Below are positions 1 to 64,000 of a stretch of DNA of 64,000 bases, one piece after another. Under the pieces are notes generated by a model, which saw only the letters and a list, made by a program, of their open reading frames with translations, had not been told where the DNA came from and searched no databases. The position numbers were made by a program, and so were the translations under genes. The stretch is from assembly GCF_900129125.1 (NCBI RefSeq), contig NZ_FQVJ01000021.1, positions 1-64,000 on the forward strand, written 5' to 3'. Numbering within the stretch: the stretch's first letter is position 1; every line of letters starts with the position of its first letter. This DNA comes from Acidocella aminolytica 101 = DSM 11237. GTDB taxonomy: Bacteria > Pseudomonadota > Alphaproteobacteria > Acetobacterales > Acetobacteraceae.

Positions 1-354
1 CACGCGATGCCCGAGATGCCATGCCGATGGATACGAAATGCCAAGCATCTCGCCCAGTTTCACAGCGGAAATACCTTTCGACGAGGACACGATCAGGTAA
101 ATGGCATGTGCCCATGTCAGAAGCGGCAAATGTGTCCGATGCATCGGCGTTCCCACGGTGACGCTGAACTGGTGGCGGCAGCCCATGCAGTTCCAACGCC
201 GTGGCGTCTTGAGCCAAGCCGAGTGGTTGACAGACCCGCATTTCGGGCACTCGGGACCATGCGGCCAGCGCGCTTTCTCGAACCACGCCCGCGCTGCGTC
301 CTCGTCGGGGAACATCTCGTTGAAGGTGCGGAGGGACATGGACGGGCGGCTCAT
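1..354 (-). CDS. IS1595-family transposase, N-terminal part (runs off the left edge)
   Basis: Reading the minus strand from an ATG at 354 gives an uninterrupted frame to the window edge. The protein starts MSRPSMSLRTFNEMFPDE, has a zinc-ribbon pattern (CPKCG near residue 38 and CMGC near residue 56), then the phrase GTPMHRTHLPLL. This combination is typical of IS1595-type transposases: an N-terminal zinc ribbon before an ISXO2-like DDE domain. The DDE domain would lie left of the window. Just upstream, at about 380-405, the minus strand reads GGAACTATCAAGTTTACG, which could be the terminal inverted repeat; this cannot be confirmed without the other end. The gene is intact as far as visible. 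Confidence 0.8.
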   Translation of the reverse strand, partial: MSRPSMSLRTFNEMFPDEDAARAWFEKARWPHGPECPKCGSVNHSAWLKTPRRWNCMGCRHQFSVTVGTPMHRTHLPLLTWAHAIYLIVSSSKGISAVKLGEMLGISYPSAWHLGHRV

Positions 355-562
355 GGTTGTCACACTACCTCTATTTAGCGCCTACGTAAACTTGATAGTT
401 CCGTCCTTTCTTATGCTTGGTCATGCACTTACCGCAGCAAAACAACCTATCGTTGTGTTTTGCTTGCTGCTTTTCATTATTGGTGTAAGCTTTTTGTTAG
501 AAAACAATCATTAATTTATATGGTAACTTTGACCGCTTTCACTCGATCTGAGACATAGATAT

Positions 563-2038
563 ATGGCCACTTCACTTCTCCTGCAAAGCATCCCAGACCA
601 GGGGGATTTGTTTGAATTGATGCCTGTGGCGTTGTGGGAAGAGGATTTCACCGCCTTGAAAGCCATTTTTGACGAATGGCGTGCCAGGGGCGTGACGGAT
701 TTGCACAGTTTTCTCCAAGAGGACCTGGATCGTGTGAGCCTCTGCGCCCACTCCATTCAGATCAAGCGGGTCAACCAGCGTGCTCTGAGCATGCTAGGGG
801 CAAACAGCCTGGAGCAGCTTTCTGATAGCTTGTCCCGTGTTATCCGGGGCGAGGCTCTCCTGCCCTATATGCAGGAGCTATTACAGATCTGGGAGGGGAA
901 CACCAACTTTTCTTCCACAACTGTGAATTACCGGTTGGATGGTTCGCGAATTGATGTGCGAGTGAACGGCACCATCCATCCAGATGGGCACGGCGGCTGG
1001 TCTCGCGTGATCGTTGCCTTTGAAGATATTTCCGAGCAAGAGGCCGCTCGCCGTGCCTTGTTGATCAGTGAAGCCGAGGCACGTGCGTTATTTAATGATT
1101 CACCCGTTTCCATTTGGCTGGAGAATTTCAACCTCATTAAGGTCAGGCTCGACGAACTGCGCAACCGCGGCATCGTCGACTTCCGCACATTCATCGACGT
1201 ACACCCAGACTTCGTCGAGCTTTGCATGCGGGACATCCATGTATTAGACGTAAACCAACACACTCTCTCCCTATTCGGTGCGCGTAACAAGGGCGAGCTT
1301 CTCAACCGACTGGATGAGGTATTCCGCGACGAAATGCGTGATTTTTTCGCGGAGCAACTTATCGCCCTCTGGGATGGCAAGCTTTTCCATGAGCGCGAGG
1401 TGATGAATTACCGGCTGGATGGGGAACCTCTGAACCTCATTCTACAATTTTCCGTTATGCCTGGCCGAGAGACCGACTGGGCGAAGGTGCTTGTCTCACT
1501 TACCGATATCACCGCCCGCAAAAAGGCCGAAGCATATCTGGAGTATCTCGGCAAGCACGACGTGCTCACTGGCCTACATAACCGGTCCTACTACACGGAC
1601 GAGATCAACCGGCTGAACCGCAAGGGGCCTTTTCCCGTTGCCATCATCCTCATCGACCTGAATGGCCTGAAGCCAGTAAATGATGAACTGGGCCATGCCG
1701 AAGGCGATGCGATGCTTCGCCGCGCTGGTGAGATTCTGAAGCAGGTAGTGGACCGCCCTGGCTGTGCCGCACGCATCGGCGGAGACGAGTTCGTGATTCT
1801 GCTGCCCGCAAATAGTGAGCAGGATATGCAGGGTGTACTCGAGAATCTCGCGAAGGTGGCGGAGCTAAACAACCAGTTTCATTCCAGCAAACCGCCGGTC
1901 CTATTCTCCGTCGGTGCCGCTACCTGCGATGCCGGCGGCAAGATTGAGGCCGCTATCCTGCGCGCCGATATTGCCATGTACGAGAATAAACGAGATTTCT
2001 ACGCCTCTTCCCCAACTATGAACCGCCGCCAAACGTAA
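563..2038 (+). CDS. Diguanylate cyclase with two PAS-like sensory repeats
   Basis: A 491-residue protein predicted to make cyclic di-GMP. The C-terminal third carries the GGDEF catalytic signature at residues 406-410 (context ARIGGDEFVILL). The usual RxxD inhibitory site just before it is not present. The N-terminal two thirds hold two homologous PAS-like units, about residues 15-165 and 170-325; each has a PVxxWxExF opening, an RG(V/I)xD motif, a VNQ motif, a YRLDG motif and a closing DI(S/T). No transmembrane segment is obvious, so it is probably cytoplasmic. The start at 563 has no strong Shine-Dalgarno sequence. It stands alone, with no obvious operon partner, so the sensed signal is unknown. 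Confidence 0.88.
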   Translation: MATSLLLQSIPDQGDLFELMPVALWEEDFTALKAIFDEWRARGVTDLHSFLQEDLDRVSLCAHSIQIKRVNQRALSMLGANSLEQLSDSLSRVIRGEALLPYMQELLQIWEGNTNFSSTTVNYRLDGSRIDVRVNGTIHPDGHGGWSRVIVAFEDISEQEAARRALLISEAEARALFNDSPVSIWLENFNLIKVRLDELRNRGIVDFRTFIDVHPDFVELCMRDIHVLDVNQHTLSLFGARNKGELLNRLDEVFRDEMRDFFAEQLIALWDGKLFHEREVMNYRLDGEPLNLILQFSVMPGRETDWAKVLVSLTDITARKKAEAYLEYLGKHDVLTGLHNRSYYTDEINRLNRKGPFPVAIILIDLNGLKPVNDELGHAEGDAMLRRAGEILKQVVDRPGCAARIGGDEFVILLPANSEQDMQGVLENLAKVAELNNQFHSSKPPVLFSVGAATCDAGGKIEAAILRADIAMYENKRDFYASSPTMNRRQT

Positions 2039-2314
2039 CGCGAAACTTCATTTTTAAACTTATCACCATGGCGGCGTTATATTTGCGCCGGCGTCAGCCA
2101 ACCGTTCGCCAATCCCGGACAGCGTCGCCAAGACCCGGTGCAGATCACAGCTATCGTTCTGATCAAAGCATCCAGCGGATTTTAAAAGGGTGCGCATGTC
2201 GCGCGGTTCAGGCGCTGCGGGCTTCAGCCACCGCTACACATGCCATCACTCAAACTCAGCAAAGCCCAAAACGGTGATCAAGAAATTACAACCAGAAAAC
2301 GCCCGACCACTATT

Positions 2315-2752
2315 TCAAGCCAGCCCAAGCATAATAAAAGTCTGGCTCTTGAGCACACCTTTTACTCCACGTACGGCAGTGATGACCTGATTTAGTTCGG
2401 GCATCGTAGAGACCTCGATTTCTGCGATCAGGTCCCAGGTTCCGTTGGTATCATAAACACCAACCAACCCCGGAACTCGCTTGATCGCTGCGATGGACGC
2501 CCGTAACGGTGCGTTGGACATCTCGATGATCATAAAAGCTCGGATTTGCTTCTCACTGACGTCATCACGAAGCTGTATAGTGAATCCTTTGATTTCTCCA
2601 CTGTCGATCAGCCGGTCTAGCCGCCGCTGAACCGTGCCCCGCGCAACACCTAGAATAGCGGCCAACTGAGGCACAGAAGCACGCCCGTTGATCCGCAGCT
2701 CAGCAATAAGGGCTCTATCCAAATCATCCATAGGTATAGTCGATTCCGTCAA
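2315..2752 (-). CDS. Lrp/AsnC-family transcriptional regulator
   Basis: A 145-residue protein with the two parts of an Lrp/AsnC regulator: an N-terminal winged helix-turn-helix (about residues 8-60, with the phrase GVARGTVQRRLDRLIDSG) and a C-terminal RAM ligand-binding domain (about 70-140, ending in GVLKSQTFIMLGLA). It is transcribed divergently from the ABC importer genes that begin at 2874, with 121 bp between the two starts. By position it is the likely local regulator of the importer, hydrolase and oxidase operon, probably responding to an amino acid or amine; the ligand is an inference. No operator could be defined by eye. Confidence 0.85.
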   Translation of the reverse strand: MTESTIPMDDLDRALIAELRINGRASVPQLAAILGVARGTVQRRLDRLIDSGEIKGFTIQLRDDVSEKQIRAFMIIEMSNAPLRASIAAIKRVPGLVGVYDTNGTWDLIAEIEVSTMPELNQVITAVRGVKGVLKSQTFIMLGLA

Positions 2753-2819
2753 TTAGAGTGACGATATTAGCAATTTATGGAAAAAATAGATAGTTTATGT
2801 TCTTTTCAAACTCCTACTT

Positions 2820-2846
2820 AAGCCTACAATCAAATCAAGCCTACAA
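2820..2846. repeat. Short direct repeat in the Lrp/importer intergenic region
   Basis: AAGCCTACAA occurs at 2820-2829 and again at 2837-2846, a 17-bp period, 28 bp before the start codon of the substrate-binding protein. It lies in the leader, so it could be a regulator half-site pair or simply simple-sequence drift; the following ACCAA-rich stretch is also repetitive. Confidence 0.4.
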
Positions 2847-2873
2847 AACCAAACCAAACCAAAGGAATAAAAA

Positions 2874-3743
2874 ATGAAAAAAATCGGCAGAATCGCAATC
2901 GCGATGGTCGCTTTGGCGGCCGGTACAGCCTTCGTCAGCAGCAATGCGAACGCAGCCACCCCCGGATCGGGCTCATTTGGCGAATGCCACCTCATAGGCA
3001 AGCCTGGGCAGTTTCACCTCAAGACGGTGACACCCGACATCCTCACTATAAAAGCGGATTTGCCGAGCGCGGGATGGTGGAATGGCGATACCATCAGCCA
3101 AATCAACAGCGGCTACGAATACTGCCTAGCCTCAGAAATAGCCTACCTCAGCGGCCTTAAGAAAATCAGCCTCCACAATGTTTCGTTTGATAAACTCGTT
3201 TCCGGAACGCTCACCGGATATGACATGTCGCTTGACGAAATCTCAATTACCCCGTCGCGCGCCAAGGTCGTTTCTTTCTCAGACCCTTATTATAATTCCT
3301 ATATCGGCGTAATGGTCCGTTCCGGCGCGAACGTAACGGCCGCCAACATCCAAGACAAAACACTCGGCGTGAAGGAAGGGACAACGGCCGCGCAATGGGC
3401 AGAAACCGTCCTGAAGCCGAAAAAGGAAATCAAAGTTTATCCGGGCGATGCTGAAGCACTGGCCGCAGTGGTCTCAGGACAAATCGACGCCTATCTGCAG
3501 GATGCCGCAATTGAGCTAGGACAGGCAAAGCAGTCGGGCGGCCAAGTTGAAGTCGTAGGGCGGTATGAGACCGATCAGTCTTACGGAATCATGTTTCCGA
3601 AAGACTCGCCCAATATCGCCACCGTTAATAAAATCCTCGCCTGGTGCAAAGCACATGGCTATATGAAGTATCTTTCAACGACCTATCTTGGTCCAGCCTT
3701 TGGCGGTGATCCTGAAAAAATCCCGGTTTGGACTGCCAAGTGA
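2874..3743 (+). CDS. ABC transporter substrate-binding protein, family 3 (polar amino acid/amine type)
   Basis: A 289-residue periplasmic binding protein. Residues 1-27 form a Sec signal peptide (KK, hydrophobic AIAMVALAAGTAF, then NANA before the mature ATPG). The mature part shows the SBP_bac_3 pattern: DMSLDEISITPSRAKVVSFSDPY (typical of this family), KTLGVKEGTTAAQWAE and a C-terminal WCKAHGYMKYL. A clear AAAGGA ribosome binding site precedes the ATG. It is the first gene of an importer operon with the permease and ATPase directly behind it. Polar amino acids, opines or amines are the expected substrates; the downstream PuuD- and PuuB-like enzymes favour an amine or gamma-glutamyl amine, which is inference. 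Confidence 0.88.
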   Translation: MKKIGRIAIAMVALAAGTAFVSSNANAATPGSGSFGECHLIGKPGQFHLKTVTPDILTIKADLPSAGWWNGDTISQINSGYEYCLASEIAYLSGLKKISLHNVSFDKLVSGTLTGYDMSLDEISITPSRAKVVSFSDPYYNSYIGVMVRSGANVTAANIQDKTLGVKEGTTAAQWAETVLKPKKEIKVYPGDAEALAAVVSGQIDAYLQDAAIELGQAKQSGGQVEVVGRYETDQSYGIMFPKDSPNIATVNKILAWCKAHGYMKYLSTTYLGPAFGGDPEKIPVWTAK

Positions 3744-4846
3744 CGGCGTTGACCAACCGTCTTACGACACGGCACGCGGCGTCACAAACGCCGCGCAGCC
3801 TTGCCCATCTGCTCTTAGCAGCTTCAATGACCGTGGCGGGCACTTTCGCCTTCGTCGTTTGGGTTGCGCGTAGCCTTTGGCGCATTGCTCCGACGTCTGG
3901 ACCTTGGCATATCGCCCTGACAACCGTTGCCATTTGTAGTGTGCTGGCAGCCTTGACGTTGTTTATTCCGCTTGGCAATGCGCTGCGTATACGCACGAAG
4001 ATTTCACGTGCTCAGGCAGCCGGTGACATTACGGGGGTACGGAAATATGCCTCTCGGTTCCGCACCGCTGCCTGGTTAGCTGTAGTTTCATCATTTGCCA
4101 CGATCTGCATCACCCTATTCGTTCTCTTCCTGATGGCGAACAACCACGCAGTCCAGCAAACCTTCTTTAATCCTGCAATGATTGGAAGAAGCTGGCTGAA
4201 CGTTACGAAAGCCTTCGGCGAAAACGTAATGATCGCCCTGCTCTCTGAAATAATCGTGCTTGTCCTGGGGCTTCTTCTAGCCCTCGTCCGACTTGCACCG
4301 GGAAAAGTCGGACGCCCGATCTCATTGGTCGCTACTGCCTATATCGATATCTTCCGAGCGGTTCCGGCAATCATCGTGATCTATCTAGTTGGTTTTGGTT
4401 TGCCTCTCGCTCACATCCCGCTACTAAGCGCACTCGGTCCGATGGAATTCGCAATTCTAGCCCTATCGCTGACCTACAGCGCCTATGTAGCCGAGGTCTA
4501 TCGGGCCGGCATCCAAAGCGTTCATTACAGCCAAGTTGCCGCGGCGCGCTCCCTCGGCTTCTCACACCTCGCTACCATGCGCTACGTCGTGGTCCCTCAG
4601 GCCGTTCGTCGCGTTATCCCGCCTCTTCTCAACGACTTTATCGGCTTACAAAAGGACACAGCTCTGGTGATGGTGATCGGGACTGTCGATGCATTCAACC
4701 AGGCAAAAATCTATGCCAGCAACTATTTCAATTTGTCGTCAGTAACAGTTGTTGCCATACTTTTCATAATTGTGACTATTCCACAAACACGTTTCGTCGA
4801 TCACCTTATTGACCGTGACCAGCGCAAGCTTCGGGGAGGATCATAG
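3728..4846 (+). CDS. ABC transporter permease (polar amino acid/amine type)
   Basis: A 372-residue inner-membrane permease of the HisM/GlnP class. The cytoplasmic EAA loop is visible near residues 255-285 (EVYRAGIQSV followed by AAARSLGFS and VVPQAVRR), as is the LNDFIGLQKDTAL motif after it. Two extra hydrophobic segments precede the core domain, making it longer than a minimal GlnP-type permease. The start at 3728 overlaps the end of the binding-protein gene by 16 bp; a start a little further in is possible. As the only permease in the operon it presumably forms a homodimer. Confidence 0.87.
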   Translation: MDCQVTALTNRLTTRHAASQTPRSLAHLLLAASMTVAGTFAFVVWVARSLWRIAPTSGPWHIALTTVAICSVLAALTLFIPLGNALRIRTKISRAQAAGDITGVRKYASRFRTAAWLAVVSSFATICITLFVLFLMANNHAVQQTFFNPAMIGRSWLNVTKAFGENVMIALLSEIIVLVLGLLLALVRLAPGKVGRPISLVATAYIDIFRAVPAIIVIYLVGFGLPLAHIPLLSALGPMEFAILALSLTYSAYVAEVYRAGIQSVHYSQVAAARSLGFSHLATMRYVVVPQAVRRVIPPLLNDFIGLQKDTALVMVIGTVDAFNQAKIYASNYFNLSSVTVVAILFIIVTIPQTRFVDHLIDRDQRKLRGGS

Positions 4847-4848
4847 CC

Positions 4849-5589
4849 ATGGCGTTCCTGACCCTGGACAGCGTTGTAAAATCCTATGGCGAACGCACGG
4901 TCCTACGAGGTATCGATCTTAACGTGGAACGACACCAAGTGGTGTGCCTCATCGGCGGCTCAGGCAGTGGAAAGTCTACACTCCTACGCTGTATTAACGC
5001 ACTAGAGGACATCAACGAGGGTGAAATTAGGCTGGACGGCGACATTATTTCTGGTGAAGGCATCAACGTTGATCTACTGCGCCGTAACATCGGCATCGTC
5101 TTTCAAAGCTTCAACCTGTTTCCTCATATGAGCGTTCTTAAAAATGTGACACTTGCGCCAATTAAAATACATGGAATTGACGCAGCAACAGCCCACGAAC
5201 GAGGCATGGAACTTTTACGTCGCATCGGACTTGGCGACAAGGCGAATGCCTACCCAGACCAGCTTTCCGGCGGCCAGCAACAACGTGTCGCAATCGTTCG
5301 CGCCATGGCTATGGATCCGAAGGTGCTGCTTCTCGATGAAATCACCTCGGCACTTGACCCCGTTCTCGTGGGCGAGGTCCTGGATATCGTACGTGAACTC
5401 GCGAATGATGGGCTTACAATGTTGCTTGCCACGCACGAAATGTCGTTCGCACATGAAGTCGCCGACACGATCTGCTTCCTTCATGAGGGCGTCATTCTCG
5501 AACAAGGTCCCCCGTCCCAAGTCCTGGATGCTCCACAGGAAGCGCACACCAGAGCATTTCTCAGCCGCGTGGGGCGCCTGCGGCAGTAG
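4849..5589 (+). CDS. ABC transporter ATP-binding protein (polar amino acid/amine type)
   Basis: A 246-residue ATPase that powers the importer. Walker A is GGSGSGKST, the Q-loop region reads [13 protein letters not shown], the ABC signature is LSGGQQQR, Walker B is [13 protein letters not shown] and the switch histidine lies in LATHEMSFA. It begins two bases after the permease stop codon, which indicates translational coupling. The length and motifs are those of GlnQ/HisP-type ATPases, and nothing is missing. Confidence 0.92.
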
Positions 5590-5620
5590 CGCCATACCGG
5601 ACCTTCAAAAGGGATCATGA

Positions 5621-6325
5621 ATGCCAAAACCTCTGATTGGACTGACTTCTTACGCAAGAAACGAGCAGAATCGCTATGAACTGCCGGCAAACTATCTAGA
5701 ATGCGTATACCGCGCCGGCGGCACACCGGTAGTATTGACGCCAGTCGGCAGCGGCCAGTCGGTGCCGGACTGGCTCGATTGTCTCGACGGCCTGGTGTTC
5801 ACCGGCGGTCATGATCTAGACCCAGCTCTTTATGGCGAGCAACGCCACCCGACCACCGAGCAAATCAGTCAGGAGCGTGATCAATCTGAAATGATCCTGA
5901 CCCACTCTGCGCTCGAGAGCGGCATTCCGATGCTCGCTATTTGCCGCGGCCTTCAGATACTGAATGTCGCCCTCGATGGCACGCTCCATCAACATCTGCC
6001 AGAAAGCATTGGCGAACTTGTTGCTCACCGTGCCTCCGGGGATAAGCCCGCGCGCCATTCATCGTATTTGGTACCGGGGAGCAGGCTACACGAGATATCC
6101 GGCTATAACGTGACCGAGGGCGTTTCATGGCACCATCAGGGTATAAACACACTTGCCCCCCGCCTTACACCCGTTGCTTACGCTGACGATTGTCTTATCG
6201 AGGCCGTCGAACTGAAAGACCATCCCTGGTGTATCGGCGTGCAATGGCATCCGGAAATGAGCGCCGAGAGCGACCCCGTTCAACAACGTCTCTTCGATGC
6301 CCTCGTACAGGCTGCGTCTAAATAA
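5621..6325 (+). CDS. Gamma-glutamyl-GABA hydrolase-like class I glutamine amidotransferase (peptidase C26, PuuD-like)
   Basis: A 234-residue enzyme of the C26 family. The nucleophile is Cys108 in AICRGLQ, and the His-Glu pair is His210 and Glu212 in VQWHPEM; FTGGHDLDPALYGE near residue 60-72 is the family's substrate-side motif. Family members hydrolyse gamma-glutamyl bonds, as PuuD does for gamma-glutamyl-GABA in putrescine breakdown. It sits 31 bp after the ABC ATPase gene and before a PuuB-like oxidase, so import, oxidation and gamma-glutamyl cleavage appear coupled. The ligase (PuuA) and dehydrogenase (PuuC) of the full pathway are not in the window, so the actual substrate is uncertain. 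Confidence 0.85.
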   Translation: MPKPLIGLTSYARNEQNRYELPANYLECVYRAGGTPVVLTPVGSGQSVPDWLDCLDGLVFTGGHDLDPALYGEQRHPTTEQISQERDQSEMILTHSALESGIPMLAICRGLQILNVALDGTLHQHLPESIGELVAHRASGDKPARHSSYLVPGSRLHEISGYNVTEGVSWHHQGINTLAPRLTPVAYADDCLIEAVELKDHPWCIGVQWHPEMSAESDPVQQRLFDALVQAASK

Positions 6326-6393
6326 GGCGCAAACTATCTATCGTTTGCGGGCTGCCCGAGCGGCCGCTTTTATAATCGTAAGGGCCAAGCCCA

Positions 6394-7680
6394 ATGGCTG
6401 ATGCACCTGCCTCTCATACAAACTCCTGGTATGCCGCCAGCGCGCCCGAAAGGCCATTGGCACCGGCTGCGCAGGGCGAACTCCGTACCGACGTTTGCAT
6501 CATTGGCGCCGGCTTTACCGGCCTTTCAGCAGCGTTGCACTTGGCGGAGGCCAACGTACCTACTTTGGTACTCGAAGCGCGACGGGTCGGATGGGGAGCG
6601 TCTGGACGCAATGGCGGGCAACTGCATCCAGGGTTCAACAAATCTCCAATTGAACTCCGCCGCAATTATGGCAATGAAGTTGCCGCCATATTGGGCGAGA
6701 TCGCACATGATGCACGCGCGCTTCTGCACGATCTACGGGCACGGATGACTCTGGATTGTAACTGGCGCGCAGGGCTGCTCACAGCTATCCACAAGCCTCG
6801 CCATAACACGGTTGCCCAAGCCTATGTTGAAGACCGACTGACTTCCGCCCCGTCCTGCGGCTGTACTTGGCTCAATGCTGAAGACACCGCCGCCCGCTTG
6901 GGTACTAATTTTTACGCCGGAGGAATTTTTGAGCCCGATGGAGGCCATCTGCATCCTCTGCGCTTCTGTCTTGGCCTCGCCCGCTTGGCAGAAGACGCTG
7001 GGGCATGCCTTTGCGAGAATAGCCCAGCCCAGCGCATTACACGCTGCGCAGAGGGTTTCCGGGTTGAAACCAGCAACGCAACCATCATCGCGCGTGAAGT
7101 GATTCTGGCCTGTAACGGCTATGTCGAAGGGCTCGAACCTGAGGCTCACAAGCGCATATTACCCGTAAAAAGCTTCATTATCGCCACAGAGCCTTTAACG
7201 CCGGCCCTGCAGCCACTGACCGGCAGCTGGGCTGCGGCTGACGACAGGTTTTTTCTGCGCTACTGGCGCCAATCCCATGATGGCCGTCTGCTTTTTGGTG
7301 GAGGTGATGGCTACCATCAGCGCGAAAACATTGATATCGCTGGAAAACTCCGCCGAAACTTGGCTGAACTTTATCCACAGCTGGCCGCTCTTAGGATAGA
7401 CTATGCTTGGGGTGGCAATATCGCCCTCACATTGCCGCGTTTGCCGATGATCCGCCGCCTGACTTCCGGCGTGCTGGCCGCTGGCGGCTACTCTGGAAAC
7501 GGACTTGATAAATCACTTATCGCCGGGCGTATCTTGGCCTCCGCCATTAAAGGCGATGACACTCGCCTCGGGTTCTTGTCTCGCCTTCCCTGCCGAGTTT
7601 TTCCTGGCGGCGAGGCAGCGCGCTTCCCATTACTGTTTCTTGCTATGACCTGGTACGCATTCCGTGATTGGTTGGGCTGA
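6394..7680 (+). CDS. FAD-dependent amine oxidoreductase (PuuB/DAO family)
   Basis: A 428-residue flavoprotein. The dinucleotide-binding motif near residue 30 reads CIIGAGFTGLSAALHLAE, followed by RVGWGASGRNGGQL, the hallmark of gamma-glutamylputrescine oxidase-like DAO proteins, where the segment binds FAD. The C-terminal GGYSGNGLDKSLIAGR-type motif completes the flavin site. It is the last gene of the run that starts with the substrate-binding protein. The likely reaction is oxidative deamination of an N-acylated or gamma-glutamylated amine to an aldehyde, with hydrogen peroxide formed; the specific substrate is inferred from context only. Confidence 0.85.
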   Translation: MADAPASHTNSWYAASAPERPLAPAAQGELRTDVCIIGAGFTGLSAALHLAEANVPTLVLEARRVGWGASGRNGGQLHPGFNKSPIELRRNYGNEVAAILGEIAHDARALLHDLRARMTLDCNWRAGLLTAIHKPRHNTVAQAYVEDRLTSAPSCGCTWLNAEDTAARLGTNFYAGGIFEPDGGHLHPLRFCLGLARLAEDAGACLCENSPAQRITRCAEGFRVETSNATIIAREVILACNGYVEGLEPEAHKRILPVKSFIIATEPLTPALQPLTGSWAAADDRFFLRYWRQSHDGRLLFGGGDGYHQRENIDIAGKLRRNLAELYPQLAALRIDYAWGGNIALTLPRLPMIRRLTSGVLAAGGYSGNGLDKSLIAGRILASAIKGDDTRLGFLSRLPCRVFPGGEAARFPLLFLAMTWYAFRDWLG

Positions 7681-8069
7681 TTATGCTTTTCCGCGAATGA
7701 ACGCTGAAATACGCTGAAAGCGAGCAACGGTTAATTCATGTATAACGATAATCCCGCTCAGCAATGGCCTTTAGACGGGCTCACGTCCATTCAAAATCCT
7801 AAACTGGCCGTATGGGTTCTATGAATAGGCTCGCATAAAAACGGGGGATTACATATCAGTGATCTGACAACAGCACGGCCAGATTCCCCCGCCGGCAGGT
7901 CGCCCGAAGGGAGTTCAACGACCGCCAGCCCTTCGAATTCACTACGGGCAGCCATTGGTGCGTCAGTCAGGTGAGCATACCCCCTGCGCAAACGCTTCCG
8001 TCCGGCCTGCATGATATAGGTCAGCAAAAGGAATCTCGCCTGGACAAAAGGCCCCGGTGACAAGACGCA
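7681..8069. other. Intergenic stretch between convergent units, no supported gene
   Basis: This 389-bp stretch separates the plus-strand amine operon from the end of the minus-strand nicotinate operon. One 90-codon minus-strand frame (7791-8063) and a 28-codon plus-strand frame from 7738 exist, but neither shows recognisable motifs or a good ribosome binding site. No clear terminator hairpin was seen. Confidence 0.4.
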
Positions 8070-9050
8070 TCAGCTTTTCCCGCGCCTTGCGGCAATAACC
8101 GCGGCGAGGATGGACACAGCGATTTCTCCCGCTCCAACAGCGCCTATGTCCAAGCCAACGGGGGATTGAATGCGGCCGAATGCCCCTTCATCCGCCCCCC
8201 TGTCGCGCAAACGTGCTAATCGCGCCGCGTGAGTCCGCCTCGATCCTAACGCACCGATATAGAATGCCGGTGTCAGGAGTGCCGCGCGCAGGGCCGGTTC
8301 GTCGAATTTCGGGTCGTGTGTCAGGGTAATGACGGCGCTACGCGCATCCAGACCCAACATGGCGAAAGCCGCTTCAGGCCATTCACATACCAATTGCGTA
8401 TCGGGAAAGCGTTCCGGCGTACTGAAGGCGCCCCGAGGGTCCACCACCACGCAATCATAGCCAGCACTTTGTGCCATAGGCACCAGAAACTGAGCGATCT
8501 GTACGGCGCCGACAATGATGAGCCGAGGCGGCGGAGTAATCGGTTGAAAGAAAATATCGGTGCCATGCAACGTTATAAGTTCCGGCTTTTCTTTCTCGAG
8601 CATGGAAGCGGCTAACTGTGCCAGTTCGACCGGGGCGCCTGGAGAAGGCAGCAGCCACCCTTCCTTCCCATCCAGTTGCCTAGCCAGCACGGCCGGGCGG
8701 CGAGCCTCAACATATTGTAGGAGAGCTGTGTACAAAGATGACGCGAAGAGTTCGATATGAATCTCAATCTGCCCGCCACAGGCCAGCCCCACGGACCACG
8801 CCAGCTCATCCTCCACGCCAAAACTCAGGCGCACCGGCATACCGCTTTTCAGAACATCCTGGGCGGCTTCGTAGACCGCACCCTCAACACATCCACCGCT
8901 TACCGCCCCGGCAATGCTCCCGGATACGCTAATGGCCATGAAGCTCCCCACAGGACAAGGAGCGCTGCCCCAGGTGCGGAGCACCGTTGCCAGCGCCACC
9001 GCCTCCCCCTTTGCAGCCCAACTGATCGCATTTTGTAAGGTTGGGTACAT
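8070..9050 (-). CDS. XdhC-family molybdenum-cofactor chaperone
   Basis: A 326-residue protein of the XdhC/CoxI family, which binds sulfurated molybdenum cofactor and delivers it to xanthine-dehydrogenase-type hydroxylases. The N-terminal domain has ATVLRTWGSAPCPVGSFM and SGGCVEGAV with the conserved cysteine; the C-terminal Rossmann part has LIIVGAVQIAQ, VVDPRGAF and ALGSRRTHAARLARL. The start at 9050 is chosen because AAGAAGG lies at good distance before it, whereas an upstream start would run into nicD. It is the last gene of the nicotinate operon, six bases after nicD. NicB is the molybdoenzyme in the cluster, so it is the obvious client. Confidence 0.88.
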   Translation of the reverse strand: MYPTLQNAISWAAKGEAVALATVLRTWGSAPCPVGSFMAISVSGSIAGAVSGGCVEGAVYEAAQDVLKSGMPVRLSFGVEDELAWSVGLACGGQIEIHIELFASSLYTALLQYVEARRPAVLARQLDGKEGWLLPSPGAPVELAQLAASMLEKEKPELITLHGTDIFFQPITPPPRLIIVGAVQIAQFLVPMAQSAGYDCVVVDPRGAFSTPERFPDTQLVCEWPEAAFAMLGLDARSAVITLTHDPKFDEPALRAALLTPAFYIGALGSRRTHAARLARLRDRGADEGAFGRIQSPVGLDIGAVGAGEIAVSILAAVIAARRGKS

Positions 9051-9055
9051 GAACT

Positions 9056-9859
9056 TTAGCCTTCTTTTGGTACGGCCTCCATGATGGTTGTGACGAAGTC
9101 TGGGAGGTTGTCCCACGGGATCATGTGTCCCGCATTAGGGATTCTGACGATGGTTATCTGCGACGAAAGAGTTTTCAACTCCTCCTCGTCCTCTGGCAGA
9201 ATAACGCCGCCACGAGTGGCGACGATGAGCAGGGCCGGACATGGGATATGTGGGACATCCTGGTGAATGTCCTCAGTGTGAAAGCGTTCGAACGTTTCGA
9301 CCACTGCAGCTTCGTCGCAGGTATGAAGCCATTCAGCGCGCAGTTTCAGCTGTTCTTGGGTCCAAGTCGGGCAGAAGACGCGCATGTCTTCGGCACTCAT
9401 GCCCCTTAGCGATTGCCTGATGGAGTCCACATACCATGGTAGCTTGGAGGGATATTCGCGTCGGCCAGGACCGCTAACCGGCGGGTCCACCAGGATCATA
9501 CGGGCGATATTGGCAGGATGAAGGTGCCCCAGCCGCAACGCAATGCGAGCGCCCATGGAATGACCAAGCAGGACGCAGTCCCTCAAGCCTAAATTTTCGA
9601 TGATGGCGGCGGCGTCTGCAGCGTAACTGTCCAGATCATACGCTAGATGCGGACCCGATTCAGAAAGGCCGCGGCCACGCACGTCCAGCACATATACATC
9701 AAATTGCTCAGCCAGTTCCTCCGCCACAAACCCCCAGGTGATGGCTGGGCTTGTGATGCCGGGGATAAGCAGCAACGGCTGCCCCTTGCCACCATAGCGC
9801 AGAAAATGCTGGCGGATACCGTTGGCGTGGATATTGGCACCATAAAGATATTTGCTCAT
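9056..9859 (-). CDS. nicD: N-formylmaleamate deformylase (alpha/beta hydrolase)
   Basis: A 267-residue alpha/beta hydrolase predicted to remove formate from N-formylmaleamate, giving maleamate. The N terminus (GANIHANGIRQHFLRYGGKG) matches NicD proteins. The oxyanion region is LLLIPGITSPA, the nucleophile elbow is GHSMGA (Ser around residue 103), and the catalytic His is in NAGHMIPWDN near the end. The start at 9859 has a GGAG site nine bases upstream; longer frames would overlap nicE heavily. It follows nicE by one base, within a run that holds every step after 2,5-dihydroxypyridine cleavage. Confidence 0.9.
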   Translation of the reverse strand: MSKYLYGANIHANGIRQHFLRYGGKGQPLLLIPGITSPAITWGFVAEELAEQFDVYVLDVRGRGLSESGPHLAYDLDSYAADAAAIIENLGLRDCVLLGHSMGARIALRLGHLHPANIARMILVDPPVSGPGRREYPSKLPWYVDSIRQSLRGMSAEDMRVFCPTWTQEQLKLRAEWLHTCDEAAVVETFERFHTEDIHQDVPHIPCPALLIVATRGGVILPEDEEELKTLSSQITIVRIPNAGHMIPWDNLPDFVTTIMEAVPKEG

Positions 9860-9860
9860 C

Positions 9861-10616
9861 TCAATAAGCTCCGGAGAGCAACGCCCCCGCACCTGGGACA
9901 ACTGGCTCCAGATTTAGCGCCTTTAGCATCTGATAGGTGGTAGCGATCGCGGCTGAAATCACCGGCTTGCCGGTAAGCGCCTCAACCTTCGCGACAGAGG
10001 CCAGTGAAGGCATCTGTACGCAGGCGGACAGTACGATTACATCCGCATCTTTATAGCTCAGTCCCGCAACAATTTCCGGCAGCTTGCCGGGATCGTGGCG
10101 CGCGACATCCAGATTATCGGGAATCTCCAGCGCGATAGAGTCCAGAACCTCGAATCCTTCATGGGCGATATAATCCACCACCAGTTGGGTTAGCGGCTTC
10201 ATATAGGGGGTAACGACGGCGATCTTCTTTGCCCCCATCACCTTTAGCGCCTCCACCAGCGCGCCGGCACTGGTGACCACCGGTGCCGGATGACCGTTTG
10301 CCGCAGTCACCTTGCTAAGCCGCGCCTGGGACTCACGATGATAGCCAAGCCCCATGGACATGATGGCGACCAAGCAAGCATAGCCCAAAACATCCACCGC
10401 CGCATCGCTCAACTCCTCAGCGCAACGGTCGCTATGCGCGTCCATCGCCGCCAGCTCTTCTTTCTTTACATGCTTCATACGCATGCGTGCTGAATGAAAG
10501 GTGAAGCGCTCTGGCCGAACCAGTTCACGCGCGCGTAACATGGCGGGAATTTCCGTTTCCATAGTCGTATTAGAAGATGGCACGATCTGGCCAATCTTAT
10601 AGATTTTAGTCATCAC
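9861..10616 (-). CDS. nicE: Maleate cis-trans isomerase
   Basis: A 251-residue member of the Asp/Glu racemase superfamily that converts maleate to fumarate, the last step of nicotinate breakdown before the TCA cycle. The N-terminal phrase IGQIVPSSNTTMETE and the two-cysteine arrangement (one in YACLVAIM about residue 80, one in LSACVQMPS about residue 196) are those of maleate isomerases, where the cysteines provide the covalent and acid/base chemistry. The start is the first of two adjacent ATG codons. It lies 49 bp downstream of nicF and one base before nicD. Confidence 0.9.
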   Translation of the reverse strand: MMTKIYKIGQIVPSSNTTMETEIPAMLRARELVRPERFTFHSARMRMKHVKKEELAAMDAHSDRCAEELSDAAVDVLGYACLVAIMSMGLGYHRESQARLSKVTAANGHPAPVVTSAGALVEALKVMGAKKIAVVTPYMKPLTQLVVDYIAHEGFEVLDSIALEIPDNLDVARHDPGKLPEIVAGLSYKDADVIVLSACVQMPSLASVAKVEALTGKPVISAAIATTYQMLKALNLEPVVPGAGALLSGAY

Positions 10617-10665
10617 TCACCCGTTTCATTTTTACAGTTTCGAACGACCGCCGAAAAAATTCTTG

Positions 10666-11280
10666 CTAATTGAGCCGCGTCAGAAGTTCGTCCAGACTCA
10701 GCACCTCGCCGCATTTCTGCGCCATGTCGAACAGATTGGCCTCATGCGGACCGATGGCACGGTCACCGACGCAATCGGAGACAATGAAAGGGCGGAAGCC
10801 GAGTTGCATCGCATCCAGAACGGAAGCACGAACGCAGCCGCTGGTGACACAGCCTGCGACTACCAAGCTTTGAATCCCGAACGAAGACAACCAGGACGCC
10901 AACGCAGTGCCCGCAAAAGCCGACGGCACGGTCTTGCGCACCACATACTCACCAGGAGCCGGGGCCAACTCGGGCACCACGTGGCTTTGAGGGTTGTCCT
11001 CAGTAAGCTTCAGAAGACTCGGTACTTTCAGCGAAAATATATTCGCATCCGCTCCGTCATCGGCAAAGACGATGCGGGTATGGGCCACTTTCCACCCACG
11101 CTGGCGCGCTTCCGACAACAACGTTTTCGTACGCTTGATGGCCGGTGGAATGTTGCCACCGCCAAAAGCGTTGGGATCGGCGAAACCATTCACGAAATCG
11201 ACGATCAGTAGACCGATCTTGCCTATGATCTCGATAGACCCGCCAAAACCTTGCCGCTGATAAATCTCAATCTCGCTCAT
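10666..11280 (-). CDS. nicF: Maleamate amidohydrolase (isochorismatase family)
   Basis: A 204-residue cysteine hydrolase predicted to hydrolyse maleamate to maleate and ammonia. Motifs are LLIVDFVNGFADP (catalytic Asp), RKTVPSAFAGT (catalytic Lys) and VVAGCVTSGCVRAS (nucleophilic Cys), all in the expected order. The start at 11280 is chosen over an in-frame start 42 bases upstream because the GGAAAGGCGTAAGG site just precedes it and the longer form would cover the end of nicX. Its stop-to-start distance to nicX is four bases, in keeping with a polycistronic message. Confidence 0.9.
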   Translation of the reverse strand: MSEIEIYQRQGFGGSIEIIGKIGLLIVDFVNGFADPNAFGGGNIPPAIKRTKTLLSEARQRGWKVAHTRIVFADDGADANIFSLKVPSLLKLTEDNPQSHVVPELAPAPGEYVVRKTVPSAFAGTALASWLSSFGIQSLVVAGCVTSGCVRASVLDAMQLGFRPFIVSDCVGDRAIGPHEANLFDMAQKCGEVLSLDELLTRLN

Positions 11281-11284
11281 TGCC

Positions 11285-12334
11285 TTACGCCTTTCCGCCA
11301 CCGACGGGTAGCACCTTGCCATCCTGAACCATCAACTCACCATCCAGCGCCACACTGCAATTTCGCATCGGGATATCAATATGACAGGCGCACTCACGCT
11401 TGCCGCCTGCCTCATTATTTGGACCCATGGACCAAAGAAAATTACCAGCAAAGGCGCGGCCATCCATACCCGTAGTTGCCTCACGGTCATAAAGCGATAG
11501 CACCGACCAGTGAGCTCGTTCCTGTAGCCCCCAACCTATATGCGAAATTGCATAGCTCTCTGGATCATTAAAACTCGCCATATATTCGCTGAGCAATTCG
11601 GCGTCGAGCGCTCCTTCGATCTTTGTGACATAGCCATTTTCGACAGACAGCGTTACCGGCTCAGTTACATAAGATTTTTGCGGCAGTAGGATGTCGCCGC
11701 GGTCCAACACGATCTTCCCCTGCGCTGTGCCTTCATTAGACCAAGTGGCGAGGAAGCCACTCGGCCAATGATCCCAGCGGCCAGGTTTATCCACGAATCC
11801 ATACTCTTCTAGGATCGGGAAATCTCCCAGAGCGAAGCGTACATCGGTGCCGGCTTTAGAGGTGACATGCATCTCTTTTGCCGCCCGTAGGCGGGCCGAC
11901 GCCTTCAACACGCGCACGCGATCTTCCGTAGTCGGCACCATGCGCACCAGTACTTCCGGCGGTTCAACGGCGAGTAGTATCTTCGTACCACCGGCAAGAA
12001 TCTCATGCTGCTCCTTGGAGAAGAGCAAAACCATTAGATCAAGAACGAGGTCGCTTGCCTTAAGCATCGCGAGCGCAGCCTTGTTGCCTGTAAGCGGTGT
12101 TGTGCCGAAGTAAGACAACAAATCTCGCGTCAGGGACTTCTCGCCATTCACTGGGGGCAGATCCAATCGATTTACAATCGCCCCCTTCGCCTGTGCCGCC
12201 AACGAGGCCATTGCTAATGTCTGCGGATGAGTATTCGACGACGTCAAAATCGTCACTGTCTGCCCTGCCTGCAGTTCCGAAAGACTCAGAACCTGCAGCC
12301 AGGCATCATATAGTTGGTGGTCACTTACGGGCAT
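11285..12334 (-). CDS. nicX: 2,5-dihydroxypyridine 5,6-dioxygenase
   Basis: A 349-residue protein matching the NicX type of ring-cleavage dioxygenase, which uses Fe(II) and oxygen to open 2,5-dihydroxypyridine to N-formylmaleamate. The family belongs to the M29 aminopeptidase-like fold. Probable metal ligands are in the C-terminal half: a Glu in VTKIEGALDAE, a His in ISHIGWGLQ and a His/Asp in CHIDIPM. The start has a GGGAG site eight bases upstream. It follows nicB after 21 bp and precedes nicF, so the ring-opening enzyme lies in the middle of the operon. Confidence 0.9.
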   Translation of the reverse strand: MPVSDHQLYDAWLQVLSLSELQAGQTVTILTSSNTHPQTLAMASLAAQAKGAIVNRLDLPPVNGEKSLTRDLLSYFGTTPLTGNKAALAMLKASDLVLDLMVLLFSKEQHEILAGGTKILLAVEPPEVLVRMVPTTEDRVRVLKASARLRAAKEMHVTSKAGTDVRFALGDFPILEEYGFVDKPGRWDHWPSGFLATWSNEGTAQGKIVLDRGDILLPQKSYVTEPVTLSVENGYVTKIEGALDAELLSEYMASFNDPESYAISHIGWGLQERAHWSVLSLYDREATTGMDGRAFAGNFLWSMGPNNEAGGKRECACHIDIPMRNCSVALDGELMVQDGKVLPVGGGKA

Positions 12335-12355
12335 AGCGGAAACTCCCTTACAGGT

Positions 12356-15300
12356 TCAGTGTGCCGTTTGGCGGATCTTGGCGATATAATTAGGCAGATC
12401 GTGCCAAGCGGGTTCATCGGGGGCGAACGTTCGGCGCAGATAGGCAACGAGAGCGGCAATCTGCTTGTCGTTGAGCACATTCCCGAAAGCAGGCATTGCA
12501 CCTCCACTTGGAAGCGCGGCGGTGGAGCCGTCCAGAATGATACGAATTAAATTGTCCGGCTTAGTCGCGAATAGGTTGGTGTTCAACGCCAAAGAAGGAC
12601 GGTTACCAAACATGAATGAGGCATCTCCTTCGTGGCAAGCAGCACAGCTACCGGAGAAAATCCGCGCCCCGAGCGAAGTACCTGCCGTAGCGGCGAGGCG
12701 CTGGGCTGCAGCTTCATCAAGCCGGGTAGCGCTGGCCTCTTCGTTCCGACTATCAAAGGACGAGATATACTCCGCTATCGCGCGAACATCTGAATCCGGC
12801 AGATGCTGCATCCCCTCCACCACGGGCGCCATTGGCCCGGCTGCGGGGCCGTGGCGAGAAGAAAAGCCGGTACGCAGATAATCATAAATATCTTGCTCGG
12901 TCCACGGCAGCGGCGAACGCGATAGGCTGGAGAGGGCCGGCGCGTCCCAGCCTTCTGCTTCGCCGCCATCCAGGTAGGCGGTTTTAAGCTTCTCCGCTCC
13001 GAGTGCGTTGCGCGGCGTATGACAGGCGCTACAATGACCGATCCCTTCCACTAGATAAGCGCCGCGATTCCAACTCGCGCTTTTCGTAGGATCGGGTGTG
13101 AAAGGTGCAGAGCTGGCAAACAGCGTATTCCAGCCGGCCAAAAGCCAACGTTGGTTAAAGGGAAATTTCAGTTGACTTGAGGGGACGACATTCTCAACAG
13201 GCTTAAGTGACATCAAATAGGCGTAAAGCGCCTGCATGTCGTCCTCGTCGATCTTCGCAAATGACGTGTACGGAAAGGCCGGATAGAGATGTTTGCCGTC
13301 TCGGCTGATGCCTTCACGCATCGCACGTGCAAAGGCCGGGTAAGACCAAGCGCCGATACCGGTTTTGAGATCGGGTGTGATATTCGTAGTGACGATAGTT
13401 CCGAAAGCGGTTTCCAGCTTCAATCCACCCGCCATCGGTGTGCCGCCGGGGGCAGTATGGCAAGCCGCACAATCCCCCGCCGCAGCCACTTGCCGCCCAC
13501 GCGCGATGGCCGCCTGCGAAAACAAAGCCGCGTCTGGCTTCGAAACGGGAGCAATCGGAGCGCGCAGCGGCAGCATCCCGGCGGCAAGCGCCCCTAAAGC
13601 CGCGCCGCCCGCCGCCAGCCCAGCCAGCCCTGAAACTTTGACCAACCGGCCGATCCGCTGCCCCCAGCCAACACTGGCAGGCCCCTGCGTGCCCGGCCGC
13701 GGCAACGCCGACATCGGCGCCGACATCTCCGGCAGAGACAAAGGCGAGAGCGCCTCGTCCAACCTTGCCTTCACGCGCTCGGGCGTGAAAGGCAGCTCAT
13801 AGAACCGCACCCCTGTGGCATCGTAGAGCGCATTGGCAATAGCCGCCGCACTCGGTACCGAGGCAGACTCCCCTGCCCCCATTGGCGGTTGATCCTGCCT
13901 TGGGACCATCAGCACGTCTATCTTCGGAAGCTCAGGGAAGGTCAGGATTGGATACCCCCCCCACTCCTTCGCCACCACGCCTGTGGCATCGAACGGTACC
14001 TCCTCCTTCAGCGCGCGGCTGACGGATTGAATGACATTCCCCTCGATCTGGTGCTGCACCCCGGCGGGGTTCACCATCATGCCCGAATCCTGGCCCGCGA
14101 CCACACGCGTGACGGAAACCCGACCGGTGGCGCGGTCAACCTCCACATCGGTAATCCAGGCACTCCAGGCGGCAGGCACGCCGGGAAAAGTGCCATGGAC
14201 GTATTGAGCATATGCCGCGCCGCGACCGCGCAATATGCGCGCCTGAACATTCGGCTGGGCGGGCCCAGGGCGCGGCTGCCAAGCCGCGCGCTCAGCCACA
14301 GCAGAAAGCAGGTCTTTTGCGCGTTCATCTGGGAGATGTTTCAACCGGTAGGCGATTGGATCCTCCCCGGCCGCCACCGCCAGCTCATCAATAAAGCAAT
14401 CGTGCGCAAAACTGTTGGGCATGGCAGAAACGCCGCGAAACCAACTGGCCCGAGCGATGGGCGCCATATCGTGCACCGTGATCTTGCGAGCATCATAATC
14501 GTATGGTGGCACGGAGGTACGATCGCCCATCGGCACAGCCACGGGAGCGGCCGGCACGATGCCGGTAAGCACAAGGCTTAATAGAGGCGAGACATTCGAT
14601 GGATAGCGCGTGTTGAATTCGTAGCCGCGCAACTTACCATCCGCGTCAGCCGCGCCGCGGACATCCATGAGTTGTGCCGCACCTTTCGGCTCCCAGACAT
14701 GCTCTTGAGCACGGGTGAGTTGCACGCGTACCGGACGGCCGATCCGCAGAGCCAGCAAAGCAGCGTCTCCCGAAACGTCGTCAGCGCAATTGCGACCATA
14801 ACATCCCGCCGCCTCGTGTCGGATGACCTCGATGGACGCTTCAGGCAGGTTAGTTAACAAAGCCAGATCGGCACGCAGCATGTGCGGATTCTGGGTGCCG
14901 GACCACACGGTAAGAACTCCCTCGCGCCAATCCGCCACGGAACAGGAGGGGCCGATCGAGCCGTGCATCTGGTAGGGCCAGAGATAACTGCGCTGCAGAT
15001 CAATGGCCGCACCGGTGAACGCCGCCCCCAGATCTCCATCCTCACTCACAACACGCGGCGTATCAGGGTTCTGGCGCAGCGCTTCGGCTAAATCCGAGAG
15101 ATCAGGCACCGGCGGTAGAGGGGCCCATTTCACCGGAAGCGCCTCGGCTATGGCTTCCGCTTGCTCCTCCCGCTCAGCCACCACAGCGATGAAATCGCCG
15201 ACCACCACCAGATCGACAAACCCAGGCATCCGCGCCACCGCATCGCGGTCCACACTTTGCAGCGAGCAACCAAAGAATGGCCCATGATCCCAGCCACCAT

Positions 15301-15940
15301 AAGGTGGGCGGACGACGCGCGCATGCAGCATGCCGGGCACACCTACATCATGGACATAAACGGCCCGGCCTGTGGCTTTGTCCGGAATATCCACGCGCGG
15401 CACGCGGGTGCCAACGAGCTTATAACTGGCCGGATCCTTCACCGGCTGAGCCTCGTCTAACCGTTCTCGCAGTTCGTGCCCCACCAGCAACTCGCCATAG
15501 GTAAAGCGCACATTACTGCCTTCCGGACCAAGCACCTGGCCATCCTCGGTCCGCAATGTCTCAGCCCTGATTCCGGCGCGCGACGCCGCAAGGGTGAGGA
15601 GCACAAGCCGCGCCTGCGCGGCTGCTCTGCGCAAAGGCACGGCGCTCACCTGGATCGTCTCACTGGCGATAGTGGCGCCCTGATTGGGCGCTTTCTCCGT
15701 ATCGCCCAGAACCATCCCGACCTGGTCGAAGGGCAAATCCAACTCCTCAGCGATGATCTGCGTCAACGCCGTGCGAATACCCGTGCCAAGATCCACATGC
15801 CCACAATAGCCCGTCGCTGTCCCCGTTTCATCGAGCCGTATGAACAGCTCATCCGGCAGGTTCTCAAGCTTCTGCCCCGACCTCGCAGAAAGACCCTTTG
15901 GCGCCTGCCCAGCGCGAACAATCTCCAAAAACCCAGTCAT
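12356..15940 (-). CDS. nicB: Nicotinate hydroxylase large subunit: molybdopterin domain fused to a three-haem cytochrome c
   Basis: A 1194-residue subunit of nicotinate dehydrogenase, which hydroxylates nicotinate at C6. Residues 1 to about 745 are a xanthine-oxidase-type molybdopterin region with the catalytic Glu motif MGAGESASVPSA. A hydrophobic anchor follows (about 775-797), then a periplasm-type cytochrome c region with three CxxCH haem sites at 824-828, 970-974 and 1099-1103 (CAACH, CSACH, CAACH). The cytochrome tail sends electrons to the respiratory chain rather than to NAD. Length and order match NicB of Pseudomonas putida. The ATG overlaps the nicA stop codon by four bases. Confidence 0.95.
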   Translation of the reverse strand: MTGFLEIVRAGQAPKGLSARSGQKLENLPDELFIRLDETGTATGYCGHVDLGTGIRTALTQIIAEELDLPFDQVGMVLGDTEKAPNQGATIASETIQVSAVPLRRAAAQARLVLLTLAASRAGIRAETLRTEDGQVLGPEGSNVRFTYGELLVGHELRERLDEAQPVKDPASYKLVGTRVPRVDIPDKATGRAVYVHDVGVPGMLHARVVRPPYGGWDHGPFFGCSLQSVDRDAVARMPGFVDLVVVGDFIAVVAEREEQAEAIAEALPVKWAPLPPVPDLSDLAEALRQNPDTPRVVSEDGDLGAAFTGAAIDLQRSYLWPYQMHGSIGPSCSVADWREGVLTVWSGTQNPHMLRADLALLTNLPEASIEVIRHEAAGCYGRNCADDVSGDAALLALRIGRPVRVQLTRAQEHVWEPKGAAQLMDVRGAADADGKLRGYEFNTRYPSNVSPLLSLVLTGIVPAAPVAVPMGDRTSVPPYDYDARKITVHDMAPIARASWFRGVSAMPNSFAHDCFIDELAVAAGEDPIAYRLKHLPDERAKDLLSAVAERAAWQPRPGPAQPNVQARILRGRGAAYAQYVHGTFPGVPAAWSAWITDVEVDRATGRVSVTRVVAGQDSGMMVNPAGVQHQIEGNVIQSVSRALKEEVPFDATGVVAKEWGGYPILTFPELPKIDVLMVPRQDQPPMGAGESASVPSAAAIANALYDATGVRFYELPFTPERVKARLDEALSPLSLPEMSAPMSALPRPGTQGPASVGWGQRIGRLVKVSGLAGLAAGGAALGALAAGMLPLRAPIAPVSKPDAALFSQAAIARGRQVAAAGDCAACHTAPGGTPMAGGLKLETAFGTIVTTNITPDLKTGIGAWSYPAFARAMREGISRDGKHLYPAFPYTSFAKIDEDDMQALYAYLMSLKPVENVVPSSQLKFPFNQRWLLAGWNTLFASSAPFTPDPTKSASWNRGAYLVEGIGHCSACHTPRNALGAEKLKTAYLDGGEAEGWDAPALSSLSRSPLPWTEQDIYDYLRTGFSSRHGPAAGPMAPVVEGMQHLPDSDVRAIAEYISSFDSRNEEASATRLDEAAAQRLAATAGTSLGARIFSGSCAACHEGDASFMFGNRPSLALNTNLFATKPDNLIRIILDGSTAALPSGGAMPAFGNVLNDKQIAALVAYLRRTFAPDEPAWHDLPNYIAKIRQTAH

Positions 15941-16422
15941 GACGCGTCATCCAGCATCACTCCGCAGGCCAGACAGGCCGCCCGCAGAATTTCCACATGC
16001 GTACCGCAGCGGCACAGATTGAAACGCAACGCCTGTTTTGCATCCTCAAAACTTTTCACGCAGCCCTGATTTAACGCGGCGCGGATCGTCATAATCATGC
16101 CGTTTAGACAATAGCCACATTGGGCAGCCTGTTCCTGTACAAAAGCACGCTGCACCTCATCCAGCACGCCATCCTGCTCCAGTCCCTCCAACGTAGTAAC
16201 CGGCAATACGCCCACCTGCGACACCGGAGTGCAGCAAGCTCGCGCCGCACGATCACCAATAAGCACCGTGCAGGCGCCACACTCCCCCAGCCCGCAGCCA
16301 TATTTCGGCCCGTTCAGCCTCAGATCATTGCGCAAAACATGCAGCAAGCTAGTAGTGGGAAGCACCGCCAGCGTATGCAGTTGCCCGTTCACCAGTAGCT
16401 CCAGAGGCTGTGCCACATTCAT
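15937..16422 (-). CDS. nicA: Nicotinate hydroxylase small subunit, two [2Fe-2S] clusters
   Basis: A 161-residue iron-sulfur protein that passes electrons from the NicB molybdenum site. The plant-ferredoxin-type cluster motif is CGLGECGACTVL with a later Cys near residue 62, and the second cluster uses CGYC near residue 103 and CRCG near residue 138. This is the usual arrangement for the small subunit of xanthine-dehydrogenase-family enzymes. It overlaps nicB by an ATGA junction and follows nicC after 42 bp. Confidence 0.94.
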   Translation of the reverse strand: MNVAQPLELLVNGQLHTLAVLPTTSLLHVLRNDLRLNGPKYGCGLGECGACTVLIGDRAARACCTPVSQVGVLPVTTLEGLEQDGVLDEVQRAFVQEQAAQCGYCLNGMIMTIRAALNQGCVKSFEDAKQALRFNLCRCGTHVEILRAACLACGVMLDDAS

Positions 16423-16464
16423 GCGTGAATACCCAGAATCATCCGAGACCTACCCATGCAAACA

Positions 16465-17640
<1,176 letters not shown>

Positions 17641-17658
17641 TCATAGGGCTCGTCATTC

Positions 17659-17690
17659 ATTTGTATACGAACAATACTGGCAACCGCCAA
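17659..17690 (-). promoter_or_regulatory. Predicted nicC-operon promoter with overlapping NicR operator
   Basis: On the minus strand TTGGCG (17685-17690) and TATACA (17662-17667) form -35 and -10 hexamers with a 17-bp spacer, 52 bp before nicC. The -10 lies inside the near-palindrome TTTGTATACGAA (17660-17671, one mismatched pair). The surrounding 13-mer ATTTGTATACGAA (17659-17671) recurs exactly at 23364-23376 ahead of the importer operon. A repressor on this site would cover the -10. That NicR is the binder is inference from position and from the known role of NicR as a MarR repressor relieved by 6-hydroxynicotinate. Confidence 0.7.
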
Positions 17691-17939
17691 TGATATTTTT
17701 TTTAATTCACTCTAGTGTTATGTTCCGACCCTCGACAGCTATTTCAGACCGACATTTTATCTGGGACGCTGGAATCACTCTTTGAATACATTCCGCATAG
17801 ACCTAAATCAAACGAATCGACAAGCCGTCAGTATCAAACCGATTTGCAGAAAACTTCAAAATAGATCAGGCCCACTGCACCTCCCCCGCCGCGACAAATT
17901 TGCCAAAGGTTATTCTTCCAGCGACCTCGCCTAACGCAA

Positions 17940-18410
17940 TCAAGCGACCTTCTTAAGTAAAGTAAGCAACCGTTTCCGCTCAGCTGTTGTCAAAGGAGCC
18001 AAAGTTTCATCAGAAATTTTTATCGCTGCCTTCTGACACTCTGCTGCCAGAACACGCCCCTCAGCGGTTAATGAGACCAGCAGTTGGCGGGCATCATTCT
18101 GATCTTGCTCTGTCTGCGTAATACCCTTTGCACTTAGCCTGTCGATGACACCTTTTACGGTGGCAGCATCCATGGAAACCAGGCGCCCCAGCTGATTCTG
18201 CGAACAATGCCCCAGGCGGTCCAGCATGTTTACCACCGAAAATTGAGTTGGCGTAATACCTGACGGCATCAAGCTTCCAAAGATCACGACGTGCCGCTGC
18301 GTAACTTGACGCAAAACGAAACCAATCTGCTCTTCCAGAATGTAGCGGGACTTTCGTACCCCGGTCGTGCCCGCACGACGCGAAGATTTCTTCAACTCCT
18401 CTACCATCAA
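17940..18410 (-). CDS. nicR: MarR-family repressor of nicotinate catabolism
   Basis: A 156-residue MarR protein. The winged helix region is visible around residues 55-110 (TPTQFSVVNMLDRLG, CSQNQLGRLVSMDAATVKGVIDRL, then the wing with QNDARQLLVSLT). The phrase GFVLRQVTQRHVVIF is close to NicR-type regulators, which in Pseudomonas repress nic genes until 6-hydroxynicotinate binds. It lies between the importer genes (22 bp after livF) and nicC, so it is probably read from the importer promoter, giving autoregulation if the operator assignment is right. Confidence 0.85.
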   Translation of the reverse strand: MMVEELKKSSRRAGTTGVRKSRYILEEQIGFVLRQVTQRHVVIFGSLMPSGITPTQFSVVNMLDRLGHCSQNQLGRLVSMDAATVKGVIDRLSAKGITQTEQDQNDARQLLVSLTAEGRVLAAECQKAAIKISDETLAPLTTAERKRLLTLLKKVA

Positions 18411-18432
18411 CCAAGCCCCTTGTCACTCAAAC

Positions 18433-19134
18433 TCAAACCGCAAGGTATCGCGCTTGCAGCGTCGCATCTGCCATTAATGATTTCATCGCTCCTGACCAAA
18501 CGATACGTCCCTTTTCCATAATCACCGCATCATCTGCCAGATATTCCGTGAAATGGAGATTCTGTTCGGCCAATAGAACCGTAATGCCACGACGCTTCAA
18601 AATCTGAATCGCCTCAGCCATCTGTTCAACGATCAACGGAGACAGCCCTTCGCTCGGTTCGTCTAACAACACCAAACTAGGATTTCCCATAAGTGTACGT
18701 GCGATGGTAAGCATCTGCTGTTCCCCGCCACTCATCGCGCCGCCACGACGCGCGCGCATGCCACCAAGATTAGGAAAGATCTCGAACAGCTCCTCCTCAC
18801 TCCAAGCATGGCCATTGCGTGCCTGTTGACGGCCAATCTCCAAATTTTCCATAACCGTCAGTTCGTTAAAAATGCGCCGCTCCTCCGGCACATAACCGAT
18901 CCCCAAACGAGCGATACGGAACGGATCAATGCCGTCGATGTTCTGGCCGGCGAAGCTAATATGACCACTTACGGGGCGCAGCAAACCCATGATAGTTTTC
19001 AGAGTTGTGCTCTTACCTGCACCATTACGGCCAAGCAGAGCGAGAACTTCACCCTGGCGAACTTGAAACTCCACCCCCTGCAAGATAGTTGCCTGGCCGT
19101 ATGCCACAACGAGCTTTGAAATTTCTAACATCAA
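18433..19134 (-). CDS. livF: Branched-chain-type ABC transporter ATPase (LivF type)
   Basis: A 233-residue ATPase of the HAAT importer family. Walker A is LLGRNGAGKST, the signature is MSGGEQQMLTIAR and Walker B is LVLLDEPSEGLSP, a combination specific to LivF-like proteins. The start overlaps the stop of the LivG-type gene (ATGA junction). The livF symbol denotes family only; the proposed cargo here is nicotinate or a related pyridine carboxylate, since the operon shares an operator-like sequence with nicC and also carries nicR. Confidence 0.9.
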   Translation of the reverse strand: MMLEISKLVVAYGQATILQGVEFQVRQGEVLALLGRNGAGKSTTLKTIMGLLRPVSGHISFAGQNIDGIDPFRIARLGIGYVPEERRIFNELTVMENLEIGRQQARNGHAWSEEELFEIFPNLGGMRARRGGAMSGGEQQMLTIARTLMGNPSLVLLDEPSEGLSPLIVEQMAEAIQILKRRGITVLLAEQNLHFTEYLADDAVIMEKGRIVWSGAMKSLMADATLQARYLAV

Positions 19135-19916
19135 TGCCCCCCGCTGGTACGGCCCGTACCAAGATAAATGGCACGCACCTGTTCATTGGCCTTGATCTCT
19201 GCTCCTGTCCCGGTGGCAATAAGGCGACCACGGTCGAGAACAAGAATCCTATCAGACACTTCGAAAACGACATCCATGTCATGTTCCGTAAAGAGAACAG
19301 AGATACCGGTGGTGGAAACAAGTCGCCGCACCAACGCCATCAATGCCGTACGCTCACCCGAGGCCATACCTGCCGTCGGCTCGTCCATCAACAGCAACTT
19401 TGGAGCACCAGCCAACGCAATGGCCAGTTCAAGTCGTTTGAGATCCCCATAAGCAAGTACGGCCGCTGCACGCTCCGCCTGCGCCTGTAGCCCGACCTGT
19501 TCGAGAAGGGCTAGCGCCTCATCGCTCAAAAGATCATCCGCACGGGGCCAGAATTTCCAGATCATATGACGACGCGAAAGCAAAGCCATCTGCACATTCT
19601 GTCGCACGCTCATGGAGGTGAAGGTCGCGGTAATCTGAAAAGTACGACCAACACCCAACTGCCAGATCCGACGCGAACCAATCCCCGCAATGGGAACGGC
19701 CGTGCCATCGCCACCATTTAGCAGAATCTCACCCTCAGTAGGCGGAAATTGTCCGCCGACCATATTGAAGCAGGTCGATTTACCGGCACCATTTGGGCCA
19801 ATGAGCGCCAGCATCTCGCCTTGCGCCACCTCTAAGGAGACACTATCAACTGCCATCACGCCACCGAAGGATTTGCGAAGATTCCTAACCTCCAGCGTCT
19901 TTTGCATCTGCGCCAT
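19131..19916 (-). CDS. livG: Branched-chain-type ABC transporter ATPase (LivG type)
   Basis: A 261-residue ATPase with Walker A LIGPNGAGKST, a LivG-type signature reading LAYGDLKRLELA, and Walker B LLLMDEPTAGM. The C-terminal extension past the switch His (TEHDMDVVFEVSDRILVLDRG) is typical of LivG. It starts three bases after the end of the fused permease gene and overlaps livF, so all importer components are translationally linked. Confidence 0.9.
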   Translation of the reverse strand: MAQMQKTLEVRNLRKSFGGVMAVDSVSLEVAQGEMLALIGPNGAGKSTCFNMVGGQFPPTEGEILLNGGDGTAVPIAGIGSRRIWQLGVGRTFQITATFTSMSVRQNVQMALLSRRHMIWKFWPRADDLLSDEALALLEQVGLQAQAERAAAVLAYGDLKRLELAIALAGAPKLLLMDEPTAGMASGERTALMALVRRLVSTTGISVLFTEHDMDVVFEVSDRILVLDRGRLIATGTGAEIKANEQVRAIYLGTGRTSGGH

Positions 19917-19919
19917 GTC

Positions 19920-21773
19920 TCAGCCTCCCTTCGACTTAGCACGGCTGCCGAGGCGGGCCCACCAATGCTCTGCCGCACCGCCAATGCCTTGCGGGAACAG
20001 ACTAACGATAACAATAATTGCAATCCCCAGCAGCATTGGCCAGATCGTTGTTGCTGCCTGAAGATAATCGCGCAATCCAGTGTAAACCAGCGCGCCAACC
20101 ACAGGAGCCGCCATAGTCTGAATACCACCAAGCAGTACGATAATTAACGCATCAATAGAATGAGACACGTTGATATAGGTAGGAAATACGCTACCTTTGG
20201 CAAAAGCAAACAGCCCACCTGACAGTGCTGCAAAGCCGCCGGAAATGGTAAAGGCGACGTGTCGTACAGGTCCGACCGGAATGCCAGATGCAGCTGCACG
20301 AGCGGATGCATCACGGGTGGCACGTAATGCGAAGCCGAAAGGCGAGAATAATACACGCCGTAAAACCAGAACACCACCTGCGCACAGCGCCAGAACCAAC
20401 GCATAGAAGGCTGTGGGAGAAGCAAAAACGCCGTCTGGCCAGAGATTCAGAATGCCATTATCGCCACCGGTGAAGCCGGTCATCTGCGTGGCCAGTGCCC
20501 AAATCACCTGCGCGAACGCAAATGTCAGCATGGCGAGATAGATGCCCGACAAGCGGATCATGAAGCTTCCCACCAACGCAGCCAGAATGGAAGCGGTCAC
20601 TACACCGAAAACAATAGACTCCGACATCGGTAAATTCCAGGAAGAAGCCGAAAGTGCCGCACCATATGCTCCAATTCCAAACCAGGCCGCATGACCAAAG
20701 CTCGGCATACCCCCAGGTCCCATGACAAAATGGAGGCTGGCAGCAAACAGCATTGCGATCAGCGCATCCTGCATGATGCTTAATACATAACCCGTGTCAA
20801 AGGCTGGCACCAACGCGGCGGCGATGAAAGCTATCACCCCAAGCCCAATAACCAGCTTGGTGGCGCCCTCTACTAGCTTCGGTAGATCGCCCATAGCGCG
20901 CCCACCTTTGCCCGCTCGTCCTAACAACCCATTGGGCCTGAGAACAAGCACCACAGCCATCACGGAAAACACCGCAACCATGACATATTGAGGAATGATG
21001 ATGGCGCCGAATGTTTGGAGAACCGCAATGAGGACACTGGCCAGGAAGGCCCCTGTCACACTGCCGAGCCCACCGATCACTACGATGACGAACGCATCAG
21101 AAACGGCGGAAAGCGCCATCTGCGACGTAGCCGCGACCTGCGGCAGTGACAGCGCACCGGAAAGCCCCGCTAACGCTGCTCCTAAGCCAAATACCGTAGT
21201 AAAGAGAATATTCTGTCGAATGCCAAGCGCCCCGACCATTTCACGATCTTCCGTCGCGGCGCGCACCAAGGCGCCCCAGCGTGTTCGGGAGAATAGCAGC
21301 CACAGCGCCAGCAGCACCAACGGGCCAACCACCATCATCACTACCGAGTAAACCGGAAAAGGATGGCCAGAGACAGAGATTGTCGCCTGCATCCAAGCCG
21401 CACGAGGTAGCGTGACAACGCGTGTCCCCCACAGGAGCTGAACGACATTCCCCGCGATTAGCACCACTCCGAAGGTAGCAAGAAGCTGATATAATTCAGG
21501 CACTCTGTACAAGCGGCGCAAAATACAGATTTCAATAAGAACACCGAGAACGCCGATGATAGCCGCCGTGACGAGGCAGCCAAGAGTGAACCCGAAAATC
21601 GTCTGCGGCAAATGCGATAGAACAACCCAACCAACATAGGCGCCCAGCATATAAAGGCTGCCATGGGCAAAATTTACGACCCGGGTAACACCGAAAATCA
21701 CGGTCAACCCGGCCGCCACCAGGAACAGCGACGAAGCTGTCCCCAATGCGGTCAAGATTTGAAAAAGGATCAT
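19920..21773 (-). CDS. Fused LivH-LivM permease of a branched-chain-type ABC importer
   Basis: A 617-residue inner-membrane protein made of two permeases normally encoded separately. The first half (about 1-290) is LivH-like: GLTVIFGVTRVVNFAHGSLYMLGAY near residue 20 and a GxGxxxG-rich C-terminal loop. The second half (about 310-600) is LivM-like: GMPSFGHAAWFGIGAYGAAL and the EAA-like ATRDASARAAASGIP. The start at 21773 is chosen because the first residues MILFQILTALGTASS match LivH beginnings and the longer frame would overlap the binding-protein gene. The fusion would fix 1:1 stoichiometry of the heterodimer. Confidence 0.9.
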   Translation of the reverse strand: MILFQILTALGTASSLFLVAAGLTVIFGVTRVVNFAHGSLYMLGAYVGWVVLSHLPQTIFGFTLGCLVTAAIIGVLGVLIEICILRRLYRVPELYQLLATFGVVLIAGNVVQLLWGTRVVTLPRAAWMQATISVSGHPFPVYSVVMMVVGPLVLLALWLLFSRTRWGALVRAATEDREMVGALGIRQNILFTTVFGLGAALAGLSGALSLPQVAATSQMALSAVSDAFVIVVIGGLGSVTGAFLASVLIAVLQTFGAIIIPQYVMVAVFSVMAVVLVLRPNGLLGRAGKGGRAMGDLPKLVEGATKLVIGLGVIAFIAAALVPAFDTGYVLSIMQDALIAMLFAASLHFVMGPGGMPSFGHAAWFGIGAYGAALSASSWNLPMSESIVFGVVTASILAALVGSFMIRLSGIYLAMLTFAFAQVIWALATQMTGFTGGDNGILNLWPDGVFASPTAFYALVLALCAGGVLVLRRVLFSPFGFALRATRDASARAAASGIPVGPVRHVAFTISGGFAALSGGLFAFAKGSVFPTYINVSHSIDALIIVLLGGIQTMAAPVVGALVYTGLRDYLQAATTIWPMLLGIAIIVIVSLFPQGIGGAAEHWWARLGSRAKSKGG

Positions 21774-21795
21774 AGACGCTTTCCGCTCGCCTCTC

Positions 21796-23004
21796 TCAGC
21801 TCTTCGGGCGCAGTTTTTCCACAACCGAATCAGGCGGCAGAACAGAAGCGCCATCGACATAACGGAAATCGACCATTGTGCCCTTCCCGCCTTTCTTTGC
21901 AAGCTTACCAACAAAGGCGCCGAGCGTGCTCTGATGGTCGATCGCACGATACTGGCATTGACCAAACGGTGTCGGGAAAGTTACGCCCGCAAATCCCTGC
22001 TCAAGTTCCGCCAGAGACAGCCCCTTGCTACGCCCAACACCGGCAGCGATTGAGTGGATCAACGTGTAACCAATTACCGCCCCCCAATCCGGATCATCCT
22101 TGAAATGGTTTTTGTACATAGTCACAAAAGCCTCATTACCGGGCGCGGTATAAGCGGCGCTAGGATAGCCCGTGACAATCCATCCGTCCGGTGTGTCACT
22201 ACCAAGAGAGTCCAAATATTCTGGTTCACCAGTCAGCAAAGAAACAACGGATCTGTTCTTAAACAGACCAGTCGTGTTACCCTGGCGGACAAAGGCAACA
22301 AGATCCGACGCGAAAGTGGCGTTGAAAATCCCGTCAGGTTCGGCCGCGGCCAGCGCCGCAACGGTTGCCGAAGCATTGATCTGATCGAGTGTTGGCCATT
22401 GCTCGGCCACGAAAGTCACATCCGGCCGCTTGGCTTTGAGCAATTTCTGGAAGGTTTTCACAGCCGAGGTGCCGTAGGAATAATTCGGTGCCACCGTGGC
22501 CCATTTGGTCGCTGGAAGCTTGGCTGCATCGTCGATCATCATGGCTACGAGCATATAAATGGACGGCGTCAAACGGAACGTATTGGCATTGCCATCCTGC
22601 CAGGTTAGCTCATTAGCCAAAGCCTCGCTGGCAACGTATAGAGTGTTGGAATGCTTTGCAAAGGAGCTAAGTGCCAAGCCAACATTTGAAAGGAAACCGC
22701 CGGCAAGAACATTTACGCGATCACTTCGGACCAGTTCGGTCGCCGCACGGATTGCATCTTGAGGGTTGGCACCATCATCTTTGGTGATCAGCTTTAACGG
22801 CCGGCCAGAAACACCCCCTTTGCTATTGATTTCCTCAACTGCCATGACCATCGCGTTGCGATAGGGCATAGTGAATGTGGGAAAAGCCGCGTAGCTATTG
22901 ACCTCCCCAATCAGAATTGGATCTCTACTGGCCGCCCTTGCAACATAAGGAACAGCCAGGGACGCTGCCGAAGCAGCCATAAGATGACGACGCGTAAAAC
23001 CCAT
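21796..23004 (-). CDS. ABC transporter substrate-binding protein (Peripla_BP_6, branched-chain type)
   Basis: A 402-residue binding protein with a Tat-like signal (TRRHLMAASAASLAVPYVARA) and a mature sequence starting near ASRDPILIGEV. It has the type I periplasmic-binding fold features AVEEINSKGGVSGRPLKLI, DDGANPQDAIRAATELV and ANELTW. Family members bind amino acids, aromatic acids, amides or urea. It is the first gene of the importer operon and is preceded by a 360-bp leader holding the predicted NicR operator. The expected cargo is nicotinate, by context only. Confidence 0.88.
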   Translation of the reverse strand: MGFTRRHLMAASAASLAVPYVARAASRDPILIGEVNSYAAFPTFTMPYRNAMVMAVEEINSKGGVSGRPLKLITKDDGANPQDAIRAATELVRSDRVNVLAGGFLSNVGLALSSFAKHSNTLYVASEALANELTWQDGNANTFRLTPSIYMLVAMMIDDAAKLPATKWATVAPNYSYGTSAVKTFQKLLKAKRPDVTFVAEQWPTLDQINASATVAALAAAEPDGIFNATFASDLVAFVRQGNTTGLFKNRSVVSLLTGEPEYLDSLGSDTPDGWIVTGYPSAAYTAPGNEAFVTMYKNHFKDDPDWGAVIGYTLIHSIAAGVGRSKGLSLAELEQGFAGVTFPTPFGQCQYRAIDHQSTLGAFVGKLAKKGGKGTMVDFRYVDGASVLPPDSVVEKLRPKS

Positions 23005-23363
23005 AAAAGCCTCCGCAAAAAAAGCAAAAAACGGGAGAAATCGGCGCTCAGTTTTTACACTCGCGCCACCCAGAGGAAAGACTGGCAGGACACATCTGGA
23101 CGCAAGGCATCAAAGATACCGAGACACCCGTCCTACTCTTTACGAGCATTTCTGCAGAACCATGCTCAACATGAAGACTGAGCAGACACAATGATATCAG
23201 CCATGTGTCCAGCCCAATTTATAGACGAATTAACGTTCTACTGAGACTACCCGGCAAGAGATAAACATCTCAGCCCAAAGATATGCAGCCATACCGCCCC
23301 CAAAAATGCTGGAACTCACCCAATAGATTATCTATCCGCTCGAAGGAGCGGCCAGAGCATATT

Positions 23364-23405
23364 ATTTGTATACGAATGAGTAGCTCCCCCTCCAGCCTTC
23401 GTCAA
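23364..23405 (-). promoter_or_regulatory. Predicted importer-operon promoter with a second copy of the NicR operator sequence
   Basis: ATTTGTATACGAA at 23364-23376 is identical to 17659-17671. On the minus strand TTGACG (23400-23405) and TACTCA (23377-23382) are possible -35 and -10 elements, 17 bp apart, and the operator begins directly after that -10. The promoter elements are weaker than at nicC, and the distance to the substrate-binding protein start is long (about 360 bp). Confidence 0.6.
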
Positions 23406-25032
23406 CAATCAATTTCGAGCCTGGGAAAGTTTTTTAACAACCAAACCCAAAAACGCATAAATCGCGTGCAAAGGCAGCGCAGACGGGCGCCAAAACGCTT
23501 AAATTTTTATCAAAGGCATCTGTGTAACATGCATTAATAGACAGCCACTTCCTAGGGAGCAGTCAAAGAAAGGCGACGATTAAGCTATGCGTCTGAACAG
23601 CCGTATCTCAGCGTTTTCCTCAGGCAGCTTGGCTCCCGGAACCGCCAGTCCTATTAGATCGAGAAGCAGCATCACTGTCGCGCCGCGACGCACTGAAAAT
23701 GCCTCGTAAAGATGAACGGATTAGCTAAGCAACAGGAGACGCACTGCTATGCCGTCCCATTGACAGGGGACCTTGAAATCTTCGCAAATCAAAGGATACT
23801 GATCTAAATCCTCAAATTGTGCATGTGCTAGCGTTCGTTGTTTTTTTGCAGCTATACAAACATTACTACACAGGACATTCAGGATTAGAGATCAAAAATC
23901 CGCAACAAGAGTAAACTTGGGACTGCTCTGAAGAATGAGATAAATATTTACCACTCTCTGATATGGAATCTTGCACGCCCTGTCCGAATCGATGAAACGC
24001 CGCCCTGCTATTTTTGAGAGCTTATATTTAAACGCCTCCACACTGAGACCAAAGATGTAACTTTAGCGCGCTTTTTCAAATAGGACCGCTACTTTAAGCC
24101 CAAGCCCCCTTTGCCCGCGAATGGATCCAAACCATGCTTGAGCAGGAAGACCGCATGCAGGGATATACTTTGGGCCAGACGAGGGGCGCCGTGACACCTG
24201 GAATGAAATCTATTGGTAGCTCCAGCCCGGCACAGCATGTTGCTAACCCATCAATTTATTTCTGAGATTGATCTGTGCTGGCTTCAAAAGATCATTATCT
24301 GCGACAAGCGCAAAGCCAGCAATGCCGCCCAAATGGGCTGGCTAGCCGGGAAGACCCTGACAAACGAAAAACCACCGCTGGCCGCGGGAGGTGACACCAC
24401 CACAGACATAGTCTCCTTCTGTATGGACAAAGCGCCTCCCAACCGGCAACGTCCCCAGCCAATTGCAGAATGTTAGGGTTGCCGAGTTGCCTGACTTAGT
24501 TGCCTCGTTCTAGGTCCCAGGCTTCGCGGTGGCACTAATCCATAAAGGAGAGGCGGCAAGAGAAGGACTTATCGCAGTTGGGGGCCCCACTACCTCTTCG
24601 TCCTTGCAACGGTCTGAATACCAGGCGGATCAGGGAAGAAGGCGTCTCACATTTGCCTCGGCTACCACAAAAGCAGGGGCGGCCGCGGCCATCGCCTGGG
24701 GCAGCAAATATATTATAATGATGACTACGCCGTCGTCATGGCTGCCTCGTCTCGTAACCTCCTGATGCCTGCCATCTTGACCTCAGTGTGGCTGTATTTC
24801 GAGACATCGGACAACAATACACACGCAAAGATTGTATGCCATGTTAACACTAAAACGTCGTCAAGCGGCCAACCAGCATGAGGGATATCTATTTGAACAT
24901 CGCCCATCGCAGATTGACGCTAACTAGGAAAGTATAGCGAAGTTGCTCTGGACATCATGGCAGATTCTGGCCGATGCGACGAGAACGCGCATCTTTGCCA
25001 AGCTAGGTTCAGGTCTTGGCATCCCAACGAGG
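23406..25032. other. Gene-poor region of about 1.6 kb
   Basis: No frame here has recognisable motifs, a good start and sensible composition. Short plus-strand frames exist (for example 44 codons from 24134 and 78 codons from 24529), but none looks like a known protein. Composition is more AT-rich and irregular than the flanking operons, which suggests decayed genes. No tRNA-like fold was noticed. Confidence 0.4.
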
Positions 25033-25776
25033 ATGGTACACAAACCCCTCATGGTCCCGTTCAAGCCAATCCTCGACAAAGACCCGGCACTCGCAAACGC
25101 GCTGATCCTCAAAGCGACGCTTCTTACCTTCGATTATATCGAGCAGCACGGCCCGATCGGTTTAACCGCCACCAAAGCCTTGAAACGATATTTCGTGCAA
25201 TGGGCTGCAGAGGCTTTTGCCTGGCCAAATTACACGGCCGCTGAGCTATATGCCGTCAACAAGGTGCTAAACGAGGCAGATTTTCCGCCACTGAGCGTGT
25301 TACATGACGTCCTGCTCGCGGCTAAGCTAGCAAGGCACTACAAAGACACAATGCGAATGACGGCCAAGGCCAAACTCTTGCGTGAAAAGCCGGGCGAATT
25401 ATGGGAAGTTTTAGCCACTACGCTGCTCTATACCATTGATCACCGCCAATATACCGGCTTCGACGACGCCATAATTGGTAACTGGGATGTCTTCCTGAAT
25501 GTTATCAACGTCGAAGCAGACCATGCGGTGAGCGAAGAGCGGCTATTTAAGCTATTGTTTGGCTCTACAGAAACTGATATTTGGATCGCGGATTACAGGC
25601 TGGCTTCCACATTCTATCTCAATATCTTGCGGCCCTTATGCTGGGTAGGTTTGTTGGCCGAGCATGAGGTTGGTGAGGGCTTTAGCAAACGAGCGGTCTA
25701 CACCAAAACATCACTTTGGCCGGCTGCCTTAAAACTAGGAACGGACCAGTACTTGCGCCCAGCAACACGACATTAA
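25033..25776 (+). CDS. Hypothetical protein, about 247 residues
   Basis: An open frame with good coding character but no family that I recognise. From the ATG at 25033 it reads MVHKPLMVPFKPILDKDP; the frame is also open upstream to a TTG at 24943, so the start is uncertain. The protein is soluble and helix-rich with many aromatic residues (FVQWAAEAFAWPNY, LLREKPGELWEV, TGFDDAIIGNWDVFLNVINVE) and no signal peptide or membrane segment. It stands alone between the gene-poor region and the DUF1003 gene. No function is proposed. Confidence 0.55.
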   Translation: MVHKPLMVPFKPILDKDPALANALILKATLLTFDYIEQHGPIGLTATKALKRYFVQWAAEAFAWPNYTAAELYAVNKVLNEADFPPLSVLHDVLLAAKLARHYKDTMRMTAKAKLLREKPGELWEVLATTLLYTIDHRQYTGFDDAIIGNWDVFLNVINVEADHAVSEERLFKLLFGSTETDIWIADYRLASTFYLNILRPLCWVGLLAEHEVGEGFSKRAVYTKTSLWPAALKLGTDQYLRPATRH

Positions 25777-25988
25777 GTTCCGCTACGGAAGCAATCGGCA
25801 AACTGGTTTTGGGGAAAGTCGGCCAAAACGAAGCGGCCGCTTTTGTTGAAACGCAAAGAATTGGCCACTATTCATCGTCAATCGGGTACCGAGCTAATAC
25901 CTCGTTGCAGACGCAAGGCTTTCCATAACGACATTTCCATTACTTTGATTGCTTCGTCACATTTTCTACAGATTTATATAAATGTCCC

Positions 25989-26516
25989 TCAGCCGTTGCT
26001 ACTGACAACTTTGTGGTGCAACTCTATCGTCATTTTCTCTATTCTTTCACTTAGCTCATGTACAAGTTCTGTTAGTTCAGTATTCTGCTTCAACAACTCT
26101 ATAAGCTGTGCCGTCTGCTGTGCAGCGATGGCCTGACGTTGCTCTGAAGCGTCGGCCAGTGCCTCGCGATGATGGGCTTCTGCTGCCGAATCCAGCTTGT
26201 CCCGGTCAGCTTGACGCGTTTGGGCAAGAAGGATCAGGGGCGCGGCATAGGCGGCCTGAAGACTAAACATTAGGTTCAAAAGAATGAACGGATATGGATC
26301 GAATTTTGTCCAACCCATCATGTTAATGAGAATCCACAGGGCCACGACGGCGGTCTGAGCAATCAGGAAGGTCGGAGTACCAAAGAAGCGCGCAAAGGTC
26401 TCGGCACGTTGCCCGAACCAGTCGTCACCGAATACTGAAGATGCATGATGCGTCGGCCAGTGAAAATGTCTGCTTGGTTTGGGAAGTAATGGCTTTCCGC
26501 GAGTTTCATCTGTCAT
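25989..26516 (-). CDS. DUF1003-family membrane protein
   Basis: A 175-residue protein with two transmembrane helices (about residues 48-70 and 82-103) around the phrase FILLNLMFSLQAAYAAPLILLAQTRQADRDK, which is the DUF1003 signature. The C-terminal 70 residues form a charged coiled coil ending in ERIEKMTIELHHK. AAGGGAG precedes the ATG at good spacing. It lies 111 bp downstream of kdpE on the same strand and may be carried on the kdp message. The biochemical role of the family is not established. Confidence 0.85.
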   Translation of the reverse strand: MTDETRGKPLLPKPSRHFHWPTHHASSVFGDDWFGQRAETFARFFGTPTFLIAQTAVVALWILINMMGWTKFDPYPFILLNLMFSLQAAYAAPLILLAQTRQADRDKLDSAAEAHHREALADASEQRQAIAAQQTAQLIELLKQNTELTELVHELSERIEKMTIELHHKVVSSNG

Positions 26517-26627
26517 GCATTCGATCTCCCTTGTTACTGTTCGCCAGTATCCCTTCTCAACAGCGGTGCCGTTTTCGACAGTCTCAGTTGGATGGTTTTG
26601 GCTGCATGAACGGCTCTGTGACGAAGG

Positions 26628-27305
26628 TCAGGTATCGTCGAGGAGGCGGTAGCCTACCCCTGGTTCGGTGACGATCAGTTTTGCTGCTCCTTCGCCCAGA
26701 TGCTTCCGGAGCTGACCAATATAGACGCGCAAATACGCAACGTCCTCGGTATGGGCTGGCCCCCATAGAGCAGTAAGAAGCTGGCGATGAGTGAGCACCC
26801 GGCCACGGTTGCGGACTAGCAGAAGCAGAAGCGCATGCTCTTTCTTGGTGAGCGGCAAAGGAGCATCACCGCGATGTGTGGCATCGTGCATGATGGTGAG
26901 ATCTGCCACATGCAGCGCTTCGGCTGGCGGTGTAGAGGCTCCAGTGCGGCGCAGAGCCGTCCGGATGCGGGCCAACAATTCGCCCAGCGCAAAAGGTTTT
27001 TCTACATAATCATCGGCGCCGTTATCAAGCGCCGCAATCTTCTCCGCTTCGCGGTCTCGGGCCGAGAGGACGATCACAGGCACAGACGAGAATGCACGCA
27101 AACGGCGCAGCACCTCTTGCCCGTCCATATCTGGCAACCCAAGGTCCAGAAGCACCAAGTCAGGTGCCTGGGCAGCAGCCTGGCGTAGAGCTTCGACGGC
27201 ATTCTCCGCACGCAGCGGCTCGTAACCCGCAGCGGTAAGGGCAGGTGTCAGGAACCGGTGGATCTGCGGTTCGTCATCGACAACCAGAATGCGGCCGGAG
27301 ATCAT
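26628..27305 (-). CDS. kdpE: Response regulator of potassium transport
   Basis: A 225-residue OmpR-family regulator. The receiver domain has the acidic pair DDE at residues 10-12, the phosphoacceptor Asp in LVLLDLGLPDMDG (about residue 55) and Lys in YVEKPF. The C-terminal winged helix (about 130-225) has LTKKEHALLLLLVRNRGRVLTHRQLL and the VYIGQLRKHL recognition helix. It overlaps kdpD by an ATGA junction. KdpE activates the kdp promoter upon potassium limitation or osmotic stress. Confidence 0.95.
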   Translation of the reverse strand: MISGRILVVDDEPQIHRFLTPALTAAGYEPLRAENAVEALRQAAAQAPDLVLLDLGLPDMDGQEVLRRLRAFSSVPVIVLSARDREAEKIAALDNGADDYVEKPFALGELLARIRTALRRTGASTPPAEALHVADLTIMHDATHRGDAPLPLTKKEHALLLLLVRNRGRVLTHRQLLTALWGPAHTEDVAYLRVYIGQLRKHLGEGAAKLIVTEPGVGYRLLDDT

Positions 27306-29917
27306 GCTGCAGGAAGTTCCAATGTGATGACCGTACCTGGCAAACCATCTGCGGGTAGATCCAGTCGCGGGCTTTGTGCCGAGATGCGTCCATCCATGGC
27401 TTCCGTAAATGCTTTGGCAATAGCGAGGCCAAGCCCTGTACCCGGTGCGACACGATCACCTCGGCTGGCACGGAAGAAGCTATCGAAAACAGCTTGCAAC
27501 TCAGTCGGGACTATACCCACCCCTTCGTCGGCCACGCTTAAGCGCACATTACTACCCTCGCGTTGGGTGGAAATGCTAATTCGGCTGCCAGGTGGAGCAT
27601 ATTTAACTGCATTGTCCAGCAAGTTGACCAGAACCTGTTCAAGCAGCGTGGGGTCGGCCCGTACATGGGTGGCGTCACGCGCGACATTGAGGGCTGTATA
27701 AAGTGCACCCGGCACACGGGCAATAGCGGCCTCTGCTATGGCCTCTAGTGACAACCTCTCATGCTTTATGTCCAGCGCTCCTGCTTCAACCCGAGCCATG
27801 TCGATAATATTGGCTAGGAATTTGCCCATTCGGGCAGCATCCTGAATTATGGCGGCCAGCAGGTCGGCGCGAGTTGCCTCGCTCAGCACTTCGCCAGAGG
27901 CTGCAAGTGTTTCGGCCGCCCCGCGTATGGCAGTGAGGGGGGTGCGCAGATCATGACTGAGCGACGAGAGCAAGGCGTTACGAAGCTTCTGGCTGTCCTG
28001 ATGCGCCTCTGTACGGGCGGTTTGCAATGCCAGTCGGGCGCGTTCCAGAGCCAGGGCGGTTTGATCGGCCAATGTCACCAGGGTTTGCACAGTAGGTGCG
28101 GGCGGTGGCGTATCTGCGCGGGCGCCTAGTACCCCCACGACTGTACCATGGCCGCGAAGCGGGAAGAAGCGCCAGGGCACGGATGGCAAGGTAGCGGTAC
28201 CGGTCCCGGTTTCCATATCATGCGTTAGGCACCATTCAGCAGCAGCCTCAGCGGTTTCGTCTAACTCAGTACCGGCAGGGCGGCTTGCCTCAGGCGTAAG
28301 TGCGCCATTATGTGCCAACAGTACAATGCCCGCGCCAGTGATAGCAGTGGTTTCCTCGATGGCCGTGTTAAGAATATCGGATAATGTGACGGCACGTGAA
28401 AGGCGCTGTCCGAAGAGCGAGATGCGGCGTAGCGCCTCTACTCTTGCGGAGGCAGTGGCAGCCTCCTTGCGGACGCGCCCTGCCAAAGTGCCGGTGACAA
28501 TTCCCACCAGAAGGAATACGGCAAGGGCAACCACATCGCGCGGGTCGGCCACTGAAAAAGTATACAGCGGCGGCAGGAAGAAGAAATTCCATAAGAAGAA
28601 GCCAACTATGGCAGTGAATAATCCTGGCCCGCGCCCCTCTCGACTGGCCATGGCGGCAATGAGCCCCGTGAAGATCAGTCCCATGGCTTCTTGCGGTAGG
28701 ATATCCTTTAACGCCGAGCCGCTGAAGGTAATGGCGGCAAGCAGAGCCGCTGCCCAAAGATAAGTAGTCCAGTTGCCCTGTGGGAGGGGATCAGGACGTT
28801 GCGGCGCTGCGGCGGGAACGGGCACGAAATGCAGCGTATAGGCCAAGGCTTGGCGGGTCAGCGCTTCGGAAAAACGCCGTCTCGGCCAGCGTCCCCGCGC
28901 GGCGCGGCCCACAACGATATGGGTGATGTTCTGCGCCGCTGCGTAGTCCATCACAGCGCGCACCATATCCGGTGCTGATTGCGTGACCACATTGCCTCCA
29001 AGCTGCACGGTAAGGTCCAATGCAGCCTGGACTTTTGAATTATCATCCGTACGTTCAATGTAGAAACTGGTAAGCGGGGCGCGCAGGGCCTCCGCCAAGC
29101 GTGCAGCATGACGCACAACGTTGGAGGCAGCGTCATCCGGCCCAATAAGTGCCAGCACCTTCTCCGCGACGGGCCAGGGACCAGGGATCGCAGACGAACG
29201 CATATAGCGCGTTACGTCCTTGTCAATCCGCTGTGCTGCGCGACGCAAGGCAATTTCACGTAAAGCTCCAAGGTTGCCTTCTCGGAAAAAGCCTTCCAAG
29301 GCTCTTGCGGCAACGTCGGGGCGGTATACAAAACCTTCCTGCAGCCGGGCGCGTAATTCAGCAGGGGGCAGATCAATCAGTTCGATCTCATCTGCGATAT
29401 CCAGCACCGTATCTGGAACTGTCTCTCCAACTCGTACGCCGGTTATGCGGGTGATTTGATCGTTGAGACTTTCCAGATGCTGGACATTCACAGTGGTCCA
29501 AACGTCGATACCTGCATCCAGTACATCCAGCACATCTTGCCAACGTTTAGCATGACGCAGTCCAGGGGCATTGGTATGGGCCAGTTCGTCCACCAGTAAC
29601 AAGGCAGGGCGACGCAGCAACGCAGCGTCTAGATCGAACTCCGCCAATGTTTGACCACGATAAGGAACATTGAGGCGGGGGAGTTGCTCAAGCTCACCAA
29701 TCACCTCTATCGTGCCAGCACGTCCATGGGTCTCGATCAGCCCCGCTACGACATCCACCCCTTTCTGGCGTTTAGCGTGGGCGGCGGTAAGCATCTCCCA
29801 GGTTTTGCCAACGCCGGGAGCAGCCCCGAGAAAGATTTTTAAATGGCCGCGTTCGCTACGTTGCGCATTTGCCAGCAACGCATCCGGATCCGGGCGGCCA
29901 TCATTTTGATTTGCCAT
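27302..29917 (-). CDS. kdpD: Sensor histidine kinase of potassium transport
   Basis: An 871-residue KdpD. The N-terminal region carries the KdpD-specific Walker A motif GAAPGVGKTWEML and a following Walker-B-like LLLVDELAHTNAPG, then a universal-stress-protein-like domain (about 240-370). Four transmembrane helices follow around residues 390-480, a GAF domain about 510-630 and the kinase core with the phosphoacceptor His in LSSLSHDLRTPLTAI and the ATP lid GTGLGLAIAKAF. The start lies six bases after the kdpC stop. Length is slightly short of the Escherichia coli protein but all domains are present. Confidence 0.95.
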   Translation of the reverse strand: MANQNDGRPDPDALLANAQRSERGHLKIFLGAAPGVGKTWEMLTAAHAKRQKGVDVVAGLIETHGRAGTIEVIGELEQLPRLNVPYRGQTLAEFDLDAALLRRPALLLVDELAHTNAPGLRHAKRWQDVLDVLDAGIDVWTTVNVQHLESLNDQITRITGVRVGETVPDTVLDIADEIELIDLPPAELRARLQEGFVYRPDVAARALEGFFREGNLGALREIALRRAAQRIDKDVTRYMRSSAIPGPWPVAEKVLALIGPDDAASNVVRHAARLAEALRAPLTSFYIERTDDNSKVQAALDLTVQLGGNVVTQSAPDMVRAVMDYAAAQNITHIVVGRAARGRWPRRRFSEALTRQALAYTLHFVPVPAAAPQRPDPLPQGNWTTYLWAAALLAAITFSGSALKDILPQEAMGLIFTGLIAAMASREGRGPGLFTAIVGFFLWNFFFLPPLYTFSVADPRDVVALAVFLLVGIVTGTLAGRVRKEAATASARVEALRRISLFGQRLSRAVTLSDILNTAIEETTAITGAGIVLLAHNGALTPEASRPAGTELDETAEAAAEWCLTHDMETGTGTATLPSVPWRFFPLRGHGTVVGVLGARADTPPPAPTVQTLVTLADQTALALERARLALQTARTEAHQDSQKLRNALLSSLSHDLRTPLTAIRGAAETLAASGEVLSEATRADLLAAIIQDAARMGKFLANIIDMARVEAGALDIKHERLSLEAIAEAAIARVPGALYTALNVARDATHVRADPTLLEQVLVNLLDNAVKYAPPGSRISISTQREGSNVRLSVADEGVGIVPTELQAVFDSFFRASRGDRVAPGTGLGLAIAKAFTEAMDGRISAQSPRLDLPADGLPGTVITLELPAA

Positions 29918-29923
29918 ACAGCT

Positions 29924-30499
29924 TTATGAGGCTGGTAGATGTTCCAGCGCAAGGTTGAGTTTCAGCACATTCACATGGGCCGTGCCGATAATGCCGAGGA
30001 AAGGATGGTGTGCCATATTCTCTACCAGAGCGATTACTGTGACGGCCGATAAATGCCGTGCGTTAGCTACGGCGGGCGCTTGGCGTAGCGCGTTCTCCAG
30101 CGAGATATCCGGGTCCAACCCCGAACCTGAAGCGGTGACAGCATCAGCGGGAACAGGGCCAGGACCATAAGCCTTCAAATAAGCGGCAACCCGTTGCTTC
30201 ACATTGGCGAGCAATGTCTTGTTGGTGGGTCCAAGGTTCGAAGCACCGGAAGTATCCTGCGTGTAAGGGCGGGGGCTAAGCGCCGAAGGACGCGGAATGA
30301 AATATTGCGGACCTTCGAAATTCTGGCCGATGAGCGCGGAACCGATTGTCTGACCATTCTGCCTTATGAGCGAACCATTGGCCTGCCAGGGCAGCACGGC
30401 CTGCATAGCACCGGTAAAAATGCCGGGCAGAATAAAACCTATAAGGAGGGTGAAAAGCACGACCAGGGAAAAGGCCGGGCGGAGTTCGCGGAGGATCAT
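29924..30499 (-). CDS. kdpC: Potassium-transporting ATPase subunit C
   Basis: A 191-residue KdpC with one N-terminal transmembrane helix (about residues 10-34) and the periplasmic features GSALIGQNFEGPQYFIPRPSA, ASGSGLDPDISLENA and NVLKLNLAL, which are diagnostic. KdpC stabilises and assists KdpA/KdpB in the KdpFABC potassium pump. It lies 12 bp after kdpB and just before kdpD. Confidence 0.95.
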   Translation of the reverse strand: MILRELRPAFSLVVLFTLLIGFILPGIFTGAMQAVLPWQANGSLIRQNGQTIGSALIGQNFEGPQYFIPRPSALSPRPYTQDTSGASNLGPTNKTLLANVKQRVAAYLKAYGPGPVPADAVTASGSGLDPDISLENALRQAPAVANARHLSAVTVIALVENMAHHPFLGIIGTAHVNVLKLNLALEHLPAS

Positions 30500-30511
30500 T
30501 TTCTGCGTCCG

Positions 30512-32545
30512 TTACGAGAAGATGTGGAATAGGCCGAGGATCATGTCGATGAGCTTAATCCCGACGAAAGGCGCTATGATGCCACCCAGCCCGTAAATAA
30601 GCAGGTTGCGCTTGAGCAAAGCGGCAGCGCCGATGGCGCGGAATTTTACGCCGCGCAGCGCCAGCGGTACCAGCACCACGATGATGAGCGCGTTGAAAAT
30701 AACAGCCGAGAGAATGGCGCTCTCGGGCGTATTGAGGCGCATGATGTTGAGAGCGCCGAGCTGCGGGTAGGTAGTTATGAAGATGGCGGGAAGAATAGCG
30801 AAATATTTGGAAATATCGTTGGCGATGGAGAAAGTGGTGAGCGCGCCGCGGGTGATGAGCAACTGTTTGCCGATTTCCACGATCTCGATCAGCTTCGTTG
30901 GGTCGCTGTCGAGATCGACCATGTTGCCCGCCTCGCGCGCAGCCTGGGTGCCGGTTTGCATCGCCACGCCCACATCGGCCTGGGCCAGTGCGGGTGCGTC
31001 GTTCGTACCATCGCCGCACATGGCCACAAGGCGGCCTTCGCTTTGCACCTTCCTGATATAATCAAGCTTGTTCTGCGGATTGGCCTCGGCGATATAGTCA
31101 TCCACTCCGGCTTCCGCCGCGATCGTGGCGGCGGTGATGCGGTTATCGCCCGTCACCATGATGGTGCGTATGCCCATGGCGCGCAGCGCCGCAAAGCGCT
31201 CTTTTATGCCGGGCTTGACGATGTCTTTCAACTCGATTGCGCCAAGCAGCTTACCATCCGCAGTGACGGCAAGCGGCGTGGAACCAGCCCGGGCAATGCG
31301 GGCAATACTTTCGGTAAAGGCGGGGTCCGGCGCAACGCCAAGCGCGGCGAGGACAGAGTCCACCGCGCCCTTGCGGTAGGATTTACCGCCCGTATCAATG
31401 CCCGACATACGGGTATTGGCCGAGAAGGGAATGATGGCGGCATCATCCGGCGTGGCCAGACTGATGTCGTAACGGTCTCTTGCGAAGGACAGGATGGAGC
31501 GGCCCTCCGGCGTGTCATCGCCCAAGCTGGCCATGACGCAAGCCTCCGCCAAAGCACGCTCATTCACGCCCAGCACGGGGTAGAAACCCGCGGCCATGCG
31601 GTTGCCGAAGGTGATGGTGCCGGTTTTATCCAGTAGCAGTGCATCCACATCGCCTGCAGCCTCTACCGCGCGGCCTGATGTGGCAACAACGTTGAAGCGC
31701 ACCAGGCGGTCCATGCCTGCAATGCCGATGGCCGAGAGCAGCCCGCCAATGGTGGTGGGGATGAGGCAGACCAGCAAGGCAGCCAGCACCGGAATGGAGA
31801 AGCGCGTGCCGGAATATTGGCCGAACCCGACCAGCGTGACCACGGCGATGAGAAACACGATGGTAAGACCAGCAAGCAATATGTTCAACGCGATCTCATT
31901 CGGCGTTTTGCGGCGCTCGGCACCTTCCACGAGCGCGATCATGCGGTCGAGAAAAGTAGCCCCGGCATCGGCGGTGATGCGTACCACCAGCCAGTCGGAC
32001 ACAAGATGCGTGCCGCCGGTAACAGCGGAGCGGTCGCCCCCGGCCTCGCGCACCACGGGAGCGGATTCGCCCGTTACCGCGCTTTCATTCACGCTGGCCA
32101 CACCGTCTATCACCTCACCATCCGAGGGGATGAGATCGCCCGCCTCCACCAGCACCATATCGCCACACCTCAGATCCGGCGCCGGGGCGAGTTTGAAAAT
32201 CGCGCGGTCACGCGGGTCCACTAGCAGTTTAGCCATCGTGTCAGAGCGGGCGCGGCGAAGGCTCTCGGCGCGGGCGCGGCCACGGCCTTCCGCCACGGCC
32301 TCGGCAAAGGTGGCGAAGATGACTGTAAGCCACAGCCAGACGGCGATGGTGATGGAGAAACCTGCCGGTCGGTGAGCAAGCAGCGCCTCGATACCCGTGA
32401 CGGTGACCAGTGCCGCGACGATTTCCGTTACAAAAATGACCGGATTACGCGCCAACGTTACCGGATTCAGTTTTGCGAGTGCCTCCAACGCGGCGCGGCG
32501 GATAATGCCGGCGTCGAACATGGAGATGGTTTCAGCTTTTGACAT
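30512..32545 (-). CDS. kdpB: Potassium-transporting P-type ATPase, catalytic subunit B
   Basis: A 677-residue P-type ATPase. The phosphorylation motif is [14 protein letters not shown] (Asp near residue 305), the actuator-domain motif reads [11 protein letters not shown] and the hinge motif [18 protein letters not shown]. The start at 32545 is chosen because the beginning [13 protein letters not shown] aligns with other KdpB proteins; the frame is open upstream but there overlaps kdpA. It begins one base beyond the kdpA stop codon. KdpB hydrolyses ATP to drive potassium through KdpA. Confidence 0.96.
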
Positions 32546-32546
32546 T

Positions 32547-34241
32547 TCAGAAGCTCTTTCCAGCGTAAAGGAGAAAATGCTCGGCGATCGGCCCGAGCGT
32601 GTCAGCCGGCATGAATTGCAGCCCGCCCAGAATGATGATGACGCCGATGAGCAAGAAGGTAAAAAGCGGGCCGGTGGTAGGGAAGGTTCCTGCGCTTTCC
32701 GCCAGCTTTGGCTTGGCGGCAAGAGACCCGGCAATGGCGAGAACAGGCACCATGAAGGCGAAACGGCCGAACAGCATAGCGGCGCCCAGCCCGTAATCCA
32801 GCAGCGGCGTATCTGCCGAGAGCCCCGCAAAGGCGGAGCCGTTATTCTCGGTGGCCGATGTCCAGCCATAGAGCATTTCCGAGAGACCATGGGGGCCACC
32901 ATTGGCGAGCGAAGCAACACCTGAAGGCGTGACTAACGAGAAGCCGGCACCAGCCAGGATAAAAAAGGTTAGAATAAGCACGCCCAGCATGGCGAGCTTG
33001 ATCTCCTTGGCCTGCACCTTCTTGCCCAAATATTCCGGTGTGCGCCCCACCATGAGGCCCGCGACAAACACGGAGAGCAAGGCAAAGACGATGACAGTGT
33101 AGAAGCCCGAGCCCACTCCGCCGGGTGTAACCTCGCCAAGCTGCATCAGGAATAGCGGCACTTCCCCGCCTAGGGGCGTATAACTGTCGGTAAAGCTGTC
33201 CACCGCGCCGGTGGAGGTGCCGGTGGCGGAAACATTGAATGTGGTGCTTGCGGCAATGCCGAAGCGCATCTCCTTGCCTTCCCAATTGCCGTTGGCCTGC
33301 ACACCCGCGGCAATCTGCTGCGGGTTGCCCGCGGCCTCCGCCGCGTAAGCGCCCACGCAGCCAAGCGCGAGGATGATGGCCATGGCAGCCATCAACGTGC
33401 GCCCCTGCAGCTTGTCCTTCACCATATGGCCGAAGGCGATGGGCAGCGCGAACCCGATGACGAGTAGCAGCCAGTTTTCGAGTAAATTCGTCCAAGCACT
33501 GGGGTTCTCGAACGGATGCGCGGAATTGGCGTTGAAGAACCCCCCACCATTTGTACCCAACTCTTTTATGGCCTCTTGGAACGCAACAGGCCCAATGGCC
33601 AACGGCTGCGCGCCCGATTGCAGCGTGTGCAGTTGCACGGCCTGCGCGAATGTTTGCGGCGCACCCGCCAGAACCAGCAGCGTGGCGGCAATCAGCGCGC
33701 CGGGTATAAGCAGATACAGCGTGATGCGCGTGAGGTCGGTGTAGAAATTGCCAAGCGTCTTCAACCCGCCGCCGGTAAAGGCGCGCATAACGGCCGCAGC
33801 GGCAGCAATACCTGCAGCGGCGGAGAGGAACATATGCACACAGAGCCCCAGCATCTGCGCGCCATTGGAAATCTGCTGCTCCGGCACATAAGCCTGCCAG
33901 TTGGTGTTGGTTGAGAAGCTGGCCGCCGTGTTGAAGGCCAAGCGTGGCGACATGCCCGCGATATGCAGCGGGTTGAAGGGCAGATAATATTGCAGCCGCA
34001 AAATGGCGTAGAGCAACCCGAAATGGATGACGCTGAGCAGCAGCAAGGCGATGGCATAGGATTGCCAGCCCATCTGGCGCGCCTCGTTAATGCCGGCTAG
34101 GCGATAGAAACCCATTTCCAGGGGGCGCAGCCAGGCTACACGGCCTTCGAAAATGGCAGCCATATAGCTACCAAGCGGAAAGGCTGCACCCAGCACCAGC
34201 GCGAACAGCAGGGCGATATAGAGGAGACCATCTATTGTCAT
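32547..34241 (-). CDS. kdpA: Potassium-transporting ATPase, potassium-binding subunit A
   Basis: A 564-residue polytopic membrane protein of the superfamily of K+ transporters. Selectivity-filter-like segments are recognisable, including [34 protein letters not shown], and SGVGSGF-like and [10 protein letters not shown] loops, each with the conserved glycines. It binds potassium and forms the conduit. The start lies four bases after the kdpF stop codon. Confidence 0.96.
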
Positions 34242-34245
34242 GGGA

Positions 34246-34332
34246 TTAGAAATCCTCAGGCCGTAACAAGGCCCAGACGAGGTAAACGAGAAGCAGAGCG
34301 GAAATGACGCCCCCGGCGATGAGATTGGGCAT
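34246..34332 (-). CDS. kdpF: Potassium-transporting ATPase subunit F
   Basis: A 28-residue single-helix membrane peptide beginning MPNLIAGGVIS and ending in LLRPEDF. The LLRPE(D/R)F ending and the position directly ahead of kdpA identify it as KdpF, the lipid-like stabilising peptide of the KdpFABC complex. Its start codon overlaps the stop codon of the small ORF upstream (TGATG), so translation is coupled. Confidence 0.9.
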   Translation of the reverse strand: MPNLIAGGVISALLLVYLVWALLRPEDF

Positions 34333-34415
34333 CACACACGCTCACAAGCCGGAACGTAGAGAAGTAACAGAGCGAAAATGATCACTCCTGCGAATACGGA
34401 AATAAAATCACCCAT
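34332..34415 (-). CDS. Small single-helix membrane peptide upstream of kdpF
   Basis: A 27-residue ORF beginning MGDFISVFAGV with a hydrophobic helix of about 16 residues and a short tail ending ACERV. An AAGGAG ribosome binding site lies at 34421-34426, in the loop and adjoining stem base of the 34416-34437 hairpin. The ORF ends in a TGATG overlap with kdpF, so it is almost certainly translated with the kdp message. Similar short ORFs with a YV-x-x-CER ending are, to my knowledge, often found before kdpF in proteobacteria, usually without annotation. A role in assembly or regulation of the pump is speculation. Confidence 0.65.
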   Translation of the reverse strand: MGDFISVFAGVIIFALLLLYVPACERV

Positions 34416-34437
34416 GACAGGCTCCTTTCAGCCTGTC
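34416..34437 (-). promoter_or_regulatory. Perfect hairpin enclosing the ribosome binding site of the kdp leader ORF
   Basis: GACAGGCT and AGCCTGTC form an uninterrupted 8-bp stem around a six-base loop (34424-34429). On the minus strand the loop and the base beside it supply AAGGAG, the ribosome binding site of the 27-codon ORF, and the ATG follows the stem directly. The stop codon of the next ORF upstream (34436-34438) lies in the stem. This geometry could gate translation of the kdp leader by making it depend on ribosomes arriving from the upstream ORF. Confidence 0.6.
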
Positions 34438-34540
34438 AGCCTGCGTGGGAAGGGATAAAAATTATATATGTAAAGCTGACCAGCAGCATAAAGACGGCAT
34501 AAAATTGGAGCAGCCGTTCCGGGAATATCAACGTAGTCAT
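34436..34540 (-). CDS. Possible 34-residue membrane peptide at the head of the kdp operon
   Basis: A 34-residue frame beginning MTTLIFPERLLQFY with one hydrophobic helix (about residues 14-29) ending in IPSHAG. It has no clear ribosome binding site, so start and reality are uncertain, but it is in line with the kdp genes, is composed like a membrane peptide, and its stop codon lies within the hairpin that covers the next ribosome binding site. It could act as a coupling leader ORF for the kdp message. Confidence 0.4.
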   Translation of the reverse strand: MTTLIFPERLLQFYAVFMLLVSFTYIIFIPSHAG

Positions 34541-34597
34541 AGCGGTCAAAGAGGCTATTCAATCCACCTTATGACCGGAAAACATTTATCCGTTACA

Positions 34598-34729
34598 TTC
34601 ATGCCGCTTCATTGACGGATACATAACGAGATTCACGACGGACTAATGACGAAATCATAGCGAACAATAGACGGTAATATGTCTGATCATTGTCGAAATA
34701 TCGTCGCATTTCATGCCAGAACATTGACG
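34598..34729. repeat. Two-copy split repeat upstream of the plasmid-type gene block
   Basis: TTCATGCC-N4-CATTGACG occurs at 34598-34617 and at 34710-34729. The outer eight bases on each side are identical and the central four differ (GCTT and AGAA). Several GACGG pentamers lie between the copies (34614, 34637, 34670). The repeats sit in the roughly 300-bp gap between the kdp operon and the HTH/ATPase block, so they are candidate binding sites for either. Confidence 0.5.
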
Positions 34730-34843
34730 TTCAATTGGCAGGATCGCTAGAATCGCTGCGTCATGCTCCCGGAAATCGGCCTTGACGCCCTTGCTCAAGC
34801 CGCCTCTACAGGGCGCTGAACCCGCGCGCCGCTCGTGATCTGG

Positions 34844-35242
34844 ATGTGCGAGCGCCACGACGAGTTCGCCGCCCTCCTCGACCGGCAGGGCGTCAATTGG
34901 AACCGGATCGCCGCTTTTTTCTCAGAAAACGGTTATGCCGGTGCCGGCGGGCAACCTCTGACCCCAAGAACCGTGCGGTCCTATTGGGGGCGGGCGCGGA
35001 AACTCATCGCCCAGCGACGAGCCAGGGAACACGATCAACCAGCCACCACAGACGAATGTCAGGCCCTCGGCGGCCCCGCCGCGCCAACAGAGCCGGCGGC
35101 ACCGGCAGCATCTAAATTTCAACCATCATGGATGAGAAATGAGGACCGGGGTGTTTCCGCAGCAGAACGCCAGCCCCTCGGCGATCCAACTGCTCCCGCC
35201 AATCCTGACGATCCGAAATGGAGTGGCGATAAATCCCGATAG
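34844..35242 (+). CDS. Small HTH-like DNA-binding protein of a plasmid-type module
   Basis: A protein of about 132 residues from the ATG at 34844 (a GTG at 34835 would add three residues). The N-terminal 60 residues look like a helix-turn-helix or ribbon-helix domain: IAAFFSENGYAG followed by LTPRTVRSYWGRARKLIAQ. The rest is Pro/Ala/Asp-rich and probably flexible. It is the first gene of a tight four-gene run followed after nine bases by a ParA-like ATPase. The layout is reminiscent of plasmid stability or mobilisation operons such as stbABC, where a small DNA-binding protein comes first; this is analogy, not demonstrated homology. Confidence 0.6.
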   Translation: MCERHDEFAALLDRQGVNWNRIAAFFSENGYAGAGGQPLTPRTVRSYWGRARKLIAQRRAREHDQPATTDECQALGGPAAPTEPAAPAASKFQPSWMRNEDRGVSAAERQPLGDPTAPANPDDPKWSGDKSR

Positions 35243-35251
35243 GAGAATTTG

Positions 35252-36142
35252 ATGACTGAGGCCCCCTCATCAGAAAAGAAGCCCATCGGCACGCAAAAAC
35301 CCGCACCCCCCGTATTCCGCGCCGGTAGCTCGACCGCCAGGCTCAAGCCGGCGGAAATCAAGCCACTGCTGACCAGCGAGCAAACCCGCTCCGAACCCGT
35401 GGCTCAGGGCCTCGATCTCGCCGATCGACCCAAGATCATCCTGACGGCCGGCCGGGGCAAAACCGGCAAAACCACCTTCCTGCGCTGGATCGTCGAGATG
35501 GCAACTATGGAAAATAAAGCCCCACTTTTGGCCGATATCGATCCAACCAATGCAACCTTCTCGACTTTTTTCGAGGATGTTTCCAGACCAGATACATTCA
35601 ACCAGACCGCTGTCCGCGACTGGCTGCAAGACTTCATGGAATATGCCATCAAGGAAAAGCAAACCGCCGTCATCGATCTGGGGGGTGGAGATACGATCCT
35701 GCGCACCATAGCCGCAGAAATGCCCGGCTTCGATGCAATGATTGAGGAGGCGGGCCTGGCCATGGTGATGTTCTACCTCGCCGGCCCGCATCCCGAGGAT
35801 TTAACCCCGGCCGCCACGCTCGGCGCATTGGGCTTCAAGCCTCGCGCTCGCGCGTTCGTGCTCAATGAAGGCGTGACACCGCCGGGGCAATCGCGCGATC
35901 AGGTATTCAGCCGCGTGATCTCCTCCAACGTCTATCGCGATGAAACAGCGGACGGTGCCCTCACCCTCTGGATGCCGCGCCTGCACGCGGCCGAGGCGGT
36001 CGAGGCTCGCACCGCGAGTTTCGTCGCCGCACGGGACGGTCAGACCGAACCGCCGCTCGGGGTGTTCAACCGCTCGCGGGTAGGCCACTGGCTCAAGGCG
36101 ATGGATGCACAATTCGCCGGCGTGAAATCGTGGATGCCATGA
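35252..36142 (+). CDS. ParA/StbB-like P-loop ATPase
   Basis: A 296-residue protein from the ATG at 35252, which has AGGAG seven bases upstream. The Walker A motif TAGRGKTGKTTFLRW sits around residues 63-77, a deviant ParA-type P-loop, with ADIDPTNATFSTFF as the switch region after it and AVIDLGGGDTILR as a Walker-B-like strand. Such ATPases serve plasmid partitioning, stability or mobilisation. It is flanked by the small HTH protein and by a coiled-coil membrane protein whose start overlaps its stop (ATGA). The exact subfamily cannot be settled by eye. Confidence 0.7.
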   Translation: MTEAPSSEKKPIGTQKPAPPVFRAGSSTARLKPAEIKPLLTSEQTRSEPVAQGLDLADRPKIILTAGRGKTGKTTFLRWIVEMATMENKAPLLADIDPTNATFSTFFEDVSRPDTFNQTAVRDWLQDFMEYAIKEKQTAVIDLGGGDTILRTIAAEMPGFDAMIEEAGLAMVMFYLAGPHPEDLTPAATLGALGFKPRARAFVLNEGVTPPGQSRDQVFSRVISSNVYRDETADGALTLWMPRLHAAEAVEARTASFVAARDGQTEPPLGVFNRSRVGHWLKAMDAQFAGVKSWMP

Positions 36143-36843
36143 GCGAGGCCCTCGATCAGAGCGAGACAGAGGCCGCGATCCGCGCCGCTCAAGCGGAGCT
36201 GGACCGGGCCGAACAGCTTGCCCGGCTCGACAATGACCCCACCACTCAAACGCTCCTCGCGCTCCGGGTGTTCCTGGGCTCGACCGCCGCCATTACCGCC
36301 GATCAGCGCCGCGCTATGGCTGAGCACAGCTTGCATGTCGATCGGGATTTCAGCGCCGTGCGCCAGGCGCGGGACGGCTTGGCGCAAACCATCGATCAAG
36401 CCTTCAAGGCCGCGAAAGCCCAGGCAGAGGCGGCGCATGCGGATTTGTCGCGCCAGTTCGTAGCCTCCTTTGCTCAAGCGGCTGAACAGCGCCTCAAGGG
36501 CATGTCGCGGTGGGTATGGTGGCGAACGCTCGCCTCGTGCGCGGCGCTGGCAATCGTGATCCTCGCCCTTGGGTTCGGCCTAGGCTACTGGCGCGGCAAC
36601 GCGGCCGGGTACAGCCAGGCCGCCGGGACGATTCACGCTACCGGGGCCGTTGGGCAATCCGTCCTCGCCTCGCAAGGCCCGGCTGGCTTGGCGCAATGGC
36701 ACCAGCTCATGCGCGATAACGCCATCATCGACACGATGAAATCCGATTGCACCGGCAAGAACGTGGCGCATCAGGACGGCCGCACGGCTTGCCATCTCTG
36801 GCTATGGACCACGCCAAATGTCGCCTCGGCCGCGCACGGGTAG
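36139..36843 (+). CDS. Coiled-coil protein with one membrane helix (plasmid-type module)
   Basis: A 234-residue protein from the ATG at 36139, which overlaps the ATPase stop by four bases. Residues 1 to about 120 are charged and heptad-like (AAIRAAQAELDRAEQLARLDND; FKAAKAQAEAAHADLS). A single membrane helix follows at about 133-158 (TLASCAALAIVILALGFGLG), then about 75 residues, probably outside, with two cysteines (SDCTGKN and TACHLW). No enzymatic motif is seen. Its place in the operon suggests it is a membrane partner of the ATPase. Confidence 0.65.
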   Translation: MSEALDQSETEAAIRAAQAELDRAEQLARLDNDPTTQTLLALRVFLGSTAAITADQRRAMAEHSLHVDRDFSAVRQARDGLAQTIDQAFKAAKAQAEAAHADLSRQFVASFAQAAEQRLKGMSRWVWWRTLASCAALAIVILALGFGLGYWRGNAAGYSQAAGTIHATGAVGQSVLASQGPAGLAQWHQLMRDNAIIDTMKSDCTGKNVAHQDGRTACHLWLWTTPNVASAAHG

Positions 36844-36847
36844 CGGG

Positions 36848-37252
36848 ATGGAGGAGGATTTTACCCCTCCCCCGGATGCGCCGGGCCGCTCGGCTGGCTT
36901 CGCCTCCCAGCTCGGCCGCGCTTTGCTCGGCCTGCTCCGGGGCGCCTTGCGCTTTCTGGTGGTAGTTGTGCTCGACGTGCTCATTCTCGCGGTGCGGTTC
37001 GTGCTCTGGTTCCGCCGCCTCCTGTTCTGGCTGGGCTTCTTCTCCGCTCTATCCTGCATTTTGAATTATGAGGTCCACAAGCTCCGCTTGGCCGCCTTCG
37101 CACTCGGCGCTGGCATCCTCATGATGGCGCTCTCACGCGCCAGCCTGCTCCTCAATGACCGGCTGCGTTGCTGGCAACTGCAACTCCATGCATGGGCGCA
37201 GGGCTGGCCGGTGAAGCGGTATGCGTTCACCGTTTTGCCCCCTCGGCGTTGA
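36848..37252 (+). CDS. Small multi-helix membrane protein (plasmid-type module)
   Basis: A protein of about 134 residues from the ATG at 36848 (an upstream in-frame ATG at 36818 is less likely because it overlaps the preceding gene). It has a Pro-rich N terminus (EDFTPPPDAPGRS), two or three hydrophobic helices around residues 35-60, 62-75 and 88-105, and a basic C terminus. It begins four bases after the previous stop. No family is recognised. The four-gene run ends here. Confidence 0.6.
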   Translation: MEEDFTPPPDAPGRSAGFASQLGRALLGLLRGALRFLVVVVLDVLILAVRFVLWFRRLLFWLGFFSALSCILNYEVHKLRLAAFALGAGILMMALSRASLLLNDRLRCWQLQLHAWAQGWPVKRYAFTVLPPRR

Positions 37253-37293
37253 TGGAGCTGGCCGCTTAATGCCTAACCAGAAGCCGGATGAGT

Positions 37294-37315
37294 ACATGTA
37301 AACATGTTTTCATGT
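37294..37315. repeat. Cluster of ACATG/CATGT half-sites
   Basis: Within 22 bp there are three half-sites: ACATGT at 37294-37299, ACATGT at 37302-37307 and CATGT at 37311-37315, separated by AA and TTT. Adjacent pairs are mirror-symmetric, as expected of a dimeric DNA-binding protein. It follows the plasmid-type block directly and could be an operator or partition-like site. Confidence 0.4.
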
Positions 37316-37324
37316 TGGTAATGC

Positions 37325-37423
37325 CTAAATCGATACAATCCAGTCCACCAGTTCCGAAAGTGGCGCATTGAGTCTGCACGCGCGCGCAAACTGGCGCATC
37401 GCGATAAAGTCGGGAGCCGGCAT
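37325..37423 (-). CDS. Possible 32-residue ORF or gene remnant
   Basis: A short frame beginning MPAPDFIAMRQFARACRL and ending DWIVSI. Composition is protein-like (amphipathic helices) and GGGGAAG stands just before the ATG, though too close to be ideal. It may be a real peptide or the surviving part of an HTH-type gene. No function can be given. Confidence 0.25.
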   Translation of the reverse strand: MPAPDFIAMRQFARACRLNAPLSELVDWIVSI

Positions 37424-37525
37424 CTTCCCCGTTAGATCTCAGTTGAAATTCACATGTCGATCAAAGGCGGTTGATGAGGTCACTAAATTTAGCAGACATG
37501 AGAAATATTCATCATTTGGTGGATT

Positions 37526-38167
37526 TCAATCTTGCTTTGATCCCGGCGGACGTGATGAAGCCACAGGTAGCTTCCAGCCCCGATAGAGTGCCATCAGACG
37601 TAGGAACACGCATAATGAAATCCCCACTAAGGCACAAAGTATAGGTTGCAACCCAACCGAACTCCCGACAACCACGACCAACGCGCCTGCGAGTGCAGCC
37701 ACAGCATAAACATCTGCGCGCAACACTGTAGGAACTTGTGCGGTTAACATATCGCGTACCATGCCGCCGCCAATCCCACTGATCATCCCGAGAACGGCCG
37801 CCATTGGCCAGTTAATGCCATAATCCAAAGCCTTTTGTGTTCCAGCTACAGCAAAGACACCAAGCCCGGCTGCATCAAAGAACTGCACGGGGTGCTGAAG
37901 ACGATAAAATGATTTAGAGAAGCGGAAAACCAGCAATCCGGCGACGACAGCGAGTGCCAAATTATGCCAATTCGCAATTGATTCGGGTGGAATCGCCCCG
38001 ATGAGTTCGTCGCGAGCGATTCCACCTGCAACGGCGGTCACAAAGGCCAAGACAAGAACGCCGAATAAATCCATGTCGCGTTCGACACCTAGTGCCGCAC
38101 CGCTGATCGCGAACACAAACGTGCCAATCAGATCAAGGATCTTGACCAATAAAATTGCCGAATTCAT
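37526..38167 (-). CDS. TRIC-type (UPF0126, YadS/YicG) membrane channel protein
   Basis: A 213-residue integral membrane protein with about seven helices. Two copies of the UPF0126 unit are visible: DLIGTFVFAISGAALGVERDMDLFGVLV...GGIARDEL and the second DAAGLGVFAVAGTQKALDYG...GGGMVRDML, with the paired GG(I/M)xRD motifs typical of the family. Members are trimeric intracellular cation-channel homologues. The start at 38167 lies just beyond the stop of the amidohydrolase gene; an earlier start at 38203 would overlap it. The role in this operon is unknown. Confidence 0.85.
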   Translation of the reverse strand: MNSAILLVKILDLIGTFVFAISGAALGVERDMDLFGVLVLAFVTAVAGGIARDELIGAIPPESIANWHNLALAVVAGLLVFRFSKSFYRLQHPVQFFDAAGLGVFAVAGTQKALDYGINWPMAAVLGMISGIGGGMVRDMLTAQVPTVLRADVYAVAALAGALVVVVGSSVGLQPILCALVGISLCVFLRLMALYRGWKLPVASSRPPGSKQD

Positions 38168-38172
38168 CCCGG

Positions 38173-39468
38173 TTAGGCCTTTGTTATATTCGGTGCCAGC
38201 CAATTGCTTGCGGCGACGAGCATCGCTTCAATGCCGGTACTCAGCGTCGGATGGATCACGGGTGCAAAATCCGGTGCGTGGTTTGCAGGCAGCTCATCTA
38301 CTTTGCCGGCGATTTCAGCGGCTGCGAACTTGTCAGGATCGATTCCGCCAACCACCCAAAATACGACCGGCACGCCCCAGGCCGCTCCGAACAAGCCGAA
38401 ATCCTCACTGGCGGTGGCTGGTTGAACTTCATGTACGCGGGCGGTCCCAAAATGCTCTTCTAGGGCGGCGGCGACGGCCCGTGTTGCCGCCTCGTCGTTA
38501 CGCGTTACAGGATACTCGCTAAGAACGGAAAATGCGGGCGGCTTTGATGCTCCCGAGGCTGCTGCCTCCGCCTCCAATATCCGCTTTACTGCGGCGAGTA
38601 CCCGGTTACGTACCTGTTCTTTAAAGGTTCTGACATTAAGCCGTAGCATGGCTTGGTCTGGAATTACATTCTCGCTTAACCCCGCCTTTAGGGTCCCGAC
38701 CGTGACCACCGCGCTATCTGTCATAGCCACTTCCCGTGACACCACGCTCTGCAGCCGCATGACGGCGGAGGCCGCCATAACAACGGGATCAATGCTTTTC
38801 TGCGGCATCGAGCCATGCGCGCCGCGTCCGAAGAGGGTTACCTCCCAACTGTCTCCGGCCGAGAGCATCGTACCAGTCCGCCAACCTATCTCTCCCGCGC
38901 TAAGCGGCATTACATGCTGTGCTAGTGTTACATCGGGCCTGGGAAATCGCGTCACCATGCCATCTGCGATCATGGCACGGGCGCCCTGAGCGGTTTCTTC
39001 GCCAGGTTGGAACACCGCCATCACCGTGCCGCGCCAAGCGCTGCGGTTTTCAGCTAAAATCCTTGTAGCTCCCATTAGCCAAGCCACATGCATATCGTGG
39101 CCGCACGAATGCGCAATCGAGGTGGGCTGATCAAAGCGGTCAGTGCCCGTTGCCTGGCTGGCATAGGGCAGATCAGTGCTTTCCTTGATCGGCAGAGCAT
39201 CCATGTCGGCACGCAACATGACGGTTGAGCCTTCTCCATTGCGGAGCAGTCCAACGACACCAGTGCCCCCGACCTTCTCGGTAACCTCAAAACCATGCTG
39301 CTTCAGCCACGCAGCGGCAATGTCCGCGGTTCGGTACTCCCGCATGGACAATTCCGGGTTAGCATGTAGGTCTTTGTAAATTTCCTCCAGTTCGAACAGC
39401 AGCTTATCGGACGGGCCGGGCAACAGAGCCGGTGGCAGGGGATTTTTATCGGAATCAACAATCATCAT
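38173..39468 (-). CDS. M20-family metal-dependent amidohydrolase (hippurate/N-acyl amino acid hydrolase type)
   Basis: A 431-residue M20D peptidase-like amidohydrolase. It has RADMDALPI, SCGHDMHVAWLMGAT and FQPGEETAQGARAMI, which provide metal ligands and the catalytic Glu, then ATASEDFGLF near the end. Family members release amino acids from N-acyl or indole-type conjugates. A proline-rich N-terminal extension of about 20 residues is present but no signal peptide. It overlaps the small CxxC gene by 14 bp and is followed by the TRIC gene. The natural substrate is not evident. Confidence 0.88.
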   Translation of the reverse strand: MMIVDSDKNPLPPALLPGPSDKLLFELEEIYKDLHANPELSMREYRTADIAAAWLKQHGFEVTEKVGGTGVVGLLRNGEGSTVMLRADMDALPIKESTDLPYASQATGTDRFDQPTSIAHSCGHDMHVAWLMGATRILAENRSAWRGTVMAVFQPGEETAQGARAMIADGMVTRFPRPDVTLAQHVMPLSAGEIGWRTGTMLSAGDSWEVTLFGRGAHGSMPQKSIDPVVMAASAVMRLQSVVSREVAMTDSAVVTVGTLKAGLSENVIPDQAMLRLNVRTFKEQVRNRVLAAVKRILEAEAAASGASKPPAFSVLSEYPVTRNDEAATRAVAAALEEHFGTARVHEVQPATASEDFGLFGAAWGVPVVFWVVGGIDPDKFAAAEIAGKVDELPANHAPDFAPVIHPTLSTGIEAMLVAASNWLAPNITKA

Positions 39469-39694
39469 CTGGCTCCTTAAGCGAATATATCCGATATTCG
39501 TCAGGGGGATTTACCGTATCGCAGGATAGGACCGATCGCTCTGATTCGGTTAGGACGAGAATCTCACGAGCTATCCGCAGCGCCGCATCCACCGGGAGGG
39601 CGCTATCATCTTCGACCAACGCCAAAAGCTGGAGTGCCTTAACGCGTCGAAAGCTGTCGTAACCGACCGTGTCAGTTGCACATAGAATGCACAT
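39455..39694 (-). CDS. Small hypothetical protein with an N-terminal CxxC
   Basis: A 79-residue frame beginning MCILCATDTVGYDS and ending in YSLKEPDDDC. GAGAGG precedes the ATG at good spacing, and the 3' end overlaps the amidohydrolase start by 14 bp, so translational coupling is likely. The N-terminal CxxC could bind metal. No family is recognised; the middle is helical (AALRIAREILVLTESERSVL). Confidence 0.5.
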   Translation of the reverse strand: MCILCATDTVGYDSFRRVKALQLLALVEDDSALPVDAALRIAREILVLTESERSVLSCDTVNPPDEYRIYSLKEPDDDC

Positions 39695-39734
39695 CCCATC
39701 CTCTCACACGTTTTGAGTGGAAATATCATATCTC

Positions 39735-40178
39735 TCAGCAAGGAGCTCGCCGCCACCTGAGACGTGAGATGACCATCTTGCCGCCCGACTGTATCGGTGC
39801 CGCGGGTCCAAGATGCAGTTCATCATTATTCAGTTCAACCGTCCTGACTTGGGTTTGGTCGAGCCAATTCGGGTAAAAGGAGACGAACATACTGTGGGTG
39901 AGCTCTCCCTTGGTCTCGTCGACGTGGAATTGACCCGAATAGGCAATGTAGCCAGCCGCAGCACGATACTCGTCGAGTGTGCCCCTGAACCAGTCGCCCG
40001 ACGCGAATTCTGGCCGCCCGACCCGCATGAGCTGCGCCGACATGTAGCCATCTGGCGTATAGAGAATGATGCCTTTGGCGTTTTCCCCAAGTGGATAAAA
40101 CGGAGCCGATCCGTCAACTGGGTGCTCGACGTAGGATTCGAGGATCCAAGCGCCAATAAGCTTCTCACGTAGATTCAT
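39735..40178 (-). CDS. Lipocalin-like domain protein
   Basis: A 147-residue protein with the lipocalin-like pattern: an N-terminal LIGAWILESYVEHPVDGS, YPLGENAKGIILYTPDGYMSAQL, YIAYSGQFHVDETKGELTHSM and a closing LRWRRA. Such proteins are small beta barrels often paired with short-chain dehydrogenases in biosynthetic or degradative clusters. Here it lies 11 bp after the SDR gene. Its ligand is unknown. Confidence 0.8.
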   Translation of the reverse strand: MNLREKLIGAWILESYVEHPVDGSAPFYPLGENAKGIILYTPDGYMSAQLMRVGRPEFASGDWFRGTLDEYRAAAGYIAYSGQFHVDETKGELTHSMFVSFYPNWLDQTQVRTVELNNDELHLGPAAPIQSGGKMVISRLRWRRAPC

Positions 40179-40189
40179 GCTTGATCTCC

Positions 40190-40945
40190 TTAGTTGCGCT
40201 GATAGTCGCCGTCGATCGGCAGCACCTGACCCGAGATCGACTTTGCGGCGTCGGAAGCGAGGAAGACAGCAAGCGCGGCGATATCAGCGGGATCGACCAG
40301 ACGCTTGATCGATTGGTTGGCCATAGAAATTCTCTTCACCTCATCAAGAGATTGCCCGGTAGCCTCGGCTCGGCCCTGAAAGACGCGTTGGATGCGATCG
40401 CCATCCACTGCACCCGGCGCGATCGCATTCACCCGGATGTCGTGTTCACCAAGCTCCATCGATAGAGTCTTGGTAAATCCTATGATGCCCCACTTGGCGG
40501 TCGCATAAGGGCTGCGACTTGGATAGCCGAAGCGTCCTCCGGCCGACGACATATTGATGATGACGCCCTTGCCTGCCTTGATGAGATGGGGAATTGCAGC
40601 CTTTGTAACCAGAAAGGTGCCAGTCAAGTCGATCTTCAGGACGGCCTCCCATTGATCTGGGGCTAGTTCGACGACTGGGGCGGTTGGGCCGCCGATACCG
40701 GCGTTATTCACGAGAATGTCGAGGCCACCAAGCTGCGATGTAGCCTCTTCGACCATCGCCACGACCTGTGCGCGATCACCCACGTCATACCGACCGGTTT
40801 TAAGGCCGGGGAGTTCGTTGGTTGCCGCTGCGAGAGCCTTCTCGTCGATGTCGCACACATATACGGTGTCGCCGGCCGAGATGAAAGCGGCTGCGATCTC
40901 CTTGCCAATTCCGCTGGCACCGGCTGTTACCAATACTTTGCGCAT
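40190..40945 (-). CDS. Short-chain dehydrogenase/reductase
   Basis: A 251-residue SDR. The cofactor motif is TAGASGIGKEIA, the NNAG motif is LVNNAGIGG, the catalytic Ser lies in INMSSAGG and the YxxxK in YATAKWG. The acidic residue after beta-2 (VCDIDE) suggests NAD preference. The start at 40945 follows from the family alignment (MRKVLVTAG); the frame is open upstream but there overlaps the divergent gene. First gene of the minus-strand set, 82 bp from the LuxR-type regulator. Confidence 0.9.
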   Translation of the reverse strand: MRKVLVTAGASGIGKEIAAAFISAGDTVYVCDIDEKALAAATNELPGLKTGRYDVGDRAQVVAMVEEATSQLGGLDILVNNAGIGGPTAPVVELAPDQWEAVLKIDLTGTFLVTKAAIPHLIKAGKGVIINMSSAGGRFGYPSRSPYATAKWGIIGFTKTLSMELGEHDIRVNAIAPGAVDGDRIQRVFQGRAEATGQSLDEVKRISMANQSIKRLVDPADIAALAVFLASDAAKSISGQVLPIDGDYQRN

Positions 40946-41027
40946 GTCATCCTCGTGTTTGCTTGTAAGATGAATGTCTGCTCTACTAATGCGCCATGCA
41001 ACCGACCTAATTAGGGGAGGAATGAGC

Positions 41028-41783
41028 ATGACAACCTCTGCGGGTACTAAAGCCAGGGTTGATGCCGTAAATGCCTCAGCCACTGGCATTGTAGAAGAAC
41101 TTGCCCGAGCGAAGGACCTTGCCTCACTTGGCGAGATGTTCGCCGCCCGTATCTCGCCTCTGGGCTTTCTGAATGCAGGCTACCTTCGCATTTTCGGCGC
41201 GCGGCAGTTCCACGGAGCGAAATATCTGTTCGGCGGAACGACACCAGGATGGTCGGAACGCTATCAACAGCAGCGCTTCTGGGTTGACGACCCCGTTTTT
41301 GCGCAGTGCTGCCGAAGCACAGCCGCGTTTACCCTGATCGAAGTTGCTGGACGTTCGGACAAAGGCATACGGATTCTTTCTGAAAGCAGAACTCTCGGCC
41401 TCTTTGACGGCTTCGTTTCTCCAATCCGCGCGGGCTATGATGAGGTAGGCTTCGTCCTGCTTAGCTCTGCGACCTCCATCGAACCGAGCGACCGGGAGCG
41501 CTTCCTGATTCACGGTATGTGCGAAACCTATGCTCGGGCGGGCTTGGCGCTGGTGCCAGCCGAGCCAGAGCCGCGCGCGCTAACCCGACGAGAGGTCGAA
41601 TGCCTGAACTGGGTTGCCGTCGGCCGCAGCGACCAGCAAATTGGTATGATCCTTGGGCTCTCCGCCAACACGGTCCACGGGCATGTTGAGTCCGCCAAGT
41701 ACAAGCTGGATGCGAACTCCCGTGCACAGCTTGTGCTGAGAGCTGTCATGGCCGGTATCATCCGTTCAGACCCGTCAAGGTAG
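41028..41783 (+). CDS. LuxR-family regulator with autoinducer-binding domain (solo)
   Basis: A 251-residue protein with an N-terminal autoinducer-binding-type domain (about 20-165, with WSERYQQQRFWVDDPVF and the closing GFVLLSSA) and a C-terminal LuxR helix-turn-helix (about 185-245: LTRREVECLNWVAVGRSDQQIGMILGLSANTVHGHVESAKYKL). The start at 41028 has GGGGAGG seven bases upstream. There is no luxI synthase in the window, so this is a solo that may sense a foreign or non-lactone signal. It is divergent from the SDR gene and the likely regulator of that set. Confidence 0.88.
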   Translation: MTTSAGTKARVDAVNASATGIVEELARAKDLASLGEMFAARISPLGFLNAGYLRIFGARQFHGAKYLFGGTTPGWSERYQQQRFWVDDPVFAQCCRSTAAFTLIEVAGRSDKGIRILSESRTLGLFDGFVSPIRAGYDEVGFVLLSSATSIEPSDRERFLIHGMCETYARAGLALVPAEPEPRALTRREVECLNWVAVGRSDQQIGMILGLSANTVHGHVESAKYKLDANSRAQLVLRAVMAGIIRSDPSR

Positions 41784-42134
41784 CGCCGGGTCTGAGTCGC
41801 TGAAGGTAAGTTTTGCCTCACGCTTCGGGACTTAGTGAGTCTCTGATTAAGTCTCCCGACCCACAATTAACCCATTAAATTAAATTGGTTTGCCTTGCTA
41901 AAATGAGTTTTTTCAGAGGTTTCTAATGCCCCACGCAACCTCTTTTTTGCAAACGACTGTCCGAAATTGCAAAAGCATCATGTTAGCAAAAGCACACCCG
42001 AGAACTTGGAATTGGACGCAGCACTAGCAGAGTGCGTGGTAAAGACCAACGCATTACCTGATTAAGCGAAGAAGGTAACGTTCAGCGACCCTACTAGAAT
42101 CGATTATTTTAGTAACAGACCGATTCGAGTTGAA
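41784..42134. other. Intergenic stretch with no supported gene
   Basis: Between the LuxR-type gene and the small ORF at 42135-42308, AT-rich DNA without a convincing frame, RNA gene or strong hairpin. The 199 bp from 42309 to the left end of the IS5-type remnant at 42508 are likewise empty. Confidence 0.4.
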
Positions 42135-42308
42135 CTATTTTATTTTTGGCAATTTGATTTTTTCCTTATCGTCTGGAAACAAATCTAATTCTATCTGCTG
42201 AATGCGGGCTTCACGGGTTCCCGTGTCGGGGATAATTTTTCCTGACCTAAGGAGCCTATATTCCAAGTAAAGGTCGTCCACATTGAATAGCTTTGTTTTC
42301 GTCGTCAT
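42135..42308 (-). CDS. Possible 57-residue hypothetical protein
   Basis: A short frame with clear protein-like composition: it begins MTTKTKLFNVDDLYLEY, continues with a charged, helix-prone centre (TREARIQQIELDLFPDD) and ends in a lysine-rich tail. No ribosome binding site stands out and the flanking DNA is very AT-rich. Unknown family; it could be an antitoxin-like or phage-derived small protein, but nothing supports that beyond size and charge. Confidence 0.4.
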   Translation of the reverse strand: MTTKTKLFNVDDLYLEYRLLRSGKIIPDTGTREARIQQIELDLFPDDKEKIKLPKIK

Positions 42309-42507
42309 AAATATATCGTAACATAAATAAATCCGAAATAAAAATTAACTTATTATTTCGCGCGAGTGGATCTGGATCATTTTTTCTGATCTCGATCATC
42401 TAGTGCATGCTAGCCACCCGGCAATGTTCGACGCCTCCCCTCGGGGGGCCGCAGCTCAACTGAGAATAGCTACGGATCTGCTCCAAACGCTACACACACC
42501 TGTCTCA

Positions 42508-43362
42508 GTTAAGGCATCTCTGAATAAGTCGCCTTGAATGGCAACGACGGCATTTCTTAAACTCTGTTTTTTGCGGGGGGCGTTTGCATGCGTCAGTCGA
42601 GCTTTGCCGGAGTTGGCTTTGAGCGTTACGGCTAGACGACGCGGCGCGCGGCATTTTTGGCGGAGATGGAGCAGGTCATCCCCTGGGGCGATCTCCACGC
42701 GTTGATTGAGCCTGTGTACCCGAAGGCCGGGAGGGGCCACCGGCCTGTTGGGCTTGAGCGGATGTTGCGCATTCACTTTCTCCAGCACGGGTTCAACCTG
42801 TCTGACCCCGCGGTTGAGGAAGCGCTTTACGAATCAGCCTCGATGCGCCGTTTTGTTGGCATTGACCTGGGTCAGGAGCCGGTCCCTGACGAGACGACCG
42901 TCTGCAAATTCCGCCACTTGCTTGAGGCGCACGATTTCGGGCGGGTGCTGTTTGAGCAGGTTCATGCGCACCTTGAAGCGCGCGGGATCAAGATATCCAC
43001 GGGCACGATCGTGGACGCGACGATTATCGCGGCACCATCTTCGACCAAGAATGCGTCTGGCCGGCGCGATCCGGAGATGTACCAGACCCGCAAAGGGCAG
43101 CAATGGTATTTCGGCATGAAGGCGCATGTGGGCGTGGACAGCAAAACCAAGATCATTCACGCGGTGGTGGCGACGGCGGCGAATGTGCATGACAGCGCAG
43201 TTCTGGGCGATCTGCTGCATGGAAAGGAAACCCGCGTCTGGGGCGACCAGGCTTATCGCGGCCAGCGCGATGTCGTTCGCGAACATGCGCCGCGCGCCAA
43301 GGACTTCACCAACCGGTGCTGCAAGGTCAAGGGCGTCGTCGACGAGGCCGAGAAAGCCAGGA
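42508..43362 (+). mobile_element. IS5-type element, copy 1 (left end kept, right end lost)
   Basis: The left end GTTAAGGCATCTCTGAATAA starts at about 42508 and is nearly identical to the copy at 61657. The transposase region continues to about 43362, where similarity to IS5-type transposases stops inside the phrase VVDEAEKAR and a LysR-type gene remnant begins on the opposite strand. The right end and its inverted repeat are absent. The element is inactive. Confidence 0.75.
42588..43362 (+). pseudogene. IS5-family transposase, nonsense mutation and 3' truncation
   Basis: Translation from the ATG at 42588 gives MRQSSFAGVGFERYG, then a TAG at codon 16 (42633-42635), where the second copy at 61.7 kb has AAG. 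The same frame then runs on through the DDE region: RMLRIHFLQHGF, VPDETTVCKFRHLLE, TGTIVDATIIAAPSSTKN and VWGDQAYRG. The authentic sequence ends near KGVVDEAEKAR; the remaining codons up to 43400 come from antisense LysR sequence. The C-terminal catalytic Glu helix is missing. Confidence 0.8.
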
Positions 43363-43542
43363 ACGCGCGCTCCCACACCTGCACCAGTGCCGCGGCGTAA
43401 CGCTAGAACTCCTGCCCCTCGCGTGTGAGCAGCGCACCCGCGCGCTTACCGCGGTCTGGGTGAGGTTGAGATTGGCCGCCGCGCTAACAAAGCTGCCGGT
43501 CTTCACGATTTACAGAAATGTCCGCACCGCGTTGATATCCAA
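43355..43542 (-). pseudogene. LysR-family regulator remnant with internal deletion and stops
   Basis: Read from a TTG at 43542 the minus strand gives LDINAVRTFL, a TAA, then IVKTGSFVSAAANLNLTQTAVSARV, the helix-turn-helix of a LysR regulator. A frame change and deletion follow, after which LLTREGQEF, a TAG and RYAAALVQVWERAFLA continue the N-terminal domain. About 20-25 expected residues are missing, and the rest of the gene is cut off by the IS5 remnant. It is a decayed gene. Confidence 0.75.
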
Positions 43543-43731
43543 ACCATCCCCCTTGCGCAGGCCGACACGCGGCCGCCTTGGCTTTGAGCCAAAAAACCTT
43601 CATATTGAACGCATATTTAATCAATTTTTCCTTTTACATGTCAATCTCCGGCGGGTGCTGGGCTCGCAATCCTGACATGGTCGCCTATCTCCATATTGTT
43701 CATGATTTCAGCCACATGAGGCGGCGTGAGA

Positions 43732-44148
43732 ATGACAAACGCGACTCCCGATCTGCACGTCAAACGGGTCTATGACCCGCCCGCAACCAGCGACGGCGCG
43801 CGCGTGCTGGTGGACCGGCTATGGCCGCGCGGCTTGCGCAAGGAGGATGCGGCGCTGACGCTTTGGCTGAAGGAGATCGCGGCCAGCACGGCGCTGCGCC
43901 AGTGGTTTGGCCATGATCCGGCGCGCTGGGCGGAATTCCAGGCGCTTTACCGCGAGGAACTCAAAACGAAGGACGAACCGTTGAAGGCGCTGGCGGCGCT
44001 GCTGCGGCAAGGCCGCGTGACATTGCTCTATGGCGCCCGTGACACAGCGCATAATCACGCGCTAGTTCTGGCCTCATTCATCGCAGACGCGCAGCACCGG
44101 CGTGGCTCAGCCCTCAGCGCCGCGCCATCCACGCGGCCAGCGAGATGA
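43732..44148 (+). CDS. DUF488-family protein
   Basis: A 138-residue protein with the DUF488 motifs VKRVYDPPATSDGARVLVDRLWPRGL near the N terminus, WFGHDPARWAEFQALYREEL in the middle and LLYGARDTAHNHALVLASF near the end. The family is widespread and its function is not established. The start at 43732 has GAGG upstream. Its 3' end overlaps the convergent MFS gene by 35 bp. Confidence 0.85.
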   Translation: MTNATPDLHVKRVYDPPATSDGARVLVDRLWPRGLRKEDAALTLWLKEIAASTALRQWFGHDPARWAEFQALYREELKTKDEPLKALAALLRQGRVTLLYGARDTAHNHALVLASFIADAQHRRGSALSAAPSTRPAR

Positions 44149-45310
44149 ACAGCAAGCCCAGCGCCTGCGCGCCGACACCGAACCGGAACAGAATGCCGTA
44201 ACTCCCCGTCAGCCGGAATAAATGCGAGAGCAAGGCGGCGGCGGAGATCTGCGTGATCGCGTAAGTCATCGCCGCCAAACCCCAATCCGTGGAGAGACGC
44301 GCGGGCGGCACCATCCCGGCAATAGCGCCGGCGACCAGCATGACCGTGCCCAATGCCACCGCCCCCACGCAGAGGGCCGAAACAACCAGGGCCGGAACGG
44401 CATCGGTGAACAGGGGGATGGCGACGGCCCCGCCCATGACCACAAACCCCGCCGCCAGCGTTGGCAGAAAGCCGAAGCGATCGGCCGCGCGGCCCAATAA
44501 TGGCGGCCCCAGCGTGGCGGCCAGCCCGATCCAGGCAGCCATCACCGCGCCAGCGGCGACGCCGCGCCCCAGCCCGATCGCGATGAAGCTCGACCAGAAC
44601 AACATATGCGGCATGAAACCAAGGGCCGAAAACGCATAGGCTGAGATCAGCAACAGCACCACGAGCGGCGGCGAGCCCTTGGCCGCATGCCGTTGCGGCG
44701 GCTCGATGCGCGCGGGCGGCATGATCAGCGCCACAATCAGCGTGGCGCCCGCGCAGAGCGCGCCGAGCGCCGCCCAGGTGAACACCAGCCCGTAGAGCAG
44801 CAGATGCGGGATCGCCAGGGAGCTGAAGGTCATGCCCGCGCCCATCCCTGAAAAGGCGAACCCACTGACCCGTCCGCGGGAAGCGGGCGGTGCGCGCCCG
44901 ACGACGGCTGAGGCCATGAGGACCATCAGCACCCCGCCGGTGAGCCCCGACACCAGCCGCCAGAACCCGAACCAGGCTGTCCCCCAGTTCAGCGCGCAGC
45001 ACAGGGTGGCGGCGGCGGTGAGGCCCATGGCCAGCACCATCGCCGGTTTGGCCGGATAAGCGCCGCGCCACGCGCGGATGGCGGCGACGCCGATGAAATA
45101 ACCCGCGAGATTGACCGTTGCGAACCAGAAGGCGCTGGACGCGCTATACCATTGCGCCTTGACCAGCGCCGGCACCAAGGGGGCGAAGCTGAAACGCGCC
45201 ACGCCAATGCCCACAAACATAGCCAGCAAGCCGCTGAGAGCCGTGCGGATGACCGGAAACCCCGGCATCCTGTGCGCCACGACGCGGCTTGGCGTCATGG
45301 TCGCGCCCAT
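44114..45310 (-). CDS. Major facilitator superfamily transporter (YbfB/YjiJ type)
   Basis: A 398-residue transporter with about 12 hydrophobic segments. Motifs of the YbfB/YjiJ group are present: VGIGVARFSFAPLVPAL near the start, LAGYFIGVAA, and RGRVSGFAFSGMGAGMTFSSL around residue 150. A GGAG lies five bases before the ATG. It is downstream of purU (33 bp) on the same strand, so it may be the last gene of the creatine/sarcosine operon. The substrate is unknown; export of a by-product or uptake of an intermediate are both possible. Confidence 0.82.
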   Translation of the reverse strand: MGATMTPSRVVAHRMPGFPVIRTALSGLLAMFVGIGVARFSFAPLVPALVKAQWYSASSAFWFATVNLAGYFIGVAAIRAWRGAYPAKPAMVLAMGLTAAATLCCALNWGTAWFGFWRLVSGLTGGVLMVLMASAVVGRAPPASRGRVSGFAFSGMGAGMTFSSLAIPHLLLYGLVFTWAALGALCAGATLIVALIMPPARIEPPQRHAAKGSPPLVVLLLISAYAFSALGFMPHMLFWSSFIAIGLGRGVAAGAVMAAWIGLAATLGPPLLGRAADRFGFLPTLAAGFVVMGGAVAIPLFTDAVPALVVSALCVGAVALGTVMLVAGAIAGMVPPARLSTDWGLAAMTYAITQISAAALLSHLFRLTGSYGILFRFGVGAQALGLLFISLAAWMARR

Positions 45311-45342
45311 GGCGCTCCGGTCCTCATGCCAGGATCATCCCC

Positions 45343-46194
45343 TTAACTCCAGAATACGACGGTTTTATTGCCATTCATCAGCACACGCTGGGCGAGGTGC
45401 CAAGAGACGGCGCGGGAGAGCACGCGCTGTTCGATATTGCGGCCCTTGCGCACGAGGTCGTCCGGCATGTCAGCATGGCTGACGGCTTCCACATCCTGGT
45501 AGATGATCGGGCCTTCATCGAGATCGGCGGTGACGTAATGGGCGGTGGCGCCGATCATCTTCACGCCATTGGCATAGGCCTGGTGATAGGGTTTGGCGCC
45601 CTTGAAGCTGGGCAAGAAACTGTGATGAATGTTGATGCAGCGCCCGCTGAGCGCCGCTGCGAAGGAATCCGACAAGATCTGCATGTAGCGGGCGAGGATC
45701 ACGAGATCGATGTTGAGGTCTTTGACCAGGCCGAGGATTTGCGCTTCCTGCGCCGCTCTGTTCTCCGCCCCCACCGACAAATGGTGGAACGGAACGGCGC
45801 CGAGTTCGGTGACCTTGAGCGCGGTTTTGGGATGGTTGGAGACGATGCCGCAAATCTCCATGTCCAGCTCGCCGATGCGGGTCCGGTAGAGCAGATCGGC
45901 GAGGCAATGGTCGAATTTGGAGACCAGCAGCAGCACGCGCTGGCGCTCGTCTTTCGAGCGCAGCTCCCATTTCATCTGCAGGCTCTGGGCGAGAGCGCCC
46001 AGGGTGCGCTCCAGCTCGGCCCGCGTGCAATCGGTGACGAACGCCATGCGCATGAAGAACAGGCCGGTATCGGGGTCGTTGAACTGGTTGAGCACGCGGA
46101 TATTACCGCGATGCTCGAAGATGGCGCCGCTGACCTGGGCGATGATGCCCGCGCGGTCGGGACAGGAGAAGCTGAGCGTGTAGGAGACGGTCAT
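45343..46194 (-). CDS. purU: Formyltetrahydrofolate deformylase
   Basis: A 283-residue enzyme that hydrolyses 10-formyl-THF to formate and THF. The N-terminal ACT domain (about 1-85) starts SYTLSFSCPDRAGIIAQVSGAI; the formyltransferase-like catalytic domain has the Asn-His-Asp residues in INIHHSFLPSFKG and GATAHYVTADLDEGPII. The start codon overlaps the stop of the MetF-like gene (ATGA). In this operon it would release the methyl carbon of sarcosine from folate and regenerate free THF. Confidence 0.93.
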   Translation of the reverse strand: MTVSYTLSFSCPDRAGIIAQVSGAIFEHRGNIRVLNQFNDPDTGLFFMRMAFVTDCTRAELERTLGALAQSLQMKWELRSKDERQRVLLLVSKFDHCLADLLYRTRIGELDMEICGIVSNHPKTALKVTELGAVPFHHLSVGAENRAAQEAQILGLVKDLNIDLVILARYMQILSDSFAAALSGRCINIHHSFLPSFKGAKPYHQAYANGVKMIGATAHYVTADLDEGPIIYQDVEAVSHADMPDDLVRKGRNIEQRVLSRAVSWHLAQRVLMNGNKTVVFWS

Positions 46195-47078
46195 GAAATT
46201 CTCACCTTGACGAGAGGCGCATGCACGAAGCGCTGGCGCTCGAGCCAGGCGCCGAGGCTCGACATGCCGCCGTATGGATAGAAATGCGCGAAGACCTGGC
46301 CGTGGCGCTCTAGCGCGAGGCCGCTGACCAGCGCGTGCACGAGTTGGTCAGGGCCGGCATGGCTGCGCAGCTTGGTCAGGGAGAAGCCGTAGCGGGCGAG
46401 TACGGCGGCGGAGGCGCTGACGCCGCACAGGGCGGCGTAGCGCAGCAGAGTGCGCAAATTGGCGGGTCCCGGCACGCCCAGGCGGACCGGGACCAGTATG
46501 CCCCCGGCGCGCAGTTCCTCCAGCCAGTCCAGCAGCGGCGTGGCGGAGAAGCAGAATTGGGTGGCGATTTCGGCCGTGAGTCCCTGATCGGCGATGGCGG
46601 CGAGTTTGTCGCGCATGGCGCGCGCGAGGCGCGGGTCGGGGATTTTGGGGTGGCCTTCCGGGTAGCCGGAGATCACGGCGGTATGCACGCCATGGCGGCG
46701 GAGCAGGCCGGTTTGCAGCAACGCCAGCGCATCCTCGAACGGGCCCGCCGGACGCGCGCAATCGCCCGCCAGCACCAACATCCGCTCGACCTTGGCCCGC
46801 GCCGCCCAACCTTCCAGCAGGCGCTCTAACGCGCCGCAGCTGCTCAGGCGGCGCGCGGCGATGTGGGGCATAGGCGTGAAACCCAATTCGCGGATGGCGG
46901 CGGCGGCGTCGAGCCGGTCGGCATCGGACTCACTGGCCAGGTAGGGAATGGCGATGATGGTGCCGGGCGCGAAGCGGGACGCCATCGCCGCGAGGTTCGG
47001 GATATCGCGGGCCGTGGCCTCCATCGACCACCCGTCCAGACAGTTCCATTGCATCGCCGCCGTCATCTCCTCGTGCAT
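46191..47078 (-). CDS. Methylenetetrahydrofolate reductase-like protein
   Basis: About 295 residues of TIM-barrel sequence related to MetF. Features include FTPMPHIAARRLSS, LVLAGDCARPAGPFEDAL, VISGYPEGHPKIPDPRLARAM and ATQFCFSATPLLDWLEELRA, the folate/flavin-site phrases of the family. The start is uncertain: ATG 47078 is used here, but GTG 47126 (overlapping the sdaA stop) and ATG 47054 are possible. Proteins of this kind recur in sarcosine and betaine degradation operons next to purU. It could channel 5,10-methylene-THF made by sarcosine oxidase; direction and product are not shown by sequence. Confidence 0.8.
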   Translation of the reverse strand: MHEEMTAAMQWNCLDGWSMEATARDIPNLAAMASRFAPGTIIAIPYLASESDADRLDAAAAIRELGFTPMPHIAARRLSSCGALERLLEGWAARAKVERMLVLAGDCARPAGPFEDALALLQTGLLRRHGVHTAVISGYPEGHPKIPDPRLARAMRDKLAAIADQGLTAEIATQFCFSATPLLDWLEELRAGGILVPVRLGVPGPANLRTLLRYAALCGVSASAAVLARYGFSLTKLRSHAGPDQLVHALVSGLALERHGQVFAHFYPYGGMSSLGAWLERQRFVHAPLVKVRIS

Positions 47079-47119
47079 CTCGTTCAAATCCGTTTGCGGT
47101 TGCGGGCGGGCCGGAGTGC

Positions 47120-48487
47120 TCAGCACTCGATGAAATTGGCGGCGAGGCCGCCGAGCGAGGTTTCCTTGTACTTGGTGTTCATATCGGCGCCGGTCTGGCG
47201 CATGGTGGCGATCACCTGGTCAAGCGAGACGATGTGCGAGCCATCGCCGCGGCGAGCGAGCGAAGCGGCGCTGATCGCCTTGATCGCGCCGAAGGCGTTG
47301 CGCTCAATGCAAGGAATTTGCACCAGCCCGCCGACGGGGTCGCAGGTCATGCCGAGGTGGTGTTCCATGGCGATTTCGGCGGCGTTTTCGACCTGCGCGT
47401 TGGTGCAGCCGCGCGCCGCCGCCAGCCCCGCCGCCGCCATCGAGGAGGCGACGCCGACCTCGCCCTGGCAGCCGACCTCGGCGCCGGAAATCGAGGCATT
47501 GGTTTTGAATAGGCCGCCAATGGCGGTGGCGGTGAAGATGAAATTGCGCATGCCCTCATGTGAGGCACCGGGGCACATGTCGCTGTAATACCGCAGCACC
47601 GCGGGAATGACGCCGGCTGCGCCGTTAGTCGGCGCGGTGACGACGCGCCCGCCAGCGGCGTTCTCCTCGTTCACCGCCATGGCGAACAGGCTGACCCAGT
47701 CCATCTTCTCATGCGGGGCGAGGTCGTTGCGGCTGGTATCGGCCTCCAGCCGCTTACGCAACGCGCGCGCTCGGCGGGGTACTTTGAGCGCGCCGGGGAG
47801 CACGCCTTCGCCCTGCAGGCCGCGGTCGATCGCCGCCATCATGGTGGCGATCACGCGGTCGACATGCGCCAGCACCTCGGCAGCCGGGCGCAACGCCACC
47901 TCGTTCGCGCGCACGATCTCGGCGATGGTTAGCCCGGTCTCCTGGCTGATGCGCAGCAGATCGACCGCGTTGGCGAATAGATAGGGCACTTGCGTGGTGA
48001 TTGCGCCGAGCGCGGCGGGTTCATCCTCGCGGGTGACGAAGCCGCCGCCGACCGAGCACCAGCGCTCGGCGGCCACCAGGGCGCCGACGGCATTGAAAGC
48101 CTCGAAGGCCAGGGTGTTGGGGTGGCGCGGCGGCGCGGTCTCACGGTCGAACACGATGTCTTCGGCTGGGGCAAAGGCGATGTTCCTGCCCTCCAGCTTA
48201 AGCGCGCCGCACGTGGAAATCTCGGCGACCAGGGTGTCGGCGTGGTCGGGATCGACCGTCTCCGGCAACTCACCCGCCAGGCCGAGGACCACGGCTTTAT
48301 CCGTGGCGTGGCCTTTGCCTGTCCAGGCCAGGGAGCCATACAGCGTCACCCGCAGCCGGGCAACGCTGGACAACTGCCCCGCCTGCTTCATTCCGCCGGT
48401 GAAGAGATGGGCGGCGCGCATCGGCCCGACGGTATGCGATGAGGAGGGGCCGATGCCGATTTTGAACAGATCAAAGGCGCTGATCAT
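47120..48487 (-). CDS. sdaA: L-serine ammonia-lyase, single-chain iron-sulfur type
   Basis: A 455-residue L-serine dehydratase that turns serine into pyruvate and ammonia. The N-terminal beta domain has FKIGIGPSSSHTVGPMRAA, and the C-terminal alpha domain has the cluster cysteines and glycines in APTNGAAGVIPAVLRYY, GAEVGCQGEVGVASSMAAAGL and MTCDPVGGLVQIPCIERNA. It lies between soxG (3 bp) and the MetF-like gene and completes carbon flow from sarcosine through glycine and serine. Confidence 0.95.
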   Translation of the reverse strand: MISAFDLFKIGIGPSSSHTVGPMRAAHLFTGGMKQAGQLSSVARLRVTLYGSLAWTGKGHATDKAVVLGLAGELPETVDPDHADTLVAEISTCGALKLEGRNIAFAPAEDIVFDRETAPPRHPNTLAFEAFNAVGALVAAERWCSVGGGFVTREDEPAALGAITTQVPYLFANAVDLLRISQETGLTIAEIVRANEVALRPAAEVLAHVDRVIATMMAAIDRGLQGEGVLPGALKVPRRARALRKRLEADTSRNDLAPHEKMDWVSLFAMAVNEENAAGGRVVTAPTNGAAGVIPAVLRYYSDMCPGASHEGMRNFIFTATAIGGLFKTNASISGAEVGCQGEVGVASSMAAAGLAAARGCTNAQVENAAEIAMEHHLGMTCDPVGGLVQIPCIERNAFGAIKAISAASLARRGDGSHIVSLDQVIATMRQTGADMNTKYKETSLGGLAANFIEC

Positions 48488-48490
48488 CGG

Positions 48491-49057
48491 TTAATCCGCG
48501 TATTCACAGCCGACATTGGCCAACAGCGACCACACATAGGGCGCGAAGGAACGCCAGACTTCCATGTGGAAGCGTGTCAAATCCTGACGCCACAGCACGA
48601 TCTCGGCCTTGAAGAAGATGGTGCGCGTGGCCATGCCGACCGGAAAGGCGGCGGGGTCGAAATCGAGCGGGCAACCACCGTTGAGGATGTCGGTGACCGC
48701 TACGCCTTCAAGCGCGATGCCCGTCTGCCGGTGGCTGATATCGGCGAGCGAATACAGCCCGTCCGTCAGCCGTTGCGAGAGGCTGGCGGCGACGGTGGCG
48801 GCATCGGTCTCTGCGAGCAGCAGCAGCCACTCATCGGGGCCGAGGCGCAGCGCGGTGCGCTGGCCCGCACTGACCGCGCGGTTGATCGGGCCGGTGAGGT
48901 CGAGGCCCAGGGCCTCGCCCGCCGCGCCGAGCGATGCCTGCGGCACGCGCAGCGAGAAGCGGGCGCCGCCGGTAACGGGGCGGCAATGCCTGTCTCCGGC
49001 CTGGCCGCTGAGCGCAAACAGCCGCGACAGCGAGGTCGTCTCTGCAAGATTATCCAT
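48491..49057 (-). CDS. soxG: Sarcosine oxidase gamma subunit
   Basis: A 188-residue protein from the ATG at 49057, which overlaps the soxA stop by 8 bp; the frame is open further upstream within soxA but that part is not like SoxG. It shows the SoxG/YgfZ-like pattern: RLGPDEWLLL, SLADISHRQTGIALEG and a C-terminal HMEVWRSFAPYVWSLL. SoxG is the smaller folate-domain subunit of the heterotetrameric oxidase. Confidence 0.92.
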   Translation of the reverse strand: MDNLAETTSLSRLFALSGQAGDRHCRPVTGGARFSLRVPQASLGAAGEALGLDLTGPINRAVSAGQRTALRLGPDEWLLLLAETDAATVAASLSQRLTDGLYSLADISHRQTGIALEGVAVTDILNGGCPLDFDPAAFPVGMATRTIFFKAEIVLWRQDLTRFHMEVWRSFAPYVWSLLANVGCEYAD

Positions 49058-52028
49058 TGAGCCTGGTTCCTTCCGGATCATAGAAGACGGGCGCGACGAC
49101 GCTGACGCGGGCATTGCCGGTGGCGAGCGGTACGTAGAGCTGCTCGCCGGTGCGCGCCCGGCCATCGCGCAGCAGGGCCAGCGCGACGGAGCGGCCAAGC
49201 GTCTCGCTCCAATACGAGGAGGTGATATGGCCAAGCATGGTCATCGGCTTGGGCTGCGCGGGATCGGCGACGATATGCGCGCCCTCGTCGAGCACCAGCG
49301 CGGGGTCGTCGGTGAGCAGGCCAACGAGCTGCTTGCGGTTGGTCTGCTCGGCAAAGGCCTTGCGGGCCAGAGCGCGTTTGCCGACGAAGTCCGGCTTGGC
49401 CTTGCCGATCATGCCAGCATAGCCGACATCATCCGGAGTCACCGTGCCGTCGGTCTCCTGGCCGACGATGATGTAGCCCTTCTCGGCGCGCAGCACGTGC
49501 ATGGTCTCGGTGCCATAGGGCGTGATGTCATACGGCTTGCCGCTGGCCATCAGCGCCTCCCACACGGCGCGGCCGTAATCGGCGGGCACGTTGATCTCGA
49601 AGCCGAGCTCGCCGGTGAAGCTGACGCGGAACAGGCGTGCCGGGACACCGGCGATCTTGCATTCCACCATGCTCATATGCGGCAGCGCCTCGGCGGAGAT
49701 ATCCGCCCCCGTGATCAGCGGCGCTACGACCTTGCGCGCCATCGGCCCCTGCACCGCAATCACCGCGTATTGCTCGGTGGTCGAGGTCAGCCAGACATTG
49801 AGTTCGGGGAACTCGGTCTGCAGGTAATCCTCCATCATCGTCAGCACGCGCGCCGCGCCGCCGGTGGTGGTGGTGACGTGGAACCGCGTATCGGTGATGC
49901 GGCCGATGACGCCGTCATCGATGACGAAGCCGTCCTCGCGCAGCAGGATGCCGTAGCGCAGCTTGCCAGGCTGCAGCTTGGTCCAGGCGTTGATGTACAT
50001 GCGGTTGAGGAACTCCGCCGCATCCGGGCCGACGACCTCGATCTTGCCTAGGGTAGAGGCATCGAAAATGCCAACCCCGTTGCGCACGGCGCGGCATTCG
50101 CGCGCCACCGCCTTGTGCATGTCCTCGGAGCCGCGCGGGAAGTAACGCGCGCGCTTCCACAGGCTGACATCCTCGAACACCGCGCCCTGGGCCTCGGCCC
50201 AGCCATGGATCGCGGTGTGGCGCTCGGGATCGAACAGCTCTCCGCGCGCATAGCCCGCGAAATAGCCGAACGGCACCGGCGTGTAGGGCATGCGGAAGGT
50301 GGTGGTGCCGATAGCGGGGACCGGCTTGCCCAGCACCGGCGACATGATGCCGAGCGCGTTCATGTTCGACAGCTTGCCCTGATCAGTGGCCATGCCGTTG
50401 GTGGTGAAGCGCTTGACATGCTCGACCGACTTCATGCCCTCACGCATCGCCAGCGCGATATCCTTGGCGGTGACATCGTTCTGGTAGTCGAGGAAGGCGC
50501 GGACCGAACCGGGATCGCCATGATAGGGCACGGCTCCGATGAAGCCGCCTTGCGCCTCCGGCGCGTTGGTCACCTGATAGCTGAAAGCGCTGCCACCCGC
50601 GGCTTCGGCCCCCGCCTCGGCGCCCGAAGCCATCACTTCGGCCAGGGCGGCCACGCCCGCGGCGCTGCCGGCGACGCTGCACGCCTCGGCCGGCGCGCCG
50701 GGAAGGAAGGCGTCCAGCGTGGCATCGAACACCAGCTTGCCGCGGCTCTGCGAGAACAGATGCACGCTCGGGGTGAAGCCTCCAGACATCAGCAGCGTGT
50801 CGCAGCTAAGGCGCTGCCCGCTGCCGCCGGCGATCGGCTTGACGGTAGCGCCGGTGATGCGCAGGCGCCCATCCGTGGTAGCGATGGTCGAGGCCGGGTA
50901 TATGGCCAGCCCCGCCTTTTGCGCGGCGGCCACCCAGGGCCCGCCCGCATTCGGCCGCAGATCGACGATGCCGGCGATCGCGCAGCCGGCGCGTTGCAGC
51001 GCCAGCGCCGTGCGGTAGGCGCCGTCATGCGCGGTGAAGATCAGCGCCCGGCGGCCGGGCAGCACGCCGTAGCGCTCCAGGTAGAGGCGCGCAGCCTCGG
51101 CCAGCATGATGCCGGGCCGGTCATTATCCGGGAACACCAGAGGCCGCTCGATGGCGCCCGCGGCGATGACCACGCGCTTGGCGCGTACCTGCCACAGTCG
51201 GCCGCGCGGCTGCGCGTCGTTGCGCTCGCCCTCATGGTCGGTAAGCGCCTGAGCCAGGCCGATCATGTTGTGCGGGAAGTAGCCGAAGGCGGTGGTACGG
51301 GTGAGCAGCTTTACCTGCGGATAGGCGACGAACTGGGCCAGCGCGGTCTTCAGCCATTCGGCGGCGGGCAGGCCGTCGATCTGCGCATCGGGTTCGGCCA
51401 GCAGCGACCCGCCCGCCTCGGATTGCTCATCGCACAGGATCACCCGCGCGCCGGTCTTGGCGGCGGCCAGGGCGGCAGCTAGGCCGGCCGGGCCAGCGCC
51501 GACCACCAGCACGTCGCAATGCGCGAAGCGCTGGGCGTAGCGGGCGGCATCCGGGGTTTGGGGCGAGCGGCCAAGGCCGGCCATCTCGCGGATGCGCGGC
51601 TCGAAGAATTTCGTCCACGCCTTCCGCGGCCACATGAAGGTCTTGTAGTAGAACCCGGCCGGAAAGAAGCGCCAGAACACATCGTTGATCGCGCCGTAAT
51701 CGCGCTCCAGCGAAGGCGCGCGGTTCTGGCTCTCGGAGGTCAGGCCGTCATAGAGTTCGACCTGGGTGGCGCGCAGATTGGGCGTGAAATGCGCATCATC
51801 GCGCCCGACGCCGACCAGCGCATTGGGCTCCTCGCCGCCGGCGGTGAGGATGCCGCGGGGGCGGTGATATTTGAACGAGCGGCCGACGAGATGCACGCCA
51901 TTGGCGAGTAGGGCCGAGGCCAGCGTGTCACCGGGATGACCAAGGTAGAGCTTGCCGTCGAAGCTGAAAGTGAGCGTGCGGGTGCGGTCTATCCGGCCGC
52001 CTGCGGAAAGCCGATAAGATTGCGTCAT
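49050..52028 (-). CDS. soxA: Sarcosine oxidase alpha subunit
   Basis: A 992-residue subunit of heterotetrameric sarcosine oxidase, which oxidises sarcosine to glycine, passing the methyl group to THF as 5,10-methylene-THF with hydrogen peroxide formed. The N-terminal ferredoxin-like region (GRSFKYHRPRGILTAGGEEPNALV) precedes an NAD-binding Rossmann fold (DVLVVGAGPAGLAAALAAAKTGARVILCDE near residue 172). The C-terminal 380 residues are a GcvT-type THF-binding aminomethyltransferase domain (FDASTLGKIEVVGPDAAEFLNRMYIN). The start overlaps soxD by four bases. Confidence 0.96.
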   Translation of the reverse strand: MTQSYRLSAGGRIDRTRTLTFSFDGKLYLGHPGDTLASALLANGVHLVGRSFKYHRPRGILTAGGEEPNALVGVGRDDAHFTPNLRATQVELYDGLTSESQNRAPSLERDYGAINDVFWRFFPAGFYYKTFMWPRKAWTKFFEPRIREMAGLGRSPQTPDAARYAQRFAHCDVLVVGAGPAGLAAALAAAKTGARVILCDEQSEAGGSLLAEPDAQIDGLPAAEWLKTALAQFVAYPQVKLLTRTTAFGYFPHNMIGLAQALTDHEGERNDAQPRGRLWQVRAKRVVIAAGAIERPLVFPDNDRPGIMLAEAARLYLERYGVLPGRRALIFTAHDGAYRTALALQRAGCAIAGIVDLRPNAGGPWVAAAQKAGLAIYPASTIATTDGRLRITGATVKPIAGGSGQRLSCDTLLMSGGFTPSVHLFSQSRGKLVFDATLDAFLPGAPAEACSVAGSAAGVAALAEVMASGAEAGAEAAGGSAFSYQVTNAPEAQGGFIGAVPYHGDPGSVRAFLDYQNDVTAKDIALAMREGMKSVEHVKRFTTNGMATDQGKLSNMNALGIMSPVLGKPVPAIGTTTFRMPYTPVPFGYFAGYARGELFDPERHTAIHGWAEAQGAVFEDVSLWKRARYFPRGSEDMHKAVARECRAVRNGVGIFDASTLGKIEVVGPDAAEFLNRMYINAWTKLQPGKLRYGILLREDGFVIDDGVIGRITDTRFHVTTTTGGAARVLTMMEDYLQTEFPELNVWLTSTTEQYAVIAVQGPMARKVVAPLITGADISAEALPHMSMVECKIAGVPARLFRVSFTGELGFEINVPADYGRAVWEALMASGKPYDITPYGTETMHVLRAEKGYIIVGQETDGTVTPDDVGYAGMIGKAKPDFVGKRALARKAFAEQTNRKQLVGLLTDDPALVLDEGAHIVADPAQPKPMTMLGHITSSYWSETLGRSVALALLRDGRARTGEQLYVPLATGNARVSVVAPVFYDPEGTRLNG

Positions 52029-52294
52029 GGGAGCATCTCCCCGATGCGATAACTCGCCTCGATATGGTCAGTATAGGTGTTGCGCTTGACGTTGAAAAAT
52101 CGGCCACAGCCAAACGCGTGGCGCCAGCGCTCGGCATGGTCGCCGCGCGGGTTCTTCCGGAAGTAGAGGAACTCGGTCCAGGCCGCGTCGTCCTCCTTAC
52201 GGGGGTCGGCGGCGCGCACAACATGCGCCTCGCCGCCATAGGCGAACTCGATCTCGGGCCGGTTGCCGCAATAGGGGCAGGGAATCAGGAGCAT
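52025..52294 (-). CDS. soxD: Sarcosine oxidase delta subunit
   Basis: An 89-residue zinc-binding subunit. It opens with LLIPCPYCGNRPEIEF, whose CxxC pair with later residues (GCGRFFNV) forms the zinc site, and contains YFRKNPRGDHAERWRH, highly typical of SoxD. It lies between soxB (13 bp) and soxA (4-bp overlap), the usual BDAG order. Confidence 0.95.
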   Translation of the reverse strand: MLLIPCPYCGNRPEIEFAYGGEAHVVRAADPRKEDDAAWTEFLYFRKNPRGDHAERWRHAFGCGRFFNVKRNTYTDHIEASYRIGEMLP

Positions 52295-52307
52295 TGCTTG
52301 GCGTCCT

Positions 52308-53561
52308 TCAATGGGCGACCGCGGCGGCGGCGGCTTCGTCGATCAGCCGGCCAGCGCCAAAGCGCTCGAGGTTGAACGGGGCGTTGATCGGGTGCGGCTC
52401 GTCCTTGGCGATGGTGTAGGCGAGCAGATCCGCCGCGCCAGGGGTGGCCTTGAAGCCGCCCGTGCCCCAACCGCAATTTACATACAGGCCCGGCACCGGG
52501 GTCTTGCCCAGGATCGGCGAGCGGTCCGGCGTGACATCGACGATGCCGCCCCAGTTGCGCATCATCCGCATGCGCCGGAAGATCGGGAACAGCTCGCAGA
52601 TCGCCTCCAGCGTGTGCATCGGAATATGCAGCGCGCCGCGCTGGCTGTAGGAGACATAGGAATCCGTGCCCGCGCCGATCACCAGCTCACCCTTGTCGGA
52701 CTGGCTGATATAGGCGTGGATGGTGTTGGACATCACCACGCAGGGGAAGATCGGCTTCACCGGCTCCGACACCAGCGCCTGCAGCGGATAACTCTCCAAC
52801 GGCATGCGCAGCCCGGCCATCTCCATCACCAGCGAGGTACTGCCCGCGGCGCTGACTCCGATCTTGCGCGCGCCGATGCGCCCGCGCGTGGTCTGCACAC
52901 CCGTCACGCGGCCGGTGGCGTCGCGCTCAATGCCGGTGACCTCGCAATTCTGGATGATATCGACCCCCAGCGCGTCGGCGCCGCGGGCGTAACCCCAGGC
53001 CACGGCGTCGTGGCGCGCCGTGCCGGCGCGGCGCTGCAGCGCCGCGCCGGTGACGGCATGGCGCATGCCGGGCGCAATGTTCAGCGGCGGGCAGAAGGCC
53101 TTGGCCTGCTCCGGCGTCAGCCATTCATTGTCAACGCCGTTCAGGCGGTTGGCATAAACATGGCGCTTGAAGCTCTGCTCGTCGTGTACATTATGCGCCA
53201 CCATTAGCACGCCGCGCTGCGAGAACATAACGTTGTAGTTGAGGTCCTGAGACAGGCCCTCCCACATCTGCAGCGCGTGATCGTAGAGCGCGGCGCTCTC
53301 GTCGAACAGATAGTTCGAACGGATGATGGTGGTGTTGCGGCCGGTATTGCCGCCACCGATCCAGCCTTTCTCCAGCACCGCGACATTGCGGATGCCATGC
53401 TTCTGGGCCAGGTAATAGGCGGCGCCAAGGCCGTGACCACCACCACCGATGATGATCACGTCGTAAGACGATTTGGGTTCGGGATCGCGCCATTGAGGCT
53501 TCCAGCCTTTGTGGCCGTTCAGCGACTGCTTGATCAGCGCGAGAGCGGAGTAGCGTTGCAT
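52308..53561 (-). CDS. soxB: Sarcosine oxidase beta subunit
   Basis: A 417-residue flavoprotein subunit from the ATG at 53561 ([20 protein letters not shown], the typical SoxB beginning); a longer open frame upstream has no such similarity. The FAD motif is [17 protein letters not shown], followed by [20 protein letters not shown], where the covalent flavin histidine region lies further on, and a C-terminal [18 protein letters not shown]. It performs the sarcosine oxidation proper. Confidence 0.95.
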
Positions 53562-53631
53562 GAGATGATGACGCCTTAAGCTTCGGGTTGGTTTGTGTTG
53601 GTTTTGGAAATCCCGCTGCCGCGGGGATCTC

Positions 53632-54954
53632 TCAGCTGAGCGACGGATAAAGCGGGAAGGCTTCACACAGCGTGTTGACCTTCCGCCGCACCGCCGCGGT
53701 TACCGCCTCTTCGTCGGGTTTGCCGATCACGTCGAGCATTTCCACGATCAGGTCCGCCACCTGCGCGAACTCCGCCGTGCCGAAGCCGCGCGTGGTGCAG
53801 GCCGGCGTACCAAGGCGGATGCCGGAGGTGACCATCGGCTTCTCCGGATCGAACGGGATGCCGTTCTTGTTACAGATGATGCCGGCGCGGTCGAGCGCTT
53901 GCTCCGCCGCCTTACCGGTCAGCCTCTTGGGCCGCAAATCCACCAGCACGAGATGCGTGTCGGTGCCGCCCGAGACGATGCCGCAGCCATGGCCCGCCAG
54001 ACGCTCGGCCAGCACGGCGGCGTTGGCGACCACCGCCTTCGCGTAGGTCTTGAATTTGGGGCTCAGCGCCTCGCCAAAGGCCACCGCCTTGGCCGCAATC
54101 ACATGCTCCAGTGGCCCGCCCTGCAGGCCAGGAAACACCGCCGAGTTCAATTTTTTGGCGAGTGCCTCGTCATTGGTGAGGATGAGGCCGCCGCGCGGGC
54201 CGCGCAGCGTTTTGTGGGTGGTGCTGGTCACCACATGCGCGTGCGGGAACGGGCTGGGGTGCCCCCCCGCCGCCACCAGGCCAGCGATATGGGCGATATC
54301 GACCATCAGATACGCGCCAACCTCATCGGCAATCGCCCGGAAGCGGGCGAAATCAATGATGCGGGGAATCGCCGAGCCGCCGGCAATGATCAGCTGCGGC
54401 CGATGCTCGCGCGCCAGCGCCGCCACCTGGTCGTAGTCAATGGCCTGAGTCTCCGCGCTCACGCCATATTGCACCGCATGCAGCCATTTGCCGGAAAGCG
54501 TCGGCGCGGCGCCATGCGTGAGATGCCCGCCATGGGCCAGGCTCATGCCCATGATGGTGTCGCCCGGCTGCAACAGCGCGAACAGCACCGCGCCATTGGC
54601 CTGCGCCCCTGAATGCGGCTGCACGTTGGCGAATTCACAACCGAACAGTCGCTTGGCACGGTCAATCGCGAGCTGCTCGATGACATCGACATATTCGCAG
54701 CCGCCATAATAGCGCTTGCCCGGATAACCCTCGGCGTATTTGTTCGTCAGAATGCTGCCCTGCGCCTGCAACACCGCACGCGAAACGATGTTCTCACTCG
54801 CAATCAGCTCCAACCCGTGACGCTGGCGCACAAGCTCGTGCCGAAGGGCATCCGCGATCGCAGCATCGCTGCGCGCCAAATCAAGGTCAAAAAAATCTCG
54901 CACATCCTGCGATGCGATAACCTGCTCGGTCTTGATGCTTGCAACAACATCCAT
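53632..54954 (-). CDS. glyA: Serine hydroxymethyltransferase
   Basis: A 440-residue PLP enzyme interconverting glycine plus 5,10-methylene-THF with serine plus THF. The PLP lysine lies in [17 protein letters not shown], and [32 protein letters not shown] and [15 protein letters not shown] are family motifs. The start at 54954 has AAGGGG upstream. It precedes soxB by 70 bp. A copy inside a sarcosine operon serves to combine both sarcosine oxidase products into serine. Confidence 0.95.
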
Positions 54955-55038
54955 GAGCCCGCCCCTTCCCATCCGTCGTTTTCTAAACTTAAAGCAATGC
55001 TGCGCGACGAAGCCTTAATCCCACCACGCAGCAGAACA

Positions 55039-56253
55039 TTACTTCACAATCAGGTGCTCAGGACCGTAGGGGAAACCCGTGATGTTACGGTTGCCATCCT
55101 CGGTAACCACGAGAATGTCGTGCTCGCGATAACCACCAGCCCCCGGCTTATCCTCGGGGATGGTGATCATCGGCTCCATCGACACGACCATGCCCGGCTC
55201 CAGCACGGTGTCGCAATCCTCGCGCAGTTCCAGCGCGCCTTCGCGGCCGTAGTAGTGGCAAAGCACACCGAAGGAGTGGCCATAGCCGAACGAGCGGTAT
55301 TGCAGCAGCCCCTCGGAGGCGTACATCTCATTCAGTTCTTTCGCCACATCAGAGCATTTGTTGCCCGGCACCAGAAGCTCTTTGCCGCGGTCATGCACAC
55401 GGCAGTTGAAATCCCACAGCCGGATATGCTCGTCGGTCGCCGTCTCCGCGAACAGCGTGCGCTCCAGAGCCACGTAGTAGCCAGCCACCATCGGGAAGCA
55501 GTTCAGGCTGAGGATGTCGCCGCGCTTGATCTTACGGCTCGTGACCGGATTATGCGCGCCGTCGGTGTTGATGCCAGACTGGAACCAAGTCCAGGTGTCC
55601 ATCAATTCCGCATGCGGCCAGGTCTTCGCGATTTCACGCACCATCTTCGCGGTCGAGTGCAGCGCCACCTCATGCTCCGGCGCGCCAACCTTGGTCGCCT
55701 CAACGCAAGCTGCACCGCCGATATCAGCAATCTTCGCCATCTTGGTGATGTGCTCAATTTCCTCGGCCGACTTGATCATACGCAGACGCTGTGCAGGATA
55801 GGCAATGTCAACAAATTCGATGGTCGGGAACTCGACCTTGAGCAGGTTCAGCAGGTCAATGTTGACGTGGTCGAATTCAATGCCGAGACGCTTGGCGCCA
55901 CCAACCAACTGGCGAACGGCATGGAAATAATTATCCTTCTGCCAGTCCGTATAGGTGACATTACCGCCAAAGGTGCGGCGCCAGGGCTGGCCACCATCAA
56001 TGCCTGCCGAGATGCTGGTCGATTTATTGTGATCGACGAGCAGGCCATAACGGCGGCCAAAATAGCAATACGTGAAATCGGAATAATAGCAGATATTGTG
56101 ATACGACGTGAACAAAGCCGCATCGATCTTATTCGCCGCCATATGGTTGCGAATTGAGGTCAGACGCCTGGTCATCTCACCCGCCGAGAAGGTTGGCTGC
56201 ACCTTCGCGCCATTATTCGTGAAATCCTGTAAACGCTCCCGTTCCATAACCAT
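55039..56253 (-). CDS. Creatinase (creatine amidinohydrolase)
   Basis: A 404-residue member of the M24 pita-bread fold that hydrolyses creatine to sarcosine and urea without metal. Long diagnostic stretches match characterised creatinases: FTSYHNICYYSDFTYCYFGR, ISAGIDGGQPWRRT, LMDTWTWFQSGINTDGAHNP, LNCFPMVAGYYVALERTLF, FGYGHSFGVLCHYYGREG and VSMEPMITIPE. The family's catalytic His and Glu lie in these blocks. The start at 56253 could be moved two residues to the second ATG. It is followed by glyA and the sox genes, feeding sarcosine straight to the oxidase. Confidence 0.95.
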   Translation of the reverse strand: MVMERERLQDFTNNGAKVQPTFSAGEMTRRLTSIRNHMAANKIDAALFTSYHNICYYSDFTYCYFGRRYGLLVDHNKSTSISAGIDGGQPWRRTFGGNVTYTDWQKDNYFHAVRQLVGGAKRLGIEFDHVNIDLLNLLKVEFPTIEFVDIAYPAQRLRMIKSAEEIEHITKMAKIADIGGAACVEATKVGAPEHEVALHSTAKMVREIAKTWPHAELMDTWTWFQSGINTDGAHNPVTSRKIKRGDILSLNCFPMVAGYYVALERTLFAETATDEHIRLWDFNCRVHDRGKELLVPGNKCSDVAKELNEMYASEGLLQYRSFGYGHSFGVLCHYYGREGALELREDCDTVLEPGMVVSMEPMITIPEDKPGAGGYREHDILVVTEDGNRNITGFPYGPEHLIVK

Positions 56254-56321
56254 TTTCTCCGTTAGTTTTTTTCATCTCTGGCGCATCCGCCTAGGCTTAA
56301 ATTGTTAGGTATTCTGGAAAA

Positions 56322-56362
56322 CGTCAAATGATAAGTTCTCATCGACAAGATGAGTTTTTCTC
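56322..56362 (-). promoter_or_regulatory. Predicted creatinase promoter with LysR-type boxes
   Basis: On the minus strand the order is box GAGAAAAACTC (56352-56362), box GAGAACTTATC (56330-56340) 22 bp on, then TTGACG (56322-56327) as a -35. The gap between proximal box and -35 is two bases, exactly as at the creatininase promoter. The -10 is not clear. The sequence CTCATC-N5-GATGAG (56338-56354) also forms a small hairpin with a T-run on the plus strand. Confidence 0.55.
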
Positions 56363-56524
56363 TTTTCAGAGCACATTAATCGCTACGACATTCAGCACTG
56401 AAATCACAAGTAAATGACGATTAAATTCTGAATATCTCGATTGGTCTTTACATTACCAGGCGATCAAACTCGTGAAATGTTTGCGTTTTAATCTTCGGAT
56501 CATTTTACCGCGATCAAATAAAGA

Positions 56525-56551
56525 GCAGCCGAACACACCGTGTCCGGCTGC
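56525..56551 (-). terminator. Strong inverted repeat, probable terminator after the creatininase/permease unit
   Basis: A 12-bp stem with one mismatch (GCAGCCG-A-ACAC against GTGT-C-CGGCTGC) and a three-base loop. On the minus strand it is followed by CTCTTTATTTG, a modest U-run. It lies upstream of the creatinase promoter, where a terminator for the upstream transcription unit is expected once the IS at 56711-58043 is removed. Confidence 0.5.
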
Positions 56552-56710
56552 AAAAATCAAGCTGATATCGACGACTCGACTGCTCGATCACCTTTTCATA
56601 CCCCGTGTCGGGGCACGATTGATTATCGTCTATAGTCAGCCGATCTCTGCCATGAAAGACGAACGATCATTCGCAGATCTATCCATCTCCACCAAAGACA
56701 GTCGGCTAAA

Positions 56711-58043
56711 AGGCCGCTGCAAAACCCTTGCATTTGGCTGGATTGACCGATTCTTTTCTCCTTATGGGGGGATGTGAAGCGTGGTCGTTCTGGTTCTGGT
56801 GACGAGCTTTTCAGTTTTGTGCGTCTTGAGGAGCGTGTGCCTTCGGATCATCCTCTGCGGGTAATCCGGGGCTTGCGGATGAGGTTCTGGTGGGCTTGAG
56901 CTACAGTTTTTCCAAGCTTTATGCGCATACCGGCCGGCCCTCGATCCCGCCTGAGATGCTGTAGCGGGCGACGCTTTTGCAAGCGCTGTATTCTGTGCGC
57001 TCAGAGCGGATGCTGATGGAGCAGATCAACTACAACCTGCTGTATCGCTGGTTTGTCGAGCTCTCGATGGACGCGTCCGTGTGGCACTCGACGGGTTTCA
57101 CACATAACCGCGACCGGCTGCTGCAGGCCGATGTGGCGCGGGCGTTTCTGCAGGGCTTGCTGGCGCTGAAGCAGGTCAAGCGGCTGCTCTCGTCTGAGCA
57201 TTTTTCGGTCGATGGCACGCTGATCGATGCGTGGTGCAGCATGAAGAGCTTTGTGCCCAAGAACAAAGGGGACGAGCCTCCGGCACCGCCCGCAGGGCGC
57301 AATGCAGAGCGTGATTTCCGGGGCGAGACACGTTCGAACGAGACCCATGCCTCAACCACCGGCCCGGACGCGAGGCTGTACCGCAAGAGCCAGGGCCAGC
57401 CCGCCGGGCTGTGCTATATGGGGCATGTGCTGATGGAGAACCGTAACGACCTGGTGCTGGACAGCACGCTCCCCGACGCCTGCTTTCCAGCGATATATCG
57501 TATCGCTGGAACCTTGGCAGGCTTCGCCCATGCAACCGGCACCGCCGAGCGCGACGCCACGCTGACCATGCTGGACCGCCGCACCTCACGCCAGCGCATC
57601 ACGCTGGGGGCCGATAAAGCCTATGATGTTGCCGATTTCATGGGTGAACTAAGCACCCGCAAGGTGACACCGCATATCGCCATCAACGGCACGGTCTATA
57701 AAACAGGCACACGGCGCAAGAGCGCCATCGACGGCCGCACCACGCGCCATCCAGGCTACGAGATCAGCCTGCGATGTCGAAAACGCATCAAGGAAGTCTT
57801 CGGCTGGGAAAAGGCCAGCGCCGGATTGAGCAAGTTCAAAGTCAAATCACAGAAAAAAGCCGACGCCGTATTCACCTTCTTCGCCGCTGCATTCAATCTC
57901 GTCAGACTTCCAAACTTGCTCAGCCAACAGCCCGCCTGATCCTCGGAACAGAACAAAGCCAAGCCTCAGGCTGACCTGCAACAACAAACCACAGGCTTTA
58001 AACAGAGAAAACAATGCTATCCTGTAGAGTTTTGCGGCGGCCT
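56711..58043 (+). mobile_element. Decayed IS5-superfamily element between the creatinase and permease genes
   Basis: The ends are inverted repeats: AGGCCGCTGCAAAACCC at 56711-56727, and AGGCCGCCGCAAAACTC read on the minus strand from 58043. They match at 15 of 17 positions. The element of about 1.33 kb ends 28 bp from the permease stop codon. No convincing target-site duplication was seen. The transposase inside is broken. Confidence 0.75.
56774..57939 (+). pseudogene. IS5-superfamily transposase with frameshift and nonsense mutation
   Basis: The frame begins at a GTG (56774) as MKRGRSGSGDELFSFVRLEE and HPLRVIRGL, then shifts near 56875; the other frame continues ADEVLVGLSYSFSKLYAHTGRPSIPPEM. 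A TAG follows at 56962-56964, and the frame then runs to 57939 through MLMEQINYNLLYRWFVELSM, HFSVDGTLIDAW, RSNETHASTTGPDARLYRK and LGADKAYDVADFMGEL. These are the DUF772 and DDE domains of IS5-superfamily transposases. Two lesions make it a pseudogene. Confidence 0.82.
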
Positions 58044-58070
58044 GTTAAACCAACTCAATGTTTCCATGCA

Positions 58071-59507
58071 TCATCCACGAACCTCCGCAAATGCTCCAGC
58101 CTTATATTTAGATTTCGCCAACGCCCAATAAACGAGGGCAGCGGAAAGTATACCGGCTTCTAAGCTCAGATCGCCCCACCCCAACACATTCGTCATCAGC
58201 GGGCTTGCGTATGTTTCTGAATTCGAAAAAACGAGCGACATGATGATGCCCGCCGCGAACGCGGTAACACCGGGCCAGAATATGCCATTTCGATACCAAT
58301 AACGCCCGCTACCCCATTTCATCATATCGACCGAATTGTAATTTCCGCCACGCATGAAGTAGTCGACAATCACAATTGCCGCCCAAGGACCTGTCCAGAA
58401 GACCATGTAGTTCAGGAAATTCTGATATGCATCGAAGAAGGCGCCATAATACACCACGGCAATCCGCACACAGACCGTAAACAATGTAATGACCACGAGC
58501 GAAAACAGACGTGTCATGGGCAGGCGCAGAGCCAGAAGCCCCAGGCTGGCGGTGTAACCATTTGGAACATTCGCTGCAATGCCGCCAAAAATCACGGCAA
58601 TCAGTAGCGGCACCATGAACCAGGTTGGAATGAAATGGCCGAGTTGACTAACCGGATCATTGCCAAGATTACCACCTACCGCGATTGCGAACACCACGCC
58701 TATGACCTCACACAGGGCTAGCGAAACAAACTGCCCAAGCCCGGCAGCAAGCGCGATCTGCTTCCAACTCAAAGACGACGGGAAGTAGCGACTATAGTCG
58801 GAGGCGAAGTTTGTCCAGGCTATCGGGTAGGATACGATAATCCCGACTGCTACCAACCAGGAGCCAAACGAGCCCTGGTGTTGGTTGAAGGTTATCAGCT
58901 GCTGCATTGGCACATGCGGCGCCACAAAAAGGGCTAAGCCGCAGAACAACACTGCCAGCACGACGGCAATGAAACCTTCAGCAGCAATGATGGTGGCATG
59001 CCCATATACGGCCATGATAATTTCAGTCGCCAGTACCAAGCCGAGTGCTACCCATACAGAACTATGACCATTATAGCCGGCGAGACTGAACAATTCCTGC
59101 AACGCATCGGTGGCGACAATCGACTGGATCGAGAACCAGCTCAAGGCTGAAACGACGTTGGGGATTTTAGGCAGAACAGATCCCAACTGCCCGAAAGAAA
59201 CACGCGAAGTCATCATACCCGAAGTGCCAGTTCGCGGCCCCTGGATCGAGGTAAGGCCGACCATGACGCACCCAATCAGGTTCCCAACTATGATCGCCAT
59301 GATAGCCTGAACAAATGTTACGCCTACCGATAGAGCAAACGCCCCCGTCACGATAACGACGTAATTGACGTTGGCACCCACCCATAGCTTGAATAACTCA
59401 AACGGCGAACCGTGCCGGTCACCGATCGGTATCGGATCGATACCATGGCGTTCAATGCTACCAACTTTGTCTGCCTTAACAAAGGCGTGACCTACATCGT
59501 CACTCAT
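58071..59507 (-). CDS. NCS1-family permease, candidate creatinine/creatine transporter
   Basis: A 478-residue transporter of the cytosine/purine/allantoin permease family with about 12 helices. It shows IERHGIDPIPIGDRHGSPFELFKLWVGANVNYV at the N terminus, LTSIQGPRTGTSGMMTSRVSFG and ASDYSRYFPSSLSWKQI, which are NCS1 motifs. Members carry N-heterocycles with sodium or protons. It begins 42 bp downstream of creatininase on the same strand. Creatinine is a cyclic N-heterocycle, so it is a fitting cargo; this is inference from context. Confidence 0.88.
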   Translation of the reverse strand: MSDDVGHAFVKADKVGSIERHGIDPIPIGDRHGSPFELFKLWVGANVNYVVIVTGAFALSVGVTFVQAIMAIIVGNLIGCVMVGLTSIQGPRTGTSGMMTSRVSFGQLGSVLPKIPNVVSALSWFSIQSIVATDALQELFSLAGYNGHSSVWVALGLVLATEIIMAVYGHATIIAAEGFIAVVLAVLFCGLALFVAPHVPMQQLITFNQHQGSFGSWLVAVGIIVSYPIAWTNFASDYSRYFPSSLSWKQIALAAGLGQFVSLALCEVIGVVFAIAVGGNLGNDPVSQLGHFIPTWFMVPLLIAVIFGGIAANVPNGYTASLGLLALRLPMTRLFSLVVITLFTVCVRIAVVYYGAFFDAYQNFLNYMVFWTGPWAAIVIVDYFMRGGNYNSVDMMKWGSGRYWYRNGIFWPGVTAFAAGIIMSLVFSNSETYASPLMTNVLGWGDLSLEAGILSAALVYWALAKSKYKAGAFAEVRG

Positions 59508-59549
59508 AATTCTTTCCTCCGTATTTTTATTTTCAGTCTGAGTTTTGAT

Positions 59550-60332
59550 TCAGGACGGCTGCCACCACGGCTCGTGCTTGAGGACATCCGAAATTCCCAC
59601 CACCGTCACGTCGAAAAGGATCTGACCTTTTTCCGCGGTCGCCGCCGCGGGCGAAGAAAGGCAACCCGATTCTGGGGTCCACTCCGGAATTGGCGGGAAC
59701 ACCGTATAGGGCGGGAATTTTGCCGGTGCCTGAATGGGCGCCAGCGACATATCGACCATTTCCGGCTTCAGATGCAGCATCAGCGATGTTTCGAGTATGC
59801 CGCCATGCTCGACATCCCATCCCGTGAAATCGTCAGGAAAAACCTTCTTGATCGTCTCCTGCGTCACGAAGTCCCAGTAGGAGATGTTGATCACCCGAAA
59901 ATCATCTATGCCGCTCCATTTGAGTTCCTGAATAGCGAGCTCAACCCCCTCGGTAGCGAATGGAAGATTTTCGTAATGACCATTGATCACAGCAATCCGG
60001 CGTACGCCATGGCGGCCAAACTCCTTCAGGACATCCTTCAGCGCGAGGCTCAGCGTGTGCCCGTCCAGACTGGTGGTGCCACACATATGATTGCCACCAC
60101 CACTCTTTTGCTGCGACTTGGCACCATATGCGAAGGCCGGCGCGACGAGAGCGCCAATATTCCTTGCCACGGCGCCAGAAATAGCAGAGGGGATGACCAC
60201 ATCCGGGTTCATCGACATATGCGGCCCGTGTTGCTCTAGCGCCCCCAACGGAATCAACACGGGCTGGCGCTCGTCAACCACGCGGCGGCGGTATTCGGTC
60301 CATGCCAATTCATCGATCATCACGTTAACCAT
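59550..60332 (-). CDS. crnA: Creatininase (creatinine amidohydrolase)
   Basis: A 260-residue metal-dependent amidohydrolase that opens creatinine to creatine. The metal ligands lie in LIPLGALEQHGPHMSMNPDVVIP (Glu, His, Asp in the first 50 residues), INGHYENLPF (His around 120, Glu after) and the conserved WDVEHGGILETSLML. Length equals that of the Pseudomonas enzyme. The related family members include mycofactocin MftE and formamide hydrolases, but the presence of creatinase and sarcosine oxidase supports creatininase. First gene of its unit, followed by the permease. Confidence 0.92.
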   Translation of the reverse strand: MVNVMIDELAWTEYRRRVVDERQPVLIPLGALEQHGPHMSMNPDVVIPSAISGAVARNIGALVAPAFAYGAKSQQKSGGGNHMCGTTSLDGHTLSLALKDVLKEFGRHGVRRIAVINGHYENLPFATEGVELAIQELKWSGIDDFRVINISYWDFVTQETIKKVFPDDFTGWDVEHGGILETSLMLHLKPEMVDMSLAPIQAPAKFPPYTVFPPIPEWTPESGCLSSPAAATAEKGQILFDVTVVGISDVLKHEPWWQPS

Positions 60333-60525
60333 AAGAACATATTCCTCGTATTGAAAACGGCAACCCGCCGTGTCGCGCGGTTTATCTTAATTGACCGGGT
60401 ATTGGCCCGGCTTTCTGCTAAGCGTTGCCATAAAAGACGCAAAACGTTGTCACGCCTGCCCCAGCACACAACGATAAGACTAAAGCGATTCGTACAGACC
60501 TGCTCTCGGAGCAGCGGGATTTGGC

Positions 60526-60714
60526 TCACGAGCACTTGTTAGCAATAGATATTTTTTTTATTTGTAGACTTTTCCATTTCCCGTTTAATCCTTGCTTGCT
60601 TAATTCTTGCACCGAAAAATCCGCCCCCCCGGCCGCAACATCCACCGGAGACGTCGGAAAACCGTCGCTAGCGTTGGCGCTGCGGATATTCCCAAGGCGT
60701 TCAAGAGCTGCCAT
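60526..60714 (-). other. 62-codon frame in the creatininase leader, possible remnant or leader ORF
   Basis: A minus-strand frame from an ATG at 60714 (MAALERLGNIRSANASDG) lies between the predicted LysR-controlled promoter and creatininase. The first 30 residues look protein-like, the rest is lysine-rich and A/T-driven. There is no ribosome binding site. It may be the remains of a gene once first in the operon, or a chance frame in a leader of about 380 bases. Confidence 0.25.
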
Positions 60715-60719
60715 ATTTA

Positions 60720-60781
60720 GTTTTATTCAACGGAAACCACTTGTCAAAGGAGAAAATCTCACCGTATAGTGAGAAAATCTC
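60720..60781 (-). promoter_or_regulatory. Creatininase-unit promoter with paired LysR-type boxes
   Basis: GAGAAAATCTC (GAGA-AAA-TCTC, a perfect dyad) occurs at 60750-60760 and 60771-60781, a 21-bp period that places both on one face of the helix. The distal box extends to TGAGATTTTCTCA, a T-N11-A LysR box. On the minus strand a consensus -35 TTGACA (60742-60747) starts two bases after the proximal box, and TAAAAC (60720-60725) lies 16 bp further on as -10. This is the usual placement for a LysR activator. The lysR gene starts at 60800 in the other direction, so it could also autoregulate here. Confidence 0.75.
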
Positions 60782-60799
60782 AAGAAAAAGGAGCCAAGG

Positions 60800-61672
60800 G
60801 TGGGGTATGCGCCGTTAAACGCTCTAAAGGTATTTGACGCGGTGTTCCGGCATGGAACTTTCTATGGCGCTGCCAAAGAGTTGAGCGTCACGCCATCAGC
60901 AATCAGTCATCAGATGCGGCATCTTGAAGAATGGCTCGGGATAGGCCTGTTCGAGCGGCGTGGAAAGCAGCTTAAGTTTGACGCTCACGCCATTTCGTTG
61001 GCCGGCGCTCTGCGCCTCGCGTTTTCTGACATTGACCGCGCTTGCCAGGAGGTGCGCCGAAAAAACAAAAACCAGCAACTAACGGTTGCGGTTATTCCCT
61101 CGGTTGCGATTTGCTGGCTGATCCCCAGGCTCCCGCTCTTTCGCGAGCTTGAGCCAAAAATCGACCTTAAAATTATTTACGCCATATTTGGCCATGAGAT
61201 TAACTTTGAGGACGTTGATATCGCAATTATTTATGCGAGAGACATGCCCGTTGTGCCGAAGATGCATGCGGTCCAAATCCTGTCCGGCGCGAGCGCTCCA
61301 GTTTGCAGCCAAAGTTTTATGGACAGGCACCCAAGATTGAACGACGCCGGCGATGTTGCCCGCTTCAATCTACTGCATGATACAGATACGGGAGGCTGGC
61401 GCGCCTGGCTTGGCGATGACTACCCGGTGAAGACCGGCGCGGCGGCGGACATCATCTTCGAGGATTTCAACCTGCTGCGAGCCGCTGTGCTTGCGGGCCA
61501 AGGGATTGCGCTTTGCGCCACGTCCATCATCCAGGACGATCTGGAGACCGGCCGCCTCGTTAAATTATCCGATCGTACGATCAACAATGAGTATAATTAT
61601 TTTGCGGTATGCCGGGAGTCGCTCGACGGCGGCCCTGTCAGTATTTTTTTCGAGTGGTTAAGGCATCTCTGA
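60800..61672 (+). CDS. LysR-family regulator (GcvA-like), 3' end replaced by an IS end
   Basis: A 290-residue LysR regulator starting at a GTG with AAGGAG six bases upstream. The helix-turn-helix (about 5-64) reads LNALKVFDAVFRHGTFYGAAKELSVTPSAISHQMRHLEEWLG; the C-terminal effector domain has the GcvA-type phrases VAVIPSVAICWLIPRLPLF, VDIAIIYARD and AAVLAGQGIALC. The last codons (after FFEW) are encoded by the left end of the IS5 remnant, which supplies LRHL and the TGA stop. Only a few native C-terminal residues are lost, so it is probably still functional. It is the evident regulator of creatinine use. Confidence 0.85.
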   Translation: MGYAPLNALKVFDAVFRHGTFYGAAKELSVTPSAISHQMRHLEEWLGIGLFERRGKQLKFDAHAISLAGALRLAFSDIDRACQEVRRKNKNQQLTVAVIPSVAICWLIPRLPLFRELEPKIDLKIIYAIFGHEINFEDVDIAIIYARDMPVVPKMHAVQILSGASAPVCSQSFMDRHPRLNDAGDVARFNLLHDTDTGGWRAWLGDDYPVKTGAAADIIFEDFNLLRAAVLAGQGIALCATSIIQDDLETGRLVKLSDRTINNEYNYFAVCRESLDGGPVSIFFEWLRHL

Positions 61673-61801
61673 ATAAGTCGCCTTGAATGGCAACGACGGC
61701 ATTTCTTAAACTCTTTTTTTTGCAGAGGATGTTTGCATGCGTCAGTCGAGTTTTGCCCGAGTTGGCTTTGAGCGTTACGGCAAGACGACGCGGCGCGCGG
61801 C
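61657..61801 (+). mobile_element. IS5-type element, copy 2 (145-bp left-end remnant)
   Basis: From 61657 the sequence repeats the left end of the copy at 42508 with few differences, including the start codon and first codons of the transposase (ATG at 61738), and has AAG where copy 1 has the TAG mutation. Similarity ends at about 61801, where an antisense XRE-type regulator begins. Same orientation as copy 1. Confidence 0.75.
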
Positions 61802-61873
61802 TTTCTCGGCGAGTTCAGCAGCCGAAATTTTGACATAGGCTCTTGCCGCCCGAAGTTGCGCACCAGTGATCAT
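61801..61873 (-). pseudogene. N-terminal stub of an XRE-type regulator
   Basis: From an ATG at 61873 the minus strand reads MITGAQLRAARAYVKISAAEL and continues LAEKA, the first helices of a Cro/C1-type regulator (compare the common MITGAQLRAARALLG-ISAAELA beginning). GAGAGGGTG is upstream. The rest of the gene is replaced by the IS5 remnant. Confidence 0.6.
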
Positions 61874-62079
61874 TTGCACCCTCTCGATGGGATTTTTAGC
61901 TATAGTAATTCCCATTAAGAGTGTGACGTTATTAATTCATCGAGGGATTTTCCTGAGAAGCTCCGTTGCCGTTTGAGGATCGCGAAAGCCTGCTCGATTG
62001 ATGGTGTGGATGGCTCCTGCTCCCGGCGTCGCATTGCGCCATAGTTGGGAAGTCATCATCCTGCATAGAGGAGCTATTC

Positions 62080-62334
62080 ATGTCCGAGCTTGCCACAGTC
62101 GGTATCGACCTCGCAAAGAGTGTCTTCCAGGTTCATGGTGTCGACGAGAACGGTCGAATTCTCATGCGCCGTCAGCTTCGCCGAAGTCAGTTGCTGGCAT
62201 TTTTTGAGAAACGTCCGCGATGCCTGATCGGCATGGAGGCTTACGCAGGTGCTCATGACTGGGGGCGCAGGCTGCGGGAACTGGGGCATGACGTCCGGCT
62301 TATGCCTCCTTCTTATGTGAAGCCTTACGTGAAG
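62080..62334 (+). pseudogene. IS110-family transposase, truncated after the N-terminal domain
   Basis: The ATG at 62080 has AGAGGAG upstream. The protein shows the IS110/IS1111 DEDD-type beginning ATVGIDLAKSVFQVHGVDE, CLIGMEAYAGAHDWGRRLRELGHDVRLMPPSYVKPYVK. Family members continue with a KNDAADAEA motif, but here the sequence changes abruptly at about 62335 into the end of another element, and a chance frame stops at 62400. The leader at 61900-62079 probably belongs to the same IS. Confidence 0.8.
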
Positions 62335-62444
62335 TTATGGGCAGGTGCCCATAAGTTCACTAATCACGAGGTGCCCATAATGCGGAGGAGCGCGGCCTGA
62401 TTGGCGGATTTCCGCCGTTTTTGTCCATGTTTCCTCCGCATTAT
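62335..62444. repeat. Terminal structure of the RIT-type element
   Basis: Three motifs are nested here. TTATGGGCA and TGCCCATAA form a perfect 9-bp inverted repeat around GG (62335-62354). TGCCCATAA recurs directly at 62372-62380. ATAATGCGGAGGA (62377-62389) and TCCTCCGCATTAT (62432-62444) form a perfect 13-bp inverted repeat with a 42-bp interior, which itself holds the hairpin GGCGGA-TT-TCCGCC (62403-62416) followed by a G and five Ts. The last recombinase gene ends two bases beyond. The set looks like a recombinase core site plus a terminator. Confidence 0.65.
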
Positions 62445-62445
62445 C

Positions 62446-63450
62446 TTAGAGCGTGTCCAGCCAGGCGAGCACACTTGCATCGCGCTTCCACGATGGCTGG
62501 CCGCCGCGTGTGGTCGGAACGGCGACCTTCTCCAGTGCCTTTCGCTTTGTTTCGAGATTGGCCCGGGCATAGTGGTTGGTCGTATCGAGGCTCACATGAC
62601 CAAGCCAGCTTCGGATCACTGTAACGTCGACGCCCGCCGAGATGAGATGCACGGCGGTGGCATGTCGGAAGGCGTGGGGCGTAACATGCTTAGCCCGCAG
62701 TGATGGCACGGTTATGGCCGCTGCCTTCACGTAGGCGGCGAGCTTGAAGCGGACCCCTGAGGCGCTGAGCTGCTCCCCATAGCGGTTGACGAACAGTCTC
62801 TGGTCCGGCGCCCGTGGTTGCCGTTCAAGCAGCTTCTTCAACAACATGACTGTTTCCGGCCAGAGCGGGCAGATACGTTCCTTCCGCCTCTTGCCGATTA
62901 GGCGCACGCAGTTTGGGCTTTCGAACCGGATCGCTTCGGGGCACAGGTCGAGCGCTTCCTGTATTCGTGCGCCGCTGTTGTAGAGGAACGAGAGCAGCGC
63001 ATGATCACGCATGCCCTCAACGGTCAAACGGTCTGGCTGAACGAGGATCGCCGTCACTTCCGCCGGATCCAGATAGCTCGGTTCCGCCAGCGGAGCCCGC
63101 TTGATCGGGATATGGAGGATTTCGACGCATTGCGCGATCGACGCGGGATCCTTGGTGGCCACGAAGTGGAAGAAGCTGCGGATCGCGGCAAGCCGGCAGT
63201 TGCGCGTGCCGATCGTACCGCCACGCTCGTGTTCGGCGTGACCGAGGAACGCGGCAACCTCGCTGGCAGCCAGATCGGCCAGGGTGATTGTAGGCACCTT
63301 CTTTCCAGCACGCTGCGCGATGAACCGCAGTAACAGACGCCAGGTGTCGCGGTATGATCGAACCGTATGGATAGACGCGTTACGCTGCTCGACCAGCCAT
63401 TCGTAGAAGAACGCGCGCAGCAGGTTCGGGAACGGGTCGGCCTTGCTCAT
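62446..63450 (-). CDS. Tyrosine recombinase, third of a recombinase-in-trio (RIT) element
   Basis: A 334-residue tyrosine recombinase from the ATG at 63450, which overlaps the upstream recombinase stop by four bases. The N-terminal SAM-like domain spans about 10-110; catalytic residues are Arg in LLSFLYNSGARIQEALDL, the Lys strand in RLIGKRRKERICPLWP, HxxR in TPHAFRHATAVHLI, His/Trp in RSWLGHVSLDTT and the nucleophile Tyr in NHYARAN. Two overlapping recombinases at an element end are the mark of RIT elements, in which three different tyrosine recombinases act together. The first member would lie beyond the window. Confidence 0.85.
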   Translation of the reverse strand: MSKADPFPNLLRAFFYEWLVEQRNASIHTVRSYRDTWRLLLRFIAQRAGKKVPTITLADLAASEVAAFLGHAEHERGGTIGTRNCRLAAIRSFFHFVATKDPASIAQCVEILHIPIKRAPLAEPSYLDPAEVTAILVQPDRLTVEGMRDHALLSFLYNSGARIQEALDLCPEAIRFESPNCVRLIGKRRKERICPLWPETVMLLKKLLERQPRAPDQRLFVNRYGEQLSASGVRFKLAAYVKAAAITVPSLRAKHVTPHAFRHATAVHLISAGVDVTVIRSWLGHVSLDTTNHYARANLETKRKALEKVAVPTTRGGQPSWKRDASVLAWLDTL

Positions 63451-64000
63451 GGCTGCGCCTCCCGTCCCAGGCTGAGGCATTGTGCGCCAACTGCCCGGAA
63501 CCGCTCATTTGCGTAATGCAGCAACTCCTGCGTCACGGTGATGTAGACCAGGGTAGAGTTGATATCCCGATGGCCGAGATAGGTCGCGAGGAACGGCAGG
63601 CGATCCTGCGGATCGATGCCCGTTCGGTACCATTCGAGGATTCTATTCACGACCATTGAGTGGCGCAGGTCATGCACGCGCGGGCCAGCCTTTCCTTGCA
63701 ATGGTTTCAACTCGGCGCGGCGTATGACGTCGGAGAGCAGCCACGTGATCATTTCCGGTGTGTAATGGCCATCGCCGCGCTCGTGCCAGAACAGACCGGA
63801 ACGCGCGTCCTGTGATGCACCGGCCCGCTGCCGCGCATTGATGTAGGCCCGAAGCTCCACTAAAACGCTGTCGGGTAGCGGCAAAATGCGGGTCTTGAAG
63901 AACTTGGTCTGCCGGATGGTGATGGTACCCACCTGTAGGTCAACATCACCAAGATTGAGACGGGCAAGCTCGCCGCGCCGCAAGCCCGCGCAATAGGCGA
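63447..64000 (-). CDS. Tyrosine recombinase, second RIT gene (N terminus beyond the right edge)
   Basis: The frame is open to the window edge (AYCAGLRRGELARLNL at the start of the visible part), so only the catalytic domain is seen. Catalytic Arg lies in GLRRGELARL, HxxR in VHDLRHSMVVNRI, His in LATYLGHRDINST and Tyr in LVYITVTQEL. The final codons overlap the next recombinase (ATGA). Order, overlap and strand are those of a RIT element. Confidence 0.8.
   Translation of the reverse strand, partial: AYCAGLRRGELARLNLGDVDLQVGTITIRQTKFFKTRILPLPDSVLVELRAYINARQRAGASQDARSGLFWHERGDGHYTPEMITWLLSDVIRRAELKPLQGKAGPRVHDLRHSMVVNRILEWYRTGIDPQDRLPFLATYLGHRDINSTLVYITVTQELLHYANERFRAVGAQCLSLGREAQP

Follow-up and report, generated by a model that had tools for sequence, protein, structure and literature searches.

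A probable displaced copy of an oriT-adjacent stbABC/traKLM-type plasmid operon beside the kdp genes of Acidocella aminolytica

RESULTS

Four small genes behind a repeat array

The analyzed window, a stretch of 64,000 nucleotides from Acidocella aminolytica 101 = DSM 11237, is contained in a 66.5-kb contig (C66). At 34.8-37.25 kb it carries four same-strand open reading frames, preceded by direct repeats and a promoter-like site (Table 1). An earlier sequence-only reading described the four genes as packed with overlaps. This holds for the ATPase gene and the third gene, which overlap by 4 bp (ATGA, if the start annotated in relatives is used) or 13 bp. A 9-bp gap separates the HTH and ATPase genes, and the fourth gene most likely starts 4 bp after the third, judging by comparison with a related locus.

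Table 1. Features of the gene block (window coordinates)
Feature	Position	Strand	Basis or remark
Segment homologous to plasmid leading regions	34596-37334	+	blastn
Array of ~12 degenerate direct repeats of 11 bp (stbDR-like; proposed HTH-protein binding sites)	34597-34745	+	Autocorrelation versus dinucleotide shuffles
Promoter-like site TTGACG-18-TAGAAT in front of the operon	34724-34753	+	Sequence comparison
stbA-like HTH gene, interrupted by TGA at 34817-34819	34763-35242	+	Translation versus C83 homologue, 196 aa
stbB-like ParA/ParF-fold ATPase gene, Walker A GRGKTGKT, 296 aa	35252-36142	+	Translation, profile and fold comparison
Third gene (stbC/traM position), coiled-coil single-span membrane protein	36139-36843	+	GTG start at 36130 also possible
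Fourth gene, small membrane protein, 134 aa	36848-37252	+	Start by comparison with L017
ACATGT/CATGTT cluster after the operon	37294-37318		Conserved in four related plasmid loci

We compared the block with a 62.5-kb circular plasmid contig of the same genome (C83) and with six related plasmid loci (L001, L002, L017, L018, L019 and L020). The HTH gene begins at ATG 34763, and its in-frame TGA replaces a CGA of the C83 copy. The start assumed initially, GTG 34835, lies just after this stop codon; a restart there is possible and would give a protein of 135 aa. The P-loop GRGKTGKTT of the ATPase, noticed from the outset, is present in a protein with a predicted ParA/ParF-type fold. A simple hydropathy scan likewise agrees with the first description of the membrane proteins, revealing one hydrophobic span in the third and two or three in the fourth. 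None of the four proteins scored above a curated cut-off in Pfam or NCBIfam, none matched PHROGs or PADLOC at E 0.01, and viral contigs contained no relative. Rfam and tRNA scans of the window found nothing, indicating neither a known RNA element nor tRNA-linked integration.

Autocorrelation of the upstream array stands out at lags 11, 22 and 34, with a maximum reached by none of 500 shuffles, while a control stretch from kdp gave P 0.88 in the same test. The stbDR region of plasmid R388 shows the same signal (11/22/33). The split repeats reported earlier at 34598 and 34710 do exist, not as isolated elements but as units of this array; the second overlaps the promoter and contains its -35. The ATTGACG core of the promoter-like site aligned in all seven sequences compared. 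An 11-bp period is found upstream of the stbA position in the window, C83, L001, L002, L020 and R388, and the arrays of L017 and L018 were not significant once corrected for lags (P 0.118). Members of the family do not all have the same repeat period, since the best lag was 11 or 22 in just 4 of 34 related loci and 12 or 24 in 18; other branches have 12- or 21-bp periods.

Downstream, the ACATG/CATGT cluster is present as ACATGTAAACATGTT at 37294. Its exact pattern, with small wobble, is kept in L001, L002, L017 and L018, not in L019 and L020, and is absent from C83. An operator and a recombination remnant are its candidate roles.

Copies of the block on conjugative plasmids

The block matches conjugative plasmids of Acidiphilium as well as C83; homology to C83 begins at 34596, and homology to L001/L002 ends at 37333/37334. 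The window and C83 copies are 96-98% identical and differ by the stop codon, the fourth gene and the repeat number within the HTH gene. With dN/dS between them of ~0.28 for the ATPase gene and ~0.14 for the third gene, these two genes are not plainly decayed. The fourth protein matches 6 of 72,556 plasmid records, all from Acidiphilium-type relatives, and none of the C83 ORFs of at least 100 aa.

On C83 the block is on the 3' side of an oriT whose nic is recognisably R388-like, and opposite it is a MOBF relaxase. The same operon is divergent from MobF relaxases in plasmids of Acidiphilium, Acetobacter and Roseomonas. A genome scan returned 43 loci. A MobF relaxase is present in 23 of them, divergent and upstream every time, and an ORF follows in the place of the third gene in 41. 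Upstream of the HTH gene, a nic-like motif, T[TG]GTCTGT, occurs in 27 of 34 loci, compared with 1.75% in shuffled sequence, and its exact form is missing from 5 of 20 relaxase-linked loci. The motif matches R388 GGTGCGTATTGTCT/ATAG, where the slash marks what we take to be the nick position. On an Acidiphilium plasmid the candidate nick site reads GGTCT/GTAAC. Its 14-base form occurs once in the A. aminolytica genome, on C83.

Comparison of these loci gives the intact order as hairpin and nic, 11-bp direct-repeat array, promoter, HTH gene, ParA/ParF-fold ATPase gene and the gene for the coiled-coil single-span protein. On intact plasmids the operon occupies the nic side that is first to enter the recipient; across from it are a small gene (without a match to TrwA) and the MobF relaxase. 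While the family has this three-gene operon in the leading region next to a relaxase, the window copy itself has neither nic nor relaxase, and a search of the whole 66.5-kb contig for a TrwC relaxase found none.

In a pair of Acidiphilium plasmids, the 2 kb leading up to the predicted nic are identical and divergence sets in within 3 bases beyond it, a pattern expected of relaxase-mediated recombination. As the source of the window fragment, relaxase-mediated insertion at nic was considered but is not demonstrated, because the homology of the fragment to C83 begins ~30 bp past nic.

Relationship to R388 stbABC and RP4 traKLM

The sequence-only reading could not name this gene combination. By our comparisons it can be named, as a divergent and displaced representative of a system type already known, having the stbABC anatomy of R388 (IncW, MOBF11), which is traKLM-like in RP4. 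Shared with R388 are the succession of relaxase side, small gene, nic, 11-bp repeats, HTH, ATPase and third genes, the position 3' of nic, and profile-level similarity to StbA and StbB.

As in stbABC, a StbA-type HTH protein is encoded first. Its family profile matches that of R388 StbA with E 1.1e-5 (probability 82%, 51 columns), and the StbA DNA-binding domain (7pc1) is among its weak fold matches (Z 4.2). The protein has no Pfam match and its fold model is of low confidence (pLDDT 65); Foldseek with this model gave nothing below E 1.9, an absence that carries no weight against a fold. The ATPase family profile matches the StbB family with E 7e-7 over 148 columns, compared with E 0.2-0.8 for unrelated pairs. 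These matches came from family-to-family comparison only, as hhalign of the families against single R388 StbB or StbA sequences was weak (probability 5-24%). The TraL model (NCBIfam NF010461) matches 3 of 12 family members weakly and gives the window ATPase 14.8 bits, under a curated cut-off of 360 bits. Comparison of the third protein with R388 StbC gave no match, a weak criterion because StbC itself is described in the source paper as an orphan lacking significant homologues.

There are also differences from R388. The family proteins are longer, and their P-loop (R-G-K-T-G-K-T) is neither of the published deviant Walker A forms, KGGXXK[T/S] and SGXXGK[T/S], the latter being that of R388. R388 has trwB between the relaxase and trwA genes. 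The window has an added fourth membrane-protein gene and a stop in stbA. RP4 traKLM and the corresponding mob genes of pTF-FC2 are, by description, also oriT-adjacent trios of HTH, ATPase and third genes, but RP4 is a MOBP plasmid with the classical KGGXXK[T/S] motif (PMC3098194). The operon probably represents a divergent Acetobacteraceae branch of the stb type.

Genomic location and alternative explanations

In the window the block adjoins the kdp operon. The kdp homology of close relatives stops at 34504-34506, and because the sequence beyond differs among relatives, the comparison yielded neither an exact left junction nor an empty site. Homology to plasmids was not found beyond 34596-37334, and the flanks (34480-34595 and 37335-37560) had no strong match in 30 genomes of the genus, one weak 49-bp match aside. 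No empty insertion site was found on the right, where the closest relative of the gene at 37526-38203 is at a contig end. A conserved chromosomal locus without a link to plasmids would have spoken against a plasmid origin. Instead, all nine relatives' kdp loci examined have other DNA in place of the block, and close copies are on plasmids beside MobF relaxases, in line with the plasmid stability/mobilisation role and the integrated plasmid fragment suggested earlier. The block has the appearance of a leading-region fragment displaced from a plasmid.

The most serious alternative assigns C66 to a large plasmid or chromid, with the block as that replicon's own stability locus after deletion or rearrangement of its oriT half. 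A composition classifier did not separate C66 from plasmid contigs and its right half leans towards plasmid (probabilities of 0.69-0.85 per 5 kb), though at a balanced accuracy of just 0.83, and several contigs of the genome bear relaxases. We nevertheless regard this explanation as rather unlikely, given that C66 has no relaxase, that kdp is present in most relatives in the genus with other DNA in front of it, and that, among 58 C83 ORFs, those matching C66 are limited to the block genes and two generic P-type ATPases.

There is little probability that the block is a parABS-type partition system of the ordinary kind, with no relation to conjugation. The predicted ATPase fold is closest to ParF/MipZ (Z 15.9, whole domain), and the iterated DNA sites with a DNA-binding partner gene resemble parFG/parABS. 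The ATPase profile is matched equally well by the StbB family and by an ordinary ParA (for the latter, E 5.7e-7, but over 46 columns), so that the sequence of the ATPase is not by itself diagnostic of StbB. However, the family members share a conserved location, 3' of nic and across from the relaxase, and C83 already carries a separate, classical ParA with KGGTGKT. The third membrane protein is not known as a component of parABS systems.

Slightly less credible still is a chimera of plasmid reads with another contig at the block junctions: the assembly is a draft of 109 contigs, but the window copy is distinct from C83 and thus not misplaced C83 sequence. Finally, the ATPase is almost certainly not a zeta-toxin-like kinase of an addiction module, despite homologues called 'zeta toxin family protein' in some plasmid records and Zeta_toxin matches (PF06414, E up to 0.01) in 5 of 12 members, as the window protein is under the gathering cut-off (14.6 versus 22.3) and both the ParF-type fold and the operon context disagree.

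DISCUSSION

We conclude that the four small genes very probably derive from the stbABC/traKLM-type operon that adjoins oriT on MOBF conjugative plasmids of the Acetobacteraceae, as a displaced and partly decayed copy with an added fourth membrane-protein gene. In R388, the HTH protein StbA coats the repeats, keeping the plasmid in an inheritance mode on the nucleoid and restraining transfer, while the ATPase StbB acts on plasmid position and relieves this restraint (Guynet 2011, PMC3098194). By analogy, the stb-type operon next to the transfer origin of the plasmids studied here probably steers their positioning and transfer. The HTH protein would bind the repeats, hold plasmid copies on the nucleoid and restrain transfer; the ParA-like ATPase and its membrane partner would lift the restraint by shifting the bound plasmid to the membrane and the secretion channel. 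The window block, which retains the repeats, the promoter, the ATPase and membrane genes and a stop-containing HTH gene but lacks nic and relaxase, would no longer act on transfer in cis. What might remain at best is an action in trans on the co-resident C83 plasmid, by the ATPase or by a restarted HTH protein.

It is even conceivable, if improbable, that the displaced operon is kept for such action, titrating or cross-controlling the positioning machinery of C83 and of incoming relatives, as a host-side modulator of conjugative plasmids or an incompatibility barrier to them. This idea draws on the near-identical repeat array and the 98%-identical ATPase (in the matched part) of the window and C83. 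If true, StbB would lack its antagonist owing to the stop codon in stbA. Extra StbB increases the transfer of R388, in which deletion of stbA gives more transfer and more plasmid loss and deletion of stbB gives no transfer.

The little-studied stb type of plasmid positioning and transfer control is here extended from R388-like plasmids to a family of plasmids from acidophiles and acetic acid bacteria, the proteins of which fall within no curated family of the searched libraries. For these plasmids, candidate nic and repeat sequences are now given in testable form. The window block is an example of such an operon left behind without its transfer origin and, should it act in trans, would represent host-side control of conjugation.

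Gene content and protein identities

The four open reading frames, the P-loop and the ACATG cluster claimed by the sequence-only reading are all present in the window. The combination, which that reading could not name, belongs to a known system type, the stb type, with R388 stbABC (HTH protein StbA, ATPase StbB, and StbC) as the reference operon. The anatomy, predicted fold, position and repeats of the operon are established by the data below. The HTH gene, earlier listed as starting at GTG 34835, is longer; this GTG is in frame, six codons past a stop codon. The stop, codon 19, is an arginine codon in the copy on C83, a 62.5-kb circular plasmid contig of the same genome. The C-terminal part of the gene carries a repeat unit of ~111 bp, once in the window and twice in C83 (61626-61841).

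Features of the window copy of the operon
Feature	Position	Remark
Repeat array	34597 to ~34745	degenerate 11-bp direct repeats
HTH gene	ATG start 34763	compared with the C83 copy
In-frame TGA of the HTH gene	34817-34819	codon 19
~111-bp repeat unit	35140-35240	one unit
ATPase gene	35252-36142
Third gene	36139 (or 36130)-36843
Fourth gene	36848-37252	most likely extent

The ATPase is a member of the superfamily that includes ParF, MipZ and Soj. Its structure model (pLDDT 85, built on 35 sequences) matched ParF with Z 15.9 (rmsd 2.7 over 188 residues), MipZ with Z 15.6 and Soj with Z 12.9. In family-to-family comparison it matched the R388-type StbB family (E 7.3e-7, 148 columns); since a single ordinary ParA matches the ATPase family too (E 5.7e-7, 46 columns), the label StbB depends on context. 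Between the HTH family and the StbA family E was 1.1e-5 over 51 columns, compared with 0.51, 0.83 and 0.21 for unrelated control pairs. The fold model of the HTH protein has low confidence (pLDDT 65); its match to the StbA domain 7pc1 reached just Z 4.2. By sequence the third protein is not StbC, with no match to the R388 protein. This branch differs from R388 stbABC in the motif GRGKTGKT, the different third protein and the added fourth gene; its proteins reached no curated family in the four family libraries searched.

Distribution among plasmids and association with relaxases

A search of 72,556 plasmid records yielded 93 ATPase matches, mostly from Acetobacteraceae. Acidiphilium plasmids account for five of the six closest (84-91% identical), and an Acidithiobacillus ferrooxidans record for the sixth. 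On the Acidiphilium plasmids the operon has, in divergent orientation, a 113-aa gene and a MobF relaxase as neighbours. No relaxase is annotated at the operon in the Acidithiobacillus record. The stb half of this record (plasmid of strain YQ-N3) is as in A. cryptum pACRY03, reflecting either transfer between classes or contamination. pACMV2 carries a partial duplication of the stb-like operon (12001-20041 of the locus), an IS5 transposase gene splitting the second copy.

Within the genome itself, ATPase matches occur on four contigs: C66 (the window's), C83 (98%), C23 (57%) and C45 (45%). C83 is circular (its ends overlap by 78 bases). Its genes include a MobF-type relaxase, a T4SS protein of VirB4 type and, apart from the stb-like ATPase, a classical ParA. 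Among the genome's contigs, TrwC-domain relaxases were found on C83, C45, C23 and C59 and none on C66.

Scanning 84,980 species genomes produced 43 loci. A MobF relaxase N-terminus is present in 23, always upstream on the opposite strand; nine of the remaining 20 have <3 kb of upstream DNA. Together with the Acidiphilium plasmids, this bears out the proposed link to plasmid stability and mobilisation. Four loci outside the 23 (L102, L105, L111 and L117) were read by ORF. By Pfam, the divergent genes of L105 code for a VirB4-type protein, a transglycosylase, an autoinducer synthase and a LuxR regulator; a TrwC relaxase lies ~16-17 kb away on the contigs of L105 (G009:C87) and L102 (G023:C114), both assigned by length and position. 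The synthase and LuxR-type regulator stand between T4SS genes and the stb-like operon in L105 (4.4-6.9 kb), L102 and L117. Judging from gene content, conjugation of Acidocella plasmids is likely to be quorum-controlled. In L111 (8.0-9.4 kb, MAG NGEE_A_bin7) the ATPase and third gene lie next to what look, by eye, like an antitoxin gene and an integrase ORF. This locus gave no match to the HTH gene and has neither a repeat array nor a nic-like motif; G013, seemingly the same genome, gave no TrwC relaxase match. L111 is possibly a second orphan operon.

Predicted nic site

Each of the seven Acidiphilium-type plasmid loci, among them C83, has a single GGTGCAATGGTCT, whose strand and side relative to the HTH gene are constant. 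The R388 counterpart, GGTGCGTATTGTCT/ATAG (the slash marks what we take to be the cleavage point), has the corresponding place and orientation. Of 34 loci, 27 (15/20 with a relaxase in the locus, 12/14 without) have T[TG]GTCTGT no more than 600 bases upstream of the HTH gene, against 1.75% of shuffled stretches. A single instance of the 14-base form was found in the genome itself, on C83; the window block contains no nic-like motif.

Two plasmids from different Acidiphilium species, pACMV1 (L017, 5245) and pACRY03 (L020, 4625), share 2,000 identical, ungapped bases that run up to the predicted nic; from the third base beyond this site their sequences differ. The blastn alignment (99.98% over 4,630 bases) ends at this site, with none directly to its right. 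By sequence comparison the pair is a natural mosaic that has the predicted oriT as breakpoint. C83 position 61054 was noted with this breakpoint. R388 TrwC is described as recombining and integrating DNA at nic (PMC3264647); the breakpoint therefore supports the nic assignment independently.

Repeat array and promoter-like site

Self-matching of the window array peaked at lags 11 (z 3.6), 22 (z 3.1) and 34 (z 4.3). Its maximum was not reached in 500 dinucleotide shuffles, and P was 0.88 for a kdp stretch used as control. The arrays of C83, L001 (pACMV2), L002 and L020 also exceed chance (P <= 0.002; lag 11 z 3.7-5.9); for L017 and L018 the best lag is likewise 11, but P is 0.118. The R388 stb region, our positive control, gave lags 11, 22 and 33, as demanded by the published arrangement of 9-bp repeats and 2-bp spacers (PMC3098194). 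The test covered 34 of the 43 scan loci, three having too short a flank and six no called HTH ORF. Lag 11 reached z 3 in four (none of the coding controls at this lag). The best lag was 11 in 4 loci, 12 or 24 in 18, 10 or 21 in 7 and other in 5; pooling lags 10-12 and their doubles is a post hoc choice, made with the data already seen. The split repeats noticed earlier at 34598 and 34710 are real, not as isolated elements but as units of the 11-bp array. The second overlaps a promoter-like site, TTGACG-18-TAGAAT, whose ATTGACG core is invariant in seven aligned sequences.

The window copy, probably displaced

Blastn homology between the window and C83 starts at 34596, ~30 bases past the nic position, and homology to L001 and L002 stops at 37333/37334. 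To the left of the block, kdp homology to the closest relatives ends at 34504-34506, with ~90 unassigned bases in between. The block is absent in front of kdp in all nine genus-relative loci examined, three of which (L085, L086 and L090) have a flank of just ~0.1-0.6 kb. The window also encodes a LuxR-type regulator with an autoinducer-binding domain (40974-41783), no synthase being noticed adjoining.

Between the window and C83, dN/dS values are 0.009/0.033 for the ATPase and 0.019/0.138 for the third gene, too few changes in either gene to place the constraint on the window copy, the plasmid copy or both. The window copy is most likely a relic without cis function; action in trans on C83 is possible.

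Relation to the R388 system

In R388, deleting stbA increases transfer ~50-fold and makes the plasmid unstable, and deleting stbB abolishes transfer (PMC3098194). By analogy, on plasmids the HTH protein would bind the repeat array and the ATPase would work against it, as StbB does against StbA. We found no prior description of the operon in Acetobacteraceae among titles and abstract openings on StbA/StbB/R388/oriT and Acidiphilium/Acidocella plasmids. The system type itself is known; what is new is this branch of the stb-type operon and its displaced copy in the window.

Follow-up and report, generated by a model that had tools for sequence, protein, structure and literature searches.

Paired T-N11-A boxes before the creatininase and creatinase genes of Acidocella aminolytica: predicted operators of one GcvA-type LysR regulator

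The creatinase and creatininase genes of Acidocella aminolytica 101 = DSM 11237 are each preceded by a pair of palindromic boxes followed by a TTGAC element. We analysed these sites, at 56322-56363 and 60742-60782, in a 64,000-nucleotide stretch of DNA (contig NZ_FQVJ01000021.1, positions 1 to 64,000; hereafter the window). With good confidence, we regard both as operators of a single GcvA-type LysR regulator, encoded at 60800-61672, which would activate both transcription units and repress its own gene. As the same site pair lies before both gene sets and has been kept in related species, one nearby regulator very probably switches both on. Such systems are already well known in kind, and this one is a clean new example; no description of a creatinine regulon of this sort in Acidocella was found in the open-licence literature.

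In the proposed circuit, the regulator would bind a tandem pair of T-N11-A palindromes (TGA-N7-TCA) that are separated by two helical turns; the inner palindrome would abut the -35 hexamer. Its inducer would be a pathway compound (probably creatinine, creatine or a product), in response to which the regulator would activate a first unit encoding creatininase and an NCS1 permease, and a second encoding creatinase, serine hydroxymethyltransferase, sarcosine oxidase and one-carbon enzymes, and it would repress its own gene. Protein binding, activation rather than repression, the inducer, autorepression and the transcription starts are all elements that we infer from the sequence.

Results and discussion

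Architecture of the two promoter sites

At the creatinase promoter, all elements lie on the minus strand: a distal LysR-type box AGAGAAAAACTCA (56351-56363; 11-mer GAGAAAAACTC at 56362-56352), a proximal box TGAGAACTTATCA of the form T-N11-A (56329-56341; 11-mer GAGAACTTATC at 56340-56330) and TTGACG (56322-56327), presumed to be the -35 element. The creatininase promoter is built in the same way and on the same strand, with a distal box TGAGATTTTCTCA (60770-60782), a proximal box TGAGATTTTCTCC (60749-60761), both containing the 11-mer GAGATTTTCTC (60781-60771 and 60760-60750, respectively), and TTGACA as presumed -35 element (60742-60747). Re-reading of the window located both box pairs and their TTGAC elements where an earlier note on this DNA had placed them, and the likeness that it described is confirmed. 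Its pattern TGAGA-N3-T-x-TC-x-TTTGAC occurs at exactly two places in the 64 kb, both strands considered, and these are the two promoters. The same note had held the spacing to be equal, which is true from proximal box to TTGAC, the latter beginning two bases past the box at both sites, but not from box to box, where the starts are separated by 22 bp at creatinase and by 21 bp at creatininase.

A consensus -10 element was looked for at both promoters and found at neither. At creatininase, a candidate -10 (AAAACT, 60724-60719) lies 17 bp downstream of the -35 element and is invariant in all six orthologous regions. The five creatinase promoters have in common an AATA about 9-10 bases past TTGAC (window 56300-56320), with no counterpart at the equivalent place at creatininase.

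On the opposite strand, a promoter is predicted for the LysR gene (TTGTCA-N18-TATAGT, 60741-60770, plus strand; one found against 0.3 expected), which spans the proximal creatininase box and the spacer between the boxes. Because this promoter overlaps the same boxes, the LysR protein should repress itself. As a separate observation, TTTGACAA (60741-60747) is invariant at creatininase (6/6), only TTTGAC being kept at creatinase; owing to the extra AA, the opposite strand there reads TTGTCA, presumed to be the -35 of the LysR gene, so that the two opposed promoters may share one element.

Conservation in orthologous clusters

Among the 37 genomes of the genus searched, the window's included, creatinase orthologues (88-97 % identity) were retrieved from four further genomes, and the order LysR, creatininase, permease, creatinase is common to all four of these clusters. 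Genes for serine hydroxymethyltransferase and sarcosine oxidase follow creatinase in three of them; in the fourth, the BP5.bin5 stretch, the three serine hydroxymethyltransferase and sarcosine oxidase queries had no match. A sixth genome, MAG clean1021, carries the LysR gene and a partial creatininase gene at a contig end, with the creatininase site present. The LysR gene is divergent from creatininase in 6/6 orthologous loci, window included. The earlier note's expectation of paired boxes ahead of both genes in orthologous clusters is borne out in all five genomes that have the cluster, the window's among them; counted by locus, paired boxes and TTTGAC precede creatinase in 5/5 and creatininase in 6/6 of those examined.

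In both upstream alignments, the box-box-TTTGAC segment lies within the most conserved block: the best 42-column window holds 28 invariant columns in each, against a mean of 11.5 for creatininase (six sequences) and of 6.9 for creatinase (five sequences). In the ten distinct sites, the distal box always has GA and TCA and the proximal box TGA, and TTTGAC never varies, the five creatinase sites included. T-N11-A holds in most boxes; in the window and in Acidocella sp. KAb 2-4, however, the distal creatinase box carries A in place of T, and this box fits TGA-N7-TCA in 3/5 orthologous sites. At the proximal creatinase box, the sequence is TGAGAACTTATCA in the window and TGAAAACTTATCA in KAb 2-4, the remaining three genomes having TGAAAACATATCA. 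GAGA-N3-TCTC, which had been put forward as the motif, is a version found mainly at creatininase, and we dropped it as the conserved motif since orthologous creatinase sites retain only TGA-N7-TCA or part of it; what is conserved is TGA-N7-TCA (T-N11-A).

Resemblance of the two sites and chance expectation

For a two-box matrix, training sites were taken only from creatininase, in the window, in KAb 2-4 and in the MAG; 60 first-order Markov windows served as control. On the minus strand, the creatinase site reached 23.7 and the best Markov window 21.5. The site scored higher still (30.5) on the plus strand, because the boxes are palindromic and their A/T-rich cores are inverted relative to creatininase; a TTGAC adjoining these boxes, directed towards creatinase, is present on the minus strand alone. 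The reverse matrix, a weaker test built from three orthologous creatinase sites only, put the creatininase site at 22.9, below the best Markov window at 23.8. With a profile of four creatininase sites alone, the creatinase site came out as the second match within the window's genome (E 0.025) and was also found in two other genomes, G017 (E 0.0087) and G034 (E 0.026); it was missed in G009 and G021, i.e. in two of the five genomes having it. All these matches to creatinase sites fall on the opposite strand, which is what palindromes with inverted cores should give.

The site pair was chosen post hoc by the reader of a 64-kb window, which favours a chance match, and the wording that one promoter "copies" the other would also fit a recent duplication of promoter DNA. 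We give almost no credence to either, given that the sites are conserved at both genes in five genomes, each with its own sequence, and that the creatininase-trained score at the creatinase site exceeds those of all 60 Markov windows. The architecture is indeed shared, as the word copies implies; recent duplication is rejected since each promoter keeps its own sequence version across species. Conservation in the orthologous loci is the strongest evidence that the likeness is real.

Specificity across genomes

The pattern GTCAAA-N-GA-N7-TCA-N8/9-TGA-N7-TC, drawn from sites already seen, gave 11 matches in 38 genomes of the genus and the same 11 in 397 genomes of the family, all in six genomes, the match in MAG clean1021 being its creatininase-side site. 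Its reversed control gave none in the 397 family genomes, and the chance expectation, estimated with uniform bases, is one or two matches in that set. Because the pattern derives from known sites, these counts show specificity and not discovery, and because it was drawn from the sites that it found and the genomes are related, they are not independent.

LysR orthologues (74-95 % identity, plus the window's own; E < 1e-60) were present in the same 6/38 genus genomes as the pattern, the genome-wide LysR search having covered these 38. Creatininase-family genes occur in 12/397 genomes, six of which are those with the LysR gene; the other six, two Acidocella without this LysR (G006 and G061) and four genomes of other genera, had no pattern match. 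Likewise, two distant creatinase loci (L083, 66 %, and L035, 57 %) had neither a LysR match nor such a box pair within the stretch read. Syntenic box pairs and co-occurrence with the LysR gene thus support the earlier proposal that one LysR protein would control two units.

In every species, the proximal box at creatinase departs in a consistent way from the boxes at creatininase, and the cores of the creatinase boxes are inverted, as could be the case if a different transcription factor acted at creatinase and the likeness reflected convergence on a generic AT-rich palindrome beside a -35 element. We hold this to be quite improbable, as every genome in which the sites were found also has the LysR orthologue, and as the arms, the 21-22 bp box spacing and the position of TTTGAC are all common to the two sites. 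A single regulator acting at both promoters remains our preferred reading.

A profile of the ten distinct sites was run on ten genomes, six with the LysR gene and four without. It returned 12 strong matches, all at known sites, and no further convincing site in these ten genomes; weaker matches were opposite-strand partials at known sites (E 0.01 to 0.8), and those elsewhere had E 0.099 or worse. A wider regulon was therefore rejected, strong matches in the ten genomes being confined to sites already known. We tentatively raise the possibility of a dedicated creatinine- or creatine-sensing activator of GcvA type, with a two-promoter regulon in the six genomes carrying it and nothing further convincing beyond a relic paralogous locus, in which the inverted cores would give creatinase a response tuned differently from that of creatininase, creatine breakdown thereby being switched on separately from uptake and ring opening.

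A second creatininase, about 46 % identical, is encoded elsewhere in the window's genome (L080, 6473-8187), without a tandem site of this kind before it; it lies beside a divergent GntR/FCD regulator and transporter genes.

The regulator, its paralogue and known systems

The LysR-type gene (60800-61672, plus strand), divergent from creatininase, encodes HTH_1 and LysR_substrate domains, both above gathering score. Its best-scoring family is GcvA, although NCBIfam PRK11139 scores 233 bits against a curated cut-off of 288; the regulator is thus a relative of GcvA and not GcvA itself. In its 62 N-terminal columns, 45 are invariant in the six orthologues and 33 once a paralogue is added. This LysR paralogue (61 %) is found in Acidocella sp. 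KAb 2-4 (L041, 9616-10870), beside a 147-bp permease fragment, and upstream of it lies a similar box pair, TGAATTATTTTCA and TGAATTTTTCGAA, followed by TTTGACAA. The locus has the appearance of a degenerate second copy of the system, and it connects regulator type and site type in a partly independent way.

LysR-type tetramers are described as making two contacts, with a T-N11-A site near -65 and with another site near -35 (PMC5603801). In E. coli, GcvA is reported to use two inverted repeats with their centres at -65 and -43 relative to the start of gcvB, the inner adjoining the -35 element and the outer overlapping the regulator's own promoter (PMC5002191). If TTGAC is taken as starting at -35, the proximal 13-mer is here centred at -43 and the distal one at -64 or -65, i.e. 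the same arrangement with the inner repeat beside -35. The system resembles gcvA-gcvB of E. coli as described, with a regulator of the same subfamily, a divergent gene and two repeats, the inner by the target -35; GcvA is also said to repress itself through the shared control region, an arrangement predicted here as well (PMC5002191). The half-sites differ, however, being ATTA-N7-TAAT for E. coli GcvA and TGA-N7-TCA here, as do the targets, gcv in E. coli and creatinine catabolic units here.

The nearest precedent in function is SoxR of Arthrobacter sp. TE1826. This strain has a monomeric oxidase and belongs to another phylum than Acidocella. Its soxR-soxA-crnA-creA cluster is reported to join a LysR-type gene to those for creatininase, creatinase and sarcosine oxidase, as here (PMC4941409). 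According to the same source, SoxR, a LysR-family protein of a creatinine cluster, is a negative regulator of soxA, unlike the activator proposed here (PMC4941409). By this precedent, the Acidocella regulator could bind both sites and mainly repress, induction being relief of repression. We consider this unlikely, since the inner box abuts the -35 element without covering it, the weak -10 elements suit an activator-dependent promoter, and the boxes are placed like those of GcvA at gcvB, a target that GcvA is reported to activate (PMC5002191). Control of both units by one LysR protein is, in our judgement, very probably the right interpretation, with activation as its likelier form. In Corynebacterium glutamicum, genes for creatinine transport and degradation, and for creatine too, are also reported to be regulated, in this case by AmtR, which is a central nitrogen regulator of the TetR family and not a LysR protein; LysR is not mentioned in that text (PMC8864220).

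The analysis proposes, for the Acidocella creatinine pathway, a regulator together with its motif and two target units. If confirmed, this LysR circuit would be small and specified in full, and the natural variants of the sequence at its two promoters would allow the effects of core orientation and of 21 versus 22 bp spacing on activation to be studied; it might also yield a creatinine-responsive sensor part.

Transcription units and the insertion element

All genes of the two units lie on the minus strand. The first comprises creatininase (59550-60332; TIGR04448, 333 bits against a cut-off of 235) and an NCS1-type permease (58071-59507), a probable importer of creatinine (or creatine), judging from its neighbours. 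The second opens with creatinase (55039-56253; Creatinase_N and peptidase M24 domains, identified with orthologues and synteny). The rest of this presumed unit (45343-54972) holds, in order, the genes for serine hydroxymethyltransferase and for the beta, delta, alpha and gamma subunits of sarcosine oxidase, followed by those for L-serine ammonia-lyase, an MTHFR-like protein and formyltetrahydrofolate deformylase; all are presumably co-transcribed.

Between the permease and creatinase units lies a terminator-like hairpin with a T-rich tail (56525-56551, minus strand). The hairpin is conserved in five species, in whose alignment changes on both sides keep the pairing at some positions; the T-tract is not, a T-rich tail being absent from aromatica and aquatica. 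With a conserved hairpin between permease and creatinase promoter, two separately promoted units under one regulator is the best reading.

The IS insertion that the earlier note had placed between the two units does sit between permease and creatinase. It is an IS5-family element of about 1.34 kb (56710-58046, plus strand) with an interrupted transposase reading frame, flanked by a TAA/TAAA duplication of which KAb 2-4 has one copy. It is a lineage-specific insertion: the nearest relative has an empty site, the element is absent from the four other syntenic gaps, and no transposase match was obtained in those four clusters. No second full-length copy was found in the genome, only partial matches with 68-89 % identity. 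About 350 bp lie between the distal creatinase box and the start of the insertion upstream of it, and the creatinase promoter is intact; the position of the element between two independently promoted units suggests why it could be tolerated. Further mobile-element genes lie near the cluster, at 62080-63983, namely two adjacent phage-integrase-family genes on the minus strand and, on the plus strand at about 62080-62360, before the integrase genes, what appears by eye to be the start of an IS110-type transposase.

Follow-up and report, generated by a model that had tools for sequence, protein, structure and literature searches.

Two copies of a short sequence lie between a creatininase gene and a divergent LysR-type regulator gene in Acidocella aminolytica 101 = DSM 11237, within the 64,000-nucleotide stretch analysed here (contig NZ_FQVJ01000021.1, positions 1 to 64,000; hereafter the window). 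Are these copies the docking sites of the neighbouring regulator, and if so, which genes would it control and in response to which compound? In Pseudomonas aeruginosa, creatine use has been associated with a regulator named CahR. The regulators that the open-licence literature searched here names for creatine/creatinine catabolism are either of other kinds or, in the case of a LysR protein, actinobacterial, and its full texts yielded no LysR operator for a creatininase or creatinase in Proteobacteria.

Two dyads on a shared promoter region

The 11-mer GAGAAAATCTC is present without mismatch at 60750-60760 and at 60771-60781, in the gap between the two genes and adjoining TTGACA (60741-60782, plus strand: TTGTCAAAGGAGAAAATCTCACCGTATAGTGAGAAAATCTCA). 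Its exact repetition with a period of 21 bp and the T-N11-A form of the distal copy, both put forward in the original prediction, are borne out. The functional units are nevertheless better read as 13-bp dyads rather than 11-mers, with centres 21 bp apart; the proximal 13-mer, GGAGAAAATCTCA, lacks the outer T. In the window GAGAAAATCTC is matched with at most one mismatch three times, against 0.8 expected by chance, and all three matches fall inside this operator or a second one described below. Genome-wide scans were pattern-based, and the box pair at this spacing proved unique in the 3.96-Mb genome up to three mismatches. The elements of the region are as follows, with invariance judged over six Acidocella-type loci (the window and L023-L027; the named relatives are Acidocella, among them A. 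aromatica, L025):

60770-60782, no strand: TGAGAAAATCTCA, the distal box, a T-N11-A dyad and predicted to be the primary site (repression/recognition), centred about -64 from the predicted creatininase start
60749-60761, no strand: proximal box GGAGAAAATCTCA, predicted activation site, centred about -43, one base from the -35
60742-60747, minus strand: TTGACA, predicted -35 of the creatininase gene, without variation in the Acidocella loci and overlapping that of the LysR gene
60719-60724, minus strand: AAAACT, predicted -10 of the creatininase gene at 17-bp spacing, the same in all six loci
60741-60746, plus strand: predicted LysR gene -35 TTGTCA, from a promoter scan
60765-60770, plus strand: TATAGT, predicted -10 of the LysR gene at 18-bp spacing, located between the two boxes and in contact with the distal one
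60800-61672, plus strand: LysR-type regulator gene, 290 aa, GTG start, HTH_1 and LysR_substrate domains above Pfam cut-offs

TTGACA stands on the minus strand (60747-60742), two bases from the proximal 11-mer, as had been predicted. The -10 element proposed with it, TAAAAC, does occur 16 bp further on (60725-60720), but its first T varies among the six aligned loci; AAAACT, one base beyond, is invariant and was preferred for that reason. The creatininase start is accordingly predicted near 60712, which places the boxes at about -64 and -43, and since the -10 elements of both the creatininase and the creatinase promoters are weak, the start sites of these genes are estimates. The predicted creatininase leader, at about 380 nt, is unusually long, and an additional promoter closer to the gene is possible. 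TTGTCA-18-TATAGT is the sole promoter-like hit within 60330-60830, and the LysR gene's transcript would start near 60777. The overlap between TTGACA on the minus strand and TTGTCA on the plus strand yields two back-to-back promoters on one shared -35 region, and occupancy of the distal box should block the LysR -10, which touches it.

That the divergent gene encodes a LysR regulator is confirmed by an N-terminal HTH_1 domain (PF00126, 63.2 bits against a cut-off of 26.6) and a C-terminal LysR_substrate domain (PF03466, 67.4 against 28). The nearest named model is GcvA (NF008352), yet its score of 233 bits is below the curated cut-off of 288 and leaves the protein outside that family; the nearest solved protein is 8y6u (E 3e-42). 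We call the product CreR for convenience. The layout usual for LysR regulators has a T-N11-A site near -65, lying over the promoter of the regulator gene itself, and a second site by the -35 (PMC4834489). Both are found here: the T-N11-A dyad lies near -65 of the target, its start site being predicted, and overlaps the regulator promoter, while the second site adjoins the target -35 at a distance of one base, about two helical turns off (centres 20-22 bp apart).

It is from position that we infer activation rather than repression. The LysR-family SoxR of Arthrobacter sp. TE1826, encoded beside crnA/creA/soxA, is a negative regulator of soxA (PMC4941409), and the proximal box does abut the -35, so CreR might bind these sites mainly to repress the catabolic genes until an inducer lifts the repression. 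We regard this as unlikely: both boxes occupy positions typical of an activator, upstream of the -35 at about -64 and -43, and leave the -10/+1 of the catabolic promoters free. The -10 elements of those promoters are also weak, a feature to be expected where activation is needed.

A second operator within the creatinine/creatine gene cluster

From the creatininase gene onwards, a series of genes on the same strand would together make up a route from creatinine to pyruvate and formate:

59550-60332, minus strand: creatininase gene, 260 aa; 333 bits with TIGR04448 against a curated cut-off of 235, solved creatininases at E 2e-88
58071-59507, minus strand: NCS1-type permease gene, presumed from its position to serve creatinine/creatine uptake
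56351-56363, minus strand: distal box AGAGAAAAACTCA of the second operator, conserved in L023, L025, L026 and L027
56329-56341, minus strand: proximal box TGAGAACTTATCA of the second operator, conserved in the same four loci
56322-56327, minus strand: predicted creatinase -35 TTGACG, one base past the proximal box, with TTTGAC kept in five of five loci
55039-56253, minus strand: creatinase gene, 404 aa; Creatinase_N and Peptidase_M24 domains, solved creatine amidinohydrolases 7yto and 1chm matched over residues 13-403 (E 1e-179 and 2e-171)
45343-54972, minus strand: downstream genes for serine hydroxymethyltransferase, sarcosine oxidase beta/alpha/gamma, serine ammonia-lyase, the 46191-47126 product and formyltetrahydrofolate deformylase

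The 46191-47126 product (311 aa), encoded between serine ammonia-lyase and formyltetrahydrofolate deformylase, had no NCBIfam match at the threshold used.

The second operator, which the original prediction had missed, reads AGAGAAAAACTCA-N9-TGAGAACTTATCA-T-TTGACG on the minus strand from 56363 to 56322 and repeats the design of two boxes and a -35 found at the creatininase gene; it is seen in five loci. Since the neighbouring gene on the upstream side has the same orientation, the TTTGAC of this operator is assigned to creatinase. When the window was scanned with a matrix built from the relatives L025-L027 only, the window itself being left out, the two operators ranked first with 33.6 and 31.4 bits, against 17.8 for the next hit and a maximum of 16.6 in 60 random windows. 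The next best composite in the window, at 37499-37532, was rejected as a further operator: it lies where two convergent genes end, its one good dyad copy (TGAGAAATATTCA) is paired with a poor one, and it is probably a chance occurrence.

Two observations concern mobile elements. A gene for an IS5-family transposase (56977-57939) is inserted between the permease and creatinase genes, and the stretch extracted for this gap measures 1850 bp in the window against 260-512 bp, without IS5, in L023, L025, L026 and L027. Because the insertion separates the permease gene from the second operator, creatinase may keep its own control. Just past lysR, at 62080-63998, a transposase-like fragment and two recombinase-like reading frames were recognised by inspection, which suggests that a mobile-element boundary adjoins the cluster.

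Conservation of the operator and its partners

Among the six Acidocella-type loci, the gap between lysR and the creatininase gene varies from 255 to 669 bp, and in the diverged species the only block shared within it is the -10/-35 region with the two boxes adjoining lysR. In a -35-anchored alignment of four diverged loci, most box and -35 columns are shared, and only 4 of the next 120 leader positions are invariant. A search of 195 related genomes for the operator half-pattern with zero mismatch recovered it only in the six that possess a close creatininase orthologue (85-100%), one of which has an extra occurrence beside a LysR paralogue (61% identical). A match in G003, inside a glutamine-synthetase-like gene, was dismissed as chance. 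In Acidocella sp. KAb 2-4 (L028:4600-5900), the LysR paralogue of 61% identity is accompanied by a similar operator; on its other side there is only a short match to the start of the NCS1 permease, followed by ring-hydroxylating-dioxygenase-like genes. Duplication and subsequent loss of the original target may explain this paralogue.

The pattern extends to two other alphaproteobacterial families, where nine of the ten creatinase loci examined have a divergent LysR gene. These LysR homologues are 43-46% identical to CreR, and the creatinases beside those of 45-46% identity are about 83% identical to that of the window. All nine lysR-creatinase pairs carry the two-box block in their 110-142 bp gap, seven of them with an exact TTGTCAAA directly ahead of the boxes, and one box of L100, TGAGAAAATCTCA, matches that of the window exactly. 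Scored with the Acidocella-trained matrix, seven of the nine blocks had scores that no more than 1 shuffle in 200 attained, against 3 for L105 and 9 for L107. The boxes of L070, L105 and L107 are degenerate but stand at the expected place; they score 4.0-8.8, and for L070 a single shuffle out of 200 did as well. The claim of identical boxes holds for the window, where both 11-mers are exact, whereas distant relatives keep the dyad pattern and the spacing without exact identity. At L103, where the creatinase gene is without that LysR within the flank, the block is absent (score -9.2), and the operator scores at 28 creatinase homologues of 61-67% identity were 9.6 or lower, with a median of -6.4. 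Next to the lysR-creatinase pair of L067 (5881-9226) we found ABC-transporter permease and binding-protein genes and no NCS1 permease gene; these ABC-transporter genes are a possible creatine uptake system.

Conservation bears on two further explanations. A scan placed a stem resembling a terminator at 60757-60774 of the minus strand, and the repeat might be non-functional or only an RNA hairpin. We find this hardly credible, given that such a stem is a consequence of two side-by-side dyads and that conservation, at two promoters and again in other families, extends to the dyads, their spacing and the neighbouring -35. Alternatively, the dyads could belong to another regulator, for instance an iron regulator of the Fur/Irr kind or a nitrogen regulator, the adjacency of the LysR gene being fortuitous. 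In favour of this, AmtR controls creatinine/creatine genes in Corynebacterium glutamicum (PMC8864220), and the sole other close pair in the genome (G000 C51:43829-43863, equivalent to L062:3830-3864) has an iron-type look, consisting of two similar dyads that, by inspection, precede genes resembling those for bacterioferritin and its ferredoxin. We attribute that pair to another regulator, probably an iron regulator, and rejected it as a further LysR operator. For the boxes of the window the same attribution is very improbable: across families the block tracks the LysR gene beside creatininase or creatinase, it is absent at creatinases without this LysR, and the 13-bp unit with its 5-bp core is in keeping with LysR sites.

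What these loci show directly is the pair of boxes, with its spacing and conservation, and its association both with the LysR gene and with genes of creatine use. The proposal of LysR activator sites, made from phasing, dyad form and position, is upheld by a block conserved in six Acidocella-type loci, repeated before creatinase and kept at nine lysR-creatinase pairs. On sequence grounds it is very probable that the LysR regulator encoded next door docks at these boxes.

Proposed regulation and comparison with known systems

The fuller reading, namely that the two boxes are half-operators of the divergent GcvA-like LysR protein, that the second operator controls creatinase and that activation occurs with an inducer, appears likely to us on the sequence evidence. 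In outline, a CreR tetramer would sit on the high-affinity distal dyad (60770-60782), overlapping the lysR -10 and start, and thereby repress its own gene. Inducer would bring CreR onto the proximal dyad (60749-60761), a single base away from the creatininase -35, and CreR would there recruit RNA polymerase, so that creatininase and the NCS1 permease would be expressed. The second two-box operator (56322-56363) would place a separate creatinase promoter under CreR. The mechanism itself would be a textbook one.

As to the inducer, the operator had been presented as a site for creatinine catabolism. It does adjoin the creatininase gene, but creatinase is the more widely shared target, and no creatininase match was found in two 10-kb regions examined from the other families. 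For these reasons the likelier inducer is creatine, or else sarcosine, glycine or another product, rather than creatinine, and the notion of creatinine as sole inducer is weakened by an operator that accompanies creatinase in two other families. We lean towards an undescribed LysR regulon for creatine use, with a code of its own (TTGTCAAA plus two TGAG-n5-CTCA dyads), which three or more families of Alphaproteobacteria would share and whose signal would be creatine or a downstream product, not creatinine, the operator in Acidocella being placed before creatininase as well. For creatine/creatinine catabolism in Alphaproteobacteria, these results put forward a defined regulator together with its operator code and its targets. 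Because the operator is short, conserved and located at a strongly predicted promoter, it could also serve as a creatine/creatinine sensor once the inducer is known.

Several described systems resemble parts of this arrangement. AmtR controls the same catabolic step (PMC8864220), but it is a TetR-family global nitrogen repressor, unlike the LysR protein of the window. Arthrobacter SoxR, compared here by its published description, is likewise a LysR-type regulator within a creatinine-to-glycine cluster (PMC4941409); it is, however, an actinobacterial negative regulator associated with a monomeric sarcosine oxidase, whereas the window has a divergent, activator-type layout and genes for a heteromeric sarcosine oxidase. 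ThnR, which represents the conventional LysR layout, shares the T-N11-A primary site near -65 over the regulator's divergent promoter and the secondary site by the -35 (PMC4834489), and differs in pathway and sequence. The closest parallel in design is E. coli gcvA-gcvB, where the regulator represses its own gene and activates the partner by way of two inverted repeats with centres at -65 and -43 (PMC5002191). Here too, two inverted repeats about 21-22 bp apart lie at about -65/-43 and overlap divergent promoters, and self-repression with partner activation is predicted. The site, on the other hand, is TGAG-n5-CTCA and not the ATTAG-n5-CTAAT of the GcvA regulon, which sets the operator outside that regulon, and the targets are creatininase, the permease and creatinase.
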